Part shown: piece after piece, positions 1 to 64,000 of the stretch | How the letters are laid out: every line of letters starts with the position of its first letter | Position numbering within the stretch: the stretch's first letter is position 1 | NCBI GenBank assembly: GCA_937872895.1 | Contig: CALMUP010000023.1 | Coordinates: 1 to 64,000, forward strand | From: an uncultured Verrucomicrobiota bacterium | Lineage (GTDB): Bacteria; Verrucomicrobiota; Kiritimatiellia; CAIVKH01 | DNA: 64,000 bases | Reading direction: 5' to 3' | Program-made: the position numbers and the translations under genes | The notes under the pieces: model-generated | What the model was told of the DNA's origin: nothing | What the model saw: the letters and a program-made list of their open reading frames with translations, nothing else | Databases searched by the model: none

Positions 1-744
1 AAACCGAAACGGGATCACAGGGCAACGATCAGACGCTTCCTGTAGCTCCGGCGATGTTCGCCGGAGGGGGACGAGATCCGGACGGTGAGACGGGTCCTTC
101 CGGCGTGTAACGCCGGAACGACAGAAACCGAAACGGGATCACAGGGCAACGATCAGACGCTTCCTGTAGCTCCGGCGATGTTCGCCGGAGGGGGACGAGA
201 TCCGGACGGTGAGACGGGTCCTTCCGGCGTGTAACGCCGGAACGACAGAACCCGAAACGGGATCGCAGGGCAACGATCAGGTGCTTCCTGTAGCTCCGGC
301 GATGTTCGCCGGAGGGGGACGAGGTCCGGATCGTGAGACGGGACTTTCCGGCGTGTAACGCCGGAACGACAGAAACCGAAACGGGATCACGTGGCAACGA
401 TCAGGTGCTTCCTGTAGCTCCGGCGATGTTCGCCGGAGGGGGAGGACGTCCGGATCGTGAGCCGGGACCTTCCGGTGTGTAACGCCGGAACGACAGAAAC
501 CGAAACGGGATCACAGGGCAACGATCAGGTGCTTCCTGTAGCTCCGGCGATGTTCGCCGGAGGGGGACGAGGTCCGGATCATGAGCCGGGACCTTCCGGC
601 GTGTAACGCCGGAACTACAGAAACCGAAACGGGATCACGTGGCAACGATCAGGTGCTTCCTGTAGCTCCGGCGATATTCGCCGGAGAGAGACGAGATCCG
701 GATCGTGAGACGGGACTTTCCGGCGTGTAACGCCAGAACGACAG
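1..744. repeat. Tandem array of six 124-bp repeats with two hairpins per unit
   Basis: Units begin at 1, 125, 249, 373, 497 and 621, so the period is exactly 124 bp, and the last unit ends at 744. Each unit carries two perfect palindromes: TCCGGCGA-tgt-TCGCCGGA and TTCCGGCG-tgtaa-CGCCGGAA (a few copies have one mismatch). Units differ by scattered substitutions only, mainly in the stretch between the hairpins. The period is not a multiple of three, so an open frame across the array cannot give a repeated peptide, and I see no gene in it. The array lies just downstream of the old yellow enzyme gene and probably continues to the left of the window. It resembles REP/BIME-type or other structured intergenic repeats; function unknown. 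Confidence 0.95.
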
Positions 745-772
745 GAGCGGGCGGAAGGTCGATGGGTATTGG

Positions 773-1861
773 TCAGGTCGAGGCGGTCGGGTAGTCGGAG
801 TAGCCCTTTTCGCCGGGGGTATAGAAGGTGGTCGGGTCGGGGTCGGAGAGGGTTTGGGCGTGTTGGAGGCGGGTGACCAGATCGGGGTTGGCGATGAAGG
901 GGCGGCCGAAGGCGACGAGTTCACCGCGGCCGGCGGCGAGGTCGGTGTTGGCGCGGGCGAGGTCGTAGCCGCCGGACAGGATATAGGCCCCGGCGAAATG
1001 CGTGCGGATGGTTTGCTTGACCGAATCCGGGACGACCGGTGCGCCCATCGCGCTGTGGTCCACGATGTGGATGTACACGAGGTTCAGCGCAGACAGTTCG
1101 CGGGCGAGTGCGGCGTAGAGCGCCTCCATCTCGGGGTCGGGCTGCTGGTCGTTGAATGCGCCGTAGGGCGAGACGCGGAGGCCGACGCGGCCGTGGCCGA
1201 TGGCGCGGGTTACGCGGCGGGCGATTTCCACGACGAAACGGATGCGGTTTTCCACCGAGCCGCCCCAGCGGTCGGTGCGGCGGTTCGAGGCGGTGTTCAG
1301 GAACTGGTCGAGCAGGTAGCCGTTGGCGGCGTGGAGCTCGACGCCGTCGAACCCGGCGGCGAGGGCGTTCTGCGACGCGGTGACAAACGAGGCGATCGCC
1401 TCCTCGATGTCGGCATCGGTCATGGCCACCGGTACCGGGCAGGGTTGCATGCCGGCGCTGTCGGTCCACAAGGGGGTGGACAGGGCCACGGCCGAGGGGG
1501 CAACGACCCGGGCGCCGGGCTCGAGGTTGGCCGGGTGCGAGGCGCGCCCGGTGTGCATGAGCTGCACGAAGATCCGGCCGCCGCGCGCATGGACGGCGTC
1601 GGTCACGGAGCGCCATGCGGCCACCTGGGCATCGGTGTACAGACCGGGAATGCGGGCATAGCCGGAACCATCCGGATGCGGCGAGGTGCCTTCGGTGATG
1701 AGCAGGCCGGCGGTGGCGCGGGCGGCGTAGTAATCGGCCATGATCGGGGTGGGTACGTGATCGGCGGTGGCGCGGCAGCGGGTCATCGGGGCCATGACCA
1801 CGCGGTTGGCCAAGGTCACGGGGCCGAGGGTGAACGGGGTAAACAGGGGTTGGGTATTCAT
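773..1861 (-). CDS. Old yellow enzyme family NADH:flavin oxidoreductase (alkene reductase)
   Basis: FMN-dependent TIM-barrel ene-reductase of about 362 residues, the usual length for the NemA/xenobiotic reductase group. These cytoplasmic enzymes reduce activated C=C bonds or nitro groups with NAD(P)H. Visible landmarks are the N-terminal APMTRCRA flavin-contact strand, QLMHTGRASHP, the active-site GFDGVELHAANGYLLDQFLN with the His/Asn pair, then NRRTDRWGGSVENR and the C-terminal phosphate-binding region VAFGRPFIANPDL. The start at 1861 gives MNTQPLF, matching the family N-terminus, with a GGAG about 12 bases upstream. A longer frame to 1957 adds a His-rich, non-conserved stretch and is not preferred. 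The gene is monocistronic. The natural substrate cannot be read from sequence. Confidence 0.93.
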   Translation of the reverse strand: MNTQPLFTPFTLGPVTLANRVVMAPMTRCRATADHVPTPIMADYYAARATAGLLITEGTSPHPDGSGYARIPGLYTDAQVAAWRSVTDAVHARGGRIFVQLMHTGRASHPANLEPGARVVAPSAVALSTPLWTDSAGMQPCPVPVAMTDADIEEAIASFVTASQNALAAGFDGVELHAANGYLLDQFLNTASNRRTDRWGGSVENRIRFVVEIARRVTRAIGHGRVGLRVSPYGAFNDQQPDPEMEALYAALARELSALNLVYIHIVDHSAMGAPVVPDSVKQTIRTHFAGAYILSGGYDLARANTDLAAGRGELVAFGRPFIANPDLVTRLQHAQTLSDPDPTTFYTPGEKGYSDYPTAST

Positions 1862-2026
1862 GCTGGCAGGTTCTCCGGGCGACGCGTCAAGGGTTGTATG
1901 GTGATGGTGCGGTAACCTACCGGAGAAACGCCGGTTAGCAACCCCGAAGGCATCCATCCGTTGTGATTTCTGATCACAGGCAACCAGGAATGCTCCGTGT
2001 GGCGCGGGAACGCGGCGGATGGAGGG

Positions 2027-2059
2027 AAAAAAAAGGGGAGTGGAATTGCTTCCACTCCC
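2027..2059 (-). terminator. Rho-independent terminator of the RNA-binding protein gene
   Basis: On the minus strand a perfect 10-bp stem, GGGAGTGGAA-gcaa-TTCCACTCCC, is followed by CC and eight T residues. It lies 45-77 bp after the stop codon at 2104. It would insulate this gene from the old yellow enzyme gene downstream. Confidence 0.9.
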
Positions 2060-2103
2060 GATTCACTCAACCCGGCACGCGGCCGGGTGATCCAAGGGCC
2101 GGC

Positions 2104-2481
2104 TTAGTACCGGTCGCGACGGCCGCCGCGATCACCGCGGTCACCGCCACCACCACCCCAGCCGCCACCGCCACGGTCGCCGCCGTAGCCGCCACCGCCA
2201 CCACCGCCGAAACCGCCACCGCGCGGACGCTCTTCGCGGGGCTTGGCTTCGTTGACGGTCAGCGCACGGCCGTCGAAATCCTTGCCGTGGAGTTCGGAGA
2301 TCGCCTTCTGGCCTTCCGAGGCGGAAGCCATTTCGACGAAACCGAAGCCGCGGGACTTGCCCGTGAACTTGTCGATGATGATGTTGCAGTTCGTGACGCT
2401 GCCGCAGCTCTGGAACAGGTTGCGGAGGTCGCCTTCGGTCGTGCCGAACGACAGGTTGCCGACATACAGTCTGGTTGCCAT
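2104..2481 (-). CDS. Glycine-rich RRM RNA-binding protein
   Basis: Small cytoplasmic RNA-binding protein of 125 residues of the bacterial RRM/cold-inducible Rbp type. One RNA recognition motif spans residues 3-80, with RNP2 LYVGNLSF (5-12) and RNP1 KSRGFGFVEM (42-51). A Gly/Arg/Asp-rich tail (about 86-125) ends in RRDRY. The family binds single-stranded RNA and is often induced by cold. Start 2481 is chosen because MATRLYVGN matches the family and AAGGAT lies 7 bases upstream; a longer frame reaches 2595 without conserved sequence. About 235 bp separate it from the gene on its 5' side, so a structured leader is possible, but I cannot identify one. A strong terminator follows. Confidence 0.93.
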   Translation of the reverse strand: MATRLYVGNLSFGTTEGDLRNLFQSCGSVTNCNIIIDKFTGKSRGFGFVEMASASEGQKAISELHGKDFDGRALTVNEAKPREERPRGGGFGGGGGGGYGGDRGGGGWGGGGGDRGDRGGRRDRY

Positions 2482-2718
2482 ACTCACTATCCTTCTACTG
2501 TGTGGGGAGACTCTCGTGGACCGTTCCCGACTCGTTCGGGTTTCAGATCGTCTCTCACCAAGCACTCGCCGGCAAGGGCAACCTACCAAGTTCACTAACT
2601 ACTCTCTACCAACGGAAACAGGATGCCAATCCGCGGTTTTTGCGCAACAAAAAAGCGCCCATAATTCGCGGTTTCGGCCCGTATCCGCTTGTTGAACAAG
2701 AAATTGCGCCAGTGTATT

Positions 2719-3177
2719 TCAGGGCGCGGTGAGGTCGTCGGCGTTGAACAAAACCCCGTCGGGACCGGCGGAGCGAACGTCGAGGGCGTCAGCGGCGCGG
2801 GCGTGGATATGGTAGGGCCGGCCCCACGGATCGGTCCATTCGCCCTGCGCGTTGAGCGCGGGATGGTTGCTGGCGAGGAACACGTCGCCGTAGCGGTTCC
2901 CGCCGGTGAGGGCGCGCACGAGGTCGCGGTTGTCGCCGAGTGGCGGGCGGTACGGCTCCTTCACCGCGACGAGGAACGCGCCGATTGTCGCGTGCACCTG
3001 GCGCACTGCGGCGGCGGGATCGGACGGATCGGCAACCACGGGCGCTTCCGCCGGGAGATCGGTCCGCGCGGCAGGGTCGGACGGGTCCGGCGCGGATGCG
3101 CTGGTGCGTCCCACGCCCGCCCTCCATGCGAGGGCGAACGCGAGCAGGATCGCCGCGATGACCGCGGCGCGTTTCAC
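2719..3177 (-). CDS. Small membrane-anchored protein with GspG-like C-terminal motif
   Basis: Protein of 152 residues whose GTG start overlaps the TGA stop of the DUF1501 gene (GTGA), implying translational coupling. Residues 2-20 form one hydrophobic segment (signal anchor or signal peptide), followed by an Ala/Pro/Asp-rich linker. A C-terminal region then reads GEWTDPWGRPYHI and, near the end, SAGPDGVLFNADDL. This DPWG...SAGPDG pattern is the calcium-site region of type II secretion major pseudopilins (GspG). However, the N-terminal prepilin motif GFTLIE is absent, so it is not a normal pseudopilin. Function is unknown. Its place as third gene of the DUF1800-DUF1501 operon suggests a role with those exported proteins. 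Confidence 0.75.
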   Translation of the reverse strand: MKRAAVIAAILLAFALAWRAGVGRTSASAPDPSDPAARTDLPAEAPVVADPSDPAAAVRQVHATIGAFLVAVKEPYRPPLGDNRDLVRALTGGNRYGDVFLASNHPALNAQGEWTDPWGRPYHIHARAADALDVRSAGPDGVLFNADDLTAP

Positions 3178-4592
3178 GCGAGGAAGCCCAGCGGCCAAGC
3201 GGTGCCGTTCGGATCGAAGAACCGGGTGATGTTGGGCAGGACGAGCGGGAGGTTGGTGCGGCTGACCCCGAGCCACAGCGCGAGCTCGGCGAAAAAGGCA
3301 TCGGTGGAGGTGGTGGGGATCAGGCGCCCGCGGCCGACATCGAGGGCGTTGTCCTCGTAGAGGTCCGGATAGTGTCCGTAGATGCGGCGTCCGTTCACGC
3401 CGCCGCCGACCACGAACTGGTTGCCGCCCCAGGCGTGGTCGGAACCGCGGCCGTTGGAGGTGAGGGTGCGGCCGAAGTCGGACGCGCTGAAGAGGGTGAC
3501 CTGGTTGGCGACGCCGAGCAGGTCGAGGGCCTGGTAGAATGCGCCGACGGCCTGGCTGACCACCGGGAGCATGGCGGCCTGGTTGTTGAGCACCTCGTCG
3601 TGGTGGTCCCAGCCGCCGAAGTTGACGAAGAAGGTCTGGCGGGTCATGCCGAGTGCGTCGCGGCCGGCGATGGTGCGGGCGATCATGCGCAGGGAGCGTC
3701 CGAGGGTCGTGGCGGGGAACACGGCGCCGGGCGGGAGGTCGGGCGCGGTGGCGGCGGCGAACACTTCGTAGGCGTTCACCGCGTCGCGCTTCGACGAGGC
3801 GAAGGCCTGGGCGAACAGGTTCTGGTAGTGCAGGCCGAGCTGGCCATCGACGGCGGCGCTGCGGCTCTGGATCACGTCCTGGTACTGCTGCCACGCCGGG
3901 GCGTAGCCCTGCAGGCCGACCGCGCCGTCGGGGGTGATCGCGTATTCGAAGACGGACTGGCCCGACTGCCAGACGTTGCTGCCGGCGAGCGAGATGTTCA
4001 TCGAGACCTTGGTATTCGCGTTGACCGACTGCAGCAGGTCGGCCATGCGCCCGGCCCACCCCACCGCGGAGCGGGTGTCGGGCAGCGAGGTCTGCCACTG
4101 CTCGACCTGGTCGCTGTGCGAGAAGAGGCCGAGCGGCAGCGGCGCGGATCCACCGAGGTAGTGGGCCTTGGTCACCGGTTCGACCAGCGTGCCGACGTTG
4201 GCGACGAAAGCCGCGTGGCCGTCCTCGAACAGCTGCTGCAGCTCGGGCATCGCGGGGTGCACGCCGAGTTGCGGGCCGGGGTGGTCGAGCGGGTTGATCG
4301 CGAGCAGCTCGCCCTGCGCGAGCGCGAGGTCCTGGCGGATCGCCGCGTAGTCGGCGTACTCGGCCGCGCCGCGCGGCACCAGCATGTTGAACGAGTCGTT
4401 GCCGCCGTTGAGGAACAGGCAGACCAGCGCGCGGTATTCGCCCGCGCCCGGTTCGGCGGCGGCGACGCTGCCGGCGAGCTTGAGGTTCAGCAGCGTATTG
4501 ATCACCGGGATCGCCGAGACGGCGGCGCAACTCGCCTGGCCGAGGAAGCGTCGGCGGGTGAGCAGCGCGGGATGGGGTCTTGGTTGGTTCAT
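3174..4592 (-). CDS. DUF1501 family protein with Tat signal
   Basis: Exported protein of 472 residues of the DUF1501 family (alkaline-phosphatase/sulfatase-like fold), common in Planctomycetes, Verrucomicrobia and relatives. The N-terminus carries a twin-arginine signal, LTRRRFLGQ, followed by a hydrophobic stretch, which suggests export of a folded, possibly metal-bound protein. Family landmarks include LVCLFLNGGNDSFNMLVP near residue 57, HSDQVEQWQT, VNFGGWDHHDEV and SASDFGRTLTSNGRGSDHAW, with the His/Asp residues expected for metal binding. An AGGAG lies 12 bases before the ATG. It sits 15 bp after the DUF1800 gene and overlaps the next gene by 4 bp, so the three form an operon. The reaction is not established for the family. 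Confidence 0.92.
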   Translation of the reverse strand: MNQPRPHPALLTRRRFLGQASCAAVSAIPVINTLLNLKLAGSVAAAEPGAGEYRALVCLFLNGGNDSFNMLVPRGAAEYADYAAIRQDLALAQGELLAINPLDHPGPQLGVHPAMPELQQLFEDGHAAFVANVGTLVEPVTKAHYLGGSAPLPLGLFSHSDQVEQWQTSLPDTRSAVGWAGRMADLLQSVNANTKVSMNISLAGSNVWQSGQSVFEYAITPDGAVGLQGYAPAWQQYQDVIQSRSAAVDGQLGLHYQNLFAQAFASSKRDAVNAYEVFAAATAPDLPPGAVFPATTLGRSLRMIARTIAGRDALGMTRQTFFVNFGGWDHHDEVLNNQAAMLPVVSQAVGAFYQALDLLGVANQVTLFSASDFGRTLTSNGRGSDHAWGGNQFVVGGGVNGRRIYGHYPDLYEDNALDVGRGRLIPTTSTDAFFAELALWLGVSRTNLPLVLPNITRFFDPNGTAWPLGFLA

Positions 4593-4607
4593 GGTGGGTG
4601 CCTGCTC

Positions 4608-7127
4608 CTAGCGCATGACCGCGAACTCCGGCGAGGTGGCGACCAGGTACACGGCGAGGTACACGCGTTCCTTCTCCCACTCCCAGAGACCGGAGTGGAT
4701 GCGGCCGACCGCCTCGCGGATGATCTGGAATTCGCGCGGGGTCAGCGTGCCGCCGGTGAGGGAGAAGTCGAGGCGGCGCAGCAGCGTGTCGAGGTCGTTG
4801 ACGAGGGCGAGTTCGGGGGCGAGGTTGAGCAGCACGGTGCGCTCCGGGATCGCCGAACCCCAGCGGTGCAGCCCGTTGCGCACGGCGGAGAGGTAGTAGT
4901 TCGGACCGGAGATCGCGCTGCCGGCGTTGAGGATCTGGAACTCGGGGCCGAGCAGGCCGGCCTGGGCGAGCGGTCCGGGCGGCAGGTAGCCGGGGAGGTA
5001 GAAGTTGAAGACGCTCGGGGCGTTCAGCGGCTGCTGGTAGTGGTCGAGCTGGAAATCATCGAGCGCGTAGAAACCGGCCGTCGCGGCGGCGTTGAAGGCG
5101 CGGGCGAGGTTGACCACGCGCAGGAACGGTTCGCGCAGCTTGCCGAAGGCGGGATCGGCGATGAACGCGGGGTTGCGCGCCTCGTCGTCGAGCAGCACCG
5201 CGCGCAACACCGCCTGGAGGTCGCCGCGCACGCCGCTGCCGTTGTCGTTGAAGGCGGCGGACACGCGGGCGACATAGCCGGTGGAGGGATTCGAGGTGAC
5301 GAAGCGCTGGATGAGCTGCTTGCCGATGAACGGGGCGACGTTGGTGTGGTTGAAGAGGTGGTCGATCGCGGCGGCGAGGTCGAGCAACCCGGCCGCCCCG
5401 GTATCGGGCACGCTGGCGGTGCGCGCGGGCAGGGTGAACCCGTTGAGCAGCGTCTTCGCGTCGAGGTCGTGGTAGGCATCCCACATCTTCATCGGCGCGG
5501 TGAAGTGCTGCGGCGCGTTCAGGAAGGCGGGGGCGTTGCTCGGGCCGTAGCTCAGGCCGGTGAAGACGCGGGCGAAGGCGGTGATGTCGTCGTTGTCGTA
5601 GGTCGGGATCGGCAGGCCGTTGGTGCCGAGGCGGCGGGTGCCGTCCTGATTCAGTTCCCACAGCCCGATCGAGAACAATTGCATCACCTCGCGGGCGTAG
5701 TTCTCGTCGGGGAACAGGTTGTTCACCGGGTCGGGTTTGCGGTTCTGGAGGTGGCTGAGGTAGAAGCCCATGCAGGGGTGCACGGTCACGCCGTAGAGCA
5801 GATCGCGGAAATTGCCGAAGGCGTGCTCGAGCAGCAGGTCGTAGTAGTGGGCCATGCCGACCGGATTCACCGCAAGCACTTCGGGGCGGTCGGAAATGAC
5901 GAAGATCTGGCTGAGCGCGAAGGCCATGCGCTGGCGCAGCGGATCGGGGGCCTGGGCGGGACCGCCGGGGACGAGCGAGGGCACGCCCATCGCGCGGTTC
6001 CACCACGCGGCGACCTTGGGGTCGGTGTAGAATTCGGGGATGCTCGTCCCGGCGTATTCGGTGAAGGGCTGGAGGCGGCCGACCGGGCGGGTGAACTGGT
6101 CCTCGATCCAGGCGGCGAACCCGGTGGCCATGACCTCCTCGACGTTCTCGGAGACGAGGTCCGCGTCGTTGGTCGCATCCTGGTCCGGCCCGAAGGCGGC
6201 CTGGATGAGGAAACGCGCGGCGGCCTTGGCCGATGGCGGGGAGGTCGCGGTCTCGTTGCGCAGCATGACGGTGGCCGCGGTGGCGATGCCGGTGACATAG
6301 TTCGAGCCGCCGGTAATCGAGACGATGATCGTCTCGTCGCCCTCGGTGTCAACCGCGTCGGCGACGGGTTCCAGCACGACCCATACCTCGCGCACGCCGG
6401 GCGGGATGGTGATCGCGGCGGGGGTGGCGCAGAGGTAGTCGGCACCGGGGGTGGCGGTGCCGCCCAAGGCCAGGTTCACGGAGAGCGGGCGCAAGCCGCC
6501 GGTGCGGCGGATGGCCACGATGCCGGGGTCGGGCCAGCGTTCGCTGATCTCGCCGTCGAGCACGGCCACGGTCACGGTGCTCATGCCGTTCAACGCGGCG
6601 ACTACGCGGTTGCTGTCGGTCGCATCGAACCGGTCGGTGCGGTTGGTCCGTGGATCGAATCCGAGCGCGTATTCCTCCCAGTCGAACAGGCCATCGCCGT
6701 CGGTATCGACGTCGCGCACGGCAAAGCGGAAGAGGCGGTGGTCGTTGGTGGAGGCAGCCGCGATGTCCATCGCGCCGTCGTGACCATCTTGCACGGCCAC
6801 CTCCACCCACGCACCGAAACCATCACCGGCCTGCAGGGCATACACCTTGCCGGCCGCCGCCAGAAACCGGTTCGTCGCGCCGCCCGCACCGGCGACCAGT
6901 CCATCCAAGCCGGGAAACGAGGTAGCGTCAAACGGGTCGGTGCCGGCCGCGCTCTCGTCGCGGTTGCTGCAGCCGTCGCCGTCGGCGTCGGATCCCGGGG
7001 CGAGGCCGGCGGCGGCAAACACCGATTCCCAGATATCGCTTTGCTGGTTGCCGTTCCGGTCGAGTGCGGGCACAGGGCCCGCAGCCAACACCCCGGCGAT
7101 TACCAGTGGTTTTATCAGGAGTCGCAC
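4608..7127 (-). CDS. DUF1800 family secreted protein with Calx-beta domain
   Basis: Exported protein of about 839 residues. The preferred GTG start at 7127 puts the signal peptide RLLIKPLVIAGVLAAGPVPA at the N-terminus. The frame stays open to an ATG at 7226, which would overlap the divergent gene, so the start is uncertain. After the signal come a calcium-binding, thrombospondin-3-like segment (DRNGNQQSD, DADGDGCSNRDE), a region with DTDGDGLFDWEEY, a Calx-beta-like domain (TATPGADY ... EGDETIIVSI), then the DUF1800 domain, with RFLIQAAFGPD, RQRMAFALSQIFVIS, NYAREVMQLFSIGLWELNQDG and FIGKQLIQRFV. DUF1800 genes are regularly paired with DUF1501 as here. The biochemical role is unknown; cell-surface polysaccharide or exported-protein functions are speculation. 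Confidence 0.88.
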   Translation of the reverse strand: MRLLIKPLVIAGVLAAGPVPALDRNGNQQSDIWESVFAAAGLAPGSDADGDGCSNRDESAAGTDPFDATSFPGLDGLVAGAGGATNRFLAAAGKVYALQAGDGFGAWVEVAVQDGHDGAMDIAAASTNDHRLFRFAVRDVDTDGDGLFDWEEYALGFDPRTNRTDRFDATDSNRVVAALNGMSTVTVAVLDGEISERWPDPGIVAIRRTGGLRPLSVNLALGGTATPGADYLCATPAAITIPPGVREVWVVLEPVADAVDTEGDETIIVSITGGSNYVTGIATAATVMLRNETATSPPSAKAAARFLIQAAFGPDQDATNDADLVSENVEEVMATGFAAWIEDQFTRPVGRLQPFTEYAGTSIPEFYTDPKVAAWWNRAMGVPSLVPGGPAQAPDPLRQRMAFALSQIFVISDRPEVLAVNPVGMAHYYDLLLEHAFGNFRDLLYGVTVHPCMGFYLSHLQNRKPDPVNNLFPDENYAREVMQLFSIGLWELNQDGTRRLGTNGLPIPTYDNDDITAFARVFTGLSYGPSNAPAFLNAPQHFTAPMKMWDAYHDLDAKTLLNGFTLPARTASVPDTGAAGLLDLAAAIDHLFNHTNVAPFIGKQLIQRFVTSNPSTGYVARVSAAFNDNGSGVRGDLQAVLRAVLLDDEARNPAFIADPAFGKLREPFLRVVNLARAFNAAATAGFYALDDFQLDHYQQPLNAPSVFNFYLPGYLPPGPLAQAGLLGPEFQILNAGSAISGPNYYLSAVRNGLHRWGSAIPERTVLLNLAPELALVNDLDTLLRRLDFSLTGGTLTPREFQIIREAVGRIHSGLWEWEKERVYLAVYLVATSPEFAVMR

Positions 7128-7224
7128 GATGGTCGGTTTTCCGGTTGTCTGTTTATCACCGATAACCACGGCGCGTTCTTCTGTATAGGCCGCTTGGCAC
7201 TGGAAGCGGGATTTCACCTGTGTC

Positions 7225-9009
7225 ATGATGGGTAACGTGGCTGTTCCCTGTTTATCATGCTGGATCCGCACCGCGATCGCTGCGGGCGCCCTGGTCGTCC
7301 TGGCCGCCTGCGCGTCCATGCCGTGGAGTGGCGTTCGCTACAACGTGGACGTGGAAGGGTTGGACGACCGGAACCTGCGCCGCGATGTCCTGCGGCTGAG
7401 CGAAGCCTGGCAGAACCGCAACGATGCCACGATCGACACCGCGACGCTGGCCCGCCAGTTCCGTGCCGATGCATTCAACATGGAACGGTTTCTGCGCGCC
7501 CAGGGACTCAGCGCCGCCCAGGTGGCCGTGCATGCCATCACCAACCGCCGCCCCACCCTCGTCTTTACCGTCACCCACACCAACCGGTACCTCGTGCACG
7601 AGGTGGAGCTTCGTTTTTCCAACCCGCCTCCCGAGGCCTTTTCCGGCCCCACCAACAACCTCGTGGGCCAGCCGGTGAATTTCGCCGGCGTCGATGCACA
7701 CGCCCGCCAGGCGGTGCGCCTGCTGAGGCAGGTCGGCCATCCCGAGGCGCGGGTGCGCGACCGCACCGTTTTCATCGACCACGCGCGGACCAACGCCGAT
7801 GTCGTCATCGAGATCGACGTCGGTGAGGCCGCCGTCATGGGCAGCACCACCATCACCGGCCTGAATCGGGTCAAACCCGACTTCGTCGAACGGCGCATCC
7901 GCTGGAAACCCGGCGAGCCCTACAACCAGCAGCGGATCGACCAGTTTTCGCGCCGCCTGACCGAGTCCGGCCTGTTCAGCTTCGTCGATATCAGCGGCCA
8001 GCCGAACCCGGACCAGCCGGACGTCTATGACATGACCGTGCGCTTGCAGGAACGTCGCCGCCGGTCCATCAGCATCGGCCTCGGCTACCAGACCGATACC
8101 GGCCCGGAAACCACACTGGCCTGGCAGCACCGAAACCTGTTCGGCCGCGGCGAACAACTCGAGTTTGATGCAACCTACGGCGAGGACATCTGGAACGGTG
8201 CCCTGATCCTGACCATTCCCGAAGGGGCGGGTCCGGACCGTGACCTCGAGCTCGGCATCAAGATCGCCGACGAGGAGTCCGACGCCTACGACGTCCGGTT
8301 TGAACAGGTCCATGCTCGCATCCGGCAGCGCGCCGGCCGCGACTGGTTTTTCCTGTACGGTCCGTCGCTGCGCCGCTCCACGGTAACCCAACTGGGAACC
8401 GACGAGGACTACGTGCACCTCTCACTGCCGGTGACCGCTCTGCTGAACAAGCGCGATGACAAACTCGATCCCACGCGCGGGTATGGGTTGACCGCAACGG
8501 CGGAACCGTTTGTGGACCTCGACTCGTCCGACACGTTCGTCAAATCCCTGTTCACGCCGGCGGTGTACCTGCCGGTGATCGACCGCACACTCGGCCTCGG
8601 CCTGCGCCTGACCCTCGGCTCGATTGCCGGCAACAGCGTCAATGGAATCCCCGCCGACCAGCGGTTCTATGCCGGTGGCGGACAGTCGATCCGCGGCTAC
8701 GCCTACCAGTCGGTCGGCCCGCGCAAGGAAGGGAAGCCGGTGGGCGGCCGCTCGCTGGTCGAATCGTCGGTGGAACTGCGCTGGCGCTTCACCTCGCACC
8801 TGGGACTGGTCGCGTTCCTCGATGGCGGTTCGGCCTATGAACCGGAAATCAGCGACTTCAGCGAGTCGTACCAGTGGGGTGCCGGCCTGGGCCTGCGTAT
8901 CTTCACCGGGGTCGGACCCATCCGCCTCGACGTGGGCGTCCCGGTCAACCCGCGCGAGGACCTCGACAACGATTTCGAATTCTACATCTCGATCGGGCAG
9001 GCCTTCTGA
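7225..9009 (+). CDS. tamA: TamA-like Omp85 outer membrane protein with a lipobox (TamL type)
   Basis: Omp85/BamA-superfamily protein of 594 residues. A signal sequence ends in a lipobox (LVVLAAC), so the mature N-terminus is probably a lipidated cysteine. POTRA-like domains follow (residues about 35-240, including DVGEAAVMGSTTITGLNRVK and RWKPGEPYNQQRI). A C-terminal 16-strand beta-barrel domain follows, with YAGGGQSIRGYAYQ, the conserved RGY of Omp85 loop 6. It ends in Phe (ISIGQAF), the usual outer membrane barrel signature. The next gene, tamB, overlaps by one base, which identifies this as the TamA partner rather than BamA. A lipidated TamA (TamL) is known from Bacteroidetes. It inserts selected proteins into the outer membrane. 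The start could be the second ATG at 7228. Confidence 0.9.
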   Translation: MMGNVAVPCLSCWIRTAIAAGALVVLAACASMPWSGVRYNVDVEGLDDRNLRRDVLRLSEAWQNRNDATIDTATLARQFRADAFNMERFLRAQGLSAAQVAVHAITNRRPTLVFTVTHTNRYLVHEVELRFSNPPPEAFSGPTNNLVGQPVNFAGVDAHARQAVRLLRQVGHPEARVRDRTVFIDHARTNADVVIEIDVGEAAVMGSTTITGLNRVKPDFVERRIRWKPGEPYNQQRIDQFSRRLTESGLFSFVDISGQPNPDQPDVYDMTVRLQERRRRSISIGLGYQTDTGPETTLAWQHRNLFGRGEQLEFDATYGEDIWNGALILTIPEGAGPDRDLELGIKIADEESDAYDVRFEQVHARIRQRAGRDWFFLYGPSLRRSTVTQLGTDEDYVHLSLPVTALLNKRDDKLDPTRGYGLTATAEPFVDLDSSDTFVKSLFTPAVYLPVIDRTLGLGLRLTLGSIAGNSVNGIPADQRFYAGGGQSIRGYAYQSVGPRKEGKPVGGRSLVESSVELRWRFTSHLGLVAFLDGGSAYEPEISDFSESYQWGAGLGLRIFTGVGPIRLDVGVPVNPREDLDNDFEFYISIGQAF

Positions 9010-11876
9010 TGACGAAACGCACCGTCATCCGCCGCATCCTGCTGCTCCTGCCGGCCCTCGCGCTCGCCGCCCTCGCCGCAACCGCATGGCGCTTCGTGCG
9101 CCACGAACCGACCCGGCTGGCGCTCGCCCACCGCATCCTCGCCACCGATCCGTCCGGTGCGCCACCGCGCTTTTCCATCGATGGCCTGCGCTGGCCCTCG
9201 CTGCACCACATCGCCGCCGATCGCGTGCGGTTGCATCATCCCGACGGAACCTGGCTGGAGGCGCGCGGCATCTCCGCGCACCTCGCCCTCCGGCCGCTGC
9301 TCCGCCGCACCGTATCCATCAACGAACTTCACCTGCTCGACCTCACGCTGAACGATCTTCCCGCCTCCACCGAGCCGCAGGAAGATCGTCCACCGTCCCC
9401 GTGGCGCTACGTGCTGCCGGTGGTCCGGGCGGAACGCCTGCACACGGAGGCCAAGGCGACCGGAACCGAACTCGTCGCCTCCGGGATCGAGGCCGCAGTG
9501 GATGCATCCGGGTCGTACGGCCACCTGCGCCTGCTGGCCCGCGAACTGACCGCGTTCGACGAGACCGTCAGTGTCCGGGGCGACATCGCCTGGGCGGACC
9601 GCACGGTGTCCGTGACCAACCTCGCCCTGACCACCCGCGCCGGCATCATCACCGGATCCGTACACACCGCCGATGGTCGCACCGAGGTCGCCGCGTCCGG
9701 GGCGGCGCTCGACCTCGCACCGCTCGCCGAACGCTTCAGCGATCCCACCCGCGGACGCCTCGACGCCACCGTCCTCCTGACCATCACGCCGGACAACCTG
9801 CAGATTCGCTGGAACGCCACGGCCATGGACCTGGCACGCGGCGCGGTCCGGATCCCGGCCCTGCAGGGCACCGGCGACCTCCAGCGCACCAACACCACCT
9901 GGATCGTGCGCGACGGCCGCCTGGCGGCCGATTCGATCACCCTCGGTACGACGACGCTGCACGCCACCACCGCGTTCCTGCGCCACGCGGACAACCGCCT
10001 GCTCATCGACGCCACCACCGCCGCCCCCGAACCCCTCGCGTTCAACCTGTCCGCGCGCGCCGGGGTCTCCACCACCAGCAACACCACCACGATCACCCTT
10101 GAATACGCCACCGGACACGTGCACGGGGCTGATGCCGTGCTGACCCGGCCCGCCACCGTGCGGCTTGCCGGAAATCGCTGGTCGCTCGACACCCTGGCCC
10201 TGCAGTGGCGCGACGCCACCCTGACCACCAAGGCCGCCTGGAACGGCAAGTTGAACTGGTCCGGCCAGTTGAACGACCTCCCGACCGGGGATCTTCCGTT
10301 GAAGGGACTGCGCGGCACCGCCAGGGCCGCATGGGAGATCCGCGACTTCCCCACCCACGCCAACGGACAACTCACCCTTCACCTCGAGGATGTGGCCACC
10401 GGCATCGAACGCATCGATTCGTGGGTGTCCGGGGATTTCAAGGCAAGCGCGCGGATTCGCACCGACCGCATCCTCGTCGAGGCGCAAAGCCACGGCGCCA
10501 CCAACCTTTCGCTTCTCGTCCACGCCTCCATCCCGGGTCGCTGGAGCAGCGGATCGCCGTGGTTCAACCGCACGGGCGATGCCCGCGGCTCCGCCCTCAT
10601 CCACGCCGAACTGAAGCCGCTGCTCGAACCCTACCTCGCCGAATGGCAGCAGGTCAGCGGGCAACTCAAGGCCTCGATCGGCCTCTCCGGGAACCCCACC
10701 GCACCTGCCATCACCGGCAACCTGGTCATCGCCAACGGATTCGTCGAGGACGTGGTCCGCGGCACCTCGGTGCGCGACCTGTCCGCGACGGCGACCATCG
10801 CCTCGCGCGACCACATCCACTGGACGGCGACCGCACGCGATGATGCCCAGGGCCACGTCACCCTCGACGGCGCCGCCATCCGTAATGCCGACGGCGAACT
10901 GGTGCTCGGCGCGGAAGCGGTCATCTCGCAGTTCATCCTCGGCCGTATGCTCGGCAACGACCTTCCCATCAATGGGCAACTCACCCTCCACGGCACCGGC
11001 GACGTGGCCCGGCTCGACGGCCAACTCGCCGTCGCGCCCATCACCGTGCGGCTTCCGCGCCAACTGCCCCCGTCGATCCGCACCATGCGCGTGGTCGAGC
11101 GGGGCGTTGAAGCACCTTCCTCCACCACCCCGGAACGATCGCGCCGCGCCTTCCCGCTCCACATCATCACCGACATCAAGTTATCCACACCCGAGGCGAT
11201 CCGCGTCAACGGCCGCCAACTGCGCAGCGAATGGCGGGGTCGCGGATGGATCTCCGGCGAAATCCCCGACCTCCGCCTCGGCGGCAGCATCACCCTGCAA
11301 CGCGGCTCGTTCATGTTCCTCGGCCGCCGCTTCCAGGTCCTGCGCGGCGACATCATCATTCCCTCCGGAGCGCGCACCACCACCCCCACGGTGTTCATCA
11401 CCGCCGAAACCCGGGCCAGCGGCGCCACCATCACCCTGAACGTCACCGGCTCGGCCGACGATCCGCAACTGACCCTCTCCTCGACCCCGCCCCTCGAACG
11501 CAACGAGATCGTCGCGCGCCTGCTCTTCGGGAAATCCGGCGACGCCGTCTCGCCGTTCCAGATCGCCTTCCTCGCCCACGCCCTCGATGTGCTGGATGGC
11601 GGCGGCCCGCTCCTTCAGCAGATCGACCGCGGCGAACGCACGCTCGGCCTCGACCAGATCGACATCAAACAGAGCGAGGAGTCGTCGGGCCTGCAGGCCG
11701 TGATCTTCGGGAAACGACTGCATGACCGCTTGTACTTCGAAGGCGAAATCGGCCTCGAACGGGAACCGGACGTGTTCGCGGTCGAGGCCGAACTGACCCC
11801 GACCCTGATCCTGCGCACCGAAACCAGCCCGCGGATCCGCGAAGGCATCAGCATCCAGTGGCGGCGCGACTACTGA
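9009..11876 (+). CDS. tamB: Translocation and assembly module protein TamB
   Basis: Inner-membrane-anchored periplasm-spanning protein of 955 residues, shorter than E. coli TamB. The N-terminus has one membrane segment (residues about 7-30, ILLLLPALALAALAATAW). A long beta-rich AsmA/VPS13-like repeat region follows. The C-terminal TamB domain (formerly DUF490) includes LRLGGSITLQRGSFMFLGRR, FQVLRGDIIIPSG, LTLSSTPPLERNEIVARLLF and the closing YFEGEIGLEREPDVFAVEAE. The ATG shares one base with the tamA stop (TGATG), so the pair is translationally coupled. TamB works with TamA in outer membrane protein assembly and, as a bridge-like protein, in phospholipid transport. Confidence 0.9.
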   Translation: MTKRTVIRRILLLLPALALAALAATAWRFVRHEPTRLALAHRILATDPSGAPPRFSIDGLRWPSLHHIAADRVRLHHPDGTWLEARGISAHLALRPLLRRTVSINELHLLDLTLNDLPASTEPQEDRPPSPWRYVLPVVRAERLHTEAKATGTELVASGIEAAVDASGSYGHLRLLARELTAFDETVSVRGDIAWADRTVSVTNLALTTRAGIITGSVHTADGRTEVAASGAALDLAPLAERFSDPTRGRLDATVLLTITPDNLQIRWNATAMDLARGAVRIPALQGTGDLQRTNTTWIVRDGRLAADSITLGTTTLHATTAFLRHADNRLLIDATTAAPEPLAFNLSARAGVSTTSNTTTITLEYATGHVHGADAVLTRPATVRLAGNRWSLDTLALQWRDATLTTKAAWNGKLNWSGQLNDLPTGDLPLKGLRGTARAAWEIRDFPTHANGQLTLHLEDVATGIERIDSWVSGDFKASARIRTDRILVEAQSHGATNLSLLVHASIPGRWSSGSPWFNRTGDARGSALIHAELKPLLEPYLAEWQQVSGQLKASIGLSGNPTAPAITGNLVIANGFVEDVVRGTSVRDLSATATIASRDHIHWTATARDDAQGHVTLDGAAIRNADGELVLGAEAVISQFILGRMLGNDLPINGQLTLHGTGDVARLDGQLAVAPITVRLPRQLPPSIRTMRVVERGVEAPSSTTPERSRRAFPLHIITDIKLSTPEAIRVNGRQLRSEWRGRGWISGEIPDLRLGGSITLQRGSFMFLGRRFQVLRGDIIIPSGARTTTPTVFITAETRASGATITLNVTGSADDPQLTLSSTPPLERNEIVARLLFGKSGDAVSPFQIAFLAHALDVLDGGGPLLQQIDRGERTLGLDQIDIKQSEESSGLQAVIFGKRLHDRLYFEGEIGLEREPDVFAVEAELTPTLILRTETSPRIREGISIQWRRDY

Positions 11877-11891
11877 CACGGAACCGTTGCC

Positions 11892-12176
11892 TCACGGCCG
11901 CGGGAAGGGCAAGGTTTTCTGGCGCCCGATGTACTCGCTGAAGTCCAGCCAGCTCATGTCCACGCCGAACGGGAGGATGGTGCCGGTGACCGGCAGCAGG
12001 AATGGTGACCAGAAGGCGCTGGTCATCCAGACCAGGTGATCGATGTCATCCGGCTGCCGGTATGGTCCTGGATGATCCAGGTAGAAATCATAGAGCATCG
12101 GACCGGCCGACACCGCGTTGATCGCAAATGCCACCAGCCCGACCACCACGTACCTGGTTGTCCTCGGCGAAGTCAT
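11892..12176 (-). CDS. Small hypothetical membrane protein
   Basis: A 94-residue protein beginning MTSPRTTRYVVVGLVAFAI, with a well-placed GGAG six bases before the ATG at 12176. It has one clear membrane segment at residues 9-27 and a second hydrophobic stretch around residues 53-70 (SAFWSPFLLPVTGTILPFG), so it may span the membrane twice. I recognise no family. It is convergent with tamB, 15 bp away, and divergent from the CsgG-like gene. A longer open frame reaches 12458, but that part overlaps the divergent gene and is low-complexity Arg-rich sequence, so it is rejected. Confidence 0.6.
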   Translation of the reverse strand: MTSPRTTRYVVVGLVAFAINAVSAGPMLYDFYLDHPGPYRQPDDIDHLVWMTSAFWSPFLLPVTGTILPFGVDMSWLDFSEYIGRQKTLPFPRP

Positions 12177-12333
12177 CCATGTCTCCGGCCACAATCTACG
12201 CGCCCCCCCGCCACGCGACAACATCCATCGAAGACCAGCCAGCCACGGGGTGACCCTTCGCCGCAACCGGGCCGGCCTCCTCCATGTTCCCGGCCCAGAC
12301 TTTGCTTGTTCCCGGCTGGTACTTGAGGCAACA

Positions 12334-13320
12334 ATGGCCACCATGTCCAGACCGACCCAACGCACCCGCGTGCCCATCCTGGTCGCATCCGCCCTCTTCG
12401 CGGCGGCTGCCGTGGCGGCCACCGGGTGCGCCAGCACCGAGAAACGGCAGAGCGACACCTATTCGGTCGGCCTCTTCCGCTCCACCCCGCGGCTGAAACC
12501 GGTGGTCGCGGTCATGGACTTCGAGAACCGCTCCGGCTATTCCGGCCAATGGAACCTCGGCAGCGGCATGGCCGACCTGCTGAACGCCGAACTGCTCGAA
12601 TCCTCCCGCATCGTCGTGCTCGAACGCCAGCACCTCGGCGATGTCCTCAACGAACTGAACCTGCAGGGCGGCGACCTGTTCCGCCCCGAAGGCCGCGCCG
12701 CCCGCGGCCGGCTCAAGAACGCACAGTTCCTGATCCGCGGCGTGATCACCGACTTCACCGTGACCGACGACACCTCCGGCTGGTTCAGCACCGACTCCGT
12801 CAGCCTGCGCGCCGGCAGCTCGCGCGCCCGCGTGGCCATCGCGATCCGCGTGTACGACGTCGAGAACGGCCAGGTCATCACCACCATCAAGACCGACGCC
12901 GACGCCTCGGCAGGCGGCTTCGGCGGCTCGGTGAAGTACCAGGAGCTCTCCTTCGGCGCCGACTCCTATTTCCGCACCCCGCTCGGCCGCGCCACCGAAC
13001 GCGCCATCGGCAAGGCGGTGAAGAAACTGCTGGTCGATCTCCCGGCCCGCCCCTGGGAACCGCGCGTCGCCGACGTGGACGGGGCCTCCGTGTTCCTGAA
13101 CGGCGGCGACAACACCGGTTTCGAACCCGGCCAGGTCTACCTCGTCCGCGGGGCCGGCCGCACCGTCACCGACCCCGACACCGGCAACGTGCTCGACACC
13201 CTGCCCGGCGGCGTGCTCGGCAAACTCGTCGTCGAAACCGTCACCGCCACCGCCGCCCAGGGCCGCCTCGTCGAAGGCAGCGCCAGCCGCGGCGACTTCC
13301 TCGAACGCATCACCCCCTGA
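12334..13320 (+). CDS. CsgG-family lipoprotein
   Basis: Exported protein of 328 residues with an N-terminal signal and a probable lipobox (AATGC, Cys about residue 32). The mature part matches the curli assembly/transport component CsgG family: LKPVVAVMDFENRSGYSGQW, LLNAELLESSRIVVLERQHL, RLKNAQFLIRGVITDFTV and a region around AIRVYDVENGQVI. Family members form outer membrane or periplasmic complexes; true CsgG is a secretion pore for curli. No csgA/B/E/F genes are near, so a curli role is not supported, and this is one of the many CsgG-domain lipoproteins of unknown function. The extra C-terminal about 95 residues resemble a small beta domain (EPGQVYLVRG). A GAGG lies 5 bases before the ATG. 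It is followed closely by rdgB. Confidence 0.87.
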   Translation: MATMSRPTQRTRVPILVASALFAAAAVAATGCASTEKRQSDTYSVGLFRSTPRLKPVVAVMDFENRSGYSGQWNLGSGMADLLNAELLESSRIVVLERQHLGDVLNELNLQGGDLFRPEGRAARGRLKNAQFLIRGVITDFTVTDDTSGWFSTDSVSLRAGSSRARVAIAIRVYDVENGQVITTIKTDADASAGGFGGSVKYQELSFGADSYFRTPLGRATERAIGKAVKKLLVDLPARPWEPRVADVDGASVFLNGGDNTGFEPGQVYLVRGAGRTVTDPDTGNVLDTLPGGVLGKLVVETVTATAAQGRLVEGSASRGDFLERITP

Positions 13321-13325
13321 ACCCC

Positions 13326-13919
13326 ATGCGCCTGGTCATCGCCACCCGCAACCGCCACAAGCTCGACGAGATCCGCGCGATCCTCGACCAGCCCACCCTG
13401 GAGCTGCTGAGCTCCTTCGACTTCCCCGGCGTACCCGACGTCGAGGAGACCGGCACCACCTTCGAGGAGAATGCCGCCCTGAAGGCCCGCGCCCTCGCCA
13501 CCGCCACCGGACTGTGGGCCATGGGCGACGACTCCGGCCTCGAGGTGGACGCGCTCGGCGGCGCCCCCGGCGTGTACTCCGCCCGCTACGCCGGCCTGCC
13601 CGCCGTGGACTACGCCGCAAACAACCGCAAGCTGCTCGCCGCCCTCGCCGGCCAACCCGACCGCCGCGCCCGCTTCCGCACCGTGCTCGCCCTCGCCGCC
13701 CCGGACGGCCGCCTGTTCACGTGCGAAGGCACCTGCCCCGGCACCATCGCCGACGCCCCGCGCGGCGAAGGCGGCTTCGGATACGATCCGCTGTTCATCC
13801 CGGACGGTTCCACCCTCGCCTTCGCGGAGATGCCCGCCGCGGAGAAAAACCGCATCTCCCACCGCGGCCGCGCCCTCGCCGCGGCCGCGATCGCATGGAA
13901 ACATCTTTTCCAAGATTGA
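13326..13919 (+). CDS. rdgB: dITP/XTP pyrophosphatase (RdgB/HAM1)
   Basis: Cytoplasmic house-cleaning enzyme of 197 residues that hydrolyses non-canonical purine nucleoside triphosphates (dITP, XTP) to monophosphates and pyrophosphate, keeping them out of DNA. Family motifs are complete: N-terminal LVIATRNRHKLDEIRAIL, TTFEENAALKA, the DDSGLEVDALGGAPGVYSAR segment with the metal-binding aspartates, GEGGFGYDPLFIP and the C-terminal KNRISHRGRAL. It starts five bases after the preceding stop and is followed 31 bp later by recN, giving a DNA-maintenance pair. Confidence 0.96.
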   Translation: MRLVIATRNRHKLDEIRAILDQPTLELLSSFDFPGVPDVEETGTTFEENAALKARALATATGLWAMGDDSGLEVDALGGAPGVYSARYAGLPAVDYAANNRKLLAALAGQPDRRARFRTVLALAAPDGRLFTCEGTCPGTIADAPRGEGGFGYDPLFIPDGSTLAFAEMPAAEKNRISHRGRALAAAAIAWKHLFQD

Positions 13920-13950
13920 TCGCCCAGCACCGCTTGGTTATCGTGCGCGC

Positions 13951-15612
13951 ATGCTCGTCCGCCTTTCCGTCAAAAACCTCGCGCTGGTGGAAAAACTCGC
14001 CATCGATTTCGAACCGGGACTGAATGTCATCACCGGCGAAACCGGCGCGGGCAAGTCCATCCTCATCGGCGCCCTCGGCATGCTGCTCGGTGAACGCGCC
14101 GACAAGAAGATCATCCGCACCGGCGAGGAAACCTGCTCCGCCGAGGCCGTGCTCGACCTCGCCGATCCCGCCCCCGTCAACGACCTGCTCGCCAACCTCG
14201 GCCTCGAAGCCTGCGAAGGCGGCCAGCTCATCGTGCGCCGCGTGGTCAAGGCGAGCGGCGCGAACCAGCAGACCATCAACGACAGCCCCGTCACCATCCA
14301 GGCCCTCAAGCAACTCGGCGAACTGCTGGTGGACATGCACGGCCCCCACGACCACCAGTCGCTGCTGAACCGCGGCACCCAGCTCGCCATCCTCGACGCC
14401 TACGGGCGCACCGACAAGGAACGCGACGCCTACACCGCCGCATGGACCGCGCTGCAGGCCCTCGAGGAACGCATCGCGGCGCTCCGCGACGACGGCGGCG
14501 ATGTCGAGGGGCAGATCGACCTGCTCCAGTTCCGCATCAAGGAGATCGAGGCCATCGCCCCGGTCGAGGGCGAGGAGGAGCAGGTCATCCAGGAACACAC
14601 CACGGTCAGCAACGCCCAACGCATCCGCGAACTCGGCGAAGGCGTGACCGGCGGCCTGACCGAAAGCGAAGGCGCCGCCTTCGACGCCCTCGCTGCGGTG
14701 CAGCGCCACCTCGACGAACTGGCCGACCTGCTGCCCGACGCCGTGGCCTGGCGCGACGAGGCCCGCACCCTTGCCATCGGGATCAAGGAACTGTCCGCCT
14801 CGGTGGCCAGCCGGCTCGAGGCGATCGAGACCGATCCCGCCCGCCTCGAATGGCTCGAGCAACGCATGGCCGCCTACGCGAAACTGCGCCGCAAGTACGG
14901 CGGCTCGGTCAGCGAGGCCCTCGCCCAGCTCGCCACCGCGCACCAACGGTTGTCCGACCTCCAGAACCGCGGCGAAACCCTCGCCCGCCTCGAGGGCGAA
15001 CAGCAGGCCGCGCAGCGCGCCGTGCAGGCCGCCGGCTCGACCCTGCGGAGCAAGCGCGCCAAGGCGGCGGAGAAACTCGCCAAGGAAATCACCACCCACC
15101 TGCGCGACCTCGGCTTCGCCCACGGCGTCTTCAGCGTCGAGTTGTCCGAAGCCGAACCGCGCGCCTCCGGCCTTGACGAGGTCAATTTCGGTTTCGCCCC
15201 CAACCTCGGCGAACAGAAGAAACCCCTGCGCGACATCGCCTCCAGCGGCGAGATCTCGCGCGTCATGCTCGCCACCAAGGCGGTGCTCGCCGCGCACGAC
15301 CGGATCCCGGTGCTGGTCTTCGACGAGGTTGATGCGAACGTCGGCGGCGAGATGGGCAACGCCATCGGCAAGAAACTCCGCACCCTCGCCGACGCCCGCC
15401 AGGTCGTCTGCATCACCCACCTGCCACAGGTCGCCGCCCGCGGCACCACCCACTTCGCGGTCAGGAAACACGTGCGCGACCAGCGCACCGTCTCGCAGGT
15501 GGACAAACTCGACAAGGACCAGCGCGTCGAGGAGATCGCCCGCATGCTCGGCGGCCGCGACGTCACCTCCGCCGTGCTCACCCACGCCCGCGAACTCATC
15601 GCCGCCCGCTGA
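13951..15612 (+). CDS. recN: DNA repair protein RecN
   Basis: SMC-like ATPase of 553 residues, the usual RecN length, acting in recombinational repair of double-strand breaks. The N-terminal half-domain has the Walker A motif GETGAGKS (residues 29-36). Two long coiled-coil regions are interrupted by a short hinge. The C-terminal half has the ABC signature region SSGEISRVMLATKAVLA and Walker B PVLVFDEVDANVGG. RecN-specific segments include VDMHGPHDHQSLLN and CITHLPQVAARGTTHF. In many bacteria recN is SOS-induced; I did not find a convincing LexA box in the 31-bp gap upstream. Confidence 0.97.
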   Translation: MLVRLSVKNLALVEKLAIDFEPGLNVITGETGAGKSILIGALGMLLGERADKKIIRTGEETCSAEAVLDLADPAPVNDLLANLGLEACEGGQLIVRRVVKASGANQQTINDSPVTIQALKQLGELLVDMHGPHDHQSLLNRGTQLAILDAYGRTDKERDAYTAAWTALQALEERIAALRDDGGDVEGQIDLLQFRIKEIEAIAPVEGEEEQVIQEHTTVSNAQRIRELGEGVTGGLTESEGAAFDALAAVQRHLDELADLLPDAVAWRDEARTLAIGIKELSASVASRLEAIETDPARLEWLEQRMAAYAKLRRKYGGSVSEALAQLATAHQRLSDLQNRGETLARLEGEQQAAQRAVQAAGSTLRSKRAKAAEKLAKEITTHLRDLGFAHGVFSVELSEAEPRASGLDEVNFGFAPNLGEQKKPLRDIASSGEISRVMLATKAVLAAHDRIPVLVFDEVDANVGGEMGNAIGKKLRTLADARQVVCITHLPQVAARGTTHFAVRKHVRDQRTVSQVDKLDKDQRVEEIARMLGGRDVTSAVLTHARELIAAR

Positions 15613-15626
15613 GCCGGGGATCCGGG

Positions 15627-17300
15627 ATGCGACACGGGGATGAGGACATTCGCCTGCGCCGTGCGGCGGCCTGGTGGACGCACGATTATCCGCCACTCGA
15701 CGGCCGTATCCGTGCCCTGTTCTACGGCCTGATGCTCATCCTCGGGCACCAGGCCTTCACCCACGACATCCCGCAACGCGTGGCCACCTGTCCGCCCGCG
15801 TGGTTCCAGCCGGTCGGACTGGCCACCTGGTTTTTCGGCGCGATGGATCCCCTGGAAGTCAGCGCGTGGCTCAGCCGCCTGGCCCCCTGGTTGACCGGGG
15901 CATGGATCGGCGCGGCGGTCGGAGTCTGCGGGCGCTGGCCCGGCTTGGTGGCGGGCGGCATCATGCTGTATGCCTGGGGTGCACACCAGGGGTGTTCCGG
16001 CACGGGCCACGTCTGGCATCTGCCGATGATGGCCTGCCTGATCCTGGGATGCCTCAACCAGCCTGACCGCTATTCGCTTGATGCGGTCTTGCGCCGGCGT
16101 TGGGCCTGGTGGCCGTTTCGTCCGGCGGCAACCGCGGGCGCGAGGTCCGGGTATGCCCGCAAACTTGTCCTCCTGTGTGCGGTGCTGGTTCTCTTCTCGG
16201 CAGGTGTATCGAAGGTGGCGGAGGCGGGATGGCGCTGGGCGGACGGCGCGGCGCTCACCTTTTACCTGGAGGAGTTCGCGGCACCGAAGGGCTCCATCGG
16301 ACAGGTCATGCACGGGTTCATCCTCGCGCATCCGGAGACGATCCGGTGGTTGTCGGGGTGGACATTGGCGCTCGAGCTGGGCGCGCCGTTGATGCTGCTC
16401 TATCCGCGGAGCCGGAACCTGTTCCTGCTCCAGGCGATGGTGTTCCACCTCGGCATCTACCTGCTGATGACCCCGCGGTACTTCCCCCAGATGGCAGTAT
16501 ATACATTGTTGATACGTTGGGGGCGGCGTGCGCCGGCGGAGATCGGCGGCGGGTCGCGATGGGGCACTGTCGCGCTGGCGGGTTTCCCGTGGTTGCTGGT
16601 CGTGTTGTGGGCGGTTCCGGTTCTGCGCCAGCGTGAATATTTTCCGTTGTCGCACATTCCGATGTACAGCACGCGGGTCACGGATACGCGGATAAACCGG
16701 ACGCCGCGCGCCTGGTTCCACGACCTGGACCGCCTGCAGGAGCTGGTCCGCGCTCACGCGCACCCCGACGATCTGCCGTGGTGGACGATGTATGAGCTGG
16801 GCGAGCGGTTTCAGTTGGTCGGATGGCAGGGCGAGCGGATTGAACCCTGCGCGGCGGGGGCTTTGGATCGTTGCGTCAACCGGTTCCTGTGGCAAAAGCG
16901 GATCGTGTACGCCTTGCTGCACGACCTCCGGACCACCGAGGCCGCGGCCCATGGTCACTTCCCCTCCGTCCAGCAGGCGCTCGCGGCGCTCGGTCCAGCC
17001 CTCTGGGCGGACCCGGCCCACCAATCCCTCGACGGCCTCGCCCTGGTCTGGCACGGAATCCGCCCCACGATCCTCGCCACGCTCCCCTCCCCCCGGAGGG
17101 GTCAGTCCTCACTATTTGCACAAACCGCGCAGGCGGCAACCGGGGCGCGGCGGCAGCCAGGGTTGCCTGCGGGCGCGGAAGAAGCGGTGGTCATTGGCCA
17201 GGGCATGCGTGGTGATGTCGCGTTGTCCGGGAAAGCGTTGGGCTGGCCGCCGATAGCGGATTGGCCACTCCACGCCGATAACCGCTCAATTAGTAGGTGA
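15627..17300 (+). CDS. HTTM-domain polytopic membrane protein
   Basis: Membrane protein of 557 residues with several hydrophobic segments between about residues 30 and 340. The segment VLFSAGVSKVAEAGWRWADG followed by AALTFYL is the hallmark of the HTTM domain, which is related to vitamin K-dependent gamma-carboxylase. A soluble region with HIPMYSTR follows. The bacterial function of the family is mostly unknown. The last roughly 60 residues look non-conserved. The reading frame runs 11 bp into the end of the convergent beta-helix gene, so the original stop may have been lost by a frameshift. The gene starts 14 bp after recN with a GGGG-rich site, but a functional link to recN is not implied. 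Confidence 0.8.
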   Translation: MRHGDEDIRLRRAAAWWTHDYPPLDGRIRALFYGLMLILGHQAFTHDIPQRVATCPPAWFQPVGLATWFFGAMDPLEVSAWLSRLAPWLTGAWIGAAVGVCGRWPGLVAGGIMLYAWGAHQGCSGTGHVWHLPMMACLILGCLNQPDRYSLDAVLRRRWAWWPFRPAATAGARSGYARKLVLLCAVLVLFSAGVSKVAEAGWRWADGAALTFYLEEFAAPKGSIGQVMHGFILAHPETIRWLSGWTLALELGAPLMLLYPRSRNLFLLQAMVFHLGIYLLMTPRYFPQMAVYTLLIRWGRRAPAEIGGGSRWGTVALAGFPWLLVVLWAVPVLRQREYFPLSHIPMYSTRVTDTRINRTPRAWFHDLDRLQELVRAHAHPDDLPWWTMYELGERFQLVGWQGERIEPCAAGALDRCVNRFLWQKRIVYALLHDLRTTEAAAHGHFPSVQQALAALGPALWADPAHQSLDGLALVWHGIRPTILATLPSPRRGQSSLFAQTAQAATGARRQPGLPAGAEEAVVIGQGMRGDVALSGKALGWPPIADWPLHADNRSISR

Positions 17301-18519
17301 TATTCGCCCACGGGCTGGTGGCGATGCCGGCCGGGTCCTGGGGCCCGACGTCGTTGCCGCCCCCGTCACTGATGGCCGTTCCATTGCCTCGCAGTGAATT
17401 CTTGAAGACCGTATTCCCGCCCGAGAGCAACCAAAGTCCCTTGTCCGCGTTGGAGGTGATGTGATTGCCTTCGATGCGGTTGCTGCTGCCATACACCGCG
17501 ATACCGCCCTCGTTGTTGCCGGCGCCGTTGAGATCGACGACGTTGTCGAGGACGGCGCACCCGCTGTGGACCAGAATGCCCGCCTGTTGATTGGCCCGCA
17601 CGATGCAGTCCCGCACGAGTCCGCCGTTAAAAAGAAAAATGCCGCGCTGGCCGCTGGCCGCCACGGTGGTTCGCTCCACCGAAACCTCGTTGTCCCCGTA
17701 GATGCCCTCCTGCACGGAATGGCGGATCGAGCAGCCGGAAATACGCGTTCCGTTGCCGACCACGGCCCCGGCCCGGTTGTACAGCAGCGTCAAATTCTCC
17801 AGGAGACCACCCTGATAGGAGAATACGCCATAGATCTGGTTGGACTCGGCGCTGCTGTTTCGAAGCACCGAGCCCTGCTCCAGGACAAACCCGGCCCCCG
17901 CGTTCCCCGAACTGTGGCACGCCTCGATCACGGATCCCGAACCCACCACCAGCCCATGCTTCTGGTTGCCCTGGAACACGCTGTCGATCACCCGGCTTCC
18001 GGCGCCCACGACGACACCGTCACCACTCAAACTCTGGTAGAACTTGCTATTCAGAATCTGGGCATTCGCCCCCGCCACCACACCGGTACGCGAAGCATTC
18101 GATATCTCGACCTGCTCAAGCCTGACGCCCTCCATAAGCGGCGCATAGACGGCGTGTTTTCCCAACAAGATCAAACCGTTCTTGATGGTCAACGAACTCA
18201 GGCCCAACGCCTGGCAATATATGGTGTCCGTGCCGCCGAAGTTGATGATCGTGTAGCCGTTCAGATCAATCGTAACCCCGCCGACAAACACCTGGATGGC
18301 GGGTTGGTTGGTGAAGGAATAGGCCAGATTGCCGGTCAGGTAATACGAGCCCGGCGAAAAAACGGAAAACGGCAGGTTCGTGATCGGGATACGCGGCTCG
18401 ATTTGATCCAGCGTCTTCATGGTCGGCGCGGGCGCGCCGGGCGGGGTGAGCGGGCCCTGGGCCTGGACCGCCGTGGCGGCCGCCAGTAGGAACAGGAGCA
18501 TTGGATGGGTGTTCTTCAT
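17290..18519 (-). CDS. Secreted right-handed beta-helix repeat protein A
   Basis: Exported protein of 409 residues. The signal peptide (LLFLLAAATAVQA) is followed by a signature shared with the neighbouring gene: QGPLTPPGAPAPTMKTLDQI. Then comes a domain with SPGSYYLTGNL and GGVTIDLNGYTI. The rest is a chain of parallel beta-helix coils with repeated turns such as GVVAGANAQILNSKF, GVVVGAGSRVIDSVF and GLVVGSGSVIEACHS. This is the pectate-lyase/NosD-like right-handed helix fold used by polysaccharide-degrading or surface-binding proteins; no catalytic residues can be assigned by eye. It lies 22 bp after its paralog at 18542-19858 and is probably co-transcribed with it. Confidence 0.88.
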   Translation of the reverse strand: MKNTHPMLLFLLAAATAVQAQGPLTPPGAPAPTMKTLDQIEPRIPITNLPFSVFSPGSYYLTGNLAYSFTNQPAIQVFVGGVTIDLNGYTIINFGGTDTIYCQALGLSSLTIKNGLILLGKHAVYAPLMEGVRLEQVEISNASRTGVVAGANAQILNSKFYQSLSGDGVVVGAGSRVIDSVFQGNQKHGLVVGSGSVIEACHSSGNAGAGFVLEQGSVLRNSSAESNQIYGVFSYQGGLLENLTLLYNRAGAVVGNGTRISGCSIRHSVQEGIYGDNEVSVERTTVAASGQRGIFLFNGGLVRDCIVRANQQAGILVHSGCAVLDNVVDLNGAGNNEGGIAVYGSSNRIEGNHITSNADKGLWLLSGGNTVFKNSLRGNGTAISDGGGNDVGPQDPAGIATSPWANITY

Positions 18520-18541
18520 TCGATGGGAGTCCTTTCGCTTG

Positions 18542-19858
18542 CTACTGCTGCAGGTTGGAGAACGGGTGGGTGGCGGAGGCGGTATCGACCAGCGGAGCCA
18601 CGCCGCCGCCGGACACGTTGATGTTGGTCACCGTGTTGAGCTGAACATTGTTGCGAATCACCACGTTGTTGTTGGCGGGCAGGTTGATGCCGGTGCCCTG
18701 GTTGGCGCGGACCATGTTGCCGTCGATCGTGCACTGGCTGCCGGTGACCCGGATGCCGTCGCCGCGGTTGCGCACGGAAACGTTGTCCTTCAGGGTGACC
18801 CATCCGGTGACGCGGTATCCGTGTGCGTTGACGTTGGTCGTGACCACGCCGTTTTCATCGGCCAGGCACTCCGTGATGGAACCGGCCAGCAGCAAAGCAA
18901 ACCCGCCGTTCCCGTTCCGCGATGCGGTTGAAGAACGAATGGTTGCATCGTTTCCCGCCACGATGCCAACTCCGCCGTTGTCCGTGGCGAGGCACCCGGT
19001 GATGGCCGTGTCGTTGGTAGCGCTGATGCCATCAGCCCCGTTGCCGATCGCGATACTATCCAGTACGCATGCGCGAGAGGTCGAGATCGCAATCCCTCGT
19101 GCGCCATTGGTAACCGCCACCACCCGCTCGACCAGCGCGCCGGTGCCGAGCGAAACCAGCAGCCCGCTGCCGCCGTTTCCATGGACCCGGACATCCCGAA
19201 GGATGGAACCCTCACCGACCACGATCCCATTGTTCACATTGTGGTCGGACACGGTATTGATCACACGCGCCCGCGCGGAAAGGTTGATGCCATTTCCCGT
19301 GGAGCTCAACCCGTTCGAGTGTACGGTGCAGTTCTCCAGCGTGACTTCGGGAAGGCCCTGTATCCCAGAGTTGCTGGAGCCTTGCACCAGCACGTTGCGC
19401 AAGGTCCACCCGACACCCGCGCGGATCCCCTGAAAGGAGGAGTCGAAAATTTGCAGGTTTTCCACCACCACGTTGCGGGAAAAAACATCCGAGGTGACAA
19501 ACCCATCCACCGACGTGCCGCCGGACGTGTTCCGGATGGTACCGTTGCGGATTACCGCCCCGTTGACGACATTGCTGACCTTGACGCCGCCAAACAGGAT
19601 CTGAAACCCCATCAGGTCAAGGGTCACGCCGGAGGTGTTGATGAGCACGGATCCGGTGATGTTGGTGGTCAGGTAGTAGGAGCCCGGCTGGGTGATGGTA
19701 AATGCCGAGCCGATGGGGAAACGCGGCTCGACCTGGTGCAGGGTCTTCAAGGTCGGCGCGGGCGCGCCGGGCGGGGCGAGCGGACCCTGGGCATACGCGG
19801 TTCCGGTGTGGATCAGCAGCCCCATCAGCACGATCAGTATTCGATCCGTCATCATCAT
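18542..19858 (-). CDS. Secreted right-handed beta-helix repeat protein B
   Basis: Exported protein of 438 residues, paralog of the downstream gene. After the signal (ILIVLMGLLIHTGTAYA) it has the same signature, QGPLAPPGAPAPTLKTLHQV, then EPRFPI, PGSYYLTTNI and GVTLDLMGFQI. Beta-helix coils follow, with recurrent motifs such as NGIVVGEGSILRDVRVHGNG, DGISATNDTAITGCLATDNG and VGIVAGNDATIRSS. Three consecutive ATG codons (19858, 19855, 19852) follow a GGGAG; the second or third has the better spacing. The conserved N-terminal module in both paralogs probably forms the helix cap. The substrate is unknown. Confidence 0.88.
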   Translation of the reverse strand: MMMTDRILIVLMGLLIHTGTAYAQGPLAPPGAPAPTLKTLHQVEPRFPIGSAFTITQPGSYYLTTNITGSVLINTSGVTLDLMGFQILFGGVKVSNVVNGAVIRNGTIRNTSGGTSVDGFVTSDVFSRNVVVENLQIFDSSFQGIRAGVGWTLRNVLVQGSSNSGIQGLPEVTLENCTVHSNGLSSTGNGINLSARARVINTVSDHNVNNGIVVGEGSILRDVRVHGNGGSGLLVSLGTGALVERVVAVTNGARGIAISTSRACVLDSIAIGNGADGISATNDTAITGCLATDNGGVGIVAGNDATIRSSTASRNGNGGFALLLAGSITECLADENGVVTTNVNAHGYRVTGWVTLKDNVSVRNRGDGIRVTGSQCTIDGNMVRANQGTGINLPANNNVVIRNNVQLNTVTNINVSGGGVAPLVDTASATHPFSNLQQ

Positions 19859-19879
19859 GTCTCCCTGATTCGTTATATT

Positions 19880-20848
19880 CTATGGTGCTAACGGCACGAG
19901 CGCCTTGGCCCGGTAGAAGCGGGTGGTCGCGGCAGGATCGGGCACGAGGCCGGTGAGGGTCGGGCCGGCGCCGGGGGGCAGGACGCCGAGGCCGCTGTCA
20001 CTCCAGACGGCACCGTTGGTCGCGGCGGCGGCCTGTTCCAGCCGGTAGGTGCGGGTCGGCTCGACCGTCCAGGTCACGGCATTGGTGGTGAGGGCGCGAT
20101 TCAGGGCGGTGACTTCCAGGAGGCTGCCGCCGTCGAGCGGGTCGGTGTCGGCGAGGAACTCGTCCCGGTTGCCGGATCCGTCGGCGTCGGCATCGCCGCC
20201 GGCGGTGAGGTTGGTCAGGTTGCCGGTCCTCGCGAATTCGTAGGCATCGGGAAGGCCGTCGCCGTCGGTGTCGGGGCCCCAGTCGAGGAAATCCGTCTGC
20301 ACATGGGCCAGGGCATTGCTCAGGCTGATCCAGCCGACATTCGCGCCGTAGGCGTAGCCGTCGAGCTTGCCGGTGGTGAGGTCCACGCGCGCGTTGCCGT
20401 TGGTCTCGAAGTTGATCCAGCCGATGTTCGCCCCATAGGCCATCCCGCGCAGGTAGCCGCCGGGCATAATCAAGTTCACGCCCCAGTCGGTGGCGGAGTT
20501 ATTGGCGTAGCTATAGCCATTCGTCGGGGTGCCGGAACCCAGGCTGATCCATCCGGTGTTCGCGCTCCATACGTAGCCGGTGGAGAAGTACAGCCCGATT
20601 TTCGCCCCGTTGGCGACATCGCCCCGGGCGTTCAGCCAGCCGATATTCGCCCCGTAGGCCTGATGATGGGTGGCGTTGATGCTGGTGGCGTGGGCGGCGA
20701 TGGAGCAAAACACGCACGCCGCGAGACCGGCCAGCCACCCAACCCGTAAAAGGTTGTTCATGCCGTACTTACGGCCGTAACGTTTCTGTCGTCGGGGCCG
20801 ATCAACCACGGCACGGAAAATCGATCCCCGTTGTGCTGAAGCAACCAT
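19880..20848 (-). CDS. Exported GANIGW-repeat protein with thrombospondin-3-like segment
   Basis: Protein of 322 residues if it starts at 20848, where a perfect AAGGAGG lies six bases upstream. The usual-looking signal peptide (NNLLRVGWLAGLAACVFCSI) begins at an internal ATG at 20761 that has no Shine-Dalgarno, so the protein would have a 29-residue Arg-rich extension before the signal. The mature part has about four short repeats centred on YGANIGWLN, WSANTGWISLG, YGANIGWINFE and YGANVGWISL. Calcium-binding-type segments follow (DTDGDGLPDAYEF, DADADGSGNRDEF), and a C-terminal beta domain ends TRFYRAKALVPLAP. Its function is unknown; the composition suggests a surface or matrix protein. It is the first gene of a minus-strand run with the two beta-helix genes. 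Confidence 0.8.
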   Translation of the reverse strand: MVASAQRGSIFRAVVDRPRRQKRYGRKYGMNNLLRVGWLAGLAACVFCSIAAHATSINATHHQAYGANIGWLNARGDVANGAKIGLYFSTGYVWSANTGWISLGSGTPTNGYSYANNSATDWGVNLIMPGGYLRGMAYGANIGWINFETNGNARVDLTTGKLDGYAYGANVGWISLSNALAHVQTDFLDWGPDTDGDGLPDAYEFARTGNLTNLTAGGDADADGSGNRDEFLADTDPLDGGSLLEVTALNRALTTNAVTWTVEPTRTYRLEQAAAATNGAVWSDSGLGVLPPGAGPTLTGLVPDPAATTRFYRAKALVPLAP

Positions 20849-20854
20849 GCAATT

Positions 20855-20861
20855 CCTCCTT
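20855..20861 (-). promoter_or_regulatory. Strong Shine-Dalgarno deciding the start of the GANIGW-repeat gene
   Basis: The minus strand reads AAGGAGG, then six bases, then ATG at 20848. No comparable site precedes the ATG at 20761, from which a canonical signal peptide would start. This favours the upstream start, or a short translated leader that feeds into the downstream start. Confidence 0.7.
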
Positions 20862-20962
20862 GGGTAGCGCAGCCCAAAGTAAGCAATACCCCGATGGTTT
20901 GCTCGCGGTCAATGGATGAGTTCAAACGGGCCGCGGATTGCTCGACGGGTCGGGGGCTGGTT

Positions 20963-21931
20963 TCAGCGCGCGTGGATGGGGGCTTCGCGGTCGCGCAGGT
21001 GGATCGGGGTGCGGCCGGTGGCGGCGGCGAGGAGTTGGGCGACGATGGAGACGGCGATTTGCTCCGCACCTTCCGCGCCGAGGTCGAGGCCGGCCGGGCC
21101 GTGGATCCGGTCCGTGCGCTGGCCGCTGAGGCCGGCGCGGAGGGTGTCGCAGCGTTTGCGGGGGCCGAGCAGGCCGAGGTAGGCGACGTCGGTCGTGTCA
21201 AAGAACGCGGCCCAGCGCCGGTCCATGTCCAGCGCGTGGTTCTTGATGACCACGAGGGTGCGGGCGTGGGTGGGCAGGTGCGATGCAGCGGACTCGGGTC
21301 GAAGGTGGAGGATACGGGCGGCGCGGGGGAACCGTTCCGGCGCAAGGTAGCCAGGGCGGTGATCGGAGACGGTGACTGTAAAGCCGGCTTCGGCGGCGAG
21401 GGCGACTAGCGGGATTGCGTCATCGCCGGCGCCGACGACCACGAGGTCGCAGGGCGGTTCGAGGTGGTCGAGGAAAACATCAGCGGCCGGGTTGGCGGCA
21501 TGGCATGCGGAAGGTTCGCCCCCGCAGGGCCAGGCAATGCAGATCGGCGCGCCGGGGGCGAAGGCTTCGAGCAGACGGGTCGGCCACGGGGCGGACGGGG
21601 CAACAGGAAGGACGCGCAGATCCAGCTCGCCGTCGCAGCCGAGGCCGAGACCCCAGATGGTGTCCTCGTCGGATCCGGTATTGTAGTGCACATCCACCGG
21701 AGCGCCGGTCTGCATGGCGGCCAGCGCTCGTTCGCGCAGGTCGTTCTCGAGGCATCCGCCGCTCACGTTGCCGGTCATCGATCCGTCGGCGCGGATCAGC
21801 AGCTTCGCACCGGGACGGCGAAAGGCCGAGCCCTTCACCCGGGTCAGGATGATCAGGGCGCAAGGCTCCTCCCGGCGTTGCGCCTCGATGATGCCCTGCA
21901 GGACGGAAACGGTTTCATGCCAGGTCTTCAT
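20963..21931 (-). CDS. XdhC/CoxI family protein
   Basis: Protein of about 322 residues. The N-terminal XdhC/CoxI domain shows GNVSGGCLENDL (family pattern GSVSGGCVE) and GLGLGCDGELDL (family G.GCGG). The C-terminal Rossmann-like XdhC_C domain shows CDLVVVGAGDDAIPLVALA and AYLGLLGPRKRCDTLR. Family members insert or sulfurate the molybdenum cofactor of xanthine dehydrogenase or CO dehydrogenase. No molybdoenzyme subunit gene lies in this window, so the partner must be elsewhere or the role differs. Start 21931 (MKTWHETV) fits the family; an ATG four codons upstream (21943) is possible, and neither has a clear ribosome site. Confidence 0.87.
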   Translation of the reverse strand: MKTWHETVSVLQGIIEAQRREEPCALIILTRVKGSAFRRPGAKLLIRADGSMTGNVSGGCLENDLRERALAAMQTGAPVDVHYNTGSDEDTIWGLGLGCDGELDLRVLPVAPSAPWPTRLLEAFAPGAPICIAWPCGGEPSACHAANPAADVFLDHLEPPCDLVVVGAGDDAIPLVALAAEAGFTVTVSDHRPGYLAPERFPRAARILHLRPESAASHLPTHARTLVVIKNHALDMDRRWAAFFDTTDVAYLGLLGPRKRCDTLRAGLSGQRTDRIHGPAGLDLGAEGAEQIAVSIVAQLLAAATGRTPIHLRDREAPIHAR

Positions 21932-22105
21932 GGGAAGGATCATAACAAAGAAACCGCCCGGCGTCGCGCCTGTTGTTGAAAGGGAGGTGGCCCATCCAAC
22001 CGGACTTGCACATTTTGTAGGTGGACGGTTCGGTCCGCCATGCCTATACTTCGACTCCGGTAGCGTCGCTGCATGCCGGGCGAGGCGATTCCGCGGAAAC
22101 AAAGC

Positions 22106-24922
22106 ATGGTTGGCAAGAAACTCCAGTCCGGTTGGTGGCGGGTGCTCGGCGGCCTGGTGGTCGCGGCATGGACCGTCGTTGCTGTGGCCCCGGCGCTGGG
22201 GCAGGTCGAGGACGACAGTCCGGAGGGCCTGTACCGCAACGCCCTGCAGAACTTCACCGCCGGTCGCCATGCCCAGGCCATCCCGTTCTTCGTCCAGCTC
22301 ATCGACATCTTCGGGCGCGAACCCTCGCTGCAGGCCGAGATCGAGAACGCCTACTACGGGCTCGGTTGCTCGTACTACAACACCGGTGAATACCTCGAGT
22401 GCGTCAACACCTTCACCAAGATGATCGAATTGTTCCCGAAATCGCGCACCATCGACGAGGCGTGGTTCCGGATCGCCGCCGCCCACCAGTTTCAGGAGAA
22501 CTACGAGGAGGCGATCAAGGCCTACCAGCAGGTCACCGGCTCGTTCCCCAATTCCCCGTTTGCCGAGGATGCGGCCTTCCAGACCGCCATGGCGTTGATG
22601 GTCACCGAAAAATCCGCCGAGGCGGTGGCGGCCTTCGAGGCCTTCACCACGACCTTCCCCCGTTCCGACCTGGTGCCGCAAGCCATGGTCTTCATGGCCA
22701 GGTCATATTTCCAGGGCGGCGACTACCTCAAGGCGCTCGAAACGCTGGAGAAGGTGGGTGACCGCACCCGCTCGCTGGACCATCTGGTGTATGCAAACTT
22801 CCTCGCCATGGAGATCGGCGATGTCGCCTTCGAGGAGACCGAGTACCATACCGCACTGCGGGCCTTCCGCCGCGTGCGTACCAACCAGTCGCTGATCCGC
22901 TTCCAGCGGAAGCTGGTGGCCGAGGCCGAACGGATGCTCGAGGCTTCGCGCCGCACCACCGTGCCACCGTCCGAACTGGCCCGCCACTTCCGCAACGAGC
23001 GCCGCCTCATGGCCTCGCTGGCGACGCTGAAACAGGCGCTGGAGAAACTCGAATCCACGCCGGATTACGATGCCAGCCTGTTCCACCGCATCGGCCGCTG
23101 CTTCTACAGCATCGACCGCTACTGGGAAGCCTACACCGCCTACAAGCGCGTGGTCACCGAGGCGAAGGATCCGCTGCTGCAGGAGGCCTGCCATTTCGAC
23201 CTGATCCTCGTGCTCAACCGCCTGCGCCGGTTCGGTGAGCTCATCGAGGAGGCCGACCGCTACCTCGCCACCTACGGCAAGGACGAGAAACTGATCAAGG
23301 CCGAGCGTGTTCCGGCCGTCGCCTTCATGCGGGCCGAGGCGTACATCAACCAGGAATTGTTCGAGGATGCCGAGCGCGAGATGGCCCGCCTCGAGACCAC
23401 CTACCCCAAACACGTCCAGATGCCGCGCATCCGTTTCTACAAGGCGCTGGCCATCGCGATGCAGGAACGGTTCACCGAGAGCATCGACTTGTTCGAGCAG
23501 TGGCTCGAGACCTACCCCGACCACCTCATGGCCGCCGAAGTGGCCTACTGGCTGCCCATCTCGATGTACTATGACGGCCAGTACGAAGCGGCAATCCCGC
23601 TGTTCGACGCCTACGTCGACAACTACGCCATGACCGTGTACGCCCCGGAGGCGGCCTACCGCTCCGCCTTGTGCAAGTACTCGATGGAGGACTACGAACG
23701 CGCGGCCAGCGAACTCGAGGCGTGGCTGGAGGATTATCCCGACCACGTTTTCCAATGGGAGGCACGGGTTACGCTCGGCGACGCCTATTCCGCCATCGGC
23801 GAACTCGAAAAAGCCAAGGTCGCCTACCTCGGCGTGACCCCGGAAGGCGGACCGATGGAGTACCTCGCCATCAGCCAGCTCAACAAGGTGTTCAAGGCGC
23901 TCGACACCGAGCAGGACTACCGGCAGATGGCCGACGTGCACATCCGCTACCTGCAGAACAACCCGAACTCCCCGAACATGATCGAGTCGGCCTACAACGC
24001 CGGCTGGGCCCTGCGGCAGATCGGCAGGATCGACGAGGCCCGCAAGCTCTACTGGTCCACCATCGAGCGCTTCGGCAACAACCGTGCCTGGGACGGTTTC
24101 GGCCCGCTGCTCAAGGACTTGCGCTCGATGTACCGCGACGACATGGACCGACTGACCTCGGAGTTCGAACGCATGATCGTCAAGGCGCGCGGGGAAAACC
24201 GGCCGACCCTCGTCTCCCGGCTGGTCAAGGAAATGCTCCTGTGGCGGGACATGACCGACGTCGATCGCGCCGCCGAACTCGAGCGCCGCTTCAACCTCGA
24301 CGTACTCGACGCCGAGGCGCTCGCCTTCATCGGCAGCGCCCACGTGCGCGCCGGCGACCTCGCCCGCGGCCAACCCGTGCTCGACCTGCTGCTGAAGGAC
24401 TTCCCCAACTCGCAGTTCGCCGATGTCGCCTATGCCCGCAAGGCCGAGGTGCTGCTCGGCGAGGGCAAACCCGACGAAGCCATCGCCGCCGCGAACACCG
24501 CCATCGACAAGACCGCCGACACCGCACTGATGATGGAAGCGATCTTCACCAAGGGCCTCGCCCTCAAGGCGGCCGGCCGCCACACCGAGGCCATCGAGGA
24601 ATTCAACAACGTCCTGGCCAGTCGCGCCTCCCCGCGCCCGCTCAAGCCGCGGGCCATGCTCGAGGCCGCCGCCAGCTTCGAGGCCATGGGCGACTTCGCC
24701 AAGGCGATTCCCTACTACCAGCGCATTTACGTCATGTACGCCGCCTACCTCGACGAGATGGCCCAGGCCTACCTGCGCAGTGCGGCCGCATTCGAGAAAC
24801 TCAAGGACCGCACCGCCGCGATCAGCACCTACCACGAGATGCTGGTGATCGAATCGCTGGCCGGCCGGCCCGAACTCGACGAGGCGCGCCGGCAACTGGC
24901 CCGGCTGGAGGCGGGATCCTGA
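22106..24922 (+). CDS. Large exported tetratricopeptide repeat protein
   Basis: About 938 residues, with an N-terminal signal or anchor (VLGGLVVAAWTVVAVAPALG) and TPR or TPR-like helical repeats along nearly the whole length. Examples are GLYRNALQNFTAGRHAQAIP, GCSYYNTGEYLECVNTFTKM, IAAAHQFQENYEEAIKAYQQ and FTKGLALKAAGRHTEAIEEF. It is probably a periplasmic scaffold. It is the first gene of a tight plus-strand operon: the next TPR gene overlaps its stop, and ExbB, ExbD, ExbD and a VWA protein follow. That context suggests it binds the periplasmic side of an ExbBD energy-transducing complex. The start may instead be the ATG at 22073, eleven codons upstream. Confidence 0.85.
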   Translation: MVGKKLQSGWWRVLGGLVVAAWTVVAVAPALGQVEDDSPEGLYRNALQNFTAGRHAQAIPFFVQLIDIFGREPSLQAEIENAYYGLGCSYYNTGEYLECVNTFTKMIELFPKSRTIDEAWFRIAAAHQFQENYEEAIKAYQQVTGSFPNSPFAEDAAFQTAMALMVTEKSAEAVAAFEAFTTTFPRSDLVPQAMVFMARSYFQGGDYLKALETLEKVGDRTRSLDHLVYANFLAMEIGDVAFEETEYHTALRAFRRVRTNQSLIRFQRKLVAEAERMLEASRRTTVPPSELARHFRNERRLMASLATLKQALEKLESTPDYDASLFHRIGRCFYSIDRYWEAYTAYKRVVTEAKDPLLQEACHFDLILVLNRLRRFGELIEEADRYLATYGKDEKLIKAERVPAVAFMRAEAYINQELFEDAEREMARLETTYPKHVQMPRIRFYKALAIAMQERFTESIDLFEQWLETYPDHLMAAEVAYWLPISMYYDGQYEAAIPLFDAYVDNYAMTVYAPEAAYRSALCKYSMEDYERAASELEAWLEDYPDHVFQWEARVTLGDAYSAIGELEKAKVAYLGVTPEGGPMEYLAISQLNKVFKALDTEQDYRQMADVHIRYLQNNPNSPNMIESAYNAGWALRQIGRIDEARKLYWSTIERFGNNRAWDGFGPLLKDLRSMYRDDMDRLTSEFERMIVKARGENRPTLVSRLVKEMLLWRDMTDVDRAAELERRFNLDVLDAEALAFIGSAHVRAGDLARGQPVLDLLLKDFPNSQFADVAYARKAEVLLGEGKPDEAIAAANTAIDKTADTALMMEAIFTKGLALKAAGRHTEAIEEFNNVLASRASPRPLKPRAMLEAAASFEAMGDFAKAIPYYQRIYVMYAAYLDEMAQAYLRSAAAFEKLKDRTAAISTYHEMLVIESLAGRPELDEARRQLARLEAGS

Positions 24923-25812
24923 TGAAACGCGGACTCCTCATCGCCCTGCTGGGCTTCCTTGTCGCAGCCGACCACGCCGCGGCCCAGACCGCGCGCGAAC
25001 GCGGACTCGGTCCCTATACGCTGGTCACGCGCCGCGGCGAGGTGCCCGTGCGCCTGTTGCGCCGCGACGGCGACATGGTCTGGGTGGACCGCCTCGTCCA
25101 GTCCGGCCAGTTCATCGAGACCGGCGTGCCCCGCAGCGAGATCGTCGAGTTCAAGGCCCCGCCCCACCCGGCCTTTGCCGCGGCCGCGCAGGCCCAGACC
25201 CCGGAACAGATCGCCGCCGCGATCGACGGCCTGCGCCGCCTGGTCGGCCAGCTCCGCCCCTACCGAGACCTGCCCGGCATGCCGGTCAACGCCGCACTGA
25301 TCGAACAGGCCAAACTGAACGAACGCCGCGCCTACTGGCGCGACGCCCTGCTGATCTACCAGGAACTGCTCAACCTACCCTATGACTTCCCCGAACGGCC
25401 GATGATCCGCTACTGGTCCGGTATGAACCACTGGCGCATGGACCAGAAGGAGAAGGCCCTGGAATTCCTGCTCGATGACCCGGTACCCGACGAGGATCTC
25501 GACCTGATGTCCGACATCCTCTACATGCGCGCCGACAGCCTCGCCGCCGCAGGCCGCCCGCGCGAAGCGGTCGAGACCTACCTCGGCCTGATCGTCTTCT
25601 ACCCGTTTGTCCAGACCAACGAGCTGCGCGCGCTGGCCGGCGTGATTCCGAACTACATCGCCATGCAGGACTGGGATGCCACGGTGAAAAGCATCGAGGC
25701 GCTCAAGCGCGACTACCCGGATGCGCCGCAAACCGCGGCGGCCGTGGCCCGGCTCGAACAATATACGCAGGAAGTGGAACGCGAACGGCAATTTCAAGTG
25801 CGCGAGGAATAA
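24922..25812 (+). CDS. Exported TPR-like protein of the ExbBD-VWA operon
   Basis: Exported protein of 296 residues with a clear signal peptide (LLIALLGFLVAADHAAA). A small N-terminal beta region follows (GPYTLVTRRGEVPVRLLRRD; residues about 30-75), then helical TPR-like repeats (ERRAYWRDALLIYQELLNLP, MRADSLAAAGRPREAVETYL). Its ATG overlaps the stop of the large TPR gene (TGATG), so the two are coupled. It lies 15 bp before the ExbB gene. I recognise no named family. Together with the upstream TPR protein it probably forms the periplasmic adaptor part of the ExbBD-VWA system. Confidence 0.82.
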   Translation: MKRGLLIALLGFLVAADHAAAQTARERGLGPYTLVTRRGEVPVRLLRRDGDMVWVDRLVQSGQFIETGVPRSEIVEFKAPPHPAFAAAAQAQTPEQIAAAIDGLRRLVGQLRPYRDLPGMPVNAALIEQAKLNERRAYWRDALLIYQELLNLPYDFPERPMIRYWSGMNHWRMDQKEKALEFLLDDPVPDEDLDLMSDILYMRADSLAAAGRPREAVETYLGLIVFYPFVQTNELRALAGVIPNYIAMQDWDATVKSIEALKRDYPDAPQTAAAVARLEQYTQEVERERQFQVREE

Positions 25813-25827
25813 CGAAAAGGTGCGACG

Positions 25828-26583
25828 ATGAAGATAAAAACCCTGTTGATGATCGGATTGCTCGGACTCGGCGCGACCGCCGCGGTCCCGATGGTGGCAC
25901 GGGCCCAGGACGCGGTGGCCGAGGAGGCTGCACCGGCACCGAAAAAGAAAACGCTGCTCGATACCTACAAGATCGGTGGCTGGGCCATGCACCCGCTGCT
26001 GCTTTGCTCGATCGCGGTGGTCGGCGTGTCGATCCTGAACGCCCGCTCGATGAACCGCAAGACGCTGATCCCGGTCGACGTCGTGGCCTCGGTAAAGGCC
26101 GCGTCGGTGAACCAGGACTATGTGAAGGTTGCGGAACTGGCCGAGGCGTCGGACAGCCTGTTCGGAACCTCCCTGGCCAGCGGCATGCGCCTGTTCGACC
26201 CGAACGATCCGGACGGCAGCAAACCGAAGGTGGAGGAGGCCATCTCCGAAGCGATGGGCCGCCAGGAAGCCAAGCACGCCTTCTGGCTGAACTTCCTCCA
26301 GCTTATCACCGCGGTAGCCCCGATGCTCGGACTGCTCGGCACGGTCAGCGGCATGATCGGCGCCTTCGACAAGATCGGCATGGGCGGCATGGGCAAACCC
26401 GAACTGCTTGCCGCCAACATCGGCGAGGCCATGGTCACCACCGCCACCGGCCTGATTGTGGCCATCCCGGCGATGTTCGCCTACTTCCTGTTCCGCAACT
26501 ACCTGAACAAGCTGCTCTCCGAGGCGGAGGAAAACCTGACCGTGGTCGTGGACAACCTCACCGCCCCCCTCGCCGAAGAGTAG
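25828..26583 (+). CDS. exbB: MotA/TolQ/ExbB proton channel family protein
   Basis: Inner membrane protein of 251 residues. It has a cleavable signal-like N-terminus ending ARAQ, an Ala/Pro/Lys linker, a first membrane helix (residues about 53-68, AMHPLLLCSIAVVGVSI) and a cytoplasmic loop. The conserved core of two further helices contains APMLGLLGTVSGMIGAF and GEAMVTTATGLIVAIPAMFA. These include the TolQ/ExbB channel residues, with the Thr in the second and third helices. ExbB pentamers with ExbD form a proton-driven motor that powers a partner across the periplasm. A cleaved N-terminal extension occurs in several ExbB proteins. It is followed by two exbD genes. Confidence 0.93.
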   Translation: MKIKTLLMIGLLGLGATAAVPMVARAQDAVAEEAAPAPKKKTLLDTYKIGGWAMHPLLLCSIAVVGVSILNARSMNRKTLIPVDVVASVKAASVNQDYVKVAELAEASDSLFGTSLASGMRLFDPNDPDGSKPKVEEAISEAMGRQEAKHAFWLNFLQLITAVAPMLGLLGTVSGMIGAFDKIGMGGMGKPELLAANIGEAMVTTATGLIVAIPAMFAYFLFRNYLNKLLSEAEENLTVVVDNLTAPLAEE

Positions 26584-26610
26584 TCCCCGGCACGTCCTCG
26601 CGAACCCACC

Positions 26611-27069
26611 ATGAAGGCCAAACGCAAATCCGAGGTTGAACTCAGCGTCGACATGACGCCGATGATCGACATGGTCTTCCTGCTGCTCGTGTTCTTCATG
26701 ATCGCCGCGACCATGTCGAAGGTGGACATGACCCCGGAGATCAAGCTCCCGGTCGCCCCGAAGTCGCAGGTGCCCGAGGACCTCCGCAACCGCGGCACGA
26801 TCAACATCCTGCCCCTCGGCTCGGTGACCCCCGCCGGCGACGTGGTCTCGGCTGAACGCCCCTTCCTGCTCCATGGTCAATTGGTCAACGAGCAGGACCT
26901 GAAACAGCAGATCGACGCGGTCCGCAAGGGCACGCCCGAACTGCGCGTGTACATGCGCATCGACAAGAACGTCGAATTCGCCTCGGTGCAGCGGGCCATC
27001 AAGGCCTGCGCCGACGTCGGCGTCTTCGACATCGTGTTCGCCACCTACCAATCGGGGACCGGGGAATGA
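26611..27069 (+). CDS. exbD: ExbD/TolR family biopolymer transport protein 1
   Basis: Protein of 152 residues with the ExbD/TolR architecture: short cytoplasmic N-terminus, one membrane helix starting at DMTPMIDMVFLLLVFFMIAA, which carries the conserved proton-carrying Asp (residue 22), and a periplasmic domain (ELRVYMRIDKNVEFASVQRA). It forms the dimeric plug of the ExbB pentamer. The stop overlaps the next exbD by 4 bp. Having two adjacent, diverged exbD copies suggests a heterodimer. Confidence 0.93.
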   Translation: MKAKRKSEVELSVDMTPMIDMVFLLLVFFMIAATMSKVDMTPEIKLPVAPKSQVPEDLRNRGTINILPLGSVTPAGDVVSAERPFLLHGQLVNEQDLKQQIDAVRKGTPELRVYMRIDKNVEFASVQRAIKACADVGVFDIVFATYQSGTGE

Positions 27070-27506
27070 AGCTGCGTCGCGCCAACGAAGTCACCATGAA
27101 GATGGACATGACGCCGATGATCGACTGCGTCTTCCTGCTGCTTGTGTTCTTCATGGTCGGCAGCACGCTGCACAAGCAGGAAGCCGACATCAGCTTCTCG
27201 CTGCCCGGCACCGCCGACCAATCGGAACCGGTGCAGATCCCCGACGAGCAGATCATCGAGATCTACGCCGACGGCACCGTCGTGCTGAACGACCTGAAGT
27301 TCGATTCGCCGACCTCGTCCTCGCTGCCCGAGCTGATCGAGACCCTCAAGCGGTTCAAGGCCACCGCCGAGGCGAACAAGACCGAATCGATGATCACCAT
27401 CGCCCCCGCGCCCGAAGTGAAACACCAGCGTGTGGTCGATGTGCTGAACGCCTGCGCCGAGGCGAAGATCCAGAACGTCTCCTTCGCGATGGAGGGCGAC
27501 TCATGA
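27066..27506 (+). CDS. exbD: ExbD/TolR family biopolymer transport protein 2
   Basis: Protein of 146 residues with the same fold as its neighbour but clearly diverged. Its membrane helix begins MDMTPMIDCVFLLLVFFMVG with the conserved Asp, and the periplasmic domain contains SITIAP-like ESMITIAPAPEVKHQRVVDV. It overlaps the upstream exbD and the downstream VWA gene by 4 bp on each side (ATGA), so stoichiometric co-translation is likely. It probably pairs with the first ExbD. Confidence 0.93.
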   Translation: MKLRRANEVTMKMDMTPMIDCVFLLLVFFMVGSTLHKQEADISFSLPGTADQSEPVQIPDEQIIEIYADGTVVLNDLKFDSPTSSSLPELIETLKRFKATAEANKTESMITIAPAPEVKHQRVVDVLNACAEAKIQNVSFAMEGDS

Positions 27507-28552
27507 ACGATGCTCCCGTCCAACCGGCCGCCCCTCCTCCGCCGAAGCCCGTGCTGACCGAAAAGGAGAAGGCGAAGCGCCGCCTCGCCGAGGCCGCCAT
27601 CTCCGCGGTGATCTTCCACGTCGGCCTGGCCATCCTCGCCGGCGCCATCACCATCGCGGTGATCGTGGCCCGCCCGAAGGTCACCTTCGACGCGAAGCAG
27701 CCGCCCTCGATCCCCGCGCGCAAGCTCGAACACAGCATCCGCGTGAAGCAGATGAAGGAACAGGTGCGCAAGCCCCAGATCCTCCAGCGCCTCGTCTCCC
27801 AGGCCCCGAGCGCGGTGGCCCTGCCCGAGCTGCCCAAGATGGACACGCCGGACATGAAGAAGATGCGCGACACCCCGACGCTGAACCGCAGCGCGAACAT
27901 GCTCGGCGACCTCGGGCGTGCCGGCGGCGGCCTCGGCCGCGGCGACACCGGCGGCGGCGGCTTCTCGGACACGAAGTTCTTCGGCGAGAACGTCCGCACC
28001 CGCGCCATCGCCGTGCTCGTGGACGTCACCAGCTCGATGTACAACAAGGGCGTCGTCGAGGACGTGAAACGCGAGGCCCAGATCATGCTCGAAGGCCTCG
28101 GTCCCGGCACCAAGTTCAACCTGATCGGCTTCGTGGACGGCGCCGAAGCCGTGTCCCCGCAGATCATGTTCGCCACCCAGGAGAACAAGGCCGCCGCGAT
28201 CGCCTGGCTCGGCAAGATCAAGATGAACACCCAGGGCAACAAGAAGGGCTGGTCGGGCAGTACGCCCCACGACGCCATCATCATGGCGGTAGAAATGGGC
28301 GCCGACACGATCTTCCTGCTGACCGATGATGTACCGACCATCTCCGAGGTGCGCGGCAAGGAACGCATCCCGATGCCGAACCACGCCGATGACCTGGTCA
28401 GTTATGTCCGCAACATCGAGACGACCACCGGCCGCTCGGTGAAGATCCACCCGATCGTGTACAAGGCCTCCAGCTCGGCGGGCGAACGCTCAAAGGAATA
28501 CTGGCGTCGCATCGCCCGCCTGACCGGCGGCAAGATGCAGGTCATCGAGTAA
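27503..28552 (+). CDS. VWA-domain protein with TonB-like topology
   Basis: Protein of 349 residues. A Pro/Lys-rich cytoplasmic start (PVQPAAPPPPKPV) precedes a single membrane helix (about 33-56, AVIFHVGLAILAGAITIAVI). Then come a basic, Pro-containing stretch (about 65-125), a Gly-rich hinge (about 138-153) and a C-terminal von Willebrand A domain (about 165-349). The metal-ion-dependent adhesion site is intact: DVTSS (D174, T176, S178), SGST (T254) and LLTDD (D275). The first half has the layout of TonB/TolA, the normal partner of ExbBD. However, no TonB C-terminal domain is present; the VWA domain replaces it. It overlaps exbD by 4 bp. Inference: ExbBD drives this protein to bind or pull a periplasmic or outer membrane partner, perhaps the TPR proteins of the same operon. 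Confidence 0.85.
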   Translation: MNDAPVQPAAPPPPKPVLTEKEKAKRRLAEAAISAVIFHVGLAILAGAITIAVIVARPKVTFDAKQPPSIPARKLEHSIRVKQMKEQVRKPQILQRLVSQAPSAVALPELPKMDTPDMKKMRDTPTLNRSANMLGDLGRAGGGLGRGDTGGGGFSDTKFFGENVRTRAIAVLVDVTSSMYNKGVVEDVKREAQIMLEGLGPGTKFNLIGFVDGAEAVSPQIMFATQENKAAAIAWLGKIKMNTQGNKKGWSGSTPHDAIIMAVEMGADTIFLLTDDVPTISEVRGKERIPMPNHADDLVSYVRNIETTTGRSVKIHPIVYKASSSAGERSKEYWRRIARLTGGKMQVIE

Positions 28553-28555
28553 GTG

Positions 28556-31054
28556 ATGCCCCTGCCTCCGTGGACCGATGACCTGGTGGCGTCGTCGCTG
28601 CTCCGCCGCTTTTCCTCCGTGGTCGAACAGGTTGCCGACCTCCCCGCCGTGATCGACCCCCACGCGGCGATCACGTACCGAACCCTCGACGCCGAATCCC
28701 GCCGCCTCGCCGCGCACCTCGCCGCCCATGGCGCAGCGCACGGTTGCGGCGTGGCCTTGCTGCTGCCTGCGGGTTGCTCCTTCGCCATCTCGATCTGGGC
28801 CGTGCTGCGCACCGGTGCCTACTACATCCCGCTCGACGCCGCCTATCCGGCCGCCCGGCTGGCCGAAATCCTCGGGACCGGCATCGCCTCCCTGCTGGTG
28901 ACCGACGCCGCGCACGCCCCCCTCGCTGCCGACATCGCGGGTCGTTTGTCCCCGCCGCTGACCGTCCTGCTCGCGGAAACACCGCCCGCGGAACACCACG
29001 AACCACCGGCGGCAACACCGGCCCCCGACGATCCCGCCTGCGTGATCTTCACATCGGGATCGACCGATCAACCCAAGGGCGTGATGCAGTCCCACCGCAA
29101 CCTGCTCCATTCCACCCGCTGGTACACGGAACCGGCCGGCCTTCGCCCCGGATTGCGGATGACCCTGCTGCACTCGGTCAGCGCGATCGCCGCCGCCACC
29201 GCGTTCTACGGCGCACTGCTGAACGGCGCGACGCTGTACCCGGCCAACGTGACCTCCCTGGGCGTCGAGCGCCTGCCCGACTGGCTGGATGAACACCGCA
29301 TCGATGTGTTGCACCTCGTTCCCACGCTGCTGCGGCGCATCGACCGCGTGATGCCCCCCGGTCGCCGCCTGCGCACACCCTCGTTGCTGCGTACCGGCGG
29401 CGAAGCGGTCAGCCTGGCCGACTGGCATACCTGGCGGTCCCGGCTCCCCGCCGGGAGCCGCTTGCTGGTCTGTCTCGGATCAACCGAGGCCCTGAACTAC
29501 CGGCAGCGCATCCATACCTGGGACGAATCACCACCCGGCGACGCGTTGCCGGTGGGCGACCCGATGCCGGACAAGGAGGTCGCGGTCGTGGACGCCGAGG
29601 GGCAACCGGTCCGCGACCACGACGAGGTCGGCGAAATCGTCGTCGCCAGCCCGTACATCTTCGCCGGTTACTGGAAACATCCGGCGCTGACCGCGCAGGT
29701 CCTGCGCGACGATCCGGATCGCCCCGGATGGCGCATCTTTCGCACCGGTGACCTCGGGCGCTGGGGCGCGGACGGCGCACTCTTCCACGTCGGTCGCAAC
29801 GACCGGGTCATCAAGATCATGGGCCACCGCGTGCACCCCGGCGATATCGAAGCCGTCATCCGGACCATGCCCGGGGTCCGCGATGTTTCCGTTGTCGGCG
29901 AGGCGGATGCCGACGGGCCGCTCCGCCTGTGCGCGCACCTTGTGCCTTCGCCGGGGGAGCGTGTGTCCGCCGCCTCCGTGCGCCGGTGGATCAGCCGCCG
30001 GTTGCCTGCGCATATGGTGCCGTCGCTGGTGGAGTTCCGGGCCGATCTGCCCCGCCTCCCGGGCGGCAAGGTGGACCGGCGCAGCCTGCGTTCGCGTCGG
30101 ACCGCGGCGCGCCGCGTTCACATCCCGCCACGCCATCCATACGAGGAAACCCTGGCCGAACAGGTCAAGCGCCACCTGCATGTCGCGGACCTCGGCATGG
30201 CGGACGATCTTTTCGGCGACCTCGGTGCGGATTCGATGGCGGTGACCAGCCTGCTGATGGATATCCATGCCGTCTTCGGCGTGCAGGTTCCACTGGCGGT
30301 GGTGTACCGGGAAACCACGGTGGCCGCACTCGCCGGTTGGCTGCGGGGCAACCGGATCGCGCCGGCCGGCGGTGCGCTGGTGATTCACGCGGCGGGCGAA
30401 CGCCCGCCACTCTTTGCGGTGTGCGGCCTGTTCGGCCATGCCCTGCGCCTGTTGCTGGTCGGCCGCGAACTGCCGGCGGCGCAACCGATGATCGGACTTG
30501 AACCGCCGGGCATGGATTGGACCCGTGTCGGGGCATCGACCATCGAGGACATGGCGGATTGGTACGCCGGGGAGATCATGCGGCGGCGACCCGACGGTGT
30601 GGTGCGCCTGTTCGGCACGAGTTTTGGCGGGATCATCGTGCACGCCGTGGCCTGCCGGCTGCAACGCGCCGGACGCACCGTGGACCTGCTGGCCATGGTG
30701 GACACCAATCCGCCGGATCTGCTTACCGACACCGGACTTGATCGCAGGCCGCCGCGCGACTTCGCGGAGGGCATGACGTCGGACGATCCGATGGTCCAGG
30801 CCGGCATCCGGGTCGCTCGCCAGCACGGCGCCGCACTCGCGCGCCATGTATCCACGGAGCGTTTCGCGGGCGTGATCACCTACTTCCGGTGCGACGAGGT
30901 CGAGGATCCCTCCGCGCGCGACCGGCGCGACCTCTGGCATTTCGCCGCCACGAAAGGACTGGATGTCATCCCGGTGCCCGGCCACCACGGCCACTTCCAC
31001 ATCGAGCCGCAACGGTCAGCCGTCGTGCGCGGCCTCTGCGAACGCTTGTGCTGA
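28556..31054 (+). CDS. Free-standing A-T-TE NRPS-like enzyme
   Basis: Cytoplasmic enzyme of 832 residues with three domains and no condensation domain. The adenylation domain (1-520) has A3 VIFTSGSTDQPKGVMQSH (163-180), A5 LGSTEALNYR, A7 RIFRTGDLGRW, A8 GRNDRVIKIMGHRVHPGDIE and A10 LPGGKVDRR with Lys505. The thiolation domain (about 525-600) has the phosphopantetheine Ser in LGADSM (S560). The thioesterase (about 615-832) has GTSFGG (Ser689), Asp716 and His813 as a likely triad. Aligned by eye, the A4 position normally holding the Asp that binds an alpha-amino group is Ile (SAIAAATAFYGALLNGA), so the substrate may be an alpha-keto, hydroxy or aryl acid. A-T-TE enzymes of this layout dimerise aryl pyruvates (atromentin, RalA type). 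The ATG follows the VWA stop by 3 bp. Confidence 0.88.
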   Translation: MPLPPWTDDLVASSLLRRFSSVVEQVADLPAVIDPHAAITYRTLDAESRRLAAHLAAHGAAHGCGVALLLPAGCSFAISIWAVLRTGAYYIPLDAAYPAARLAEILGTGIASLLVTDAAHAPLAADIAGRLSPPLTVLLAETPPAEHHEPPAATPAPDDPACVIFTSGSTDQPKGVMQSHRNLLHSTRWYTEPAGLRPGLRMTLLHSVSAIAAATAFYGALLNGATLYPANVTSLGVERLPDWLDEHRIDVLHLVPTLLRRIDRVMPPGRRLRTPSLLRTGGEAVSLADWHTWRSRLPAGSRLLVCLGSTEALNYRQRIHTWDESPPGDALPVGDPMPDKEVAVVDAEGQPVRDHDEVGEIVVASPYIFAGYWKHPALTAQVLRDDPDRPGWRIFRTGDLGRWGADGALFHVGRNDRVIKIMGHRVHPGDIEAVIRTMPGVRDVSVVGEADADGPLRLCAHLVPSPGERVSAASVRRWISRRLPAHMVPSLVEFRADLPRLPGGKVDRRSLRSRRTAARRVHIPPRHPYEETLAEQVKRHLHVADLGMADDLFGDLGADSMAVTSLLMDIHAVFGVQVPLAVVYRETTVAALAGWLRGNRIAPAGGALVIHAAGERPPLFAVCGLFGHALRLLLVGRELPAAQPMIGLEPPGMDWTRVGASTIEDMADWYAGEIMRRRPDGVVRLFGTSFGGIIVHAVACRLQRAGRTVDLLAMVDTNPPDLLTDTGLDRRPPRDFAEGMTSDDPMVQAGIRVARQHGAALARHVSTERFAGVITYFRCDEVEDPSARDRRDLWHFAATKGLDVIPVPGHHGHFHIEPQRSAVVRGLCERLC

Positions 31055-31074
31055 TGCCGCGATCGCCCTGCCCA

Positions 31075-31123
31075 TTGTTCCAACCCCTGGACACACCGCC
31101 CGCCGTATTGTCCATCCCTTGCA
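31075..31123. repeat. Pair of TTGTCCAATCCC-type palindromic repeats
   Basis: TTGTTCCAACCCCTGGACA (31075-31093) and TTGTCCATCCCTTGCA (31108-31123) lie 33 bp apart, just before the MATE gene. The same pair with 32-bp spacing occurs in the start of gspK (42916-42964). The core TCCA-N5-TGGA is palindromic; the second copy here is degenerate. Confidence 0.6.
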
Positions 31124-31148
31124 CCGGTGGATGTGCTACCGTACGACC

Positions 31149-32507
31149 ATGCCCGAACGCCCATCCTTGCTGTCCGCGCCCGTACCGGCCCTGGTGCGCT
31201 CCATCGCCGTGCCGGCCAGCGTCGGCTACCTGTTCAACACGCTCTACAACGTGGTGGACACCTGGTACGCGGGACGGTTGTCGACCGACGCGCTGGCCGC
31301 GCTCGGCCTCTCCTTCCCGGTGTTCTTCGCGGTCATCGCCGTGGCCTCCGGCCTCGCCACCGGCGTGTCCGCCCTCGTGGCGAACACCATCGGCAGCGGC
31401 CGCCCCGACGAGGCACGCACCCTCGGCGCCCAGGCCCTGACCTTCACCGCGCTCGCCTCGCTGGTGTTGAGCATCGCCGGCTTCGTGCTGGTCGACCGCG
31501 TATTCACCTGGATGGGAGCCGCTCCCGGCCCCGCCGCGCTCGCCGCCGACTACATGCGCATCGTCTTCGCGGGATCGATCTTCTTCAACCTCACCCACGT
31601 CCTGAACGCGCTGCTCGTCGCACGCGGCGACACCCATACCTACCGCAACGTGCTCGTGCTCGGCCTGCTGCTGAACGTCGTGCTCGATCCGTGGTTCATC
31701 TACGGCGGCTTCGGCCTGCCCGCCCTCGGCTTCGACGGCATCGCCTGGTCCACCGCGCTGATCCAGGTGATCAGCGCCGCCTACCTGTACCGTGTGGTGC
31801 GGCGGCGCGACGCCCTGCCCCGCCTCACCCGCGTCGCCCTCGCCCTGCCCGCCCGCACCGCCGCCGACCTGCTGCGCCAGAGCGGACCCGCCATGCTCAA
31901 CATGGCCACCATCGGCCTCGGCATCCTCGTCATCACCTATTTTGTCAACCGCCACGGCAGCGCCGCCGTGGCCGCCTACGGCATCGCCACCCGCATCGAA
32001 CAGATCATCCTGCTCCCGGCCATCGGCCTGAACATGGCGGTGCTCGCCATCGCCGGCCAGAACAACGGCGCGGGACGTCCCGACCGCGTACGGGAAACCG
32101 TACGTGCCGCCTTGCGCTTCGGCCTGCTCACCCTCATCCCGGCGCTGGCGCTGATGCTGGTCTGGCCGCGGCAGGCCATGGCGCTGTTCACCCGCGATGC
32201 GGTGGTCATCGCGGTCGGGGCCGACTACCTGCGCGTGGCCAGCTTGCTGGTCTATGCCTACGTGCTGCTCTTCACCCTGACCGCCGCGCTACAGGCCGTG
32301 AAGCAGCCGCTCTACGCGATCTGGATCGGCCTCTACCGGCAACTGCTCGCCCCGCTGGCAATCATCCTCGCCCTCGACCACTGGACCACCCTCGGCCTCT
32401 GGGGCATCTGGATCTCTATCGCCTTCACCACCGGATCGGCCGCCCTGTTCACCCTCTGGTACACCCGCCGCACCCTGCCCCGGCCCCCCACGACACCCCC
32501 GGCCTGA
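31149..32507 (+). CDS. MATE family multidrug/toxic compound exporter
   Basis: Polytopic inner membrane protein of 452 residues, the normal MATE length, with about 12 predicted membrane helices. MATE landmarks include VPASVGYLFNTLYNVVDTWY at the start, ALAALGLSFPVFFAVIA, a repeat of the N-lobe pattern in the second half (SGPAMLNMATIGLGILVI), AAYGIATRIEQIILLPAIGL and QNNGAGRPDR. The family exports cationic drugs or metabolites using Na+ or H+. It lies 95 bp after the A-T-TE enzyme on the same strand and could export its product. The start is chosen at MPERPSLL; an in-frame ATG at 31131 is possible. Confidence 0.92.
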   Translation: MPERPSLLSAPVPALVRSIAVPASVGYLFNTLYNVVDTWYAGRLSTDALAALGLSFPVFFAVIAVASGLATGVSALVANTIGSGRPDEARTLGAQALTFTALASLVLSIAGFVLVDRVFTWMGAAPGPAALAADYMRIVFAGSIFFNLTHVLNALLVARGDTHTYRNVLVLGLLLNVVLDPWFIYGGFGLPALGFDGIAWSTALIQVISAAYLYRVVRRRDALPRLTRVALALPARTAADLLRQSGPAMLNMATIGLGILVITYFVNRHGSAAVAAYGIATRIEQIILLPAIGLNMAVLAIAGQNNGAGRPDRVRETVRAALRFGLLTLIPALALMLVWPRQAMALFTRDAVVIAVGADYLRVASLLVYAYVLLFTLTAALQAVKQPLYAIWIGLYRQLLAPLAIILALDHWTTLGLWGIWISIAFTTGSAALFTLWYTRRTLPRPPTTPPA

Positions 32508-32575
32508 CCACCGCGATTTCAGCGTATCCATGCACCCTCTTCCCGGGTACAGTAAACCCGAAAACAACATTAGAA

Positions 32576-32710
32576 CCACGGATGAACACGAATAGACACA
32601 GATTCACGGGGGTGGACCCTGAATACAACGGCACTGAAAAGGACGGGGCTCCTTCCTATGATGAACCTGTCCTGATGCCATTATCCGTGTGAATCTGTGT
32701 TCATCCGTGG
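32576..32710. repeat. Inverted pair of CCACGGATGAACAC dispersed repeats
   Basis: The left arm (32576-32610) begins CCACGGATGAACAC and continues with ACACAGATTCACGG after a short insert. The right arm (32684-32710), read on the minus strand, is CCACGGATGAACACAGATTC followed by ACACGGA. The arms are about 75 bp apart in the 239-bp space before the GH13 gene. Degenerate relatives appear near 35850 and 48801. No gene was seen in the interval. Confidence 0.75.
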
Positions 32711-32746
32711 TTCCGTCAACTCCGGTTTTCGGAATAAAAGGATTCG

Positions 32747-35700
32747 ATGAAAGGATGGATCTACCTGTTCGGATGCGTGCTGGCCGCGGCGTTGTCCGCG
32801 CACGGGCAGTCGTCCCGTCCGGGCTGGGGCGCGACCCCGTACGCCGGCACGGGCGGCACCGGCGTGACCTTCCGCACCTGGGCCCCGAACGCGAGCAGCG
32901 TCCACGTGGCCGGCGCCTTCAACGGCTGGAGCATGACCTCGCTGCCGCTGACCTCCGAAGGCAACGGCGTCTGGTCGCGCGATGTGACCGCCGCCTCGCC
33001 CGGCCAGCCCTACAAGTTCGTCCTGAACGGCAGCCTGTGGCGGCGCGATCCCTACAGCCGGCAACTCGAGGGATCCGGCACCCGCAATTCGCTGATCCAC
33101 CAGCCCGCCGCGTTCAACTGGGGCACCAACACGTTCGCCATGGCCCCGGCCCACGAACTGGTCATCTACGAAATGCACATCGGCGCCTTCCACGACCCGG
33201 TCCCCGGCGACGGCCTGCCCGGCCGGTTCACCAACGCGATCCAGAAACTCGACCACCTCGTGGATCTCGGCATCAACGCCGTCGAACTGATGCCGATCAG
33301 CGAGTTCCCCACCTCGACCAGTTGGGGCTACAACCTCTCCTACCCCTTCGCCATCGAATCCACCTACGGCACGCCCGACCAGTTCAAGGCCTTCGTGAAG
33401 GCCTGCCACGAACGCGGGATCGCCGTGCTGATGGATGTCGTGCACAACCACTGGGGCAGCGACAACGACGACTGGAGCCTGTGGCAGTACGACGGCTGGA
33501 GCACCAACGGCAACGGCGGCATCTTCTTCTTCAACGAGCCCGCCTACTGCTGCACCTGGTGGGGCCCCCGCCCCGATTACCGCCGCCCGGAAGTGCGCGC
33601 CTACATCCTCGACAACTTCCGCATGTGGAAACAGGACTACCGCATCGACGGATTCCGCTGGGACGCCCCCCAGTTCATGCTCTACAACGACAACACCCGC
33701 ACCGTGGTCATCCCCGACGCCTCCAACCTGATCCACACCGTCATCAGCACCCTGTCGAACGAATTCGAGCGCACCTTCCACATCGCCGAGGACATCAAGG
33801 GTGTCATCGGCTTCAACAGCCACTGGGACATGTCGTACCAGGGCACGATGCAGGGCATCATGAGCACCGGCAACGACAACGACCGCAACATGAGCACGCT
33901 CGCCGGCGCGATCAACAGCGACCCGCAACGCATCATCTACAGCGAATCGCACGACTCCACCGGCGACCTGAACAGTTGGGCCATCCGTTTCCCCAACGCG
34001 GTGGACGCCACCGCGCCCGAAGGCTATTACGCCCGCAAACGCTCGACCCTCGCCGCGCTGTTCACCCTGACCGCCCCCGGCACACCGATGCTGTGGATGG
34101 GCCAGGAGATGCTGGAGACGAACCTGTTCAGCGACGCCCGCGCCCTCGACTGGTCGCGCACCAACACCTTCGCCCATGTGACCCGCCTGTACCGCGACCT
34201 GATCCACCTGCGCCGCAACCTCGATGGGGTGTCCGGCGGCCTCGCCGGCCCCGGCACCGGCCTGGTGTTCCTCGACCAGGCGCTGAAGACCATCGGCTAC
34301 CGCCGCTACGATCCGGCCACGCCCGACCAGGATGTCCTCGTCATCGCCAACCTCCGCAACACCCCGCGCCTCGGCTACACGATCCCGATGCCCGAGGCCG
34401 GCACCTGGTACATCCACGTCAACACCGACCTGCAAAAGTACGGCGAGGACTACGAGGATGTCGGCGATACCCCCTCGATCACCGCGTCCGGCAACCCGCC
34501 CACCGCCATGATCAACCTCGGCCGCTACAGCGCCCTCGTGTTGTCGCGCCTGCCGATGAACGGCCTCGCCGTGGATTCGCTCGCCGTGGACGACACGACG
34601 CTGGGCAACGGCAACGGGCGCATCGATCCCGGCGAGTCGATCCTGATCACCCCGACCCTGCGCAACCGCGGCCAATTCGCCTACGCCCCGGTCGCGGTCA
34701 CCCTCGCCGCGCCGGATCCGACCATCGCGATCAACCAGCCCTTCGCCTCCGTGCCGATGCTCGCCGCAGACACCAGCGCCGCGACCGATGTCGCACTGAT
34801 GCTGACCGTCCCGACCAACTGGACCTGCGGCACCCCGCTGGAGATCGATCTCGCCCTCGAAGCCGGCGATGTCGCGCTGAACCAGCGCCGCACCCTCGCC
34901 GTCGGCGCGGTTGCCGCTGGCGATGTCGTCACCAACACCATCGCCAGCGCGGACGTGCCCCAGCCGATCATCGACAACCAGAGCGTCTTCTCCGACCTCG
35001 TCGTCACCAACACCCAGATCGGCGACCTCACCGCCATCCGCCCATGGATCCGCCTCAACCACACCTGGAACAGCGACCTCGTCATCGCGCTCCAGCACCC
35101 CGACGGCACCGAGGTTGTCCTCGCCAACCGGCGTGGCGGCAGCCGCGACAACTTCGGTTCAGGCACCTGCGGCGTAAACGTCGTTTACACCGTGTTCGAT
35201 ATGACCGCGACCACCAACATCGGCGCCAACACCCAGAACGCTCCGTTTGCCGGGCGCTACGTGCCCGACGGCGACCTCGCCGCCTTCGCGGGCAAACCGG
35301 CAGCCGGCACCTGGCGGCTGCGCGTCACCGACCTGTTCACCACCGACCAGGGCACCCTGCTGTGCTGGGGCCTCGACCTCGAAGCCAACGCGGAAACCGC
35401 CGAGTGCACCACCTTCACCGGCGTGGTGCTTGATGCCGACGGCGACGGAATCCCCGACTGGTGGGAGGCCTCCTACAGCGGAAGCGCCACCGGCCTGATC
35501 GCCACCGCCGATGACGACGGTGACGGGTTCTCCAACCTCGATGAATTCAAGGCCGCGACCCATCCCGGCGATCCAGCCTCCTTCCTGCGCGCCGACACGG
35601 TGCCGATCCACGACGCCGGCCAACCCTTCACCCTGCGCTGGAACAGCGCCGCCGACCGCACCTACCGCCTCTGGTTCCGCGAAACCCTCGGCGACGGCGC

Positions 35701-35806
35701 CTTCACCCCCGTCGCCTCCAACATCCCCGCCGCCCCGCCGGTCAACACCTGGACCGACCCCGACGCCACCAACGCCCACGGCTTCTACCGCATCGAAGTC
35801 GAATAA
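32747..35806 (+). CDS. Secreted GH13 alpha-amylase/branching-type enzyme with P-domain
   Basis: Exported enzyme of 1019 residues with signal peptide WIYLFGCVLAAALSAHG. Domains in order: a CBM48-like N-terminal module (about 25-115, VTFRTWAPNASSVHVAGAFN), then a GH13 barrel with DVVHNH (230-235), GFRWDA (nucleophile D306), HIAED (acid E348) and SESHD (D403). The GlgB-like YEMHIGAF places it near branching enzymes and maltooligosyl hydrolases. A CARDB-like beta domain follows (about 605-720), then a proprotein convertase P-domain (about 735-880, RPWIRLNHTWNSDLVIALQH), a calcium-type segment (DADGDGIPDWWE, DDDGDGFSNLDEF) and a C-terminal beta domain. It acts on alpha-1,4/1,6-glucans outside the cell and is a plausible cargo of the type II system encoded next to it. 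The GH13-P-domain fusion is unusual. Confidence 0.9.
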   Translation: MKGWIYLFGCVLAAALSAHGQSSRPGWGATPYAGTGGTGVTFRTWAPNASSVHVAGAFNGWSMTSLPLTSEGNGVWSRDVTAASPGQPYKFVLNGSLWRRDPYSRQLEGSGTRNSLIHQPAAFNWGTNTFAMAPAHELVIYEMHIGAFHDPVPGDGLPGRFTNAIQKLDHLVDLGINAVELMPISEFPTSTSWGYNLSYPFAIESTYGTPDQFKAFVKACHERGIAVLMDVVHNHWGSDNDDWSLWQYDGWSTNGNGGIFFFNEPAYCCTWWGPRPDYRRPEVRAYILDNFRMWKQDYRIDGFRWDAPQFMLYNDNTRTVVIPDASNLIHTVISTLSNEFERTFHIAEDIKGVIGFNSHWDMSYQGTMQGIMSTGNDNDRNMSTLAGAINSDPQRIIYSESHDSTGDLNSWAIRFPNAVDATAPEGYYARKRSTLAALFTLTAPGTPMLWMGQEMLETNLFSDARALDWSRTNTFAHVTRLYRDLIHLRRNLDGVSGGLAGPGTGLVFLDQALKTIGYRRYDPATPDQDVLVIANLRNTPRLGYTIPMPEAGTWYIHVNTDLQKYGEDYEDVGDTPSITASGNPPTAMINLGRYSALVLSRLPMNGLAVDSLAVDDTTLGNGNGRIDPGESILITPTLRNRGQFAYAPVAVTLAAPDPTIAINQPFASVPMLAADTSAATDVALMLTVPTNWTCGTPLEIDLALEAGDVALNQRRTLAVGAVAAGDVVTNTIASADVPQPIIDNQSVFSDLVVTNTQIGDLTAIRPWIRLNHTWNSDLVIALQHPDGTEVVLANRRGGSRDNFGSGTCGVNVVYTVFDMTATTNIGANTQNAPFAGRYVPDGDLAAFAGKPAAGTWRLRVTDLFTTDQGTLLCWGLDLEANAETAECTTFTGVVLDADGDGIPDWWEASYSGSATGLIATADDDGDGFSNLDEFKAATHPGDPASFLRADTVPIHDAGQPFTLRWNSAADRTYRLWFRETLGDGAFTPVASNIPAAPPVNTWTDPDATNAHGFYRIEVE

Positions 35807-35850
35807 GCCGCCGGAACCAGGCGTAGCGCGCATTCAGGTGTTCGGGTTTC

Positions 35851-35880
35851 CATCCGCGTGCATCCGCGCGATCCGCGGTT
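35851..35880. repeat. Degenerate CCGCGGATGCACGCGG-type repeat
   Basis: CATCCGCGTGCATCCGCG followed by CGATCCGCGGTTT lies in the 94-bp gap between the convergent GH13 and alkC genes. It is a diverged relative of the CCACGGATGAACAC repeat at 32576-32710. Confidence 0.4.
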
Positions 35881-35900
35881 TCCGCCTCCGCGGCGTGCCC

Positions 35901-36980
35901 CTAGGCGAGCAGATGAAACGGCGCGCTGGCCTTGACGGTACCGTTGAGGATGATGTGCAGGTGGTGTTCGCCGGGATGGTGGGTGCGCGTGGTGAGGTTG
36001 CGCAAGGCATGACGGCGGGTGAGGGTCTCGCGGGCGGCGACCGGACGTTCACTGATCTTGAAGACCTTGCGGTGGTGGTGGCCACGCGCCTTGCGGTAGT
36101 CGATCGCGTATTCGATCCGCACCGGTTCCAGATCATCCGTGCCGTTGTGGATCTCGAAGGTGAAGACGAGGGCGTCGCCGAGGGCAAGGCTGGGCGAAGC
36201 GAGCGCCAGGCGGTGCACGACCAGGGCCGGGTCATCGGCGAATCCGAACAGGGCCAGCGCCTTCGCATCGCCGCGCTTGAGCAGGGTGCGGCAGGCGTGC
36301 TTGACCAGTTTATGGGTCTCCGGTTTTTCCTTGAGCCAGCGGCGGGCGATGTCGAGCACGAGGGCCGGGTGGTCCTTGGCGATGTCGTTCAGGTTGTTGG
36401 CGACGCTGCGGCGCACGTACTCGCTCGGGTCGGTGCGCAGGGTTTCGAGGATGGGCAGGATCGGTGCGGGGTCGCGCTGGAACTCCGGCAGGGCCATGGC
36501 CCAGGGGAGGCGCGGGCGGCAGCCTTCGCTGCTCAGGCGGCGCACGTGTTCGTCGGGGCTTTTCGACCAGGCGCGCAGTTGCTTTACCGCGCGGACCGGG
36601 TCGCGCCGGATGAACGGGCGGATGGCGAACTCGGAGCTGCACAGCGGAGTGAAGGTTTCGAGGGCGCGCATCGAGAGGTCCCAGTGGTCGAGGCCGAACT
36701 GCTCGACAATGTCCGGGAACAACAGGTAGGGCAGGCCGCGGAAGGGCGGACAGATCCGCATGAGCCGGTTCATGCGTTGCTCGTAATCGCCCGACATGCC
36801 GGTGTAAAGCAGCCGGGCGATGTGGTGCATGCGGTCCTTCAGCTCGCGCTGCGGCCAGGTGCGGTCGAACACGGCGTTGGCGAAGACGGCAGGATCGAAC
36901 CGCCGGTCAACGCGGGCGACCGCGGCGCCGAGCGCCGCGACCACCTCGCGGGTATAGAGTTCCTTCAGCGGCTCGGCCAT
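35901..36980 (-). CDS. alkC: DNA alkylation repair glycosylase AlkC-like (HEAT-like repeats plus Ig-like domain)
   Basis: Protein of 359 residues. Residues about 1-255 form a HEAT-like repeat domain of the AlkC/AlkD superfamily: RLSSEGCRPRLPWAMALPEF, RTDPSEYVRRSVANNLNDIA, KDHP, and LDIARRWLKEKPETHKLVKH. The C-terminal about 100 residues form an Ig-like beta domain (ALVFTFEIHNGTDDLEPVRI, LHIILNGTVKASAPFHLLA), as described for AlkC proteins. The family excises 3-methyladenine-type cationic lesions from DNA. It follows gspD by 13 bp on the same strand and may ride on the secretion operon transcript, although the function is unrelated. Confidence 0.85.
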   Translation of the reverse strand: MAEPLKELYTREVVAALGAAVARVDRRFDPAVFANAVFDRTWPQRELKDRMHHIARLLYTGMSGDYEQRMNRLMRICPPFRGLPYLLFPDIVEQFGLDHWDLSMRALETFTPLCSSEFAIRPFIRRDPVRAVKQLRAWSKSPDEHVRRLSSEGCRPRLPWAMALPEFQRDPAPILPILETLRTDPSEYVRRSVANNLNDIAKDHPALVLDIARRWLKEKPETHKLVKHACRTLLKRGDAKALALFGFADDPALVVHRLALASPSLALGDALVFTFEIHNGTDDLEPVRIEYAIDYRKARGHHHRKVFKISERPVAARETLTRRHALRNLTTRTHHPGEHHLHIILNGTVKASAPFHLLA

Positions 36981-36993
36981 GCGCGTGTCGGAA

Positions 36994-39732
36994 TCAACGC
37001 GCCGGAACAGGCAGATCGTAATCGATGATCACCGGTCCGGCATCCGGCTCGGGTTCCGGCATGACCTCCGGCGCGGCCTCCGGATCCAGTTCGGCGGGGA
37101 GCTCGATGGCTTCCGGCTCCTCGGGCAGGATCATGGTTTCCACCTCGACCGGTTCCTCCGCGGGAGCGGTGTTGGCTTCCGCGGAACGCGGGGCGTTCGC
37201 GGCCTTTTCCTTCTCCTCCTGCTTGATGCGTTCGATGGCATCGGTCACCACGACCGGGCGGCCTTCGTCGCGCTGCCGGCCGAACAGGCTGTTGCGGCGC
37301 GGGAGCGGTTCGTCGTCATCATCGAGGATGTCCTTGGACAGGTCGCGGGTGAACGGGGCGGGGCGGTTCCTCTCCCAGTCGCGGATGTACTCGGCCTTCT
37401 GGCGGTCGCTCATCCGGCCAAAGCCGCTGTCGGACCAGCCGGTGTGCCACTCGCGCTGGCGCGAGCTGTTCGCGGAATAGAGGCGGGTCGATTCGGCGCG
37501 CGCCTCGGCCGGAGTCATCAGCACATACGGGGTGAGCAGCACGACGAGTTCGGCGCGTTGCTTGGTGGTGCTCTTGAACTTGAACAGGTTGCCGATGACG
37601 GGAATGTCGCCGAGCAGCGGGATCTTGGTGTCGGACTTCGCGTTGCGGCTGAGGATCAGGCCGCCGAGCACGATGGTCGAGCGGTCGTTCACGGCGATGG
37701 TCGCGTTCAGCTCGCGCTTGGTGATTTCCGGAACGAGGTTGCCATCGATCAGGATTTCACCGGCCACGTCGTCGGCGGTCTGGGTGACTTCCATGACGAC
37801 CATCCTCTGGGGATTGATGCGCGGGGTGACGGTGAGGTTGATGCCGATGTCGCGGTACTCGTAGCTGGAGCGGATCGAACCGCCGTCGGTGGTGCTGGTG
37901 GTGGTGACGACGGGGCGCTGGGTGCTGGCGATGATCTTCGCCTCGGTGTTGTCGGTGGTGACGATCACCGGGGTGGAGAGGATCTGCGAGTCGCGCGAAT
38001 TCTGGGCGAGGCGGATGACCGCGTCGATGTTCAGGTCGTAGAGCGACATGTACCAGTTCAGGCCGCCGGAGGTGATGGCGCTCTGGCCCTCGACGGTCGC
38101 GGCATCGCGCGGGATGCCGGCGCCGAACGCGGTGCCGCCGCCCCAGGCGCCGACCGGCTCGCGCACGGTGATGCCGCCGCCGGGACCGCGCAACTGCTCG
38201 TTGTACGCGACCATCGACTTCTGGACCCAGTCCACGCCGGACCGGATTTCATCGCTCAAGCCGACCTCGATGATGACCGCCTCGATCACCACCTGGGCGA
38301 GCATGATGTCGAGGTGGTCGATCAATTCCTCGAGGATGGCGAGGTCGTTGAGCTTGCCCATCAGCATCAGCGAATTCGTGCGCTTGTCGGCGAGGATCTT
38401 GGTGTCGGGGGAGAGGCGCCCGATCGAAGAAGCCTGGGTCGCGGATTCCTTGTTGGCCTGCGCCGGAGCCTGCTGCTCGGTGCGGGCGCGGATGAAGTCG
38501 CGCAGGGCCTGGCTGCGGTTGTCGGTGGCGCCGTCGGCGGCGGTATCCGACGGACGGTTGCCGGCCGAGCCGGTGGTCTTCTCGCCGGATGCGGCGCCGA
38601 TGAATTCGTTCAGGATGCCGGCCATTTCGTCGGCCTTGGCGTATTCGAGGGCGACCACGCGCACGGTGATGGCGGGATCGATCGGGCGGTCGAGCACGGC
38701 GACGATCTTGTCGAAGAAGGCGAAGTTCTCGGTGCGCGAGATGACGAACAGGATGTTGGTGCGGTCGTCGGCGATGATGCGGACCTTGCCGGAGATCACG
38801 CCGCGTTCGGCCATCTGCAAGGCGGTGTCCACTTCGGAGGCGGCTTGTTCGGCGGCGGCCTGGGCCTGGCGGGCGCGGATGACCCCGGGCGGCGTCGGGA
38901 TGGCGGGCACCGCCTCGGCGACGTTGATCTGCGGACGGTCCTCCTTGGCCTGCGAATCGGCGATCAGCTCGTTCAGCTTGCCGGCAATCAACGACGCCTC
39001 GGCAAACCGGATGTCGTAGATGCGGGTTTCCACCTTGGCCTCGATCGGCTGGTCAAGGAACTCGAGCACCTCGGTGATGCGGGCCAGGTTGCCCTCGGTA
39101 TCGGTCACCATCAGGCTGTTCGCCCGCTCCAGCGGCTGGATCTTGCCGTAGCCATGCAGCAGGCTCTGGATGATCGGGGTGATCTCGGCCAGTTCGATGT
39201 GCTTGACGGTGAAGATCTGCGAAATCAGCTTTTCCGTCTCGCCGAACGGCGTTTCCGGCAATCCGATGTTGATGCGCATGCCTTCCTGCCGGGCGGCGGC
39301 GGTCTGCACCGCCTTGAGAAACTTGTCCCCCATCGGCACGAGGGTGATGTTGTTCATGGCCAGTACCGCCTCGATGGCCTGCATGCTCTCGGTGATGTTG
39401 AGGCGGCTCTGGCTCTTGAGGGTGATGGTGGCGTTGATGCCGGGTGATTTGATGATGGTCTTGCCGGTGAGGTCGGCGATCAGGTCGAGGACCTGGTCGA
39501 GCGGCGAGTCGCGGAAATTCAACGCGAGCAGCTTCTCGTTGCCGCCGGCGCGGCCTGCGGTCATGCCGGGAATGGTTTCCTCGGCGGATTGATCCGGAGC
39601 GGCCGACGGGCGCGGGATCGGCGGCTGGGCCAGGACCGGTGCGGCCAGCAGCGATACCGCCGTCAACAGGGACACGGATTGATGGAGCACGCCAGGCCAG
39701 GCCGCCCCGAAGGAAGTTGGTTTCGTTTTCAT
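36994..39732 (-). CDS. gspD: Type II secretion system secretin GspD
   Basis: Outer membrane secretin of about 912 residues with a signal peptide (SLLTAVSLLAAPVLA). Four N-domains are visible: N0 (LALNFRDSPLDQVLDLIADL), N1 (FTVKHIELAEITPIIQSLLH), N2 (IYDIRFAEASLIAGKLNELI) and N3 (VRVVALEYAKADEMAGILNE). The secretin barrel region follows, with VVIEAVIIEVGL, IASTQRPVVTTTSTTDGG, SRNAKSDTKIPLLGDIPVIG and ELVVLLTPYVL. A long C-terminal tail (about 150 residues) is highly acidic and Pro-rich and probably holds a pilotin or envelope-binding element. Start 39732 has GGGA eight bases upstream; in-frame ATGs at 39750 and 39768 are alternatives. It is the last gsp gene of the operon, an unusual position for gspD. 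Confidence 0.94.
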   Translation of the reverse strand: MKTKPTSFGAAWPGVLHQSVSLLTAVSLLAAPVLAQPPIPRPSAAPDQSAEETIPGMTAGRAGGNEKLLALNFRDSPLDQVLDLIADLTGKTIIKSPGINATITLKSQSRLNITESMQAIEAVLAMNNITLVPMGDKFLKAVQTAAARQEGMRINIGLPETPFGETEKLISQIFTVKHIELAEITPIIQSLLHGYGKIQPLERANSLMVTDTEGNLARITEVLEFLDQPIEAKVETRIYDIRFAEASLIAGKLNELIADSQAKEDRPQINVAEAVPAIPTPPGVIRARQAQAAAEQAASEVDTALQMAERGVISGKVRIIADDRTNILFVISRTENFAFFDKIVAVLDRPIDPAITVRVVALEYAKADEMAGILNEFIGAASGEKTTGSAGNRPSDTAADGATDNRSQALRDFIRARTEQQAPAQANKESATQASSIGRLSPDTKILADKRTNSLMLMGKLNDLAILEELIDHLDIMLAQVVIEAVIIEVGLSDEIRSGVDWVQKSMVAYNEQLRGPGGGITVREPVGAWGGGTAFGAGIPRDAATVEGQSAITSGGLNWYMSLYDLNIDAVIRLAQNSRDSQILSTPVIVTTDNTEAKIIASTQRPVVTTTSTTDGGSIRSSYEYRDIGINLTVTPRINPQRMVVMEVTQTADDVAGEILIDGNLVPEITKRELNATIAVNDRSTIVLGGLILSRNAKSDTKIPLLGDIPVIGNLFKFKSTTKQRAELVVLLTPYVLMTPAEARAESTRLYSANSSRQREWHTGWSDSGFGRMSDRQKAEYIRDWERNRPAPFTRDLSKDILDDDDEPLPRRNSLFGRQRDEGRPVVVTDAIERIKQEEKEKAANAPRSAEANTAPAEEPVEVETMILPEEPEAIELPAELDPEAAPEVMPEPEPDAGPVIIDYDLPVPAR

Positions 39733-39778
39733 GGTTCGTTCCCGGTACATGTCCGCTTTATCCTTCACGCCACGCCGG

Positions 39779-40360
39779 TCAGGGCGTTGCGTTCATCATC
39801 TCCTCGACCGGCGAGGTCTCGATGCCGGCCGCCGGTTCGGTTTCACCGCGTTTGTAGGCGAAGAAAATCTTGAGGTTGCCCTTGAGCACATTGTCCTGGG
39901 CGGGACTGATCGACATCGTGCGGATGTCGAGGGTCGCCCCGGCGATCTGGACCGCGTAGAGGAACCGAACCAGCGGCTCGAGTTCGGCCTCCCACGAGAC
40001 GTCGACCGGCAATTCGTAGAGGTCGCCGATCTGTTTCTCCGCCTCGGGCACGATGTTCTTGGTGTTGAATCCGTTTTCCTGGGCGAGCTGGCGGACCTTC
40101 AACAACAAGGTCGCACCCACCGCTTCGTTGACGCCGTAGGTGGGCAGGGAGGCGCGCAGGCTCACCAGCCTTTCCTCGTAGTCGGGACGGTTCTTGAGGA
40201 CCCGCGCGGCCATGCCGCGGTCGCGCTCAAGGGTCGCGCGGGCCGCCGAGGCCTCGCGCCAGCGGCGGATCATCGGCTCGCCCAGCAGGTAGGTCAGGCC
40301 GAGCAAGAGCACGGCGATCATGATCATGACCATCGAGAAGTCTCGGCGGGTGAAGATCAT
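39779..40360 (-). CDS. gspM: Type II secretion protein GspM/PilO-like
   Basis: Bitopic inner membrane protein of 193 residues: a short cytoplasmic start, one membrane helix (about 10-28, VMIMIAVLLLGLTYLLGEP), a coiled-coil (WREASAARATLERDRGMAAR) and a ferredoxin-like periplasmic domain (LKVRQLAQENGFNTKNIVPE). The layout and position directly after gspL fit GspM/PilO, which pair with GspL/PilN in the assembly platform. Its ATG overlaps the gspL stop by one base. Sequence identity to typical GspM is low, so the symbol rests on architecture and order. Confidence 0.8.
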   Translation of the reverse strand: MIFTRRDFSMVMIMIAVLLLGLTYLLGEPMIRRWREASAARATLERDRGMAARVLKNRPDYEERLVSLRASLPTYGVNEAVGATLLLKVRQLAQENGFNTKNIVPEAEKQIGDLYELPVDVSWEAELEPLVRFLYAVQIAGATLDIRTMSISPAQDNVLKGNLKIFFAYKRGETEPAAGIETSPVEEMMNATP

Positions 40361-41763
40361 CAGGCTCCACCCTCCGTGCTTTCCGAACCGGGCAACTGGA
40401 TGTTGATCAGGAACATGGAACGGGTCTGGCCACCGCGCACCTGGGTGCTGATGCGTTCGGTCTTGACGGCGCGGAACAGGGAGGAACCCTCGAGCAGCTT
40501 GACCAGTTCATAGATCGGCGCGTCGGTGTCGGCCTCGCCGCGCAACGTGATCTGCGAGGTCTTGCTGTAGGTGATGCTGGTGATGTCCACCCCGGCCGGA
40601 AGGCGCTCGGTGATTTCGCGCAGGCACTCCAGCCCGGACCGGGAGCGGTCGGCGTATTGCTCGAGCGAGGCGACCTGGTTCCGCAGGTCCGTGACTTCCT
40701 GGAGTTCGGTCTGCATGCGGATCAGGCCGGACTGGGCCTCGGCGAGCATGGTCTTCTGGTGCGCCGTAAACAGCCACAACCCGAGCATCAACACGGCCCA
40801 AACCCCGAACGCGACACCGGCGATCAGGGCCGCCTGGCGCTGGAACCGCTTGGATTGAATGCTGCTGCGCCAGGCTGCGGGGGCGAGGTCGATGGCCGGA
40901 CGATCCGCCCGGTTCATGCGGCGGCTGATGCCCTCGCTGAGCGGCGGCAAGTCGCGCAGACTGGCCAAGGTAACCGGGAACGGCGCAGCGGACGTCAACG
41001 CGGCAACCAGCCCCGGGGCCACCCGGTCATGCGACCACACGGACAGGCCGGCCGTCGGTTGCGAGCCCCACCCGCTCTCCAGCGTCATCAAGGTGTATTC
41101 GATTTCCTGGGTGAGGTCGTCCACCGCGGCGGCCGAGGCGAGATCGAGCGCGGGATCCAGGGCCCGGATCATCACCGGCGTGCCGTCACGCACCACGAGC
41201 AATTGTGCGCACCGGTCGTCATGGATCACCACGATCTCCTGGCCGCTGGTCCGGACGCGGCCCTGGTCGCTGATCAACGTCCACCAGCCAAGCACATCGA
41301 CATCGACCGATTGCGGGTAAAGCCCCGCCTGCAACAGGAAGGCGCCGAGCTGGTCGATCACCTGGTGCTGCACCGCCGCGATCATCACCCGCGACACCCC
41401 GTCCTGTTCGGCCAGCACCTCCAGCGAGACGGACATCTGGTCGGACGGAAACGGGGAAAACTTGTCCACCTGCAACTCGGCCATGCCGAACAATTCGTCG
41501 GGATCGGTGGACGGCAACTCCACCACGCGCAACAAGACCCGGTCGGCCGGAATCACCAGGCCAAGCCGCCCCTTGAACGCCGGCACCTTCGTCTTCAGGA
41601 AGGCCGCCGCCTCGGCCGACCTCAGATCGGTGACACCCTCCGGCCAGTCCAATACGACCTCCTGCTGCTGGACGATCTCCGCGCGGTGCTTGCGCTGTTG
41701 CAACACCGTCCATTCCACGCGTTTATCGCGCAAAACAAAGGCTATTTGGACTTCTTCCGACAT
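40360..41763 (-). CDS. gspL: Type II secretion protein GspL (PilM/PilN-like fusion)
   Basis: Inner membrane protein of 467 residues. The cytoplasmic part (about 1-300) has an actin-like PilM/GspL fold: VPAFKGRLGLVIPADRVLLR, FGMAELQVDKFSPFPSDQMS, EIVVIHDDRCAQLLVVRDG and SAAAVDDLTQEIEYTL. A membrane helix (about 318-336, AALIAGVAFGVWAVLMLGLW) leads to a periplasmic coiled-coil and a PilN-like ferredoxin fold (GVDITSITYSKTSQITLRGE). GspL links the GspE ATPase to the membrane platform. A 135-bp gap containing a dispersed repeat separates it from gspK. Confidence 0.87.
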   Translation of the reverse strand: MSEEVQIAFVLRDKRVEWTVLQQRKHRAEIVQQQEVVLDWPEGVTDLRSAEAAAFLKTKVPAFKGRLGLVIPADRVLLRVVELPSTDPDELFGMAELQVDKFSPFPSDQMSVSLEVLAEQDGVSRVMIAAVQHQVIDQLGAFLLQAGLYPQSVDVDVLGWWTLISDQGRVRTSGQEIVVIHDDRCAQLLVVRDGTPVMIRALDPALDLASAAAVDDLTQEIEYTLMTLESGWGSQPTAGLSVWSHDRVAPGLVAALTSAAPFPVTLASLRDLPPLSEGISRRMNRADRPAIDLAPAAWRSSIQSKRFQRQAALIAGVAFGVWAVLMLGLWLFTAHQKTMLAEAQSGLIRMQTELQEVTDLRNQVASLEQYADRSRSGLECLREITERLPAGVDITSITYSKTSQITLRGEADTDAPIYELVKLLEGSSLFRAVKTERISTQVRGGQTRSMFLINIQLPGSESTEGGA

Positions 41764-41787
41764 AAAAGCGCAGTATGGTTAAAATCG

Positions 41788-41810
41788 GTCAACATTCAAC
41801 CTTGAACATC
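41788..41810. repeat. CAACATTCAACC-type short repeat between gspK and gspL
   Basis: GTCAACATTCAACCTTGAAC sits in the 135-bp gap upstream of gspL. It resembles the CAACA/CCAACA repeat in the gspH-gspI junction. No gene is seen in the gap. Confidence 0.4.
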
Positions 41811-41898
41811 GCCCGGCAGGGCTTCCCGACCGGCAGTTTGCCGCGAAAACACGCAGGACGCTCCTCGCATGGCGGCGGGCTGGTTGCGAATCCCCCCA

Positions 41899-42984
41899 TC
41901 ACGGCATCGCCTCCTCGCGCCAGAACACCGGGATGATGTCCCCTTCCGACGCCTGCAGGATGGCCCAGATCCCGTTGCGCACGCCATCGACCTCGCCGAT
42001 CGAGACGACGCGCAGGTACTTGCGTTCCGTGGTGGTAATGCGGTCGGCAAGCTGCGGGTCGAGGCCGGTTTTCTGGATGGCCTCCTCGATGTCGCGGAAG
42101 CCGTCGTCCTTGGTGTTGGCCAGGGCATCGAGGCCGGTCCGGTATTCCAGGATGCGGTCGATGACATCCTCCTCGATGTTCGGCAGGGTGAGCAGGACTT
42201 CGCGCGACGCCGTGTTGATGTTGACCTTGCCGTCGCCCCAGGTGGTGAGCCAACCGGCAATTCCCGAATACACGACGCTTTCATCGTCCCGGGACGGCCC
42301 GCCGTAGAGCAACGCCGGCTCGAACCCCTTGATCATCAGCAACTCGTCCACCGTGTCCAGCGGAGCGTTTTTCACCTCGTACTTGGCATCCTTGTAGAAG
42401 ATGTCGTCCGACTCGGCCCCGTGCAACCGGTAGTTGTCGTCCTCGTCGATCCAGTCCATGAAGGCGTCGATCAGGTCCGGCCAGCGGGTGTTCTCGACCC
42501 CGGCCTGGTCGAGGATCTCCTCCCAATCCTCCTCCGTGAGGGTGTTGACGTTGCGGCGGCTTTCCTCGGGCACGATGTCGATGATGAACTTGCCGTCGCC
42601 AAAGGTCTTCTCGATCCCGGCGACACCAACCCCGCGCGACAGGTTGATCGAGGCGACCACCAATTGCTCGTCCTGGTTGGGTTCCAGCACCAGCTCCTCG
42701 TCCATCGATTCGGTGACCCTGCGGGACAACACCGCCATCGTCCATTCCATCCCGGCGCGCGCAAGGTACTGCGACTTGGTGCGCTTGCGCTGAAACGCCG
42801 CGACATTGGCCTCGACCTGCATGTCGAACGCCATCGAGCTGATCAACAAGGTAAGGATCAGGATGACCCACACCGAGACGATCAACGCCGCGCCCTCGCG
42901 GCCGCACCGCGCCGGTTGTCCAATCCCCGGAACCTCCGCCGGCCCGGTTGTCCAATCCCTGGACGATGACGTCTCGCGCTTCAT
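41899..42984 (-). CDS. gspK: Type II secretion minor pseudopilin GspK
   Basis: Large minor pseudopilin of 361 residues. The prepilin cleavage site is GREG-AALIVSVWVILILTL, with the usual GspK deviation at +5. The leader is long (about 31 residues), and its middle part is encoded by two copies of a dispersed TTGTCCAATCCC repeat. The periplasmic domain has the GspK features YLARAGMEWTMAV, GVAGIEKTFGDGKFIIDIVP and EESRRNVN, and a helix-hairpin-helix-like segment (VNINTASREVLLTLPNIEED). GspK caps the pseudopilus tip with GspI and GspJ. It overlaps gspJ by 4 bp. Confidence 0.93.
   Translation of the reverse strand: MKRETSSSRDWTTGPAEVPGIGQPARCGREGAALIVSVWVILILTLLISSMAFDMQVEANVAAFQRKRTKSQYLARAGMEWTMAVLSRRVTESMDEELVLEPNQDEQLVVASINLSRGVGVAGIEKTFGDGKFIIDIVPEESRRNVNTLTEEDWEEILDQAGVENTRWPDLIDAFMDWIDEDDNYRLHGAESDDIFYKDAKYEVKNAPLDTVDELLMIKGFEPALLYGGPSRDDESVVYSGIAGWLTTWGDGKVNINTASREVLLTLPNIEEDVIDRILEYRTGLDALANTKDDGFRDIEEAIQKTGLDPQLADRITTTERKYLRVVSIGEVDGVRNGIWAILQASEGDIIPVFWREEAMP
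42916..42964. repeat. Two TTGTCCAATCCC palindromic repeats inside the gspK leader
   Basis: TTGTCCAATCCCCGGAAC (42916-42933) and TTGTCCAATCCCTGGAC (42948-42964), 32 bp apart, lie within the part of gspK encoding the prepilin leader. The second copy contains the palindrome GTCCA-atccc-TGGAC. A degenerate pair with similar spacing occurs at 31075-31123. Confidence 0.75.
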
Positions 42985-43826
42985 CCGGCCCCCCCCGGCG
43001 GCGGTTGCGCCCCCGGCGAAATGATGCGCGGCCCCCCGCCCTGCCCGCCCCCGCCTTCCGCCGGCGGTTGGCTACCGCCCGGACTCCGGCGCTCCTGGCC
43101 GGGTTGCATCGCCCCGCCTTCGCCGGGCGACTGGGTTGCCGTGACCGCACCGGTGACGGCGGGTGCGACCGGAATCTGGATGATGCGTTGCATCTTGAGC
43201 ACCGGCCCGTACTTCTCCACCGGCTCCATGTACAACGTGACCTGAACCAGGCTGGGTACCGCATTGGTGTCTTCCCACTCCTGCTTCCAGTCCTCGTCCT
43301 CGAAGTTGTACACCTCGCAGTCGAGGCCGATGATGCGCGACGAGACGAACCACGGATCGACATCGTTCTTGTCGATCTCGTCCTTCAGGTGCTGGAAGGC
43401 GCGGATGGCCAGGGCCGGGTCGCCGTCGGGCGTTTCCTCCACCGACACCATGATGCGGTGCAGGCCCTTGCCGAGCGGATCCTCCGGCTTCATGAAGGCG
43501 GAACCGGAGGTGACCCAGCTGATTACGTCGCGCGGGGCGTCGCCGCCGCCCTTCGTGTCGAGCCAGAAGCCGAACTTGTCGGGGCGATTCTTGAAGAATG
43601 CGGCGGAGCGCATCGAGGACACGAGCTGATCAACCACGAAGTCGCCGTGGCTGATCCGGTCCACGAACTCGCGGCTGCGCCGCCACCCGTCGATCGTCGC
43701 CGAAAACGTGCTCCAGATGATGGTGAAGGCGGTGGCCAGCAGCACCACCGCGACGAGGATCTCGAGCAGGCTGAAGCCGTGGCGCGCGGCCGGGCCGGGC
43801 GGCGCGATGGAACGGGGAGCCGTCAT
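42981..43826 (-). CDS. gspJ: Type II secretion minor pseudopilin GspJ
   Basis: Minor pseudopilin of 281 residues. The prepilin signal is ARHGFSLLEILVAVVLLATA, cleaved after Gly with Glu at +5. The periplasmic part has GspJ-type features (FVVDQLVSSMRSAAFFKNRP, VEETPDGDPALAIRAFQHLK, PSLVQVTLYME). A low-complexity Pro/Gly/Gln tail of about 60 residues is unusual for GspJ. Start 43826 overlaps the gspI stop by 4 bp; a longer frame to 43937 overlaps gspI further and is rejected. Confidence 0.92.
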   Translation of the reverse strand: MTAPRSIAPPGPAARHGFSLLEILVAVVLLATAFTIIWSTFSATIDGWRRSREFVDRISHGDFVVDQLVSSMRSAAFFKNRPDKFGFWLDTKGGGDAPRDVISWVTSGSAFMKPEDPLGKGLHRIMVSVEETPDGDPALAIRAFQHLKDEIDKNDVDPWFVSSRIIGLDCEVYNFEDEDWKQEWEDTNAVPSLVQVTLYMEPVEKYGPVLKMQRIIQIPVAPAVTGAVTATQSPGEGGAMQPGQERRSPGGSQPPAEGGGGQGGGPRIISPGAQPPPGGAG

Positions 43827-44335
43827 CCGCCGCCCCCTCCGCCTTCCGCCTCGGGTGGCCAGTAGATCAGCGTGACCACACGTTCCTTTTTCGCGCGCTG
43901 GTCCTCGGTCCACAGGATCACCGTCTCGACCCGCCACAGGCCGTCGTCCTCGAATCCCTCCGGCTCCACCGTGCGCGTCCAGCGGAACGCGGAATACGGC
44001 GGATCAAACGTGCCCGAACCGGCGATGTCCTCGACCCGCTCCTCGAGCATCATCGGCTTTTCAACCTCGACCCGGGCGAGCAGCTCGCGCGCGGCATCGA
44101 AGTTCTTCGCCTGCCGCGCCACCCCGATGGTGCGGCCCGCCGCAGTAACCAGCGCAACCAGGCCGATGCCGAGGATGACCAGCGCGAGCATGACCTCGAT
44201 CAGCGTCAGGCCGGCACGCTTCGCGCGCCGGTCAGACGCGCAACAGCCAACAGGGAACGCCCAACAGCCAACATCCAACGAGGATGACGCATCGGACTTC
44301 TTCACCTTTTGAGTGTTGGTTGTTGGCTGTTGCAT
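43823..44335 (-). CDS. gspI: Type II secretion minor pseudopilin GspI
   Basis: Minor pseudopilin of about 170 residues with prepilin site RAG-LTLIEVMLALVILGIGL. The processed part contains ARELLARVEVEKPMMLEERV and FRWTRTVEPEGFEDDGLWRV, as expected for GspI. The leader is 42 residues, far longer than the usual 6-10, and is encoded by two arms of a CCAACA repeat. No in-frame start codon lies between the inner arm and the cleavage site, so at least part of the repeat must be translated. Possible starts are the ATG at 44335 and a GTG at 44305. The gene lies 13 bp after gspH. Confidence 0.88.
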   Translation of the reverse strand: MQQPTTNTQKVKKSDASSSLDVGCWAFPVGCCASDRRAKRAGLTLIEVMLALVILGIGLVALVTAAGRTIGVARQAKNFDAARELLARVEVEKPMMLEERVEDIAGSGTFDPPYSAFRWTRTVEPEGFEDDGLWRVETVILWTEDQRAKKERVVTLIYWPPEAEGGGGGG

Positions 44336-44345
44336 GTTGAACGTT
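44236..44345. repeat. Inverted CCAACA/TGTTGG repeat forming the gspI leader
   Basis: The plus strand has CAACAGCCAACAGGGAACGC then CCAACAGCCAACATCCAAC (44236-44279). About 33 bp later the opposite orientation follows, GTGTTGGTTGTTGGCTGTTG then CATGTTGAACGTTG (44313-44345). This gives an imperfect inverted repeat at the gspH-gspI junction, mostly inside the translated gspI leader. Confidence 0.7.
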
Positions 44346-44348
44346 GCT

Positions 44349-44972
44349 TTAGAAGTTCCCGAAGTCCGTCTCCACCCGGCCGGAGATCGCATCGCTGGTG
44401 ATGGTGACCCGGCGGTTTCCGTTATCGGTGAGTTCGAGTTCAAATCCGTCGGACATCCCGTTGGGGTGGTACATGATCCAGAACACGCCCTGGAACTCCT
44501 GGCCGCCGCGCTCGGAGCGGAAGGAATCGATCCGCACCTCCCGACCGAGTTTGCGCACCAGCTCGGTCTCGATGGTCGGCGCGGGTTCGCCCTCGGCCGG
44601 GACCTTGGGCGCGGTGCCGAGCGCGGCATCGACATCGCGGCTTTGCCGGGCATCGAGGAACTTGTTGCGGTCATCGGCGCCGGGCGGAGCCCGCAGCTCG
44701 ATGATCTCCAGTTCGCGGCGCTCGCGATCGAGCAGCAGCGCCATCGTGGTCTGGCGCAACACCGCCGTGCTGCGCGCATACTTGTGCGCCATCAACACCG
44801 AGCGGGTGGCGGTGCGCAGTTCGGCCCCGCGCATCGAGCGGACAAAACCCGGCAGGGCGATGCCGGCCATCAGCGCGGCGATCACCACAACGACCAGGAT
44901 CTCGATCAGGGTGAAGCCGCGGTTCCGCCGGCGCGCCGGGGCAGCAAGGGTTCCATGTCGGGCGCTCCGCAT
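44349..44972 (-). CDS. gspH: Type II secretion minor pseudopilin GspH
   Basis: Minor pseudopilin of 207 residues with a perfect prepilin signal, RNRGFTLIEILVVVVIAAL, and an N-terminal helix followed by AELRTATRSVLMAHKYARST, the conserved GspH/FimT region. The C-terminal domain (FQGVFWIMYHPNGMSDGFEL) is beta-rich, as in GspH. The N-terminal leader is about 19 residues and Arg-rich. It lies 39 bp downstream of gspG. Confidence 0.88.
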   Translation of the reverse strand: MRSARHGTLAAPARRRNRGFTLIEILVVVVIAALMAGIALPGFVRSMRGAELRTATRSVLMAHKYARSTAVLRQTTMALLLDRERRELEIIELRAPPGADDRNKFLDARQSRDVDAALGTAPKVPAEGEPAPTIETELVRKLGREVRIDSFRSERGGQEFQGVFWIMYHPNGMSDGFELELTDNGNRRVTITSDAISGRVETDFGNF

Positions 44973-45011
44973 CGTCGTGTTCCCGTCGGCGCGGGCGGCC
45001 CGCGGCGCGGC

Positions 45012-45434
45012 TTACTTGCCGTCCACGCTCCAGTTGCCGATATCGTCAGCGCTCTGCGTGCCATCCTCGCCCAGCGAGTAGATCTCGAAGCGCAGGCCCT
45101 TTTTCGAGCTGCTGGCCGAGTACTGGTAATCGCGACCCCACGGATCCTTCGGGATGCTCTGCATGTAGGGATCGTTGCCCTCGGTCAGCGCGGACAGGCT
45201 GGCCGGGTACTTGCCCTCGTTCATGTTGTAGAGGTGCAACGCGGTGCTGATCGAGCTGACGTCGGCCTTGGCCTTGCCCTCGCGGCCCTGGCCGAGGAAC
45301 TTCGGCACGTTGATCGCGGCAATGGTGGCCAGCATGCCGATGATCACCACCACGAGGAGGATTTCGATCAAGGTGAAACCCGCCGCCCGGTCCCGGCGCT
45401 GCGGTTGCTGTTGTTGGTCCTGTTTTTTCATCAT
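45012..45434 (-). CDS. gspG: Type II secretion major pseudopilin GspG
   Basis: Major pseudopilin of 140 residues. The prepilin signal AAGFTLIEILLVVVIIGML leads into the canonical ATIAAINVPKFLGQGREGKA helix and the GspG-specific core (ALHLYNMNEGKYPASLSALT, KDPWGRDYQY, and GEDGTQSADDIGNW with the calcium-binding Asp residues). It polymerises into the periplasmic pseudopilus after cleavage by prepilin peptidase, which is not encoded in this window. It starts 12 bp after gspF. Confidence 0.96.
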   Translation of the reverse strand: MMKKQDQQQQPQRRDRAAGFTLIEILLVVVIIGMLATIAAINVPKFLGQGREGKAKADVSSISTALHLYNMNEGKYPASLSALTEGNDPYMQSIPKDPWGRDYQYSASSSKKGLRFEIYSLGEDGTQSADDIGNWSVDGK

Positions 45435-45446
45435 GCGCTCCCTGGT

Positions 45447-46766
45447 TCAGACATTCAGTCCACTGGTTAGTTCAAACACCGCCATCAACATGCTGATCGC
45501 GACGAAACCGACGCCGACGGCGATGAAGAGGATCATGACCGGCTCGAGCACGGTGGTCAAAACCTTGATGCTGCGGTCGAGTTCGTCGTCGTACCGCTCG
45601 GCGATGTGGCCGAGCGAACCGGCCATGTCACCCGATTCCTCGCCGATGGCCAGCATGTCGGTGAGCAACGGCGGGAAGACCTTGCCGGCAGCGAGCGGAC
45701 CGGCGATGGTCGAGCCGTCGGTCACCCGGTCACGGGCCTCGCGGATCTCGCGGGCGATGACCTTGTTGCCGACCGTGTTCTCGACGATGGACAGGGCCTG
45801 CAGCACCGGAACGCCGTTGTGGAGCAGCGCACCCAGCGTGCGGGCGAACTGGCCGAAGGCGTTCGCGGTGATGATCCGGTGCACGACCGGGAACTTGAGC
45901 ATCTGCCGGTGCCACCACAACTCGCCGGCCGGGGTGCGGATGTAGCGGCGGAAGGCGATGAACCCGCCCACCCCGAGCAGGGCCATCAGCCACCCGTAGC
46001 TCATCATGAACGAGCTGGTGCCGATCAGGATGCGCGTGGGTAGCGGCAGGGTCGCCCCGAGCTCGGCGAAGACCTGCGAGAACTTCGGAATGACGAAGAC
46101 CATGACGAAGATGATGGTGAACACGCCGGCGGCAAGCACGATGGCCGGGTAGGTCATGGCCATCATGACTTTTTCCCGGGCCTCGAGCACGCGTTCGTAG
46201 TGGCTGCCCAGGCGCTCGAGCGACTCCGACACCGCACCGCTCGCCTCGCCCGCCCGGACCATGCTGACGAACAGGGTCGAGAAGGTGTCGGGGTACTTGC
46301 CCATCGCCTCGGACAGGCTCGCACCCTTGATGATCTCGTCGCGCAGGTCGAGGATGATCACATCCGATGCGGTCTTGGTCTTGCGCCGCGACAGGGTGTT
46401 CAGCGCGTTGCCGAGGGTCATGCCGGAGTTGAGCAGGTCGCTGATCTCGCGGGTGAACACCAGCACCTCGCGCATGTTCATGCGCGGCTTCTTGCTGGAG
46501 AAACTGAACGATGGCTGGGCCGGCTCCTCCTTGCGGCCCGCGACGGAACGGACCGGAGCGGCCGGCTTCGCCGCCTTCACCTCGGGCTTGGCGGATGCCT
46601 TGGCCGGGGCCTTCGCCGGCGCACCGAGGCCCTTCTCGGCGACCGACACCGGGACGAGGCCCTTGCGCTCCAACTGCACCAGCACGGCACGGCGGTCCGA
46701 CGCCTCCAGCGTGCCTTCGGCGCGCTCCCCGGATTTGCTGCGGGCGATGTAGGCGTAGGTGGGCAT
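45447..46766 (-). CDS. gspF: Type II secretion inner membrane platform protein GspF
   Basis: Polytopic platform protein of 439 residues. It opens with the typical MPTYAYIARSKSGERAEGTL. An Ala/Lys/Pro-rich insert follows (about 60-105), then two GspF domains, each with the family pattern: LVFTREISDLLNSGMTLGNA, MVRAGEASGAVSESLERLGS; and FARTLGALLHNGVPVLQALS, MLAIGEESGDMAGSLGHIAE. Three membrane helices are visible (for example VLAAGVFTIIFVMVFVIPKF). It couples the GspE ATPase to pseudopilus assembly. Confidence 0.96.
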   Translation of the reverse strand: MPTYAYIARSKSGERAEGTLEASDRRAVLVQLERKGLVPVSVAEKGLGAPAKAPAKASAKPEVKAAKPAAPVRSVAGRKEEPAQPSFSFSSKKPRMNMREVLVFTREISDLLNSGMTLGNALNTLSRRKTKTASDVIILDLRDEIIKGASLSEAMGKYPDTFSTLFVSMVRAGEASGAVSESLERLGSHYERVLEAREKVMMAMTYPAIVLAAGVFTIIFVMVFVIPKFSQVFAELGATLPLPTRILIGTSSFMMSYGWLMALLGVGGFIAFRRYIRTPAGELWWHRQMLKFPVVHRIITANAFGQFARTLGALLHNGVPVLQALSIVENTVGNKVIAREIREARDRVTDGSTIAGPLAAGKVFPPLLTDMLAIGEESGDMAGSLGHIAERYDDELDRSIKVLTTVLEPVMILFIAVGVGFVAISMLMAVFELTSGLNV

Positions 46767-46862
46767 GGGGGGATGGGGAATGGAAATGGGAATGGGGGAT
46801 GGGGGATGGGGAATGGTTAATGGTTGATGGGGATGGGGATGGGGAATGGTTGATGGTTCATG
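46767..46862. repeat. Degenerate GGGGAATGG tract between gspE and gspF
   Basis: The 139-bp gap between gspE and gspF holds a run of short units such as GGGGATGGGGAATGG and GGTTGATGG on the plus strand; the transcribed sense is CCATTCCCCATCCCC. It looks like slippage-prone low-complexity DNA. No gene is seen. Confidence 0.7.
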
Positions 46863-46905
46863 GGGCGGGATGGCCTTTCACCGTTCCGGCTTGATGCATG
46901 GGTGG

Positions 46906-48624
<1,719 letters not shown>

Positions 48625-49196
48625 GGGTAACGGATTCGACCGGACGGGTTAAGCCTCGTTCAATAAGGTACAAACTATGCGCCATCCCCCTCCCCCCTGT
48701 CAACAGAAGGACCGGCCGCATACGCGCGGGATGTCACCGCTGGCCGAAGAGGGGCCCACGGATGGTGCAGGAGCCACGGGCGCGACGGAGGAGAAGCAGC
48801 AACCGCGGATGGACGCGGATCAGGCGGGTGTACGAGTATGGTGGAACGCGTTGGGTAAACACGTTGCCCGCGCGAAAGGGTCGGACCCACGCGCGGTGGA
48901 CGGGTCGGTTCAGCATCGGGCAGGCGGAGCCTGCCCCTCCGGGTGAACGGCAGAAAGAGGGACACCGCTTTCGTCGTTTGTCCGAAGATCGGCTCTCGGA
49001 TGAGGCGGGTGTACGTGTGCGTGTACGAGTATGGTGGAACGCGTTGGGTAAACACGTTGCCCACGCGAATGGGCCGGACCACGTGCGGTGGCTTGTTCGG
49101 TTCTGCATCGGGCAGGCGGAGCCTGCCCCTCCGGGTGGGACGTTGAACCCTTTGTCGCGGCAACGAAGGGGCCGTGGATGAGGTGCGTGTGCGGTT
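48625..49196. repeat. Gene-free interval with a duplicated about 120-bp segment and GGCAGG hairpins
   Basis: No gene is supported in this 570-bp stretch between gspE and the amylase terminator. It contains two direct copies of one segment, 48824-48945 and 49005-49137. Both include GTACGAGTATGGTGGAACGC, GTTGGGTAAACACGTTGCCC and a perfect hairpin, GGCAGGC-gga-GCCTGCC. The copies differ by substitutions and small indels, and the second starts with a short GTGTACGTGTGC expansion. A CCGCGGATGGACGCGGAT element at 48803 belongs to the dispersed family seen at 32576. The gspE promoter must lie at the left edge. Confidence 0.8.
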
Positions 49197-49234
49197 ATAA
49201 AAAACGGGGAGGGCCCTTGCGGACCCTCCCCGTT
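49197..49234 (-). terminator. Rho-independent terminator of the amylase gene
   Basis: On the minus strand an 11-bp stem, AACGGGGAGGG paired with CCCTCCCCGTT around a 10-nt loop, is followed by a run of T residues (TTTTTAT). It ends 36 bp after the amylase stop codon. A GCCGGC-gcgag-GCCGGC element lies between the stop and this stem. Confidence 0.9.
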
Positions 49235-49269
49235 GGGTGTGAGCCGGCGCGAGGCCGGCGGAGAAGGGA

Positions 49270-52200
49270 TCAGGGGACGACGGTGGTCCGGTAGTCCTGG
49301 GCGCTGTTGTTGTCCCAGAACGAGGCGGCGCCGTTGTCCTGTACTTCGATGGCGTAGGTGATGACCGTGCCGGAGGGATGGGTGCCGAGGTTGGCGTTCC
49401 AGACATCGTTGCCGCCCTTCGCGCCGACCTTGATCATCGGACGGGCCGACCAGTTCGTGCCGCCGTCGGCGCTGAACACGATGTTGGCGGCCGTGGCGCC
49501 ACCGGCCGGCGCGGTTTCGACCGTGACCACCATCGGCTCGTCGGCCTTGACCGAGGCGGGAATGCCGCGGTCCACGCGGACGCAGTAGTGGGCGGAGGCC
49601 GCGGCGTCGCTGCCGTTGGTGGCGACGTACTGGACGTGCCAGTCGAACCAGCCGGTGACCTGCTGGTATTCCACCCAGTCGACCAGGTTCGTGCTGACGC
49701 AGATCGTGTACACCACGTCGCGGCGCAGGTCGTTCAACACCAGCTGCGGACCGGTCGGGTAGGACTGCATGGCCAGGTCCGGTTTCGGGGCGCTGAAGTG
49801 GGTGGCATTGCCGAACCACTGCACCGACGAAGCCGAGGCATTGACGGTGGCGAGGAAGTTCGAGCCGCCGTTGTTGTCCCACACCTGCTGGCCGAGATCG
49901 CCGCCGACCACCAATGCGTAGCGGATGTGCGCGCCGGACGGGAAGCGGCCAAGGTTCAGGTGCCAGCGGTCGCTGTTGGTCGTGCTGCCGTTCGCGTTCA
50001 GGGCGCGCGACTGCCAGTTCGACCCGTCCATGCTGAACACGACGGCAGCGGTCTGGCCGGCGCCGAGCGGACGCGACTCGATGTTCACCCAGAGGTCATC
50101 GGACGTGTCGAGGTCGCCATTGAACGGCCAGTGGTGGCTATTGCCGACCCAAGTGATCGGCGGGACATCGGTGGTGACGGTGATCCAGTAGTTGCTTGAT
50201 CCGTTGTTGTTCCAGACCTCGCCGTTTTCACCCTCCATCATCACCGCGTACTGAATGGCCACGCCGCGCGGGAACGACCCGAGGTTGGCATGCCAGGCGT
50301 CGTTGTTACCGACTTCGCCGTTCGCGGCCACGGACTCCTCGAACCAGGTGGCTCCGCCATCGGACGAGTACACGACCTTCCCATCGAACGCGGCACGTTT
50401 CGGCCAGGTCTGGATATCGATCCACAGGTCCTCGCCGGGATCCAGTTCACCGGCCACCGGCCAGGTGGTGATGTTGCCGACGAAGGCGAGGTTCACGCCG
50501 GTCTTCCAGCAGTCCTTGGTGACGAAGGTCCAGTTCGAGCCGCCGTTGTTGTCGTACACCGGGGGGTTCTTCTGGTCGCGGAACCAGAAGGTCACGCTGT
50601 TGGTGGCATTCGAGGCGGCGTGGACATGGGTGTAGGTGTCGCCGCTCTTCACCATGACGTAGTCGATCGCGTTCACCGCGCCGTCGTGGCGGATGCTCAG
50701 CACGATGTTGCTCACCGGATTTTCCAGCGGGCCCTTGTTCGGCTTGTAGGTGAAGGTCACGGCGGTGCGGGTGCAGGTGAGCTTCACGTCGGATTTGGAG
50801 GTGCCGGCGAAGAAGATCTTCGAGCCCTTGCTCTCGACGCTGAACGAGAGCTTGCCGCCGCTGACCGTGGCGGTTTCGGTCGGATTGAGCAGGTTCACGT
50901 AGACGGTGCCGTCGGGTTTGCCGACCACGGGGTTCATCGACTTGGTGGACCAGTCGGTGTTGAAGGCAACCAGCGCATCGAAGTCGCCGAGGGTGCGGGT
51001 GTAGGCGAACAGGCCCTTGTTGTTGTCGTCCTTCCAGCGGTTGACCATGGTGCCGCGGGTCAGCACGGGATAGTCGCGGCGCAATTCGTTGAGCTTCTTG
51101 ATGTAGTTGTACAGCTCGCTGACCACGAACTTGTCGCCCCAGGCGTTGCCGGGCTGGTAGCCGTAGTTGAACATCACCTCGCGCTGGTAGTCGCCATCGG
51201 TCAGGCCGTTGTTGCGCTTGTTGCCCTGGTTGAATCCGTGTTCGGTGCCGTAGAACAGGCAGGGCACGGGGGTGCCGGTGTAGAGGAAGGTCAGGGCGGG
51301 CCGCAACTTGGCCTGCCAGGCGTCGCCGGCCTCGAGGGCGATGCGGTCGACGTCGTGGTTGTCCATGAAGGAGACCAGGTTCTGGGCGCCTTCACCGTAG
51401 AGGTGCAGGTTGTTCAGCCGGTCCTGCAGCTTGCGGGTGGCGTGCTCGTAGGCGAAGACCTCCTTGATGGTCATCTGCATCGGGAAATAGAGGGCGGAGT
51501 TGAAGGCGTAACCGGGGTCCTTGCAGTGTTCGGCGACGGCGGCGTCGTCGTAGGTGAAGTTCTCGCCGAAGAGGATGAAGTTGTTCTTGCCGAGGGAGGC
51601 GGCGTGCTTGCGCATGGTATCGGCCCAGCTCATCAGGAACGGTTTCTCGACGTGCTTGATGGCATCGACGCGGAAGCCATCGCAGTCGGTGGCGTCGATC
51701 AGGTTCTTGAACGCGGCGGTGAGGTGGTTCTGCACGAAGGGATCGGAGGTCTTCAGGTCGTCGGTGCCGACGAACGCGCCGTTGAGGATCTGGCCGCTGT
51801 CGCTCCAGTTGACGATCTTGCCGTTGTTGTGGAAGTAGGCGAGGTTGTCGAGCGGCCACGCGTGTTTCTTGCTGTTGTTCCACCAGAACAGGTTGCCGCC
51901 GCCCCAGGGGTGGTAGTAGTCGTCGTTGCCGTTGCCGAGGCCGTTCAGGTCGGCCATGTGGTTGATGACCACGTCGATGATGACATAGATGCCGCGGCCG
52001 TGGGCGTCGTCGATCAGGTCCTTCAACTCCTGGAAGGTGCCGAACATCGGTTCAACGCGGTAGAAGTCGGTCGGGTGATAGGCATGGTACGGGGCGTAGC
52101 GGGTATCGGAGCCCTGCGCGTTCATCTGCACGCCGGAGATCCAGATCGCGTTCACGCCCATGCCCTGCAGGTAGTCGAGCTTGTTGCGGATACCCTTCCA

Positions 52201-52461
52201 GTCGCCGCCCATGGCGTAATGGCGGTAGCCGTCGGTGGTGTACCAGCCGCGCACGTTGTTGTTGGCGGTATTGCCGTCGGAAAACCGGTCGGTGAACAAC
52301 TGGTACATGTTCACGTCGCGCCAGTCGGCCGGGCTCGGGAAATACGCATACCCGGCATTGCCGCTGCGGCGCGAGGTCAGCAGGAAATCATCCGCCCAGA
52401 CCCCCGAAACCAGACCGCCCACCAAGACCGCCATCATCCATCCAAGCGTCCGCTGCATCAT
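49270..52461 (-). CDS. Secreted GH13 alpha-amylase with repeated starch-binding modules
   Basis: Exported alpha-amylase of 1063 residues hydrolysing alpha-1,4-glucans. The signal peptide (LGWMMAVLVGGLVSGVWA) is followed by the GH13 barrel (about 40-460), with DVVINH (163-168), GFRVDAIKH (nucleophile D266), FGEN (acid E300) and FMDNHD (D370). A domain C-like region follows. The C-terminal half holds several CBM25/26-like starch-binding modules, recognisable by four copies of a motif like VYDNNGGSNW, VWNNNGSSNY, VWDNNGGSNF and FWDNNSAQDY, and three of WHANLGSFPRG type. The start is the first of two adjacent ATGs, with AAAGG upstream. It is monocistronic, with its own terminator and a long AT-rich upstream region. 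Confidence 0.93.
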   Translation of the reverse strand: MMQRTLGWMMAVLVGGLVSGVWADDFLLTSRRSGNAGYAYFPSPADWRDVNMYQLFTDRFSDGNTANNNVRGWYTTDGYRHYAMGGDWKGIRNKLDYLQGMGVNAIWISGVQMNAQGSDTRYAPYHAYHPTDFYRVEPMFGTFQELKDLIDDAHGRGIYVIIDVVINHMADLNGLGNGNDDYYHPWGGGNLFWWNNSKKHAWPLDNLAYFHNNGKIVNWSDSGQILNGAFVGTDDLKTSDPFVQNHLTAAFKNLIDATDCDGFRVDAIKHVEKPFLMSWADTMRKHAASLGKNNFILFGENFTYDDAAVAEHCKDPGYAFNSALYFPMQMTIKEVFAYEHATRKLQDRLNNLHLYGEGAQNLVSFMDNHDVDRIALEAGDAWQAKLRPALTFLYTGTPVPCLFYGTEHGFNQGNKRNNGLTDGDYQREVMFNYGYQPGNAWGDKFVVSELYNYIKKLNELRRDYPVLTRGTMVNRWKDDNNKGLFAYTRTLGDFDALVAFNTDWSTKSMNPVVGKPDGTVYVNLLNPTETATVSGGKLSFSVESKGSKIFFAGTSKSDVKLTCTRTAVTFTYKPNKGPLENPVSNIVLSIRHDGAVNAIDYVMVKSGDTYTHVHAASNATNSVTFWFRDQKNPPVYDNNGGSNWTFVTKDCWKTGVNLAFVGNITTWPVAGELDPGEDLWIDIQTWPKRAAFDGKVVYSSDGGATWFEESVAANGEVGNNDAWHANLGSFPRGVAIQYAVMMEGENGEVWNNNGSSNYWITVTTDVPPITWVGNSHHWPFNGDLDTSDDLWVNIESRPLGAGQTAAVVFSMDGSNWQSRALNANGSTTNSDRWHLNLGRFPSGAHIRYALVVGGDLGQQVWDNNGGSNFLATVNASASSVQWFGNATHFSAPKPDLAMQSYPTGPQLVLNDLRRDVVYTICVSTNLVDWVEYQQVTGWFDWHVQYVATNGSDAAASAHYCVRVDRGIPASVKADEPMVVTVETAPAGGATAANIVFSADGGTNWSARPMIKVGAKGGNDVWNANLGTHPSGTVITYAIEVQDNGAASFWDNNSAQDYRTTVVP

Positions 52462-52856
52462 AACCACGGCCCTTTCATCGCCCCGTCCTCCATCCGGCAA
52501 CCCGACCCACCCAAGGTCCGATCACACGCTTTACCGCGGCGTATTTGAAACTATACGCGGCAGTTAGTTTGCTGTTAAATGATTTTATCGAAGCGGTTCA
52601 AATAATTTATATAATTGCACAATAAACTTGTTACCGATTGGTTATGAAAGATTAACAAGTATTATTAATCCTTCGGCTGCGCCGGTAGTGCGCTTGCCCA
52701 TGGTAAAAGCATTGAATCGGTTGACGGAGAGCTGGCCGGGATGAGCATCGCTTCGGAGGAAGGCTGAATCGCGTGACGGGGATGCCTTTCCGGTTGTTGA
52801 TCGGAGAATGAACTTTGTAGGTTCGTGGTGGTATCAACCATAACCAGGAGGCGTGT
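52462..52856. promoter_or_regulatory. AT-rich divergent intergenic region between amylase and beta-barrel genes
   Basis: 395 bp without a gene. A stretch at about 52567-52670 is strikingly AT-rich for this genome (for example AATAATTTATATAATTGCAC and GTATTATTAATCC). Promoters for both divergent genes should lie here. A candidate operator is listed separately. I cannot name exact -10/-35 boxes with confidence. Confidence 0.6.
52539..52558. promoter_or_regulatory. Inverted repeat GCGTAT-N8-ATACGC upstream of the amylase gene
   Basis: Perfect 6-bp arms around 8 bases (GCGTATTTGAAACTATACGC), extendable outward with a two-base bulge (CCGCG...CGCGG). It lies about 78 bp before the amylase start, where a repressor or activator site would be expected. 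The regulator is unknown. Confidence 0.4.
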
Positions 52857-53516
52857 ATGCGTGCGTGGGTTGTAGCGGTCTGTGTGTTGTCGGTATCCGC
52901 AGCGGTGGCCATGGCGGAGGAGCCGGGCGTTGAAACGGCAGCGGTTGAGTCGGAGGTGGCGATGGAGAAGGGTCCGGCCCGCCCTCCATCGATCGGGGTA
53001 TTGATCGGTGTTACGGCAGGTGGAGACATCGAGGATTCGGAGGTGGCCTACGGCGCCCAGGTCAAACTTCCTCTCGGGGAGCCTTTTTTTGCCGCACTTT
53101 CCGTCTCGTTCATCACCGATACCTTCATCGGTGACGCCTCCGAAGTGGACCAGGATTTGACTTCGATCGGCCTCTCGATCGGAGCAGAAGTGCAAGCGGC
53201 CACCCGGTGCACGGTTTATGGGTTGTTCGGGCCCAACTTCAATATGGCGGATCTGGATATCCGCTACGATACCGAATTGCCGCCGGGGGCTTCGGTCAAG
53301 GGTGATGTGGATGACGAGGTGGGTTTCCATGTCGCGGCAGGGAGCACCTATCGACTGGCGGACCATGTGGGCCTGTTCCTGGAGTACCGCTATACCTTCC
53401 TGGACCTGGAGGCCACGATTACCGGGACCCGCAGCGATGGCAGCCGGTTTGAAAGAAAGGCCGAGGGTTCGTACGATTTCGGCGTCGCCGCGTTCGGCCT
53501 GCAGTATCTTTTCTAG
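52857..53516 (+). CDS. Small outer membrane beta-barrel protein
   Basis: Exported protein of 219 residues with a clear signal peptide (WVVAVCVLSVSAAVAMA) and an acidic linker. The C-terminal barrel domain has alternating hydrophobic strands (PFFAALSVSFITDTF, FHVAAGSTYRLADHVGLFLE, YRYTFLDLEATITGT) and ends in Phe (FGLQYLF), the outer membrane insertion signal. It resembles the OmpA/OmpW-like eight-stranded barrel (outer membrane protein beta-barrel domain). A perfect AGGAGG at 52846-52851 lies five bases before the ATG. It is divergent from the amylase gene across the AT-rich region; a functional link is not shown. Confidence 0.83.
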   Translation: MRAWVVAVCVLSVSAAVAMAEEPGVETAAVESEVAMEKGPARPPSIGVLIGVTAGGDIEDSEVAYGAQVKLPLGEPFFAALSVSFITDTFIGDASEVDQDLTSIGLSIGAEVQAATRCTVYGLFGPNFNMADLDIRYDTELPPGASVKGDVDDEVGFHVAAGSTYRLADHVGLFLEYRYTFLDLEATITGTRSDGSRFERKAEGSYDFGVAAFGLQYLF

Positions 53517-53693
53517 CGAGCCGGTCCATCATCGGATCAGGGGTGGCCGGCAAGGCCTGGGGGCCGCCGGAGACCATGAAGCAACGGTGGTCGTCGGCTT
53601 GCACGGCGGTGCGGCACAGAACGCCCGGACAGCCAACACGGCCCACCAAACGTCCATGCCATGACATGGCGGGGGATCGGATGGTCATTCGGC

Positions 53694-54461
53694 CTAGAGC
53701 AAGGGCCGCAACAGCGAGGACAGCAGGAACGCATTGAGCTCCTGGCGGTACTTGGCGAACAGCGCGTCCTGGAGTTCGATGAAGCGGGGAATCTCCCGGA
53801 GCGAGGCGAGGTCGGGGTCGCGGATGTGCCGGACCAGGTCCGTCCACCCGGTTTCATAGAGCACCACCAGGTGGTAGAAAGCCTCCTGGGGTTGTCCGTT
53901 CAAGGCGAGGGCGCAGGCGAGGTTGTAGCGGACAACGGGGTTGTCGGGCAGGTCGTCCAGCACGCGCATCACCCGCCGGACCGGTTCCTCAACGCCGTCG
54001 GCGTGCGGGATCATCCCGGAGTACAACTCACCGCTGCGCACATCCTGCGGCGCGCGGGACCGTATATCCGACAACACGGCGAGGCTTTGCGCCACCTTGC
54101 CGTCCTGGTAGAGCCGGACGGCGTACACGGTGAGCGCCGGTATATCTTCCGGAAACACTTCGGTGTACCGGCGCAATTCATCGAGGTTCCGGTAGAGAAA
54201 GGAGGCGTATGCCGGTTCATCGTCCGGCATACGCCCCGGAAACAAGGGCATGCCCTCCCACACCACCGACGCGGTGCGAGCGGTTACGGCGGACGCGAAA
54301 TAGAGCTGCACCGGGATTTCGCCGAAATCGACCCACGCCTGCCCGTCCACCAGCGGTGCCGATCCGGCGATCTCGACCGGCCGGGCATCGATAAAGCCCG
54401 GCAAGGACGCGGCCCGCACCGCCTCCACCGCCAGCACCAACATGATGAACCACGCCCGCAT
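53694..54461 (-). CDS. Exported TPR-like hypothetical protein
   Basis: Protein of 255 residues. The signal peptide (AWFIMLVLAVEAVRA) is followed by a beta-rich part (about 18-75, DGQAWVDFGEIPVQLYFASA). A helical TPR-like part then includes LTVYAVRLYQDGKVAQSLAV and RYNLACALALNGQPQEAFYH, and the C-terminus is hydrophobic. I recognise no named family. Start 54461 (MRAWFIM) is preferred over 54533, which would overlap the divergent TPR lipoprotein gene. The two genes start 38 bp apart on opposite strands and may share a regulatory region. The preceding 177 bp (53517-53693) hold nothing recognisable. Confidence 0.72.
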   Translation of the reverse strand: MRAWFIMLVLAVEAVRAASLPGFIDARPVEIAGSAPLVDGQAWVDFGEIPVQLYFASAVTARTASVVWEGMPLFPGRMPDDEPAYASFLYRNLDELRRYTEVFPEDIPALTVYAVRLYQDGKVAQSLAVLSDIRSRAPQDVRSGELYSGMIPHADGVEEPVRRVMRVLDDLPDNPVVRYNLACALALNGQPQEAFYHLVVLYETGWTDLVRHIRDPDLASLREIPRFIELQDALFAKYRQELNAFLLSSLLRPLL

Positions 54462-54499
54462 GTCCGTTTTTCCAGTGGCTTTTGCCACGGTCAGCTTGC

Positions 54500-55846
54500 A
54501 TGATGAGGCGGATGATTTCCAGCCGGATTCCATGGTTTACCGCGCTTGCGGTCGGCAGCGTGCTCATGGCATCGGCCTGCCGGCGGGAAACGCCGGACGA
54601 CGCGGTCGCCGCGCCGGAGCCGGTTCTGGAAGCGCCGACCGCCCCCCCACCCGCGCCAACCCCGCCCCGCACGCTTGACGTGCCGTCGGCCTGGATGCTC
54701 AGCCCAACCGGCCGGATCGCCTCGTCCACCAGCGCCGAAACCACCAACCGCCCGCCCGCGCCCTCGCCCGAACTCCAGCGCATCCTGTCGCCCTACGCGT
54801 CACCACAGACCATGGTCAGCACCCCGACGAATCCGCCTCCGGCCGAGTCGGCCGCATCCGCCGCCTTGCGCGCCTGGCTGGAGTCCAGCACCAACACCGT
54901 TTCGCTCGAATACCTCGGCAAGGCGGCGATTCTCAGCCTCGGCCCCGATTCGCTCTCCGAGGAGGACATCGCCGCGCGCCCCCGCGCGCCAACCGAAACC
55001 ACCAAGGCCATCGCCGAACTGATGGAAACGACCCGCCGCACCGCGGCCGCCCTCGCGGCGACCTCGACCCTGTCGCTGGCGTTTTCCATGGAGGACGCGA
55101 GCGAGGCGGACGCCCTGGCCAAGGCGACCTTCGTCATCCGAGAAGCGGAGCGCAGTCTCGGCAAGGGCCGGGTCGATGAGGCGATGGACTTGTATGCGCT
55201 GGCCCTGACGCGCTTCCCGGGCATGTCGTATGCCAACAAGCAGCTTGGCCGCCTGAAGCTCGCGCGCGGCAATTTCCCCGAGGCGATCACCCACCTGCGC
55301 GCCGCCATCGAAGGCGAGTCGCGACCGGGCGAAACGATGAACGACCTCGGCGTGGCCCTGCTCTACAGCCGGCAGCCGGCGGAAGCGACGGAAGCATTCC
55401 TCGCCGCGATCTCGGCCGACGGCAACCTCGCGGAGCCGCGCTTCAATCTCGGCCTGGCCCTGCAGCAGGCCGGCTTGCTCGACGAGGCCGAGGACGCGTT
55501 CCACCAGTACCTCGAACGCTACCCCGGCGAGGCCCGGGCCTTCCGCGAACTGGCGTTGATCGATTACGCGCGCAACCAGGTGGATGCCGCGCTGGAGCGG
55601 CTGGCGCTGGCCATCACCATGGATCCCTCCTGGTACTTCGCCCACCTCGATGCCGCCCGCATGCTGGCGGAAAAGGGACGTCCGCTCGAGGCCCTGGGCC
55701 ACCTGGAACGCGCGCTCGATGTCGCGCCGGCCCGCGCCGTACTCGCCACCTACAACCAGCCGGTGTTCCGGAACCTGCGCTTGATGCCGGAAACCAGGGC
55801 GTTTGAAGCCCGGCTGGCCGACCTGATCCGGCGGGGCAACCGGTAG
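54500..55846 (+). CDS. TPR lipoprotein
   Basis: About 448 residues. The N-terminal signal WFTALAVGSVLMASAC ends in a probable lipobox, followed by a long Pro/Ala/Thr-rich linker (about 30-120). Several TPR units lie in the C-terminal half: AMDLYALALTRFPGMSYANK, QLGRLKLARGNFPEAITHLR, LGVALLYSRQPAEATEAFLA, FNLGLALQQAGLLDEAEDAF and AARMLAEKGRPLEALGHLER. It is likely an outer-membrane-anchored periplasmic scaffold. Three ATGs (54500, 54503, 54512) are candidates. It is divergent from the exported TPR-like gene with a 38-bp gap that contains a small GTGGC-tttt-GCCAC hairpin. Confidence 0.82.
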   Translation: MMRRMISSRIPWFTALAVGSVLMASACRRETPDDAVAAPEPVLEAPTAPPPAPTPPRTLDVPSAWMLSPTGRIASSTSAETTNRPPAPSPELQRILSPYASPQTMVSTPTNPPPAESAASAALRAWLESSTNTVSLEYLGKAAILSLGPDSLSEEDIAARPRAPTETTKAIAELMETTRRTAAALAATSTLSLAFSMEDASEADALAKATFVIREAERSLGKGRVDEAMDLYALALTRFPGMSYANKQLGRLKLARGNFPEAITHLRAAIEGESRPGETMNDLGVALLYSRQPAEATEAFLAAISADGNLAEPRFNLGLALQQAGLLDEAEDAFHQYLERYPGEARAFRELALIDYARNQVDAALERLALAITMDPSWYFAHLDAARMLAEKGRPLEALGHLERALDVAPARAVLATYNQPVFRNLRLMPETRAFEARLADLIRRGNR

Positions 55847-55874
55847 CCGCAATCCGCGCCGGGCGCGGCCAGGG

Positions 55875-56468
55875 TCAGGGCGCGGCCCGCGACCGTTCCG
55901 CCGCGGGAACCGCCATGAACTGGAGAACCTTGGCCATGCCTTCCAGCTCGGCAGCCACCATCAGCCGCCAGCCATCCTCCTGCTTGCGTACCGAGACCAC
56001 CTTCAACTGCGCGACATCCGAACCCATGACCCATACGTGCACGCGGCAGGTGACGTGGGCCATGTCCGCTTCGGTGATATGACCCAGCGCCTCGAATCGC
56101 GCCCCTTGCAGCATTTTCGCGAACATCGGGTTGTTGCGGTTGATCCAGCGCAGGAACCGCATGAAGAACTCATCCGGCGGCTCCTCGCGCAGGCGCTCCA
56201 CCGAATCCCCGCCGAGCAGTTGGTTCATCACCGCCACCTCGGGATCGCCCGCCACGCCGATTCGACCCAGCCGGCTCTCGATGATCGGCACGACCACGTC
56301 ACGGAAGCGCAGCAACTCCTCCGCGTGCATGTGCGCGGCCAGCGTCTCGACATCGCCATCCTTGATGGCGTTGAAGTACAGCTCGGCCAATTCCTCGGGG
56401 GTGGTGGCCGCCGGCAGGCGCACCGCGCCGGCAAGGAGAACCAGAAGCATCATCGTTGCGGTTTTCAT
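55875..56468 (-). CDS. Exported hypothetical protein
   Basis: Protein of 197 residues with a signal peptide (MMLLVLLAGAVRLPAA) and a mature alpha/beta domain that starts TTPEELAELYFNAIKDGDVE and ends with a beta-rich part (AHVTCRVHVWVMGSDVAQLK, GWRLMVAAELEGM). The layout (helices, then strands around a pocket) resembles NTF2/SnoaL-like proteins, but I cannot place it in a named family. An AAGGAG lies seven bases before the ATG. It is 31 bp downstream of the next minus-strand gene and may be co-transcribed with it. Confidence 0.75.
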   Translation of the reverse strand: MKTATMMLLVLLAGAVRLPAATTPEELAELYFNAIKDGDVETLAAHMHAEELLRFRDVVVPIIESRLGRIGVAGDPEVAVMNQLLGGDSVERLREEPPDEFFMRFLRWINRNNPMFAKMLQGARFEALGHITEADMAHVTCRVHVWVMGSDVAQLKVVSVRKQEDGWRLMVAAELEGMAKVLQFMAVPAAERSRAAP

Positions 56469-56499
56469 CGGATTCTCCTTCGCGGTGCAGCCCGGCGGC

Positions 56500-57297
56500 T
56501 CAGTCCATCAACAGCCGGTAGAACTGCCAGTTGTTGGTGCCGGAGACCTCGGCCCGGAACACACTGGACGTGGCGGTAAAATTCGAGACCGCGCCCCAGG
56601 CCCCGGACAGCGAGCTGTTGGCCTCCAGGGTATAACCGACCCCGTTGCGCAAGTGCAGCCACAGCACGTTGGTGGACGACACCTCGACCGCTTCAGGCAG
56701 GCGATCGAGGAAGATGTTGTCGATCAAGTAGGATTCAGCGCTCGGGCCTTCGCGGGTGATCGCGATCTCCACCCTGGTCACATTCGTGAAAATGTTGACC
56801 GGCGGCGGCGCAACGCTATCAAACACCCATCCATTCGAAAACGGATCCAGCAGCGGCAACCGGAGCGAATACCACACTCCGGTTTGCGCAACCTGGGAGG
56901 CCAGGTTGCGGTAGATGTAGTTGGTTCCGGAATACAGGTAAACCTGGAGCTTGTCGGGTTGAACATTCCCCGCCATGAAGTCGAAACCGAACAGCCAGGC
57001 ATCGATCTCCTCGTAGTTTCCGATGAAATTGGCGGAGGCCAGGTTGCCCGTCGCGACAAAGGCGCCGTCGAACGGAGGGAACGGCGTCGCGGCAAACGAC
57101 CCGACAAGGCCACCTCCCGGATTCCCGTCGGCCACCCCGAAGGATACGTTCATCGCTCCCGGCGTCTTTTGTTGCCAACCGGAAGCGGAGTCGAAGAAGG
57201 TTTCCGTGTAGAGGGAGGCGGCCATTGCCGTCCGGGCAACCCAGAACGCGGTGGCCGCGCCGAGAACAAGACCAACGAATCGCCGTGATACCATCAT
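56500..57297 (-). CDS. Exported carbohydrate-binding-like beta-sandwich protein
   Basis: Exported protein of about 265 residues. After the signal (LVLGAATAFWVARTAMA) comes a beta-sandwich resembling lectin/CBM-like domains: LYTETFFDSASGWQQKTPGA, FNGAFVA-like DGAFVATGNLASANFIGNYE, IDAWLFGFDFMAGNVQPDKL and VTRVEIAITREGPSAESYLI. A short C-terminal beta domain ends NNWQFYRLLMD, a common C-terminus of secreted proteins in this group. No catalytic residues are evident. Start 57297 is the first of two adjacent ATGs after GGGG; a longer frame to 57402 lacks a signal. The 160 bp upstream hold nothing recognisable. Confidence 0.72.
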   Translation of the reverse strand: MMVSRRFVGLVLGAATAFWVARTAMAASLYTETFFDSASGWQQKTPGAMNVSFGVADGNPGGGLVGSFAATPFPPFDGAFVATGNLASANFIGNYEEIDAWLFGFDFMAGNVQPDKLQVYLYSGTNYIYRNLASQVAQTGVWYSLRLPLLDPFSNGWVFDSVAPPPVNIFTNVTRVEIAITREGPSAESYLIDNIFLDRLPEAVEVSSTNVLWLHLRNGVGYTLEANSSLSGAWGAVSNFTATSSVFRAEVSGTNNWQFYRLLMD

Positions 57298-57456
57298 GGA
57301 TGCCCCGCAACACCGGTCAACCCTCGACGCCGTCCGCAGCCGTGTACATCCTGCGGTTGCCGGTTCGCCCGTCGAGTCTTCACGGTTGACCATCAAACCC
57401 ATAGCTTACCGGACCAGCGCGGAAAGTCCAGCCGCCGCCGCCCCCCGCCATCCGGA

Positions 57457-58251
57457 TCAGGCCGCCGCAACCCCCTTGTCGAACCCGCGGAACCGCCGCA
57501 AGGCAAGGCTCATCAGGGCCACAAATCCGAGCAGGTTGACCGTGTTCGGCTCGGGAACGGCGGAGGGGCCGCCGCTGCTGGAGCTGCTGCTCGACGAGGA
57601 GGTGTTCCCGAGCAGCGTGATGTCATCCACGTAGAACTGCTGTGCGGCGGTGCCGTTCCGGCTCCACGTGATGTCCATGTACGTCATCCCCGACAGCGGG
57701 GTCGGGATCGACGACCCCGAACCGATCCAGCCGCTCGAGAAGTTCAGCCAGATGTCGTTCCACACCCCCGCCGAGACCTGGCTCAACGCGTTGAACAGGT
57801 ACGTGTCCACCCCGTTCCCGATCGTGATGATGAAGTCCGCCGGCACCACGCTCGCGTAGAACGCGAAGCCCAGCGAGTAGCTCGCGTACCCCGCATAGGT
57901 CGTTGCAAAGTCGGTCAGGAACCCCGCATCGGTGATCCGCAGCGTGCCCGTTTCCGGTGAAGGCGCTCCCTGCGCCCCGAAGCTGCCCTGGAACGAACCC
58001 GCTCCGCTCGGCGACGTGCCCGGAACCCCGTCCGCCGTGGCATCCATGTCCTCGGTCGTGTTCCCGAACCCTCCGGTGAAGCCGCTCGCCCCGCTGAAGC
58101 TGCTCCCTCCCAGCACCGAGTAGCTGCCCCCCGGATTGGACGTGAAGTCCTCCTGGTGCAGCACGTCGATCACCGCGAAGGCACTGCCAGTGACGAGGAA
58201 CAGCGCCGCGGCGGCGCTCGTGACAATCTGATGGTTTTTCGTGCGTTTCAT
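57457..58251 (-). CDS. PEP-CTERM sorted secreted protein
   Basis: Protein of 264 residues: a signal peptide (VTSAAAALFLVTGSAFA), a Gly/Ser-rich beta domain (DITWSRNGTAAQQFYVDDIT at its end), a poly-Ser spacer of ten residues, and a C-terminal PEP-CTERM signal made of VPEPNTVNLLGFVALMSLAL, then RRFRGF. Such proteins are cleaved and anchored or released by exosortase and are often part of an exopolysaccharide-linked matrix. No exosortase gene lies in this window. It starts 13 bp after the stop of the giant surface protein gene and is probably co-transcribed with it. Confidence 0.9.
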   Translation of the reverse strand: MKRTKNHQIVTSAAAALFLVTGSAFAVIDVLHQEDFTSNPGGSYSVLGGSSFSGASGFTGGFGNTTEDMDATADGVPGTSPSGAGSFQGSFGAQGAPSPETGTLRITDAGFLTDFATTYAGYASYSLGFAFYASVVPADFIITIGNGVDTYLFNALSQVSAGVWNDIWLNFSSGWIGSGSSIPTPLSGMTYMDITWSRNGTAAQQFYVDDITLLGNTSSSSSSSSSGGPSAVPEPNTVNLLGFVALMSLALRRFRGFDKGVAAA

Positions 58252-58264
58252 GGATGATCCTGTC

Positions 58265-61200
58265 CTAGAAGCTGATGTTCATGTTGCTGCCGCGCCGCTG
58301 GTAGTACACCGCGGCTCCCGGCGGGAAGGTGAAGTTCGGCGCGGCCAGCGTCGAGGCATCGCGCCACGTGCCGTCGCCGGCACGGAAGATGCGGCGGAAC
58401 ACCCCGCCCCCGACATCGATGGCGATCACGTCCGCCGAGTTCTGGTTCCAGTTCGCCGTCGGAGGCGTCCCGTTGTACACCGCGCTGTTCCCGTTCGGGA
58501 AGGTTTGCGCGAACGTCCGCGTCTTGCCCTGCGACAGGCCGAGGATGTTCCAGCGGCCGCCCGCGTCCCCGTTCACCGTGATCGTTGTTGTTCCGCTGTT
58601 GCCCACCGGACCGGAGAAGCGGGGCGCGTACGAGCCGCCCTGATTCTCGATGAAGAAGCCCTGGCCTTCGCTTGGGGTGTATGGCGTATCCCAGTTTCCG
58701 CCCGAAAGGGTGATCGTCGTGAAGGATCCGTTGGGCTCGACGAAATACAGCCGCGACCCATTGGCCAGTCCGGCCTTGAGCTCATCGCCGAACGTGCCGG
58801 ACAGGCTCAGGTCGGCGTAATCAACCGGGGCGCTCAGCATGCTGTATCCGGAGGGAATGGTCGGTTTGTACACGCTCCACACCGAGGCATCGGCCACCGG
58901 GCTGGGCGTGGCCCCGATGACCACCACCTTGAAGTACCGCTTGTCGTCCTCGGTAACCGGGTACGACATCGGATCGGTCGTGGCCTGCACACCGGACTGC
59001 ACCAGTTGCCAGGTCATGTTCCCGCCGGCATCGCTGTCGCTGTAGTAGATGTCGTAACGGGCGCCGACCGTTGCCGTCCAGGTCACCGAGGTGCTGGCGC
59101 CTCCGGCCGGGACCTGTTCGATCACGACATCCGAGGTCGCGGGCAGGGTGATGCTGTTGGTCAACGAATTGCCGCCCGTGCAGCCCGTTCCCACCGTCGC
59201 GCGGACGCGGTAGTAGTAGGTCTGGCCAGGGGTGAGTCCGGAGATCTGGCGCGACAGGCCGGCCACGGCAACGTCTTCATTGCCGGCGACGAACGAACTG
59301 AAGTTGTTGTTGAGCGACAGGTCGAACCGGTAACCGGAGGCGCCCGCCACGGAGCTCCAGTTGGCTTGGAATGTCGTGGTGTTCACCGCGGTTTCGGCCA
59401 GGAGGGTTGGCGCGGCAAGGGCCGGGCAGGCCACGGTGTTGGTGGTGGTAGCCACGTTGTCCGACGGATCCAGGTCGTTGCCCGCGCCCATGGCCACACG
59501 CACCGTGCTGGTCACCGCGCCCGGAACCGAGGGCTGGGCGGTGACGGTCAGGTTGGTCGTCGCGCCGGCTTCCAGCCCGGTGATGGTCCAGACGATCCGC
59601 CCGCTGCTGTGCGCGCCGCCGGAGGAGCTGCTCACGTAACTCAAGGTGCTGTCCAGCGTATTGGTCACGTAGGCGACGCCCAGGATGTTCGGGCCGTGGT
59701 TGGTCACGGCGATGGTGTAGGTCAGGTTGGCCCCGACGGTGGCCGGTTCCGGCGTTCCGGCGATGGACACGCCGAGGTCGGTGTTCAGGGCGGTGCCGGA
59801 CAACGAGATATCGTCCACGTTCCACCGTTCATCGCCGTCGTTGTTGTTGGCGATCACCCGCAGGCGGATCGACGTCGTTCCGTCGGGAACGGCGATTTGC
59901 AGGGTGGCATAGCCGTCGGTGGTGCGGTTTCCGCCACCGGCCGGTTGCACGGTGATCGGAGTTCCCGCCGTGGTGGAAGCGACGCCGGAGGCGTTGTAGG
60001 CCCAGCGGGCATTGCTGTTGCCCTGCACGGTGATGTCCGGGGTGGCGCCGAACGCCGCGCCATTCAGGGCGACATAGACCCGGACCATGTCCGTGACCTC
60101 CGCGCCGTTGCCCGAGGTTCCGGCGGTGCTGCTGAGGTGTACCGTGGCGGTCATGCTGTTGTAGCCGAGCACCGAGACATTCGCGAGGTCGAGGGTGTTG
60201 GAACCGTTGATGTTCTGCCACGACCGCGCTCCGGTGCGGATGCGCTGCGAGGCCGGGGTATCGGCGGATCCGGTGGCGGTGGAGCTCTGGGCGTTGCCGG
60301 CGCTGATGCCCCAGGTGTCGGCCACGGAGTTCTCGAAGCCCTGGAACCAGATCGACTGCGGGCCATCGTTGTCGGTAATGGTGACCACGTTGGTCGAGAT
60401 CGCGCCGAGGATGACCAGGCCGTAGGCGTTGGTCAGGGTCAGCTCGATGGTCTCGGCGCCCTCGTCGAGGATGTCCTCGATCGGGTAGATCACGATGGCG
60501 TTGGTGCGCGATCCGCCGGCGACGAACACGATGTTGGTGGTGCTGGTGGTGTAATCGACATCGGGCAGCGCGGTGCCGGCGACGGCGACCTGCACCGTGG
60601 CATCGACCGAGGCGGAGATGCTGATGAAGATGTTGGTGAAGGAACCGCCCTCGGATATCGACGAGGCGCTGGTCAGGAACTGCACCGTCGGCTGGGTGAC
60701 GCTGAAGACCAGGTTCGAGGTGGTGGTCAGGCTGTCGTTGTCGCGGTCGGTATCGAAGTCCGTGACGGACACCCGGGCGGTGTAGATCCCCTGCTCGGTG
60801 ATCGCGGCGGCACTGATCGTGTAGGCGAGGTTGCTGGCGGCGGCGAGTGCGCTGCCGTTGGCGGTCGGCCCGTTGGTGAACACGACATTGGTCAGCACCT
60901 GCACGCCACTCGGGCTGAACAGGTTGATGCGCGGGGCGAGTGCGGCGTCGGCGCCGGTACCGTACACGCCGCTGCCGGCATCCTGCACGCGACCGGTGAC
61001 AAGGATGCCGCTGTCGAAACCGCCCAGCGGGAAGGTCTGGCCACCCAGGGTGAAGCCGCTCAACACCGGGGCGGCGGCATCGTCATCGGCCACCGTGAAG
61101 GTGTAGTTGGTGGTGGTCACGTTCGGCGTCAAGGCGGCATCCGCCGCACCGACCACGATGGTGTACACGCCGAGCGAAAGGTTGGCGGGGACCACGCCGG

Positions 61201-64000
61201 CAAAGGTGTCGGCGATGCGGGTCGGGGTCAGCGCACCGCCATTGACCGGCGCGGTGTCGAATCCGTTGGAGGCCACCACGGCGACCCCGAGGTTGTTCAG
61301 GATGAAGTAATAGGGCGTGTTGCCGTCGGAGAGCACACCGCTCTGCGTATCGGAGACGAGTCCGGTGACCGCGAAGCCTGCGGCCATGGCCGCATCGTTG
61401 GTCGTCCGGCCGGCCAGGCTGATACCCGCGAAGACCGGACCGTCGGAATCGGCAGCGCCCGCCACGCCGGCCAACTGGATGTCATCAATGTTCCACACCT
61501 CGTCGGCGGCATTGTTCAGCGCGACGATGCGCATCCGCACCGTGGCGAAACCGTCCGGAATGACGATGATGGCGGTGGCGACGCCGTTCGGATCGGCGCT
61601 GGCCGTCACCGCCACGCCGGCCGTGGTGGCGGCGAACCGCGTGGCCTCGTAGGTCCAGTTGGTGTTGCCGAAGCCGTTGATCTGGATGTCCGGCGTGCCG
61701 GAGTAGGCGGCGTTGTTCAGCGACACGAACAGGCGCACGTTGTCGGTGGTGTCCAGGCCGCCGCCCGTGGTGGACGACGCGGCGATGCGGACAGTGGCGG
61801 TGACCGACTGGTAACCGGCCAGGCTGACCGGTCCGAGTTCCAGCGTGGCGGTGCCGTTGTTCACCTGCCACGACCGGAGACCGCTGCGGATGCGGGACTG
61901 GGCAGGCGTGTCGTTGGTTCCGGTTGCCGTTGACCCGGTCACGCTGTTGGTGATCGACCACGTGTCGCAGGCGCCGGCCTCGAAGCCCTGGAAGGCGATC
62001 AGCGAGGGACATTCGTCATCGGCAATGCGAACGGTATGCTGGTTCGGGTTTCCGACCGACAGTCCCGGATCGGTGCCGAGGGTCAGGACGACGGTTTCAT
62101 CACCCTCGAACGCACCGTCATCGACCGCGGTCACGGTGAAGAACTGGGTGACCGACCCGGAGGACGAGAAGACCAGGTTGGTGCCCGTGGTCGTGAAGTC
62201 GCCCGGCGCGGCACTGCCGGCGATGGCCACCCGAACGGTGGTGTCCATCGGCGAGGAGACGACCACGGCAATCGAGGTGCTGCCGCCGTTTTCGCCGATG
62301 ATCGAGAAGTTGTCGCCGAATCGAACGGTGGCGCCGGACACCGAGAACACCAGGCTGGTCGTCGTGGTCAGGCTGTCGCCCGGACGGTCCATATCGGCAT
62401 CGGTGACGGTCACTACGGCGGTGTAGGTGCCGAACTCGGTGTACAGCGAAGCCGGGGACGTGTAAACCAGGCTGCCGAAGAAGAAGGTGTTCTGGTAGGC
62501 ACCGTTGGTGGACGGGCCGACATAGAAGACGGCATTGGTCAGCAACTGCACCCCGCTGGGGCTGTACAGGTTGATGTTCGGGGCGATGGCCGGAGCGTTG
62601 GTGATGGCGAGCAGGCCGCTGACCGCATCGCGGGCCTGGCCGGTGATGACGATGCCGTTCGGGAAGCTGCCGGACAGGAACACCTGGCCATCGACGGCGA
62701 AGCCCTGCAGGATCGGCGGGAAGAGGTCGTCGTCCACCACGGTGAAGGTGTAATTGCTGGTGGTTCCGTTGCCGGCACCATCCACCGCGCCCACCACCGC
62801 CGTGTAGGTACCGAGCACGATGCCGGCCGGGGAAACGGCGGCAACCGACTCGAGCAACGTGGAGGGAACATTCGCACCGTTCACCGGGGCGGTGTCAAAG
62901 GTATTGGAGGTCTCGATGAACGAACCGTCCGGCGCGCGGATGAATACGTACGGGGTGTTCGCGTCGGACACGATCCCGCTGTAGGTCTCGAGCACCGAGC
63001 CGGTGATGACGAATCCGGAGCCGATGATCTGGTCGTTGGTGGCGCGGATGTCAAACCCGGTGATGGACGGAGGCGCGGTGTCCACGTAAGCGCCGGCCAC
63101 GCCGCTCAACTGGATGTCATCGATGTTCCAGATTTCATTGGCATTGTTGTTGGCGATGATGCGCAGGCGCACCGAGGCATAGCCGTCGGGGATGATGATC
63201 TGCGCCGTGGAGTAGTTGGCATCCCCGTTCTGGTTCGTGATGGAGTTGACCGTGATCGGCGTACCCGCAGTGGTGCTGGCGATGTTGGTGGCCGCGGCGT
63301 AGGAGTAGCGGGCGTTGTTGTCCGCGGCGCCGTTGATCTGCACATCGGGGGTGGCGGAGTAGGTGGCTTCGTTGAGCGAGACATAGATCTTCACGCTGTC
63401 GGCGAGGTCGGCACCGTTGCCGGCGGTGAACGACGTGGAGGACAGCCGGACGGTCACCGTGGCCGCGTTGTAGCCGATCAGCGAGACCGGACCGAGATCA
63501 AGCGTGGCGGTGGCGTTGCTGACCTGCCAGGAGTTGGCTCCGGTGCGGATACGGGCATTGGCCGGGGTATCGGTCGCGCCGGTGAGCGTGGAGATGCGGC
63601 TGACGCCCCCGGTAATGGCCCAGGTGTCGCAGAAGTCGCCTTCAAAGCCCTGGAAGGCGATGGTGTTGGCAACCGCGCAATCGTTGTTCTCCAGCGTCAA
63701 GGTGAAGGTGGCCGGGGTTCCGGTGGAGGCCCCGCTGATGGCATCGAGGGTCAGTACCACGGTCTCCGCCACCTCGACATCCGGATCATCGGTGATGGTG
63801 ATGATGAAGGTGGACGAGGTGGTCCCGCCGTTGAGGGTGAAGGCGGTGGTGTTGATGCTGTAGTCGGTATCGAGCACAGCGGTTCCGCCGAGGGTGACCT
63901 GGCCGCTGACGTTGTTCAGGGCACTCGCCTTGTACACGGTCACGGTGTAGCTGACCGACCCTTCCGACACGCTGGCCGCGCTGGCGGTGAATTGGACGGA
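58265..64000 (-). CDS. Giant multidomain surface protein (Calx-beta, DUF11, FN3), 5' end outside window
   Basis: At least 1911 residues; the frame is open to the window end, so the N-terminus is missing. The visible part is three large repeats of Calx-beta domain (SVSEGSVSYTVTVYK; EVAETVVLTL), then a FQGFE...DTW beta-sandwich module, then two Ig-like or bacterial adhesion modules. After these come a DUF11 domain (TPEPATVGANLTYTIAVTNH), a fibronectin type III domain (TTFQANWSSVAGASGYRFDL, PGQTYYYRVRAT) and a C-terminal module with GYSMLSAPVDYADLSLSGTF and VYYQRRGSNMNISF. Calx-beta domains bind calcium and occur in large adhesins. It is probably exported and calcium-stabilised. The start codon, signal peptide and any attachment motif cannot be seen. 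Confidence 0.87.
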   Translation of the reverse strand, partial: SVQFTASAASVSEGSVSYTVTVYKASALNNVSGQVTLGGTAVLDTDYSINTTAFTLNGGTTSSTFIITITDDPDVEVAETVVLTLDAISGASTGTPATFTLTLENNDCAVANTIAFQGFEGDFCDTWAITGGVSRISTLTGATDTPANARIRTGANSWQVSNATATLDLGPVSLIGYNAATVTVRLSSTSFTAGNGADLADSVKIYVSLNEATYSATPDVQINGAADNNARYSYAAATNIASTTAGTPITVNSITNQNGDANYSTAQIIIPDGYASVRLRIIANNNANEIWNIDDIQLSGVAGAYVDTAPPSITGFDIRATNDQIIGSGFVITGSVLETYSGIVSDANTPYVFIRAPDGSFIETSNTFDTAPVNGANVPSTLLESVAAVSPAGIVLGTYTAVVGAVDGAGNGTTSNYTFTVVDDDLFPPILQGFAVDGQVFLSGSFPNGIVITGQARDAVSGLLAITNAPAIAPNINLYSPSGVQLLTNAVFYVGPSTNGAYQNTFFFGSLVYTSPASLYTEFGTYTAVVTVTDADMDRPGDSLTTTTSLVFSVSGATVRFGDNFSIIGENGGSTSIAVVVSSPMDTTVRVAIAGSAAPGDFTTTGTNLVFSSSGSVTQFFTVTAVDDGAFEGDETVVLTLGTDPGLSVGNPNQHTVRIADDECPSLIAFQGFEAGACDTWSITNSVTGSTATGTNDTPAQSRIRSGLRSWQVNNGTATLELGPVSLAGYQSVTATVRIAASSTTGGGLDTTDNVRLFVSLNNAAYSGTPDIQINGFGNTNWTYEATRFAATTAGVAVTASADPNGVATAIIVIPDGFATVRMRIVALNNAADEVWNIDDIQLAGVAGAADSDGPVFAGISLAGRTTNDAAMAAGFAVTGLVSDTQSGVLSDGNTPYYFILNNLGVAVVASNGFDTAPVNGGALTPTRIADTFAGVVPANLSLGVYTIVVGAADAALTPNVTTTNYTFTVADDDAAAPVLSGFTLGGQTFPLGGFDSGILVTGRVQDAGSGVYGTGADAALAPRINLFSPSGVQVLTNVVFTNGPTANGSALAAASNLAYTISAAAITEQGIYTARVSVTDFDTDRDNDSLTTTSNLVFSVTQPTVQFLTSASSISEGGSFTNIFISISASVDATVQVAVAGTALPDVDYTTSTTNIVFVAGGSRTNAIVIYPIEDILDEGAETIELTLTNAYGLVILGAISTNVVTITDNDGPQSIWFQGFENSVADTWGISAGNAQSSTATGSADTPASQRIRTGARSWQNINGSNTLDLANVSVLGYNSMTATVHLSSTAGTSGNGAEVTDMVRVYVALNGAAFGATPDITVQGNSNARWAYNASGVASTTAGTPITVQPAGGGNRTTDGYATLQIAVPDGTTSIRLRVIANNNDGDERWNVDDISLSGTALNTDLGVSIAGTPEPATVGANLTYTIAVTNHGPNILGVAYVTNTLDSTLSYVSSSSGGAHSSGRIVWTITGLEAGATTNLTVTAQPSVPGAVTSTVRVAMGAGNDLDPSDNVATTTNTVACPALAAPTLLAETAVNTTTFQANWSSVAGASGYRFDLSLNNNFSSFVAGNEDVAVAGLSRQISGLTPGQTYYYRVRATVGTGCTGGNSLTNSITLPATSDVVIEQVPAGGASTSVTWTATVGARYDIYYSDSDAGGNMTWQLVQSGVQATTDPMSYPVTEDDKRYFKVVVIGATPSPVADASVWSVYKPTIPSGYSMLSAPVDYADLSLSGTFGDELKAGLANGSRLYFVEPNGSFTTITLSGGNWDTPYTPSEGQGFFIENQGGSYAPRFSGPVGNSGTTTITVNGDAGGRWNILGLSQGKTRTFAQTFPNGNSAVYNGTPPTANWNQNSADVIAIDVGGGVFRRIFRAGDGTWRDASTLAAPNFTFPPGAAVYYQRRGSNMNISF
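59785..63661 (-). repeat. Three internal copies of a FQGFE...DTW module within the giant protein
   Basis: Modules lie at about 63092-63661, 61458-62003 and 59785-60360, spaced about 1.65 kb. Each starts with (A/W)FQGFE and DTW and shares R-I-R-(T/S)-G...SWQ, TPITV-like and I-I-I-P-D-G stretches. Each ends in WN(I/V)DDI(Q/S)LSG. Every copy is preceded by a Calx-beta domain, so the protein is built of a recurring super-unit. The copies are clearly diverged, not recent duplications. Confidence 0.85.

Follow-up and report, generated by a model that had tools for sequence, protein, structure and literature searches.

A von Willebrand A-headed, TonB-like protein encoded with an ExbB/ExbD motor in a Kiritimatiellia genome: a probable trans-envelope machine of the Ton/Tol kind

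Introduction

Ton and Tol are the textbook routes by which energy reaches the bacterial outer membrane. In a 64,000-nucleotide stretch of contig CALMUP010000023.1 from an uncultured Kiritimatiellia bacterium (hereafter the window), the genes of an ExbB/ExbD motor are followed by one whose product carries a von Willebrand A (VWA) domain in the position of TonB or TolA. This raises the question of what such a motor drives and which part the VWA protein plays in it. An earlier note on this DNA had proposed a proton-driven machine in which the VWA domain grips the target, and had stated that no function was described for this combination. A literature search for VWA together with ExbD found a single relevant paper, in which Williams-Jones et al. 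(2025) reported a 'Tichowtungia vWA transducer family' whose gene neighbours are the same (PMC12204202). The statement thus holds for the function, while the combination itself had been published in 2025 as a family of vWA force transducers.

Results

The operon (22106–28552, + strand) consists of six open reading frames that encode two exported TPR proteins, ExbB, two different ExbDs and a helix-linker-VWA protein, all of them found as the earlier note had listed them. The overlapping stops and starts that it described are present at three of the five junctions (TPR1/TPR2, ExbDa/ExbDb and ExbDb/VWA), but the genes at the other two are separated by gaps of 15 and 27 bp. The complete order TPR1-TPR2-ExbB-ExbDa-ExbDb-VWA was recovered in 14 of 22 related loci from Kiritimatiellia-type MAGs; two rumen MAGs (L067, L070) have ExbB-ExbD-ExbD-VWA with LigA or HisC instead of TPR genes, and the remaining six loci are interrupted by contig ends. 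As the same six-gene order occurs in 14 loci, with VWA identities of about 48–66% and differing flanking genes in the relatives inspected, a chance arrangement is excluded, and the VWA gene is conserved together with orthologous ExbBDs across these MAGs. An AMP-ligase gene adjoins the 3' end of the operon (from 28553) and is not at that place in the relatives inspected; the downstream AMP-ligase and MATE genes were rejected as parts of the system because they are missing from the corresponding place there. The VWA family to which the operon belongs (type 1) is patchily distributed, being present in 12 of 289 genomes of the phylum and not found in the close relatives G002, G003 and G006.

The ExbB/TolQ-family motor subunit (25828..26583, +, 251 aa, with a signal-like N-terminal extension) matched Pfam MotA_ExbB at 2.3e-28, and the TolQ model better than the ExbB model. 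Its residues T172, T205 and P214, which align to conserved pore and TM3 residues of TolQ/ExbB, are invariant in 12 orthologues. ExbDa (26611..27069, +, 152 aa; Pfam ExbD 9.2e-24) and the different, second ExbDb (27066..27506, +, 146 aa; Pfam ExbD 7e-23) have a separate orthologue each in 19 loci, and the Asp of the MTPMID motif is present in both at all orthologous loci listed. With the ExbD helix Asp and the pore threonines T172 and T205 of ExbB conserved, the motor is complete, as had been claimed. In the ExbB tree, the VWA-partnered sequences form one branch (97/94), with one divergent row outside, while those partnered with the alpha/alpha-toroid proteins described below form another (100/99) and the ExbB of TonB lies outside; the ExbB phylogeny therefore tracks the head type of the partner. 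The earlier note had allowed for a TonB gene partnering these ExbBDs elsewhere, with the VWA gene not conserved beside them. Such a true TonB partner was not seen: the orthologous ExbBs adjoin VWA genes, and the single TonB_C protein of the genome is encoded on another contig (C5) with its own ExbBD set, in a receptor operon.

The VWA transducer itself (27503..28552, +, 349 aa) combines a TonB-like chassis with a VWA head. Its transmembrane helix (27590..27670, +, residues about 30–56; EAAISAVIFHVGLAILAGAITIAVIVA) contains no Asp and carries H39, A46 and T50 as an SHLS-type motor-docking face, invariant in 22 of 22 proteins and with spacings (7 and 4) that match the SHLS motif, defined as S-X3-H-X6-L-X3-S (PMC12215075). 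The window helix departs from this motif at the last two positions, where A and T stand instead of L and S, and at the first, where it alone has Ala and all orthologues scored have Ser (position -4). Most VWA type 2 and toroid proteins, as well as the true TonB of the group, likewise have S/T-x3-H in their helix. The proposal that a VWA protein with the N-terminal layout of TonB/TolA occupies their position is supported, and the protein has the TonB/TolA motor-docking residues.

The linker (27671..27958, +, residues 57–152) has a conserved stretch near RKLEHSIRVKQM..Q.RKPQ..QRL and a Gly-rich end; its columns are densely invariant, and a homologous linker is found in VWA type 2 and toroid-headed relatives. 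In the AF2 monomer, it is mostly of low pLDDT, the conserved RKLEHSIRVKQM segment being modelled as a low-confidence helix (residues 72–100, pLDDT about 50–57), unlike a TonB D-box, which would be expected as a strand.

For the head (27959..28549, +, residues 153–349; metal site D174-x-T176-x-S178, T254, D275), the match to Pfam VWA_3 was weak (6e-5) and under its curated cut-off, so the assignment was tested by structure. AF2 predicted a confident domain from approximately residue 160 to 349 (pLDDT of 86–97 in 10-residue blocks), and VWA-containing proteins ranked top when it was compared with the PDB by Foldseek (ITIH4, E=3e-11; CLCA1; BatB, E=6e-7). The metal site, which had been described as intact, is retained in all 23 orthologues when S and T are taken as interchangeable. 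Some relatives carry a module of cytoplasmic type N-terminal to the same helix, namely a protein kinase (L085) or a SAM domain (L087), and their N-terminus should thus be cytoplasmic; judged from this domain content, the topology is very probably N-in with a periplasmic VWA domain. A cytoplasmic VWA domain, which the earlier note had considered as damaging to its reading, was rejected on the same grounds.

TPR1 (22106..24922, +, 938 aa; alternative in-frame ATG at 22073) is a large exported TPR-array protein (Pfam TPR_6 1.9e-40, NCBIfam tol_pal_ybgF 3e-54) with syntenic orthologues, some of which are split into two ORFs. TPR2 (24922..25812, +, 296 aa) is composed of a signal peptide, a small five-stranded beta domain (residues 29–78) and TPR helices; its AF2 model has a mean pLDDT of 89, and the fold matches in the PDB are BamD/TPR proteins. 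Its N-terminal domain and that of the second TPR protein in the toroid-headed operon are related (hhalign 95%), and related TPR pairs stand with toroid-headed transducers at L039, L089 and L091–L093.

Homologous helix and linker regions carry either VWA, alpha/alpha-toroid (L083, L084) or PA14 (L087) heads. The claim of linker homology rests on L083 and L084, whose toroid proteins have a VWA-type linker (99–100%), and no more than four proteins, in three genomes, bear a toroid or PA14 head on the shared linker. Between the window VWA protein and the class-wide toroid operon (C8 type) the membrane helix alone aligns (hhalign 78%), so no homology is claimed for the C8-type linker. The toroid protein is present in 52 of the 58 genomes of the class, in at least 34 of them with an ExbB near on the same contig, and a literature search for ExbB/ExbD with toroid or prenyltransferase partners found nothing relevant.

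Discussion

Given the gene content, the synteny, the conservation of motif and metal site and the helix and linker ancestry common with other-headed proteins, all observed directly, we consider it likely that the six genes specify a trans-envelope machine akin to Ton and Tol, whose ExbB/ExbD motor moves a periplasmic VWA head by means of an SHLS-docked helix and a linker. By analogy with Ton/Tol, ExbB and the two ExbDs would form a proton-driven inner-membrane motor, onto whose ExbB the VWA protein would dock through the H39, A46, T50 face of its single helix, and the motor would move or tension the head. The periplasmic ExbD domains may handle the linker, in which a D-box-like strand is plausible from the sequence, while the head may bind its ligand, probably either a glycan or an acidic residue on an envelope protein, through the metal ion.

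The window operon is a further member of the published Tichowtungia vWA transducer family. In PMC12204202, that family is characterized by an N-terminal TMH with SHLS-type residues (His foremost), a disordered linker of ~100 residues with a beta-strand motor box, a C-terminal vWA domain and a gene located 3' of TPR, tolQ-like and two different tolR-like genes; complex models put its helix at the motor site that TonB/TolA use, and AF3 models of relatives led this independent group to the same force-transducer reading. Both systems belong to PVC bacteria, and the window operon has the SHLS-type His, the C-terminal VWA and the upstream TPR, tolQ-like and two tolR-like genes (L067 and L070 being without TPRs), differing in its two TPR genes and in the Ala at the first SHLS position. 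Toroid/PA14 heads, or cytoplasmic kinase/SAM modules on the chassis, were not found mentioned in the sections of that paper examined; the homologous chassis with other heads, the kinase/SAM-based topology, the ExbB tree by head and the TPR pairs of toroid systems are additions of the present analysis.

With TonB-ExbB-ExbD, the system shares the motor, a single N-terminal helix with His at SHLS spacing and a basic, Pro-containing linker; it differs in having two different ExbDs, a TPR pair and neither TonB_C (no match in the VWA protein in a Pfam search) nor a receptor in the operon. The operon logic of motor, transducer and TPR protein resembles Tol-Pal (TolQ-TolR-TolA-TolB-Pal-CpoB), but there is no TolA C-terminal domain, TolB or Pal among the six genes. 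The Bat (aerotolerance) operons, too, combine VWA with TPR proteins, and the VWA fold resembles BatB; to our knowledge, however, Bat operons have no ExbB/ExbD motor. The TPH-vWA/tolQ pairs, a second family in PMC12204202, likewise place a VWA protein beside a TolQ-like motor, but they have no ExbD, and the proton-binding Asp is part of the VWA helix itself. An SHLS-less motor of this type was rejected for the window system, which has two ExbDs and a VWA helix without Asp.

Regarding the target, the earlier note had guessed that the VWA head grips the co-encoded TPR pair, in which case the motor would pull on a periplasmic TPR scaffold. The TPR genes do head the operon in most loci, and VWA proteins have TPR companions in Bat operons too. 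A TPR gene is also among the neighbours published in PMC12204202. This guess has nevertheless lost ground, and the pair is unlikely to be the specific target, because related TPR pairs, the TPR2 N-terminal domains included, serve toroid-headed systems; moreover, the two rumen VWA operons have no adjacent TPR genes. From these sequence relationships, the TPR proteins would rather assist such motors in general, as a periplasmic accessory.

That the operon substitutes for Tol-Pal, with energised outer-membrane tethering and constriction at division, seems improbable to us, even though the published family came from a species without recognisable TolA or TonB (PMC12204202), TPR1 scores against the CpoB/YbgF model and the one TonB_C protein of the genome is bound up with a receptor operon. 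For the most part, the YbgF match reflects generic similarity between TPRs, the OmpA-domain proteins that are encoded have no link to the operon, and the toroid protein would be the better candidate for such a role, as it occurs in nearly all genomes of the class and the type 1 VWA family is patchy. We give equally little credence to the VWA protein being no force transducer, but a passive subunit or one that gates or senses the ExbBD complex: its energy transfer is deduced by analogy with Ton/Tol, and some relatives have a kinase or SAM domain facing the cytoplasm, which would fit signalling, but the invariant SHLS-type face and the intact motor residues speak against this. Slightly less probable still is that the operon powers surface motility or adhesion, with the VWA domain acting like the gliding adhesin CglB, a role suggested in PMC12204202. 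VWA domains are often adhesive and the metal site is kept in all orthologues; however, the ~100-residue linker ties the head to the inner membrane, so an outer-membrane partner would be needed, and no motility genes were recognised beside the operon at the loci inspected.

Beyond the single operon, we lean towards a class of proton-driven envelope machines of modular design, built from a TonB-like chassis, ExbB with two ExbDs, a TPR pair and interchangeable periplasmic VWA, alpha/alpha-toroid (squalene-cyclase-like) or PA14 heads, some with a cytoplasmic Ser/Thr kinase, SAM or zinc-finger domain. The head swaps separate the motor side (helix and linker) from the working end, so that force transduction can be tested directly with docking-His mutants and with chimeras of the chassis and a TonB head, and the near-universal toroid version in Kiritimatiellia is the first candidate for study. 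The same motor and docking residues with non-TonB heads would mean that bacteria have built other proton-driven envelope tools.

The six-gene operon

The operon proposed in the earlier note, consisting of two TPR proteins, ExbB, two ExbD and a VWA protein, was recovered with all open reading frames on the forward strand: TPR1 (22106-24922), TPR2 (24922-25812), ExbB (25828-26583), ExbDa (26611-27069), ExbDb (27066-27506) and the VWA protein (27503-28552). Overlapping junctions, claimed throughout, were found at three; gaps of 15 and 27 bp separate the genes at the other two. Pfam matches were strong for TPR1, ExbB and both ExbD, and sub-threshold for TPR2 and the VWA protein, for which structure models were used. 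An alignment of 21 orthologues was the input for the AF2 model of the VWA protein, in which the C-terminal domain is predicted with confidence (pLDDT 86-97 in blocks from residue 161 onward). With Foldseek this model matches the VWA domains of inter-alpha-inhibitor heavy chains, CLCA1 and BatB, so the VWA domain is genuine and the proposed identity holds. Its metal site, described as intact, is kept at all five positions (D174, S/T176, S/T178, T/S254, D275) in 23/23. In the AF2 model of TPR2 (pLDDT 89), a signal peptide precedes a small beta domain at residues 29-78, after which come TPR helices resembling BamD-type TPR folds.

Directly after the VWA stop codon starts an AMP-ligase + carrier + thioesterase protein (28553-31054), followed by a MatE transporter; these genes are not kept downstream of the operon in relatives. 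Elsewhere in the window, two adjacent genes encode Omp85/POTRA (TamA-like) and TamB proteins (7225-11876), and an alpha-amylase family protein (32747-35806) unusually combines CBM48 with a proprotein-convertase P-domain.

Motor-docking residues and predicted topology

In the motor, called complete in the earlier note, ExbB T172, T205 and P214, aligned with conserved TolQ/ExbB residues, and the ExbD Asp are intact. The membrane helix of Ton and Tol transducers has a common S-X3-H-X6-L-X3-S motif, whose Ser and His touch ExbB/TolQ (PMC12215075). The VWA helix has the same spacing but carries A and T at the third and fourth positions; H39, A46 and T50 are invariant in 22/22 orthologues, and Ser at -4 is present in every orthologue except that of the window, which has Ala35, with Ser34 one residue earlier.

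In relatives, a protein kinase (L085, 1e-38) or a SAM domain (L087, 2e-18) lies N-terminal to the helix. As such domains are cytoplasmic and the helix is single, the biology of these domains would place the VWA head in the periplasm, in line with the expected position outside the cytoplasm. The kinase fusion (Ser/Thr kinase, helix, linker and VWA; L085:6842-9307, reverse strand) lies upstream of a TPR-TPR-ExbB-ExbD-ExbD operon.

Conservation and family membership

A search of 58 relatives found a close VWA orthologue in seven other genomes (52-66% identity), all with clustered ExbB-ExbD-VWA genes, TPR genes upstream and differing outer flanks. A scan of genome contigs found 22 loci in MAGs with labels such as Kiritimatiellae, Verrucomicrobia and Lentisphaerae, some apparently on contigs identical to those of the seven genomes, as judged by equal lengths; 14 have all six genes in order and six are cut by a contig end. 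The VWA protein is kept with its ExbBD genes. In the remaining two loci, both from rumen MAGs (L067, L070), LigA or HisC takes the place of the TPR genes ahead of ExbB-ExbD-ExbD-VWA. Across 289 genomes of the phylum, the orthologous group is present in 12, all of one class (514-652 bits); the first match below it scores 125 bits. Members of the wider family occur in 80 genomes.

The operon is assigned to the 2025 vWA transducer family, of which it showed the testable features; at the place of the motor-box strand, AF2 models a low-confidence helix (residues 72-100) in a linker of mostly low pLDDT. The earlier note knew of no described function for this combination, and PMC12204202 gives that of the family as unknown; any function proposed for the VWA operon would be argued by analogy. 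As far as its text was searched, that paper mentions no squalene, toroid, cyclase or prenyltransferase, and the published papers searched contained nothing relevant on toroid-type ExbB/ExbD partners and no description of the toroid operon considered below.

Apparent head exchange on one chassis

In the genome of the window there are six ExbBs of the operon kind and one that is more distant. Contig C13 carries TPR-ExbB-ExbD-ExbD-VWA type 2, and contig C8 (91489-98345, equal to L039:3490-10346) carries TPR1-TPR2-ExbB-ExbD-ExbD with an S-x3-H-helix transducer, the alpha/alpha-toroid head of which matches SQHop_cyclase_C (3e-6) and is closest to squalene-hopene cyclase among PDB sequences. The assembly's only TonB_C protein is on C5, in receptor-ExbB-ExbD-TonB, and not with the VWA operon's motor genes.

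The earlier suggestion that the VWA domain perhaps grips the co-encoded TPR scaffolds is weakened. The toroid operon's second TPR protein has an N-terminal domain related to that of TPR2 (hhalign 95%); since related pairs serve two head kinds and two VWA operons lack TPR genes, the pair is more likely a general accessory of such systems than the specific target of the VWA head.

The toroid protein is present in 52/58 genomes of the class, with ExbB within a few kb in at least 34. A MutL-like gene follows the toroid operon in several genomes, and at L095:5442-7295 (reverse strand) a zf-HC2 anti-sigma-like domain precedes the membrane helix and toroid head. Three proteins in G036 and G024 (L083:5555-7084 and 7316-8833; L084:619-2133) are domain swaps, joining a toroid head to the VWA-type helix and linker (hhalign 99.2% against the window's group, 100% against VWA type 2), and in G013 two tandem genes with near-identical helix and linker end in a VWA and a PA14-containing head, respectively. 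The latter two stand in a tandem row of three genes (L087:6229-10323), each encoding a SAM domain at the N-terminus, and the third has a DUF5077-like C-terminal domain. Because toroid, VWA and PA14 heads thus occur on a common helix and linker, the heads appear to be interchangeable working ends on a retained motor side. The ExbB tree agrees with this reading: VWA-partnered ExbBs form one group (97/94; a divergent L087 sequence falls outside), toroid-partnered ExbBs a separate one (100/99), and TonB's ExbB lies outside both on a long branch. This apparent exchange of heads is the most interesting addition made here.
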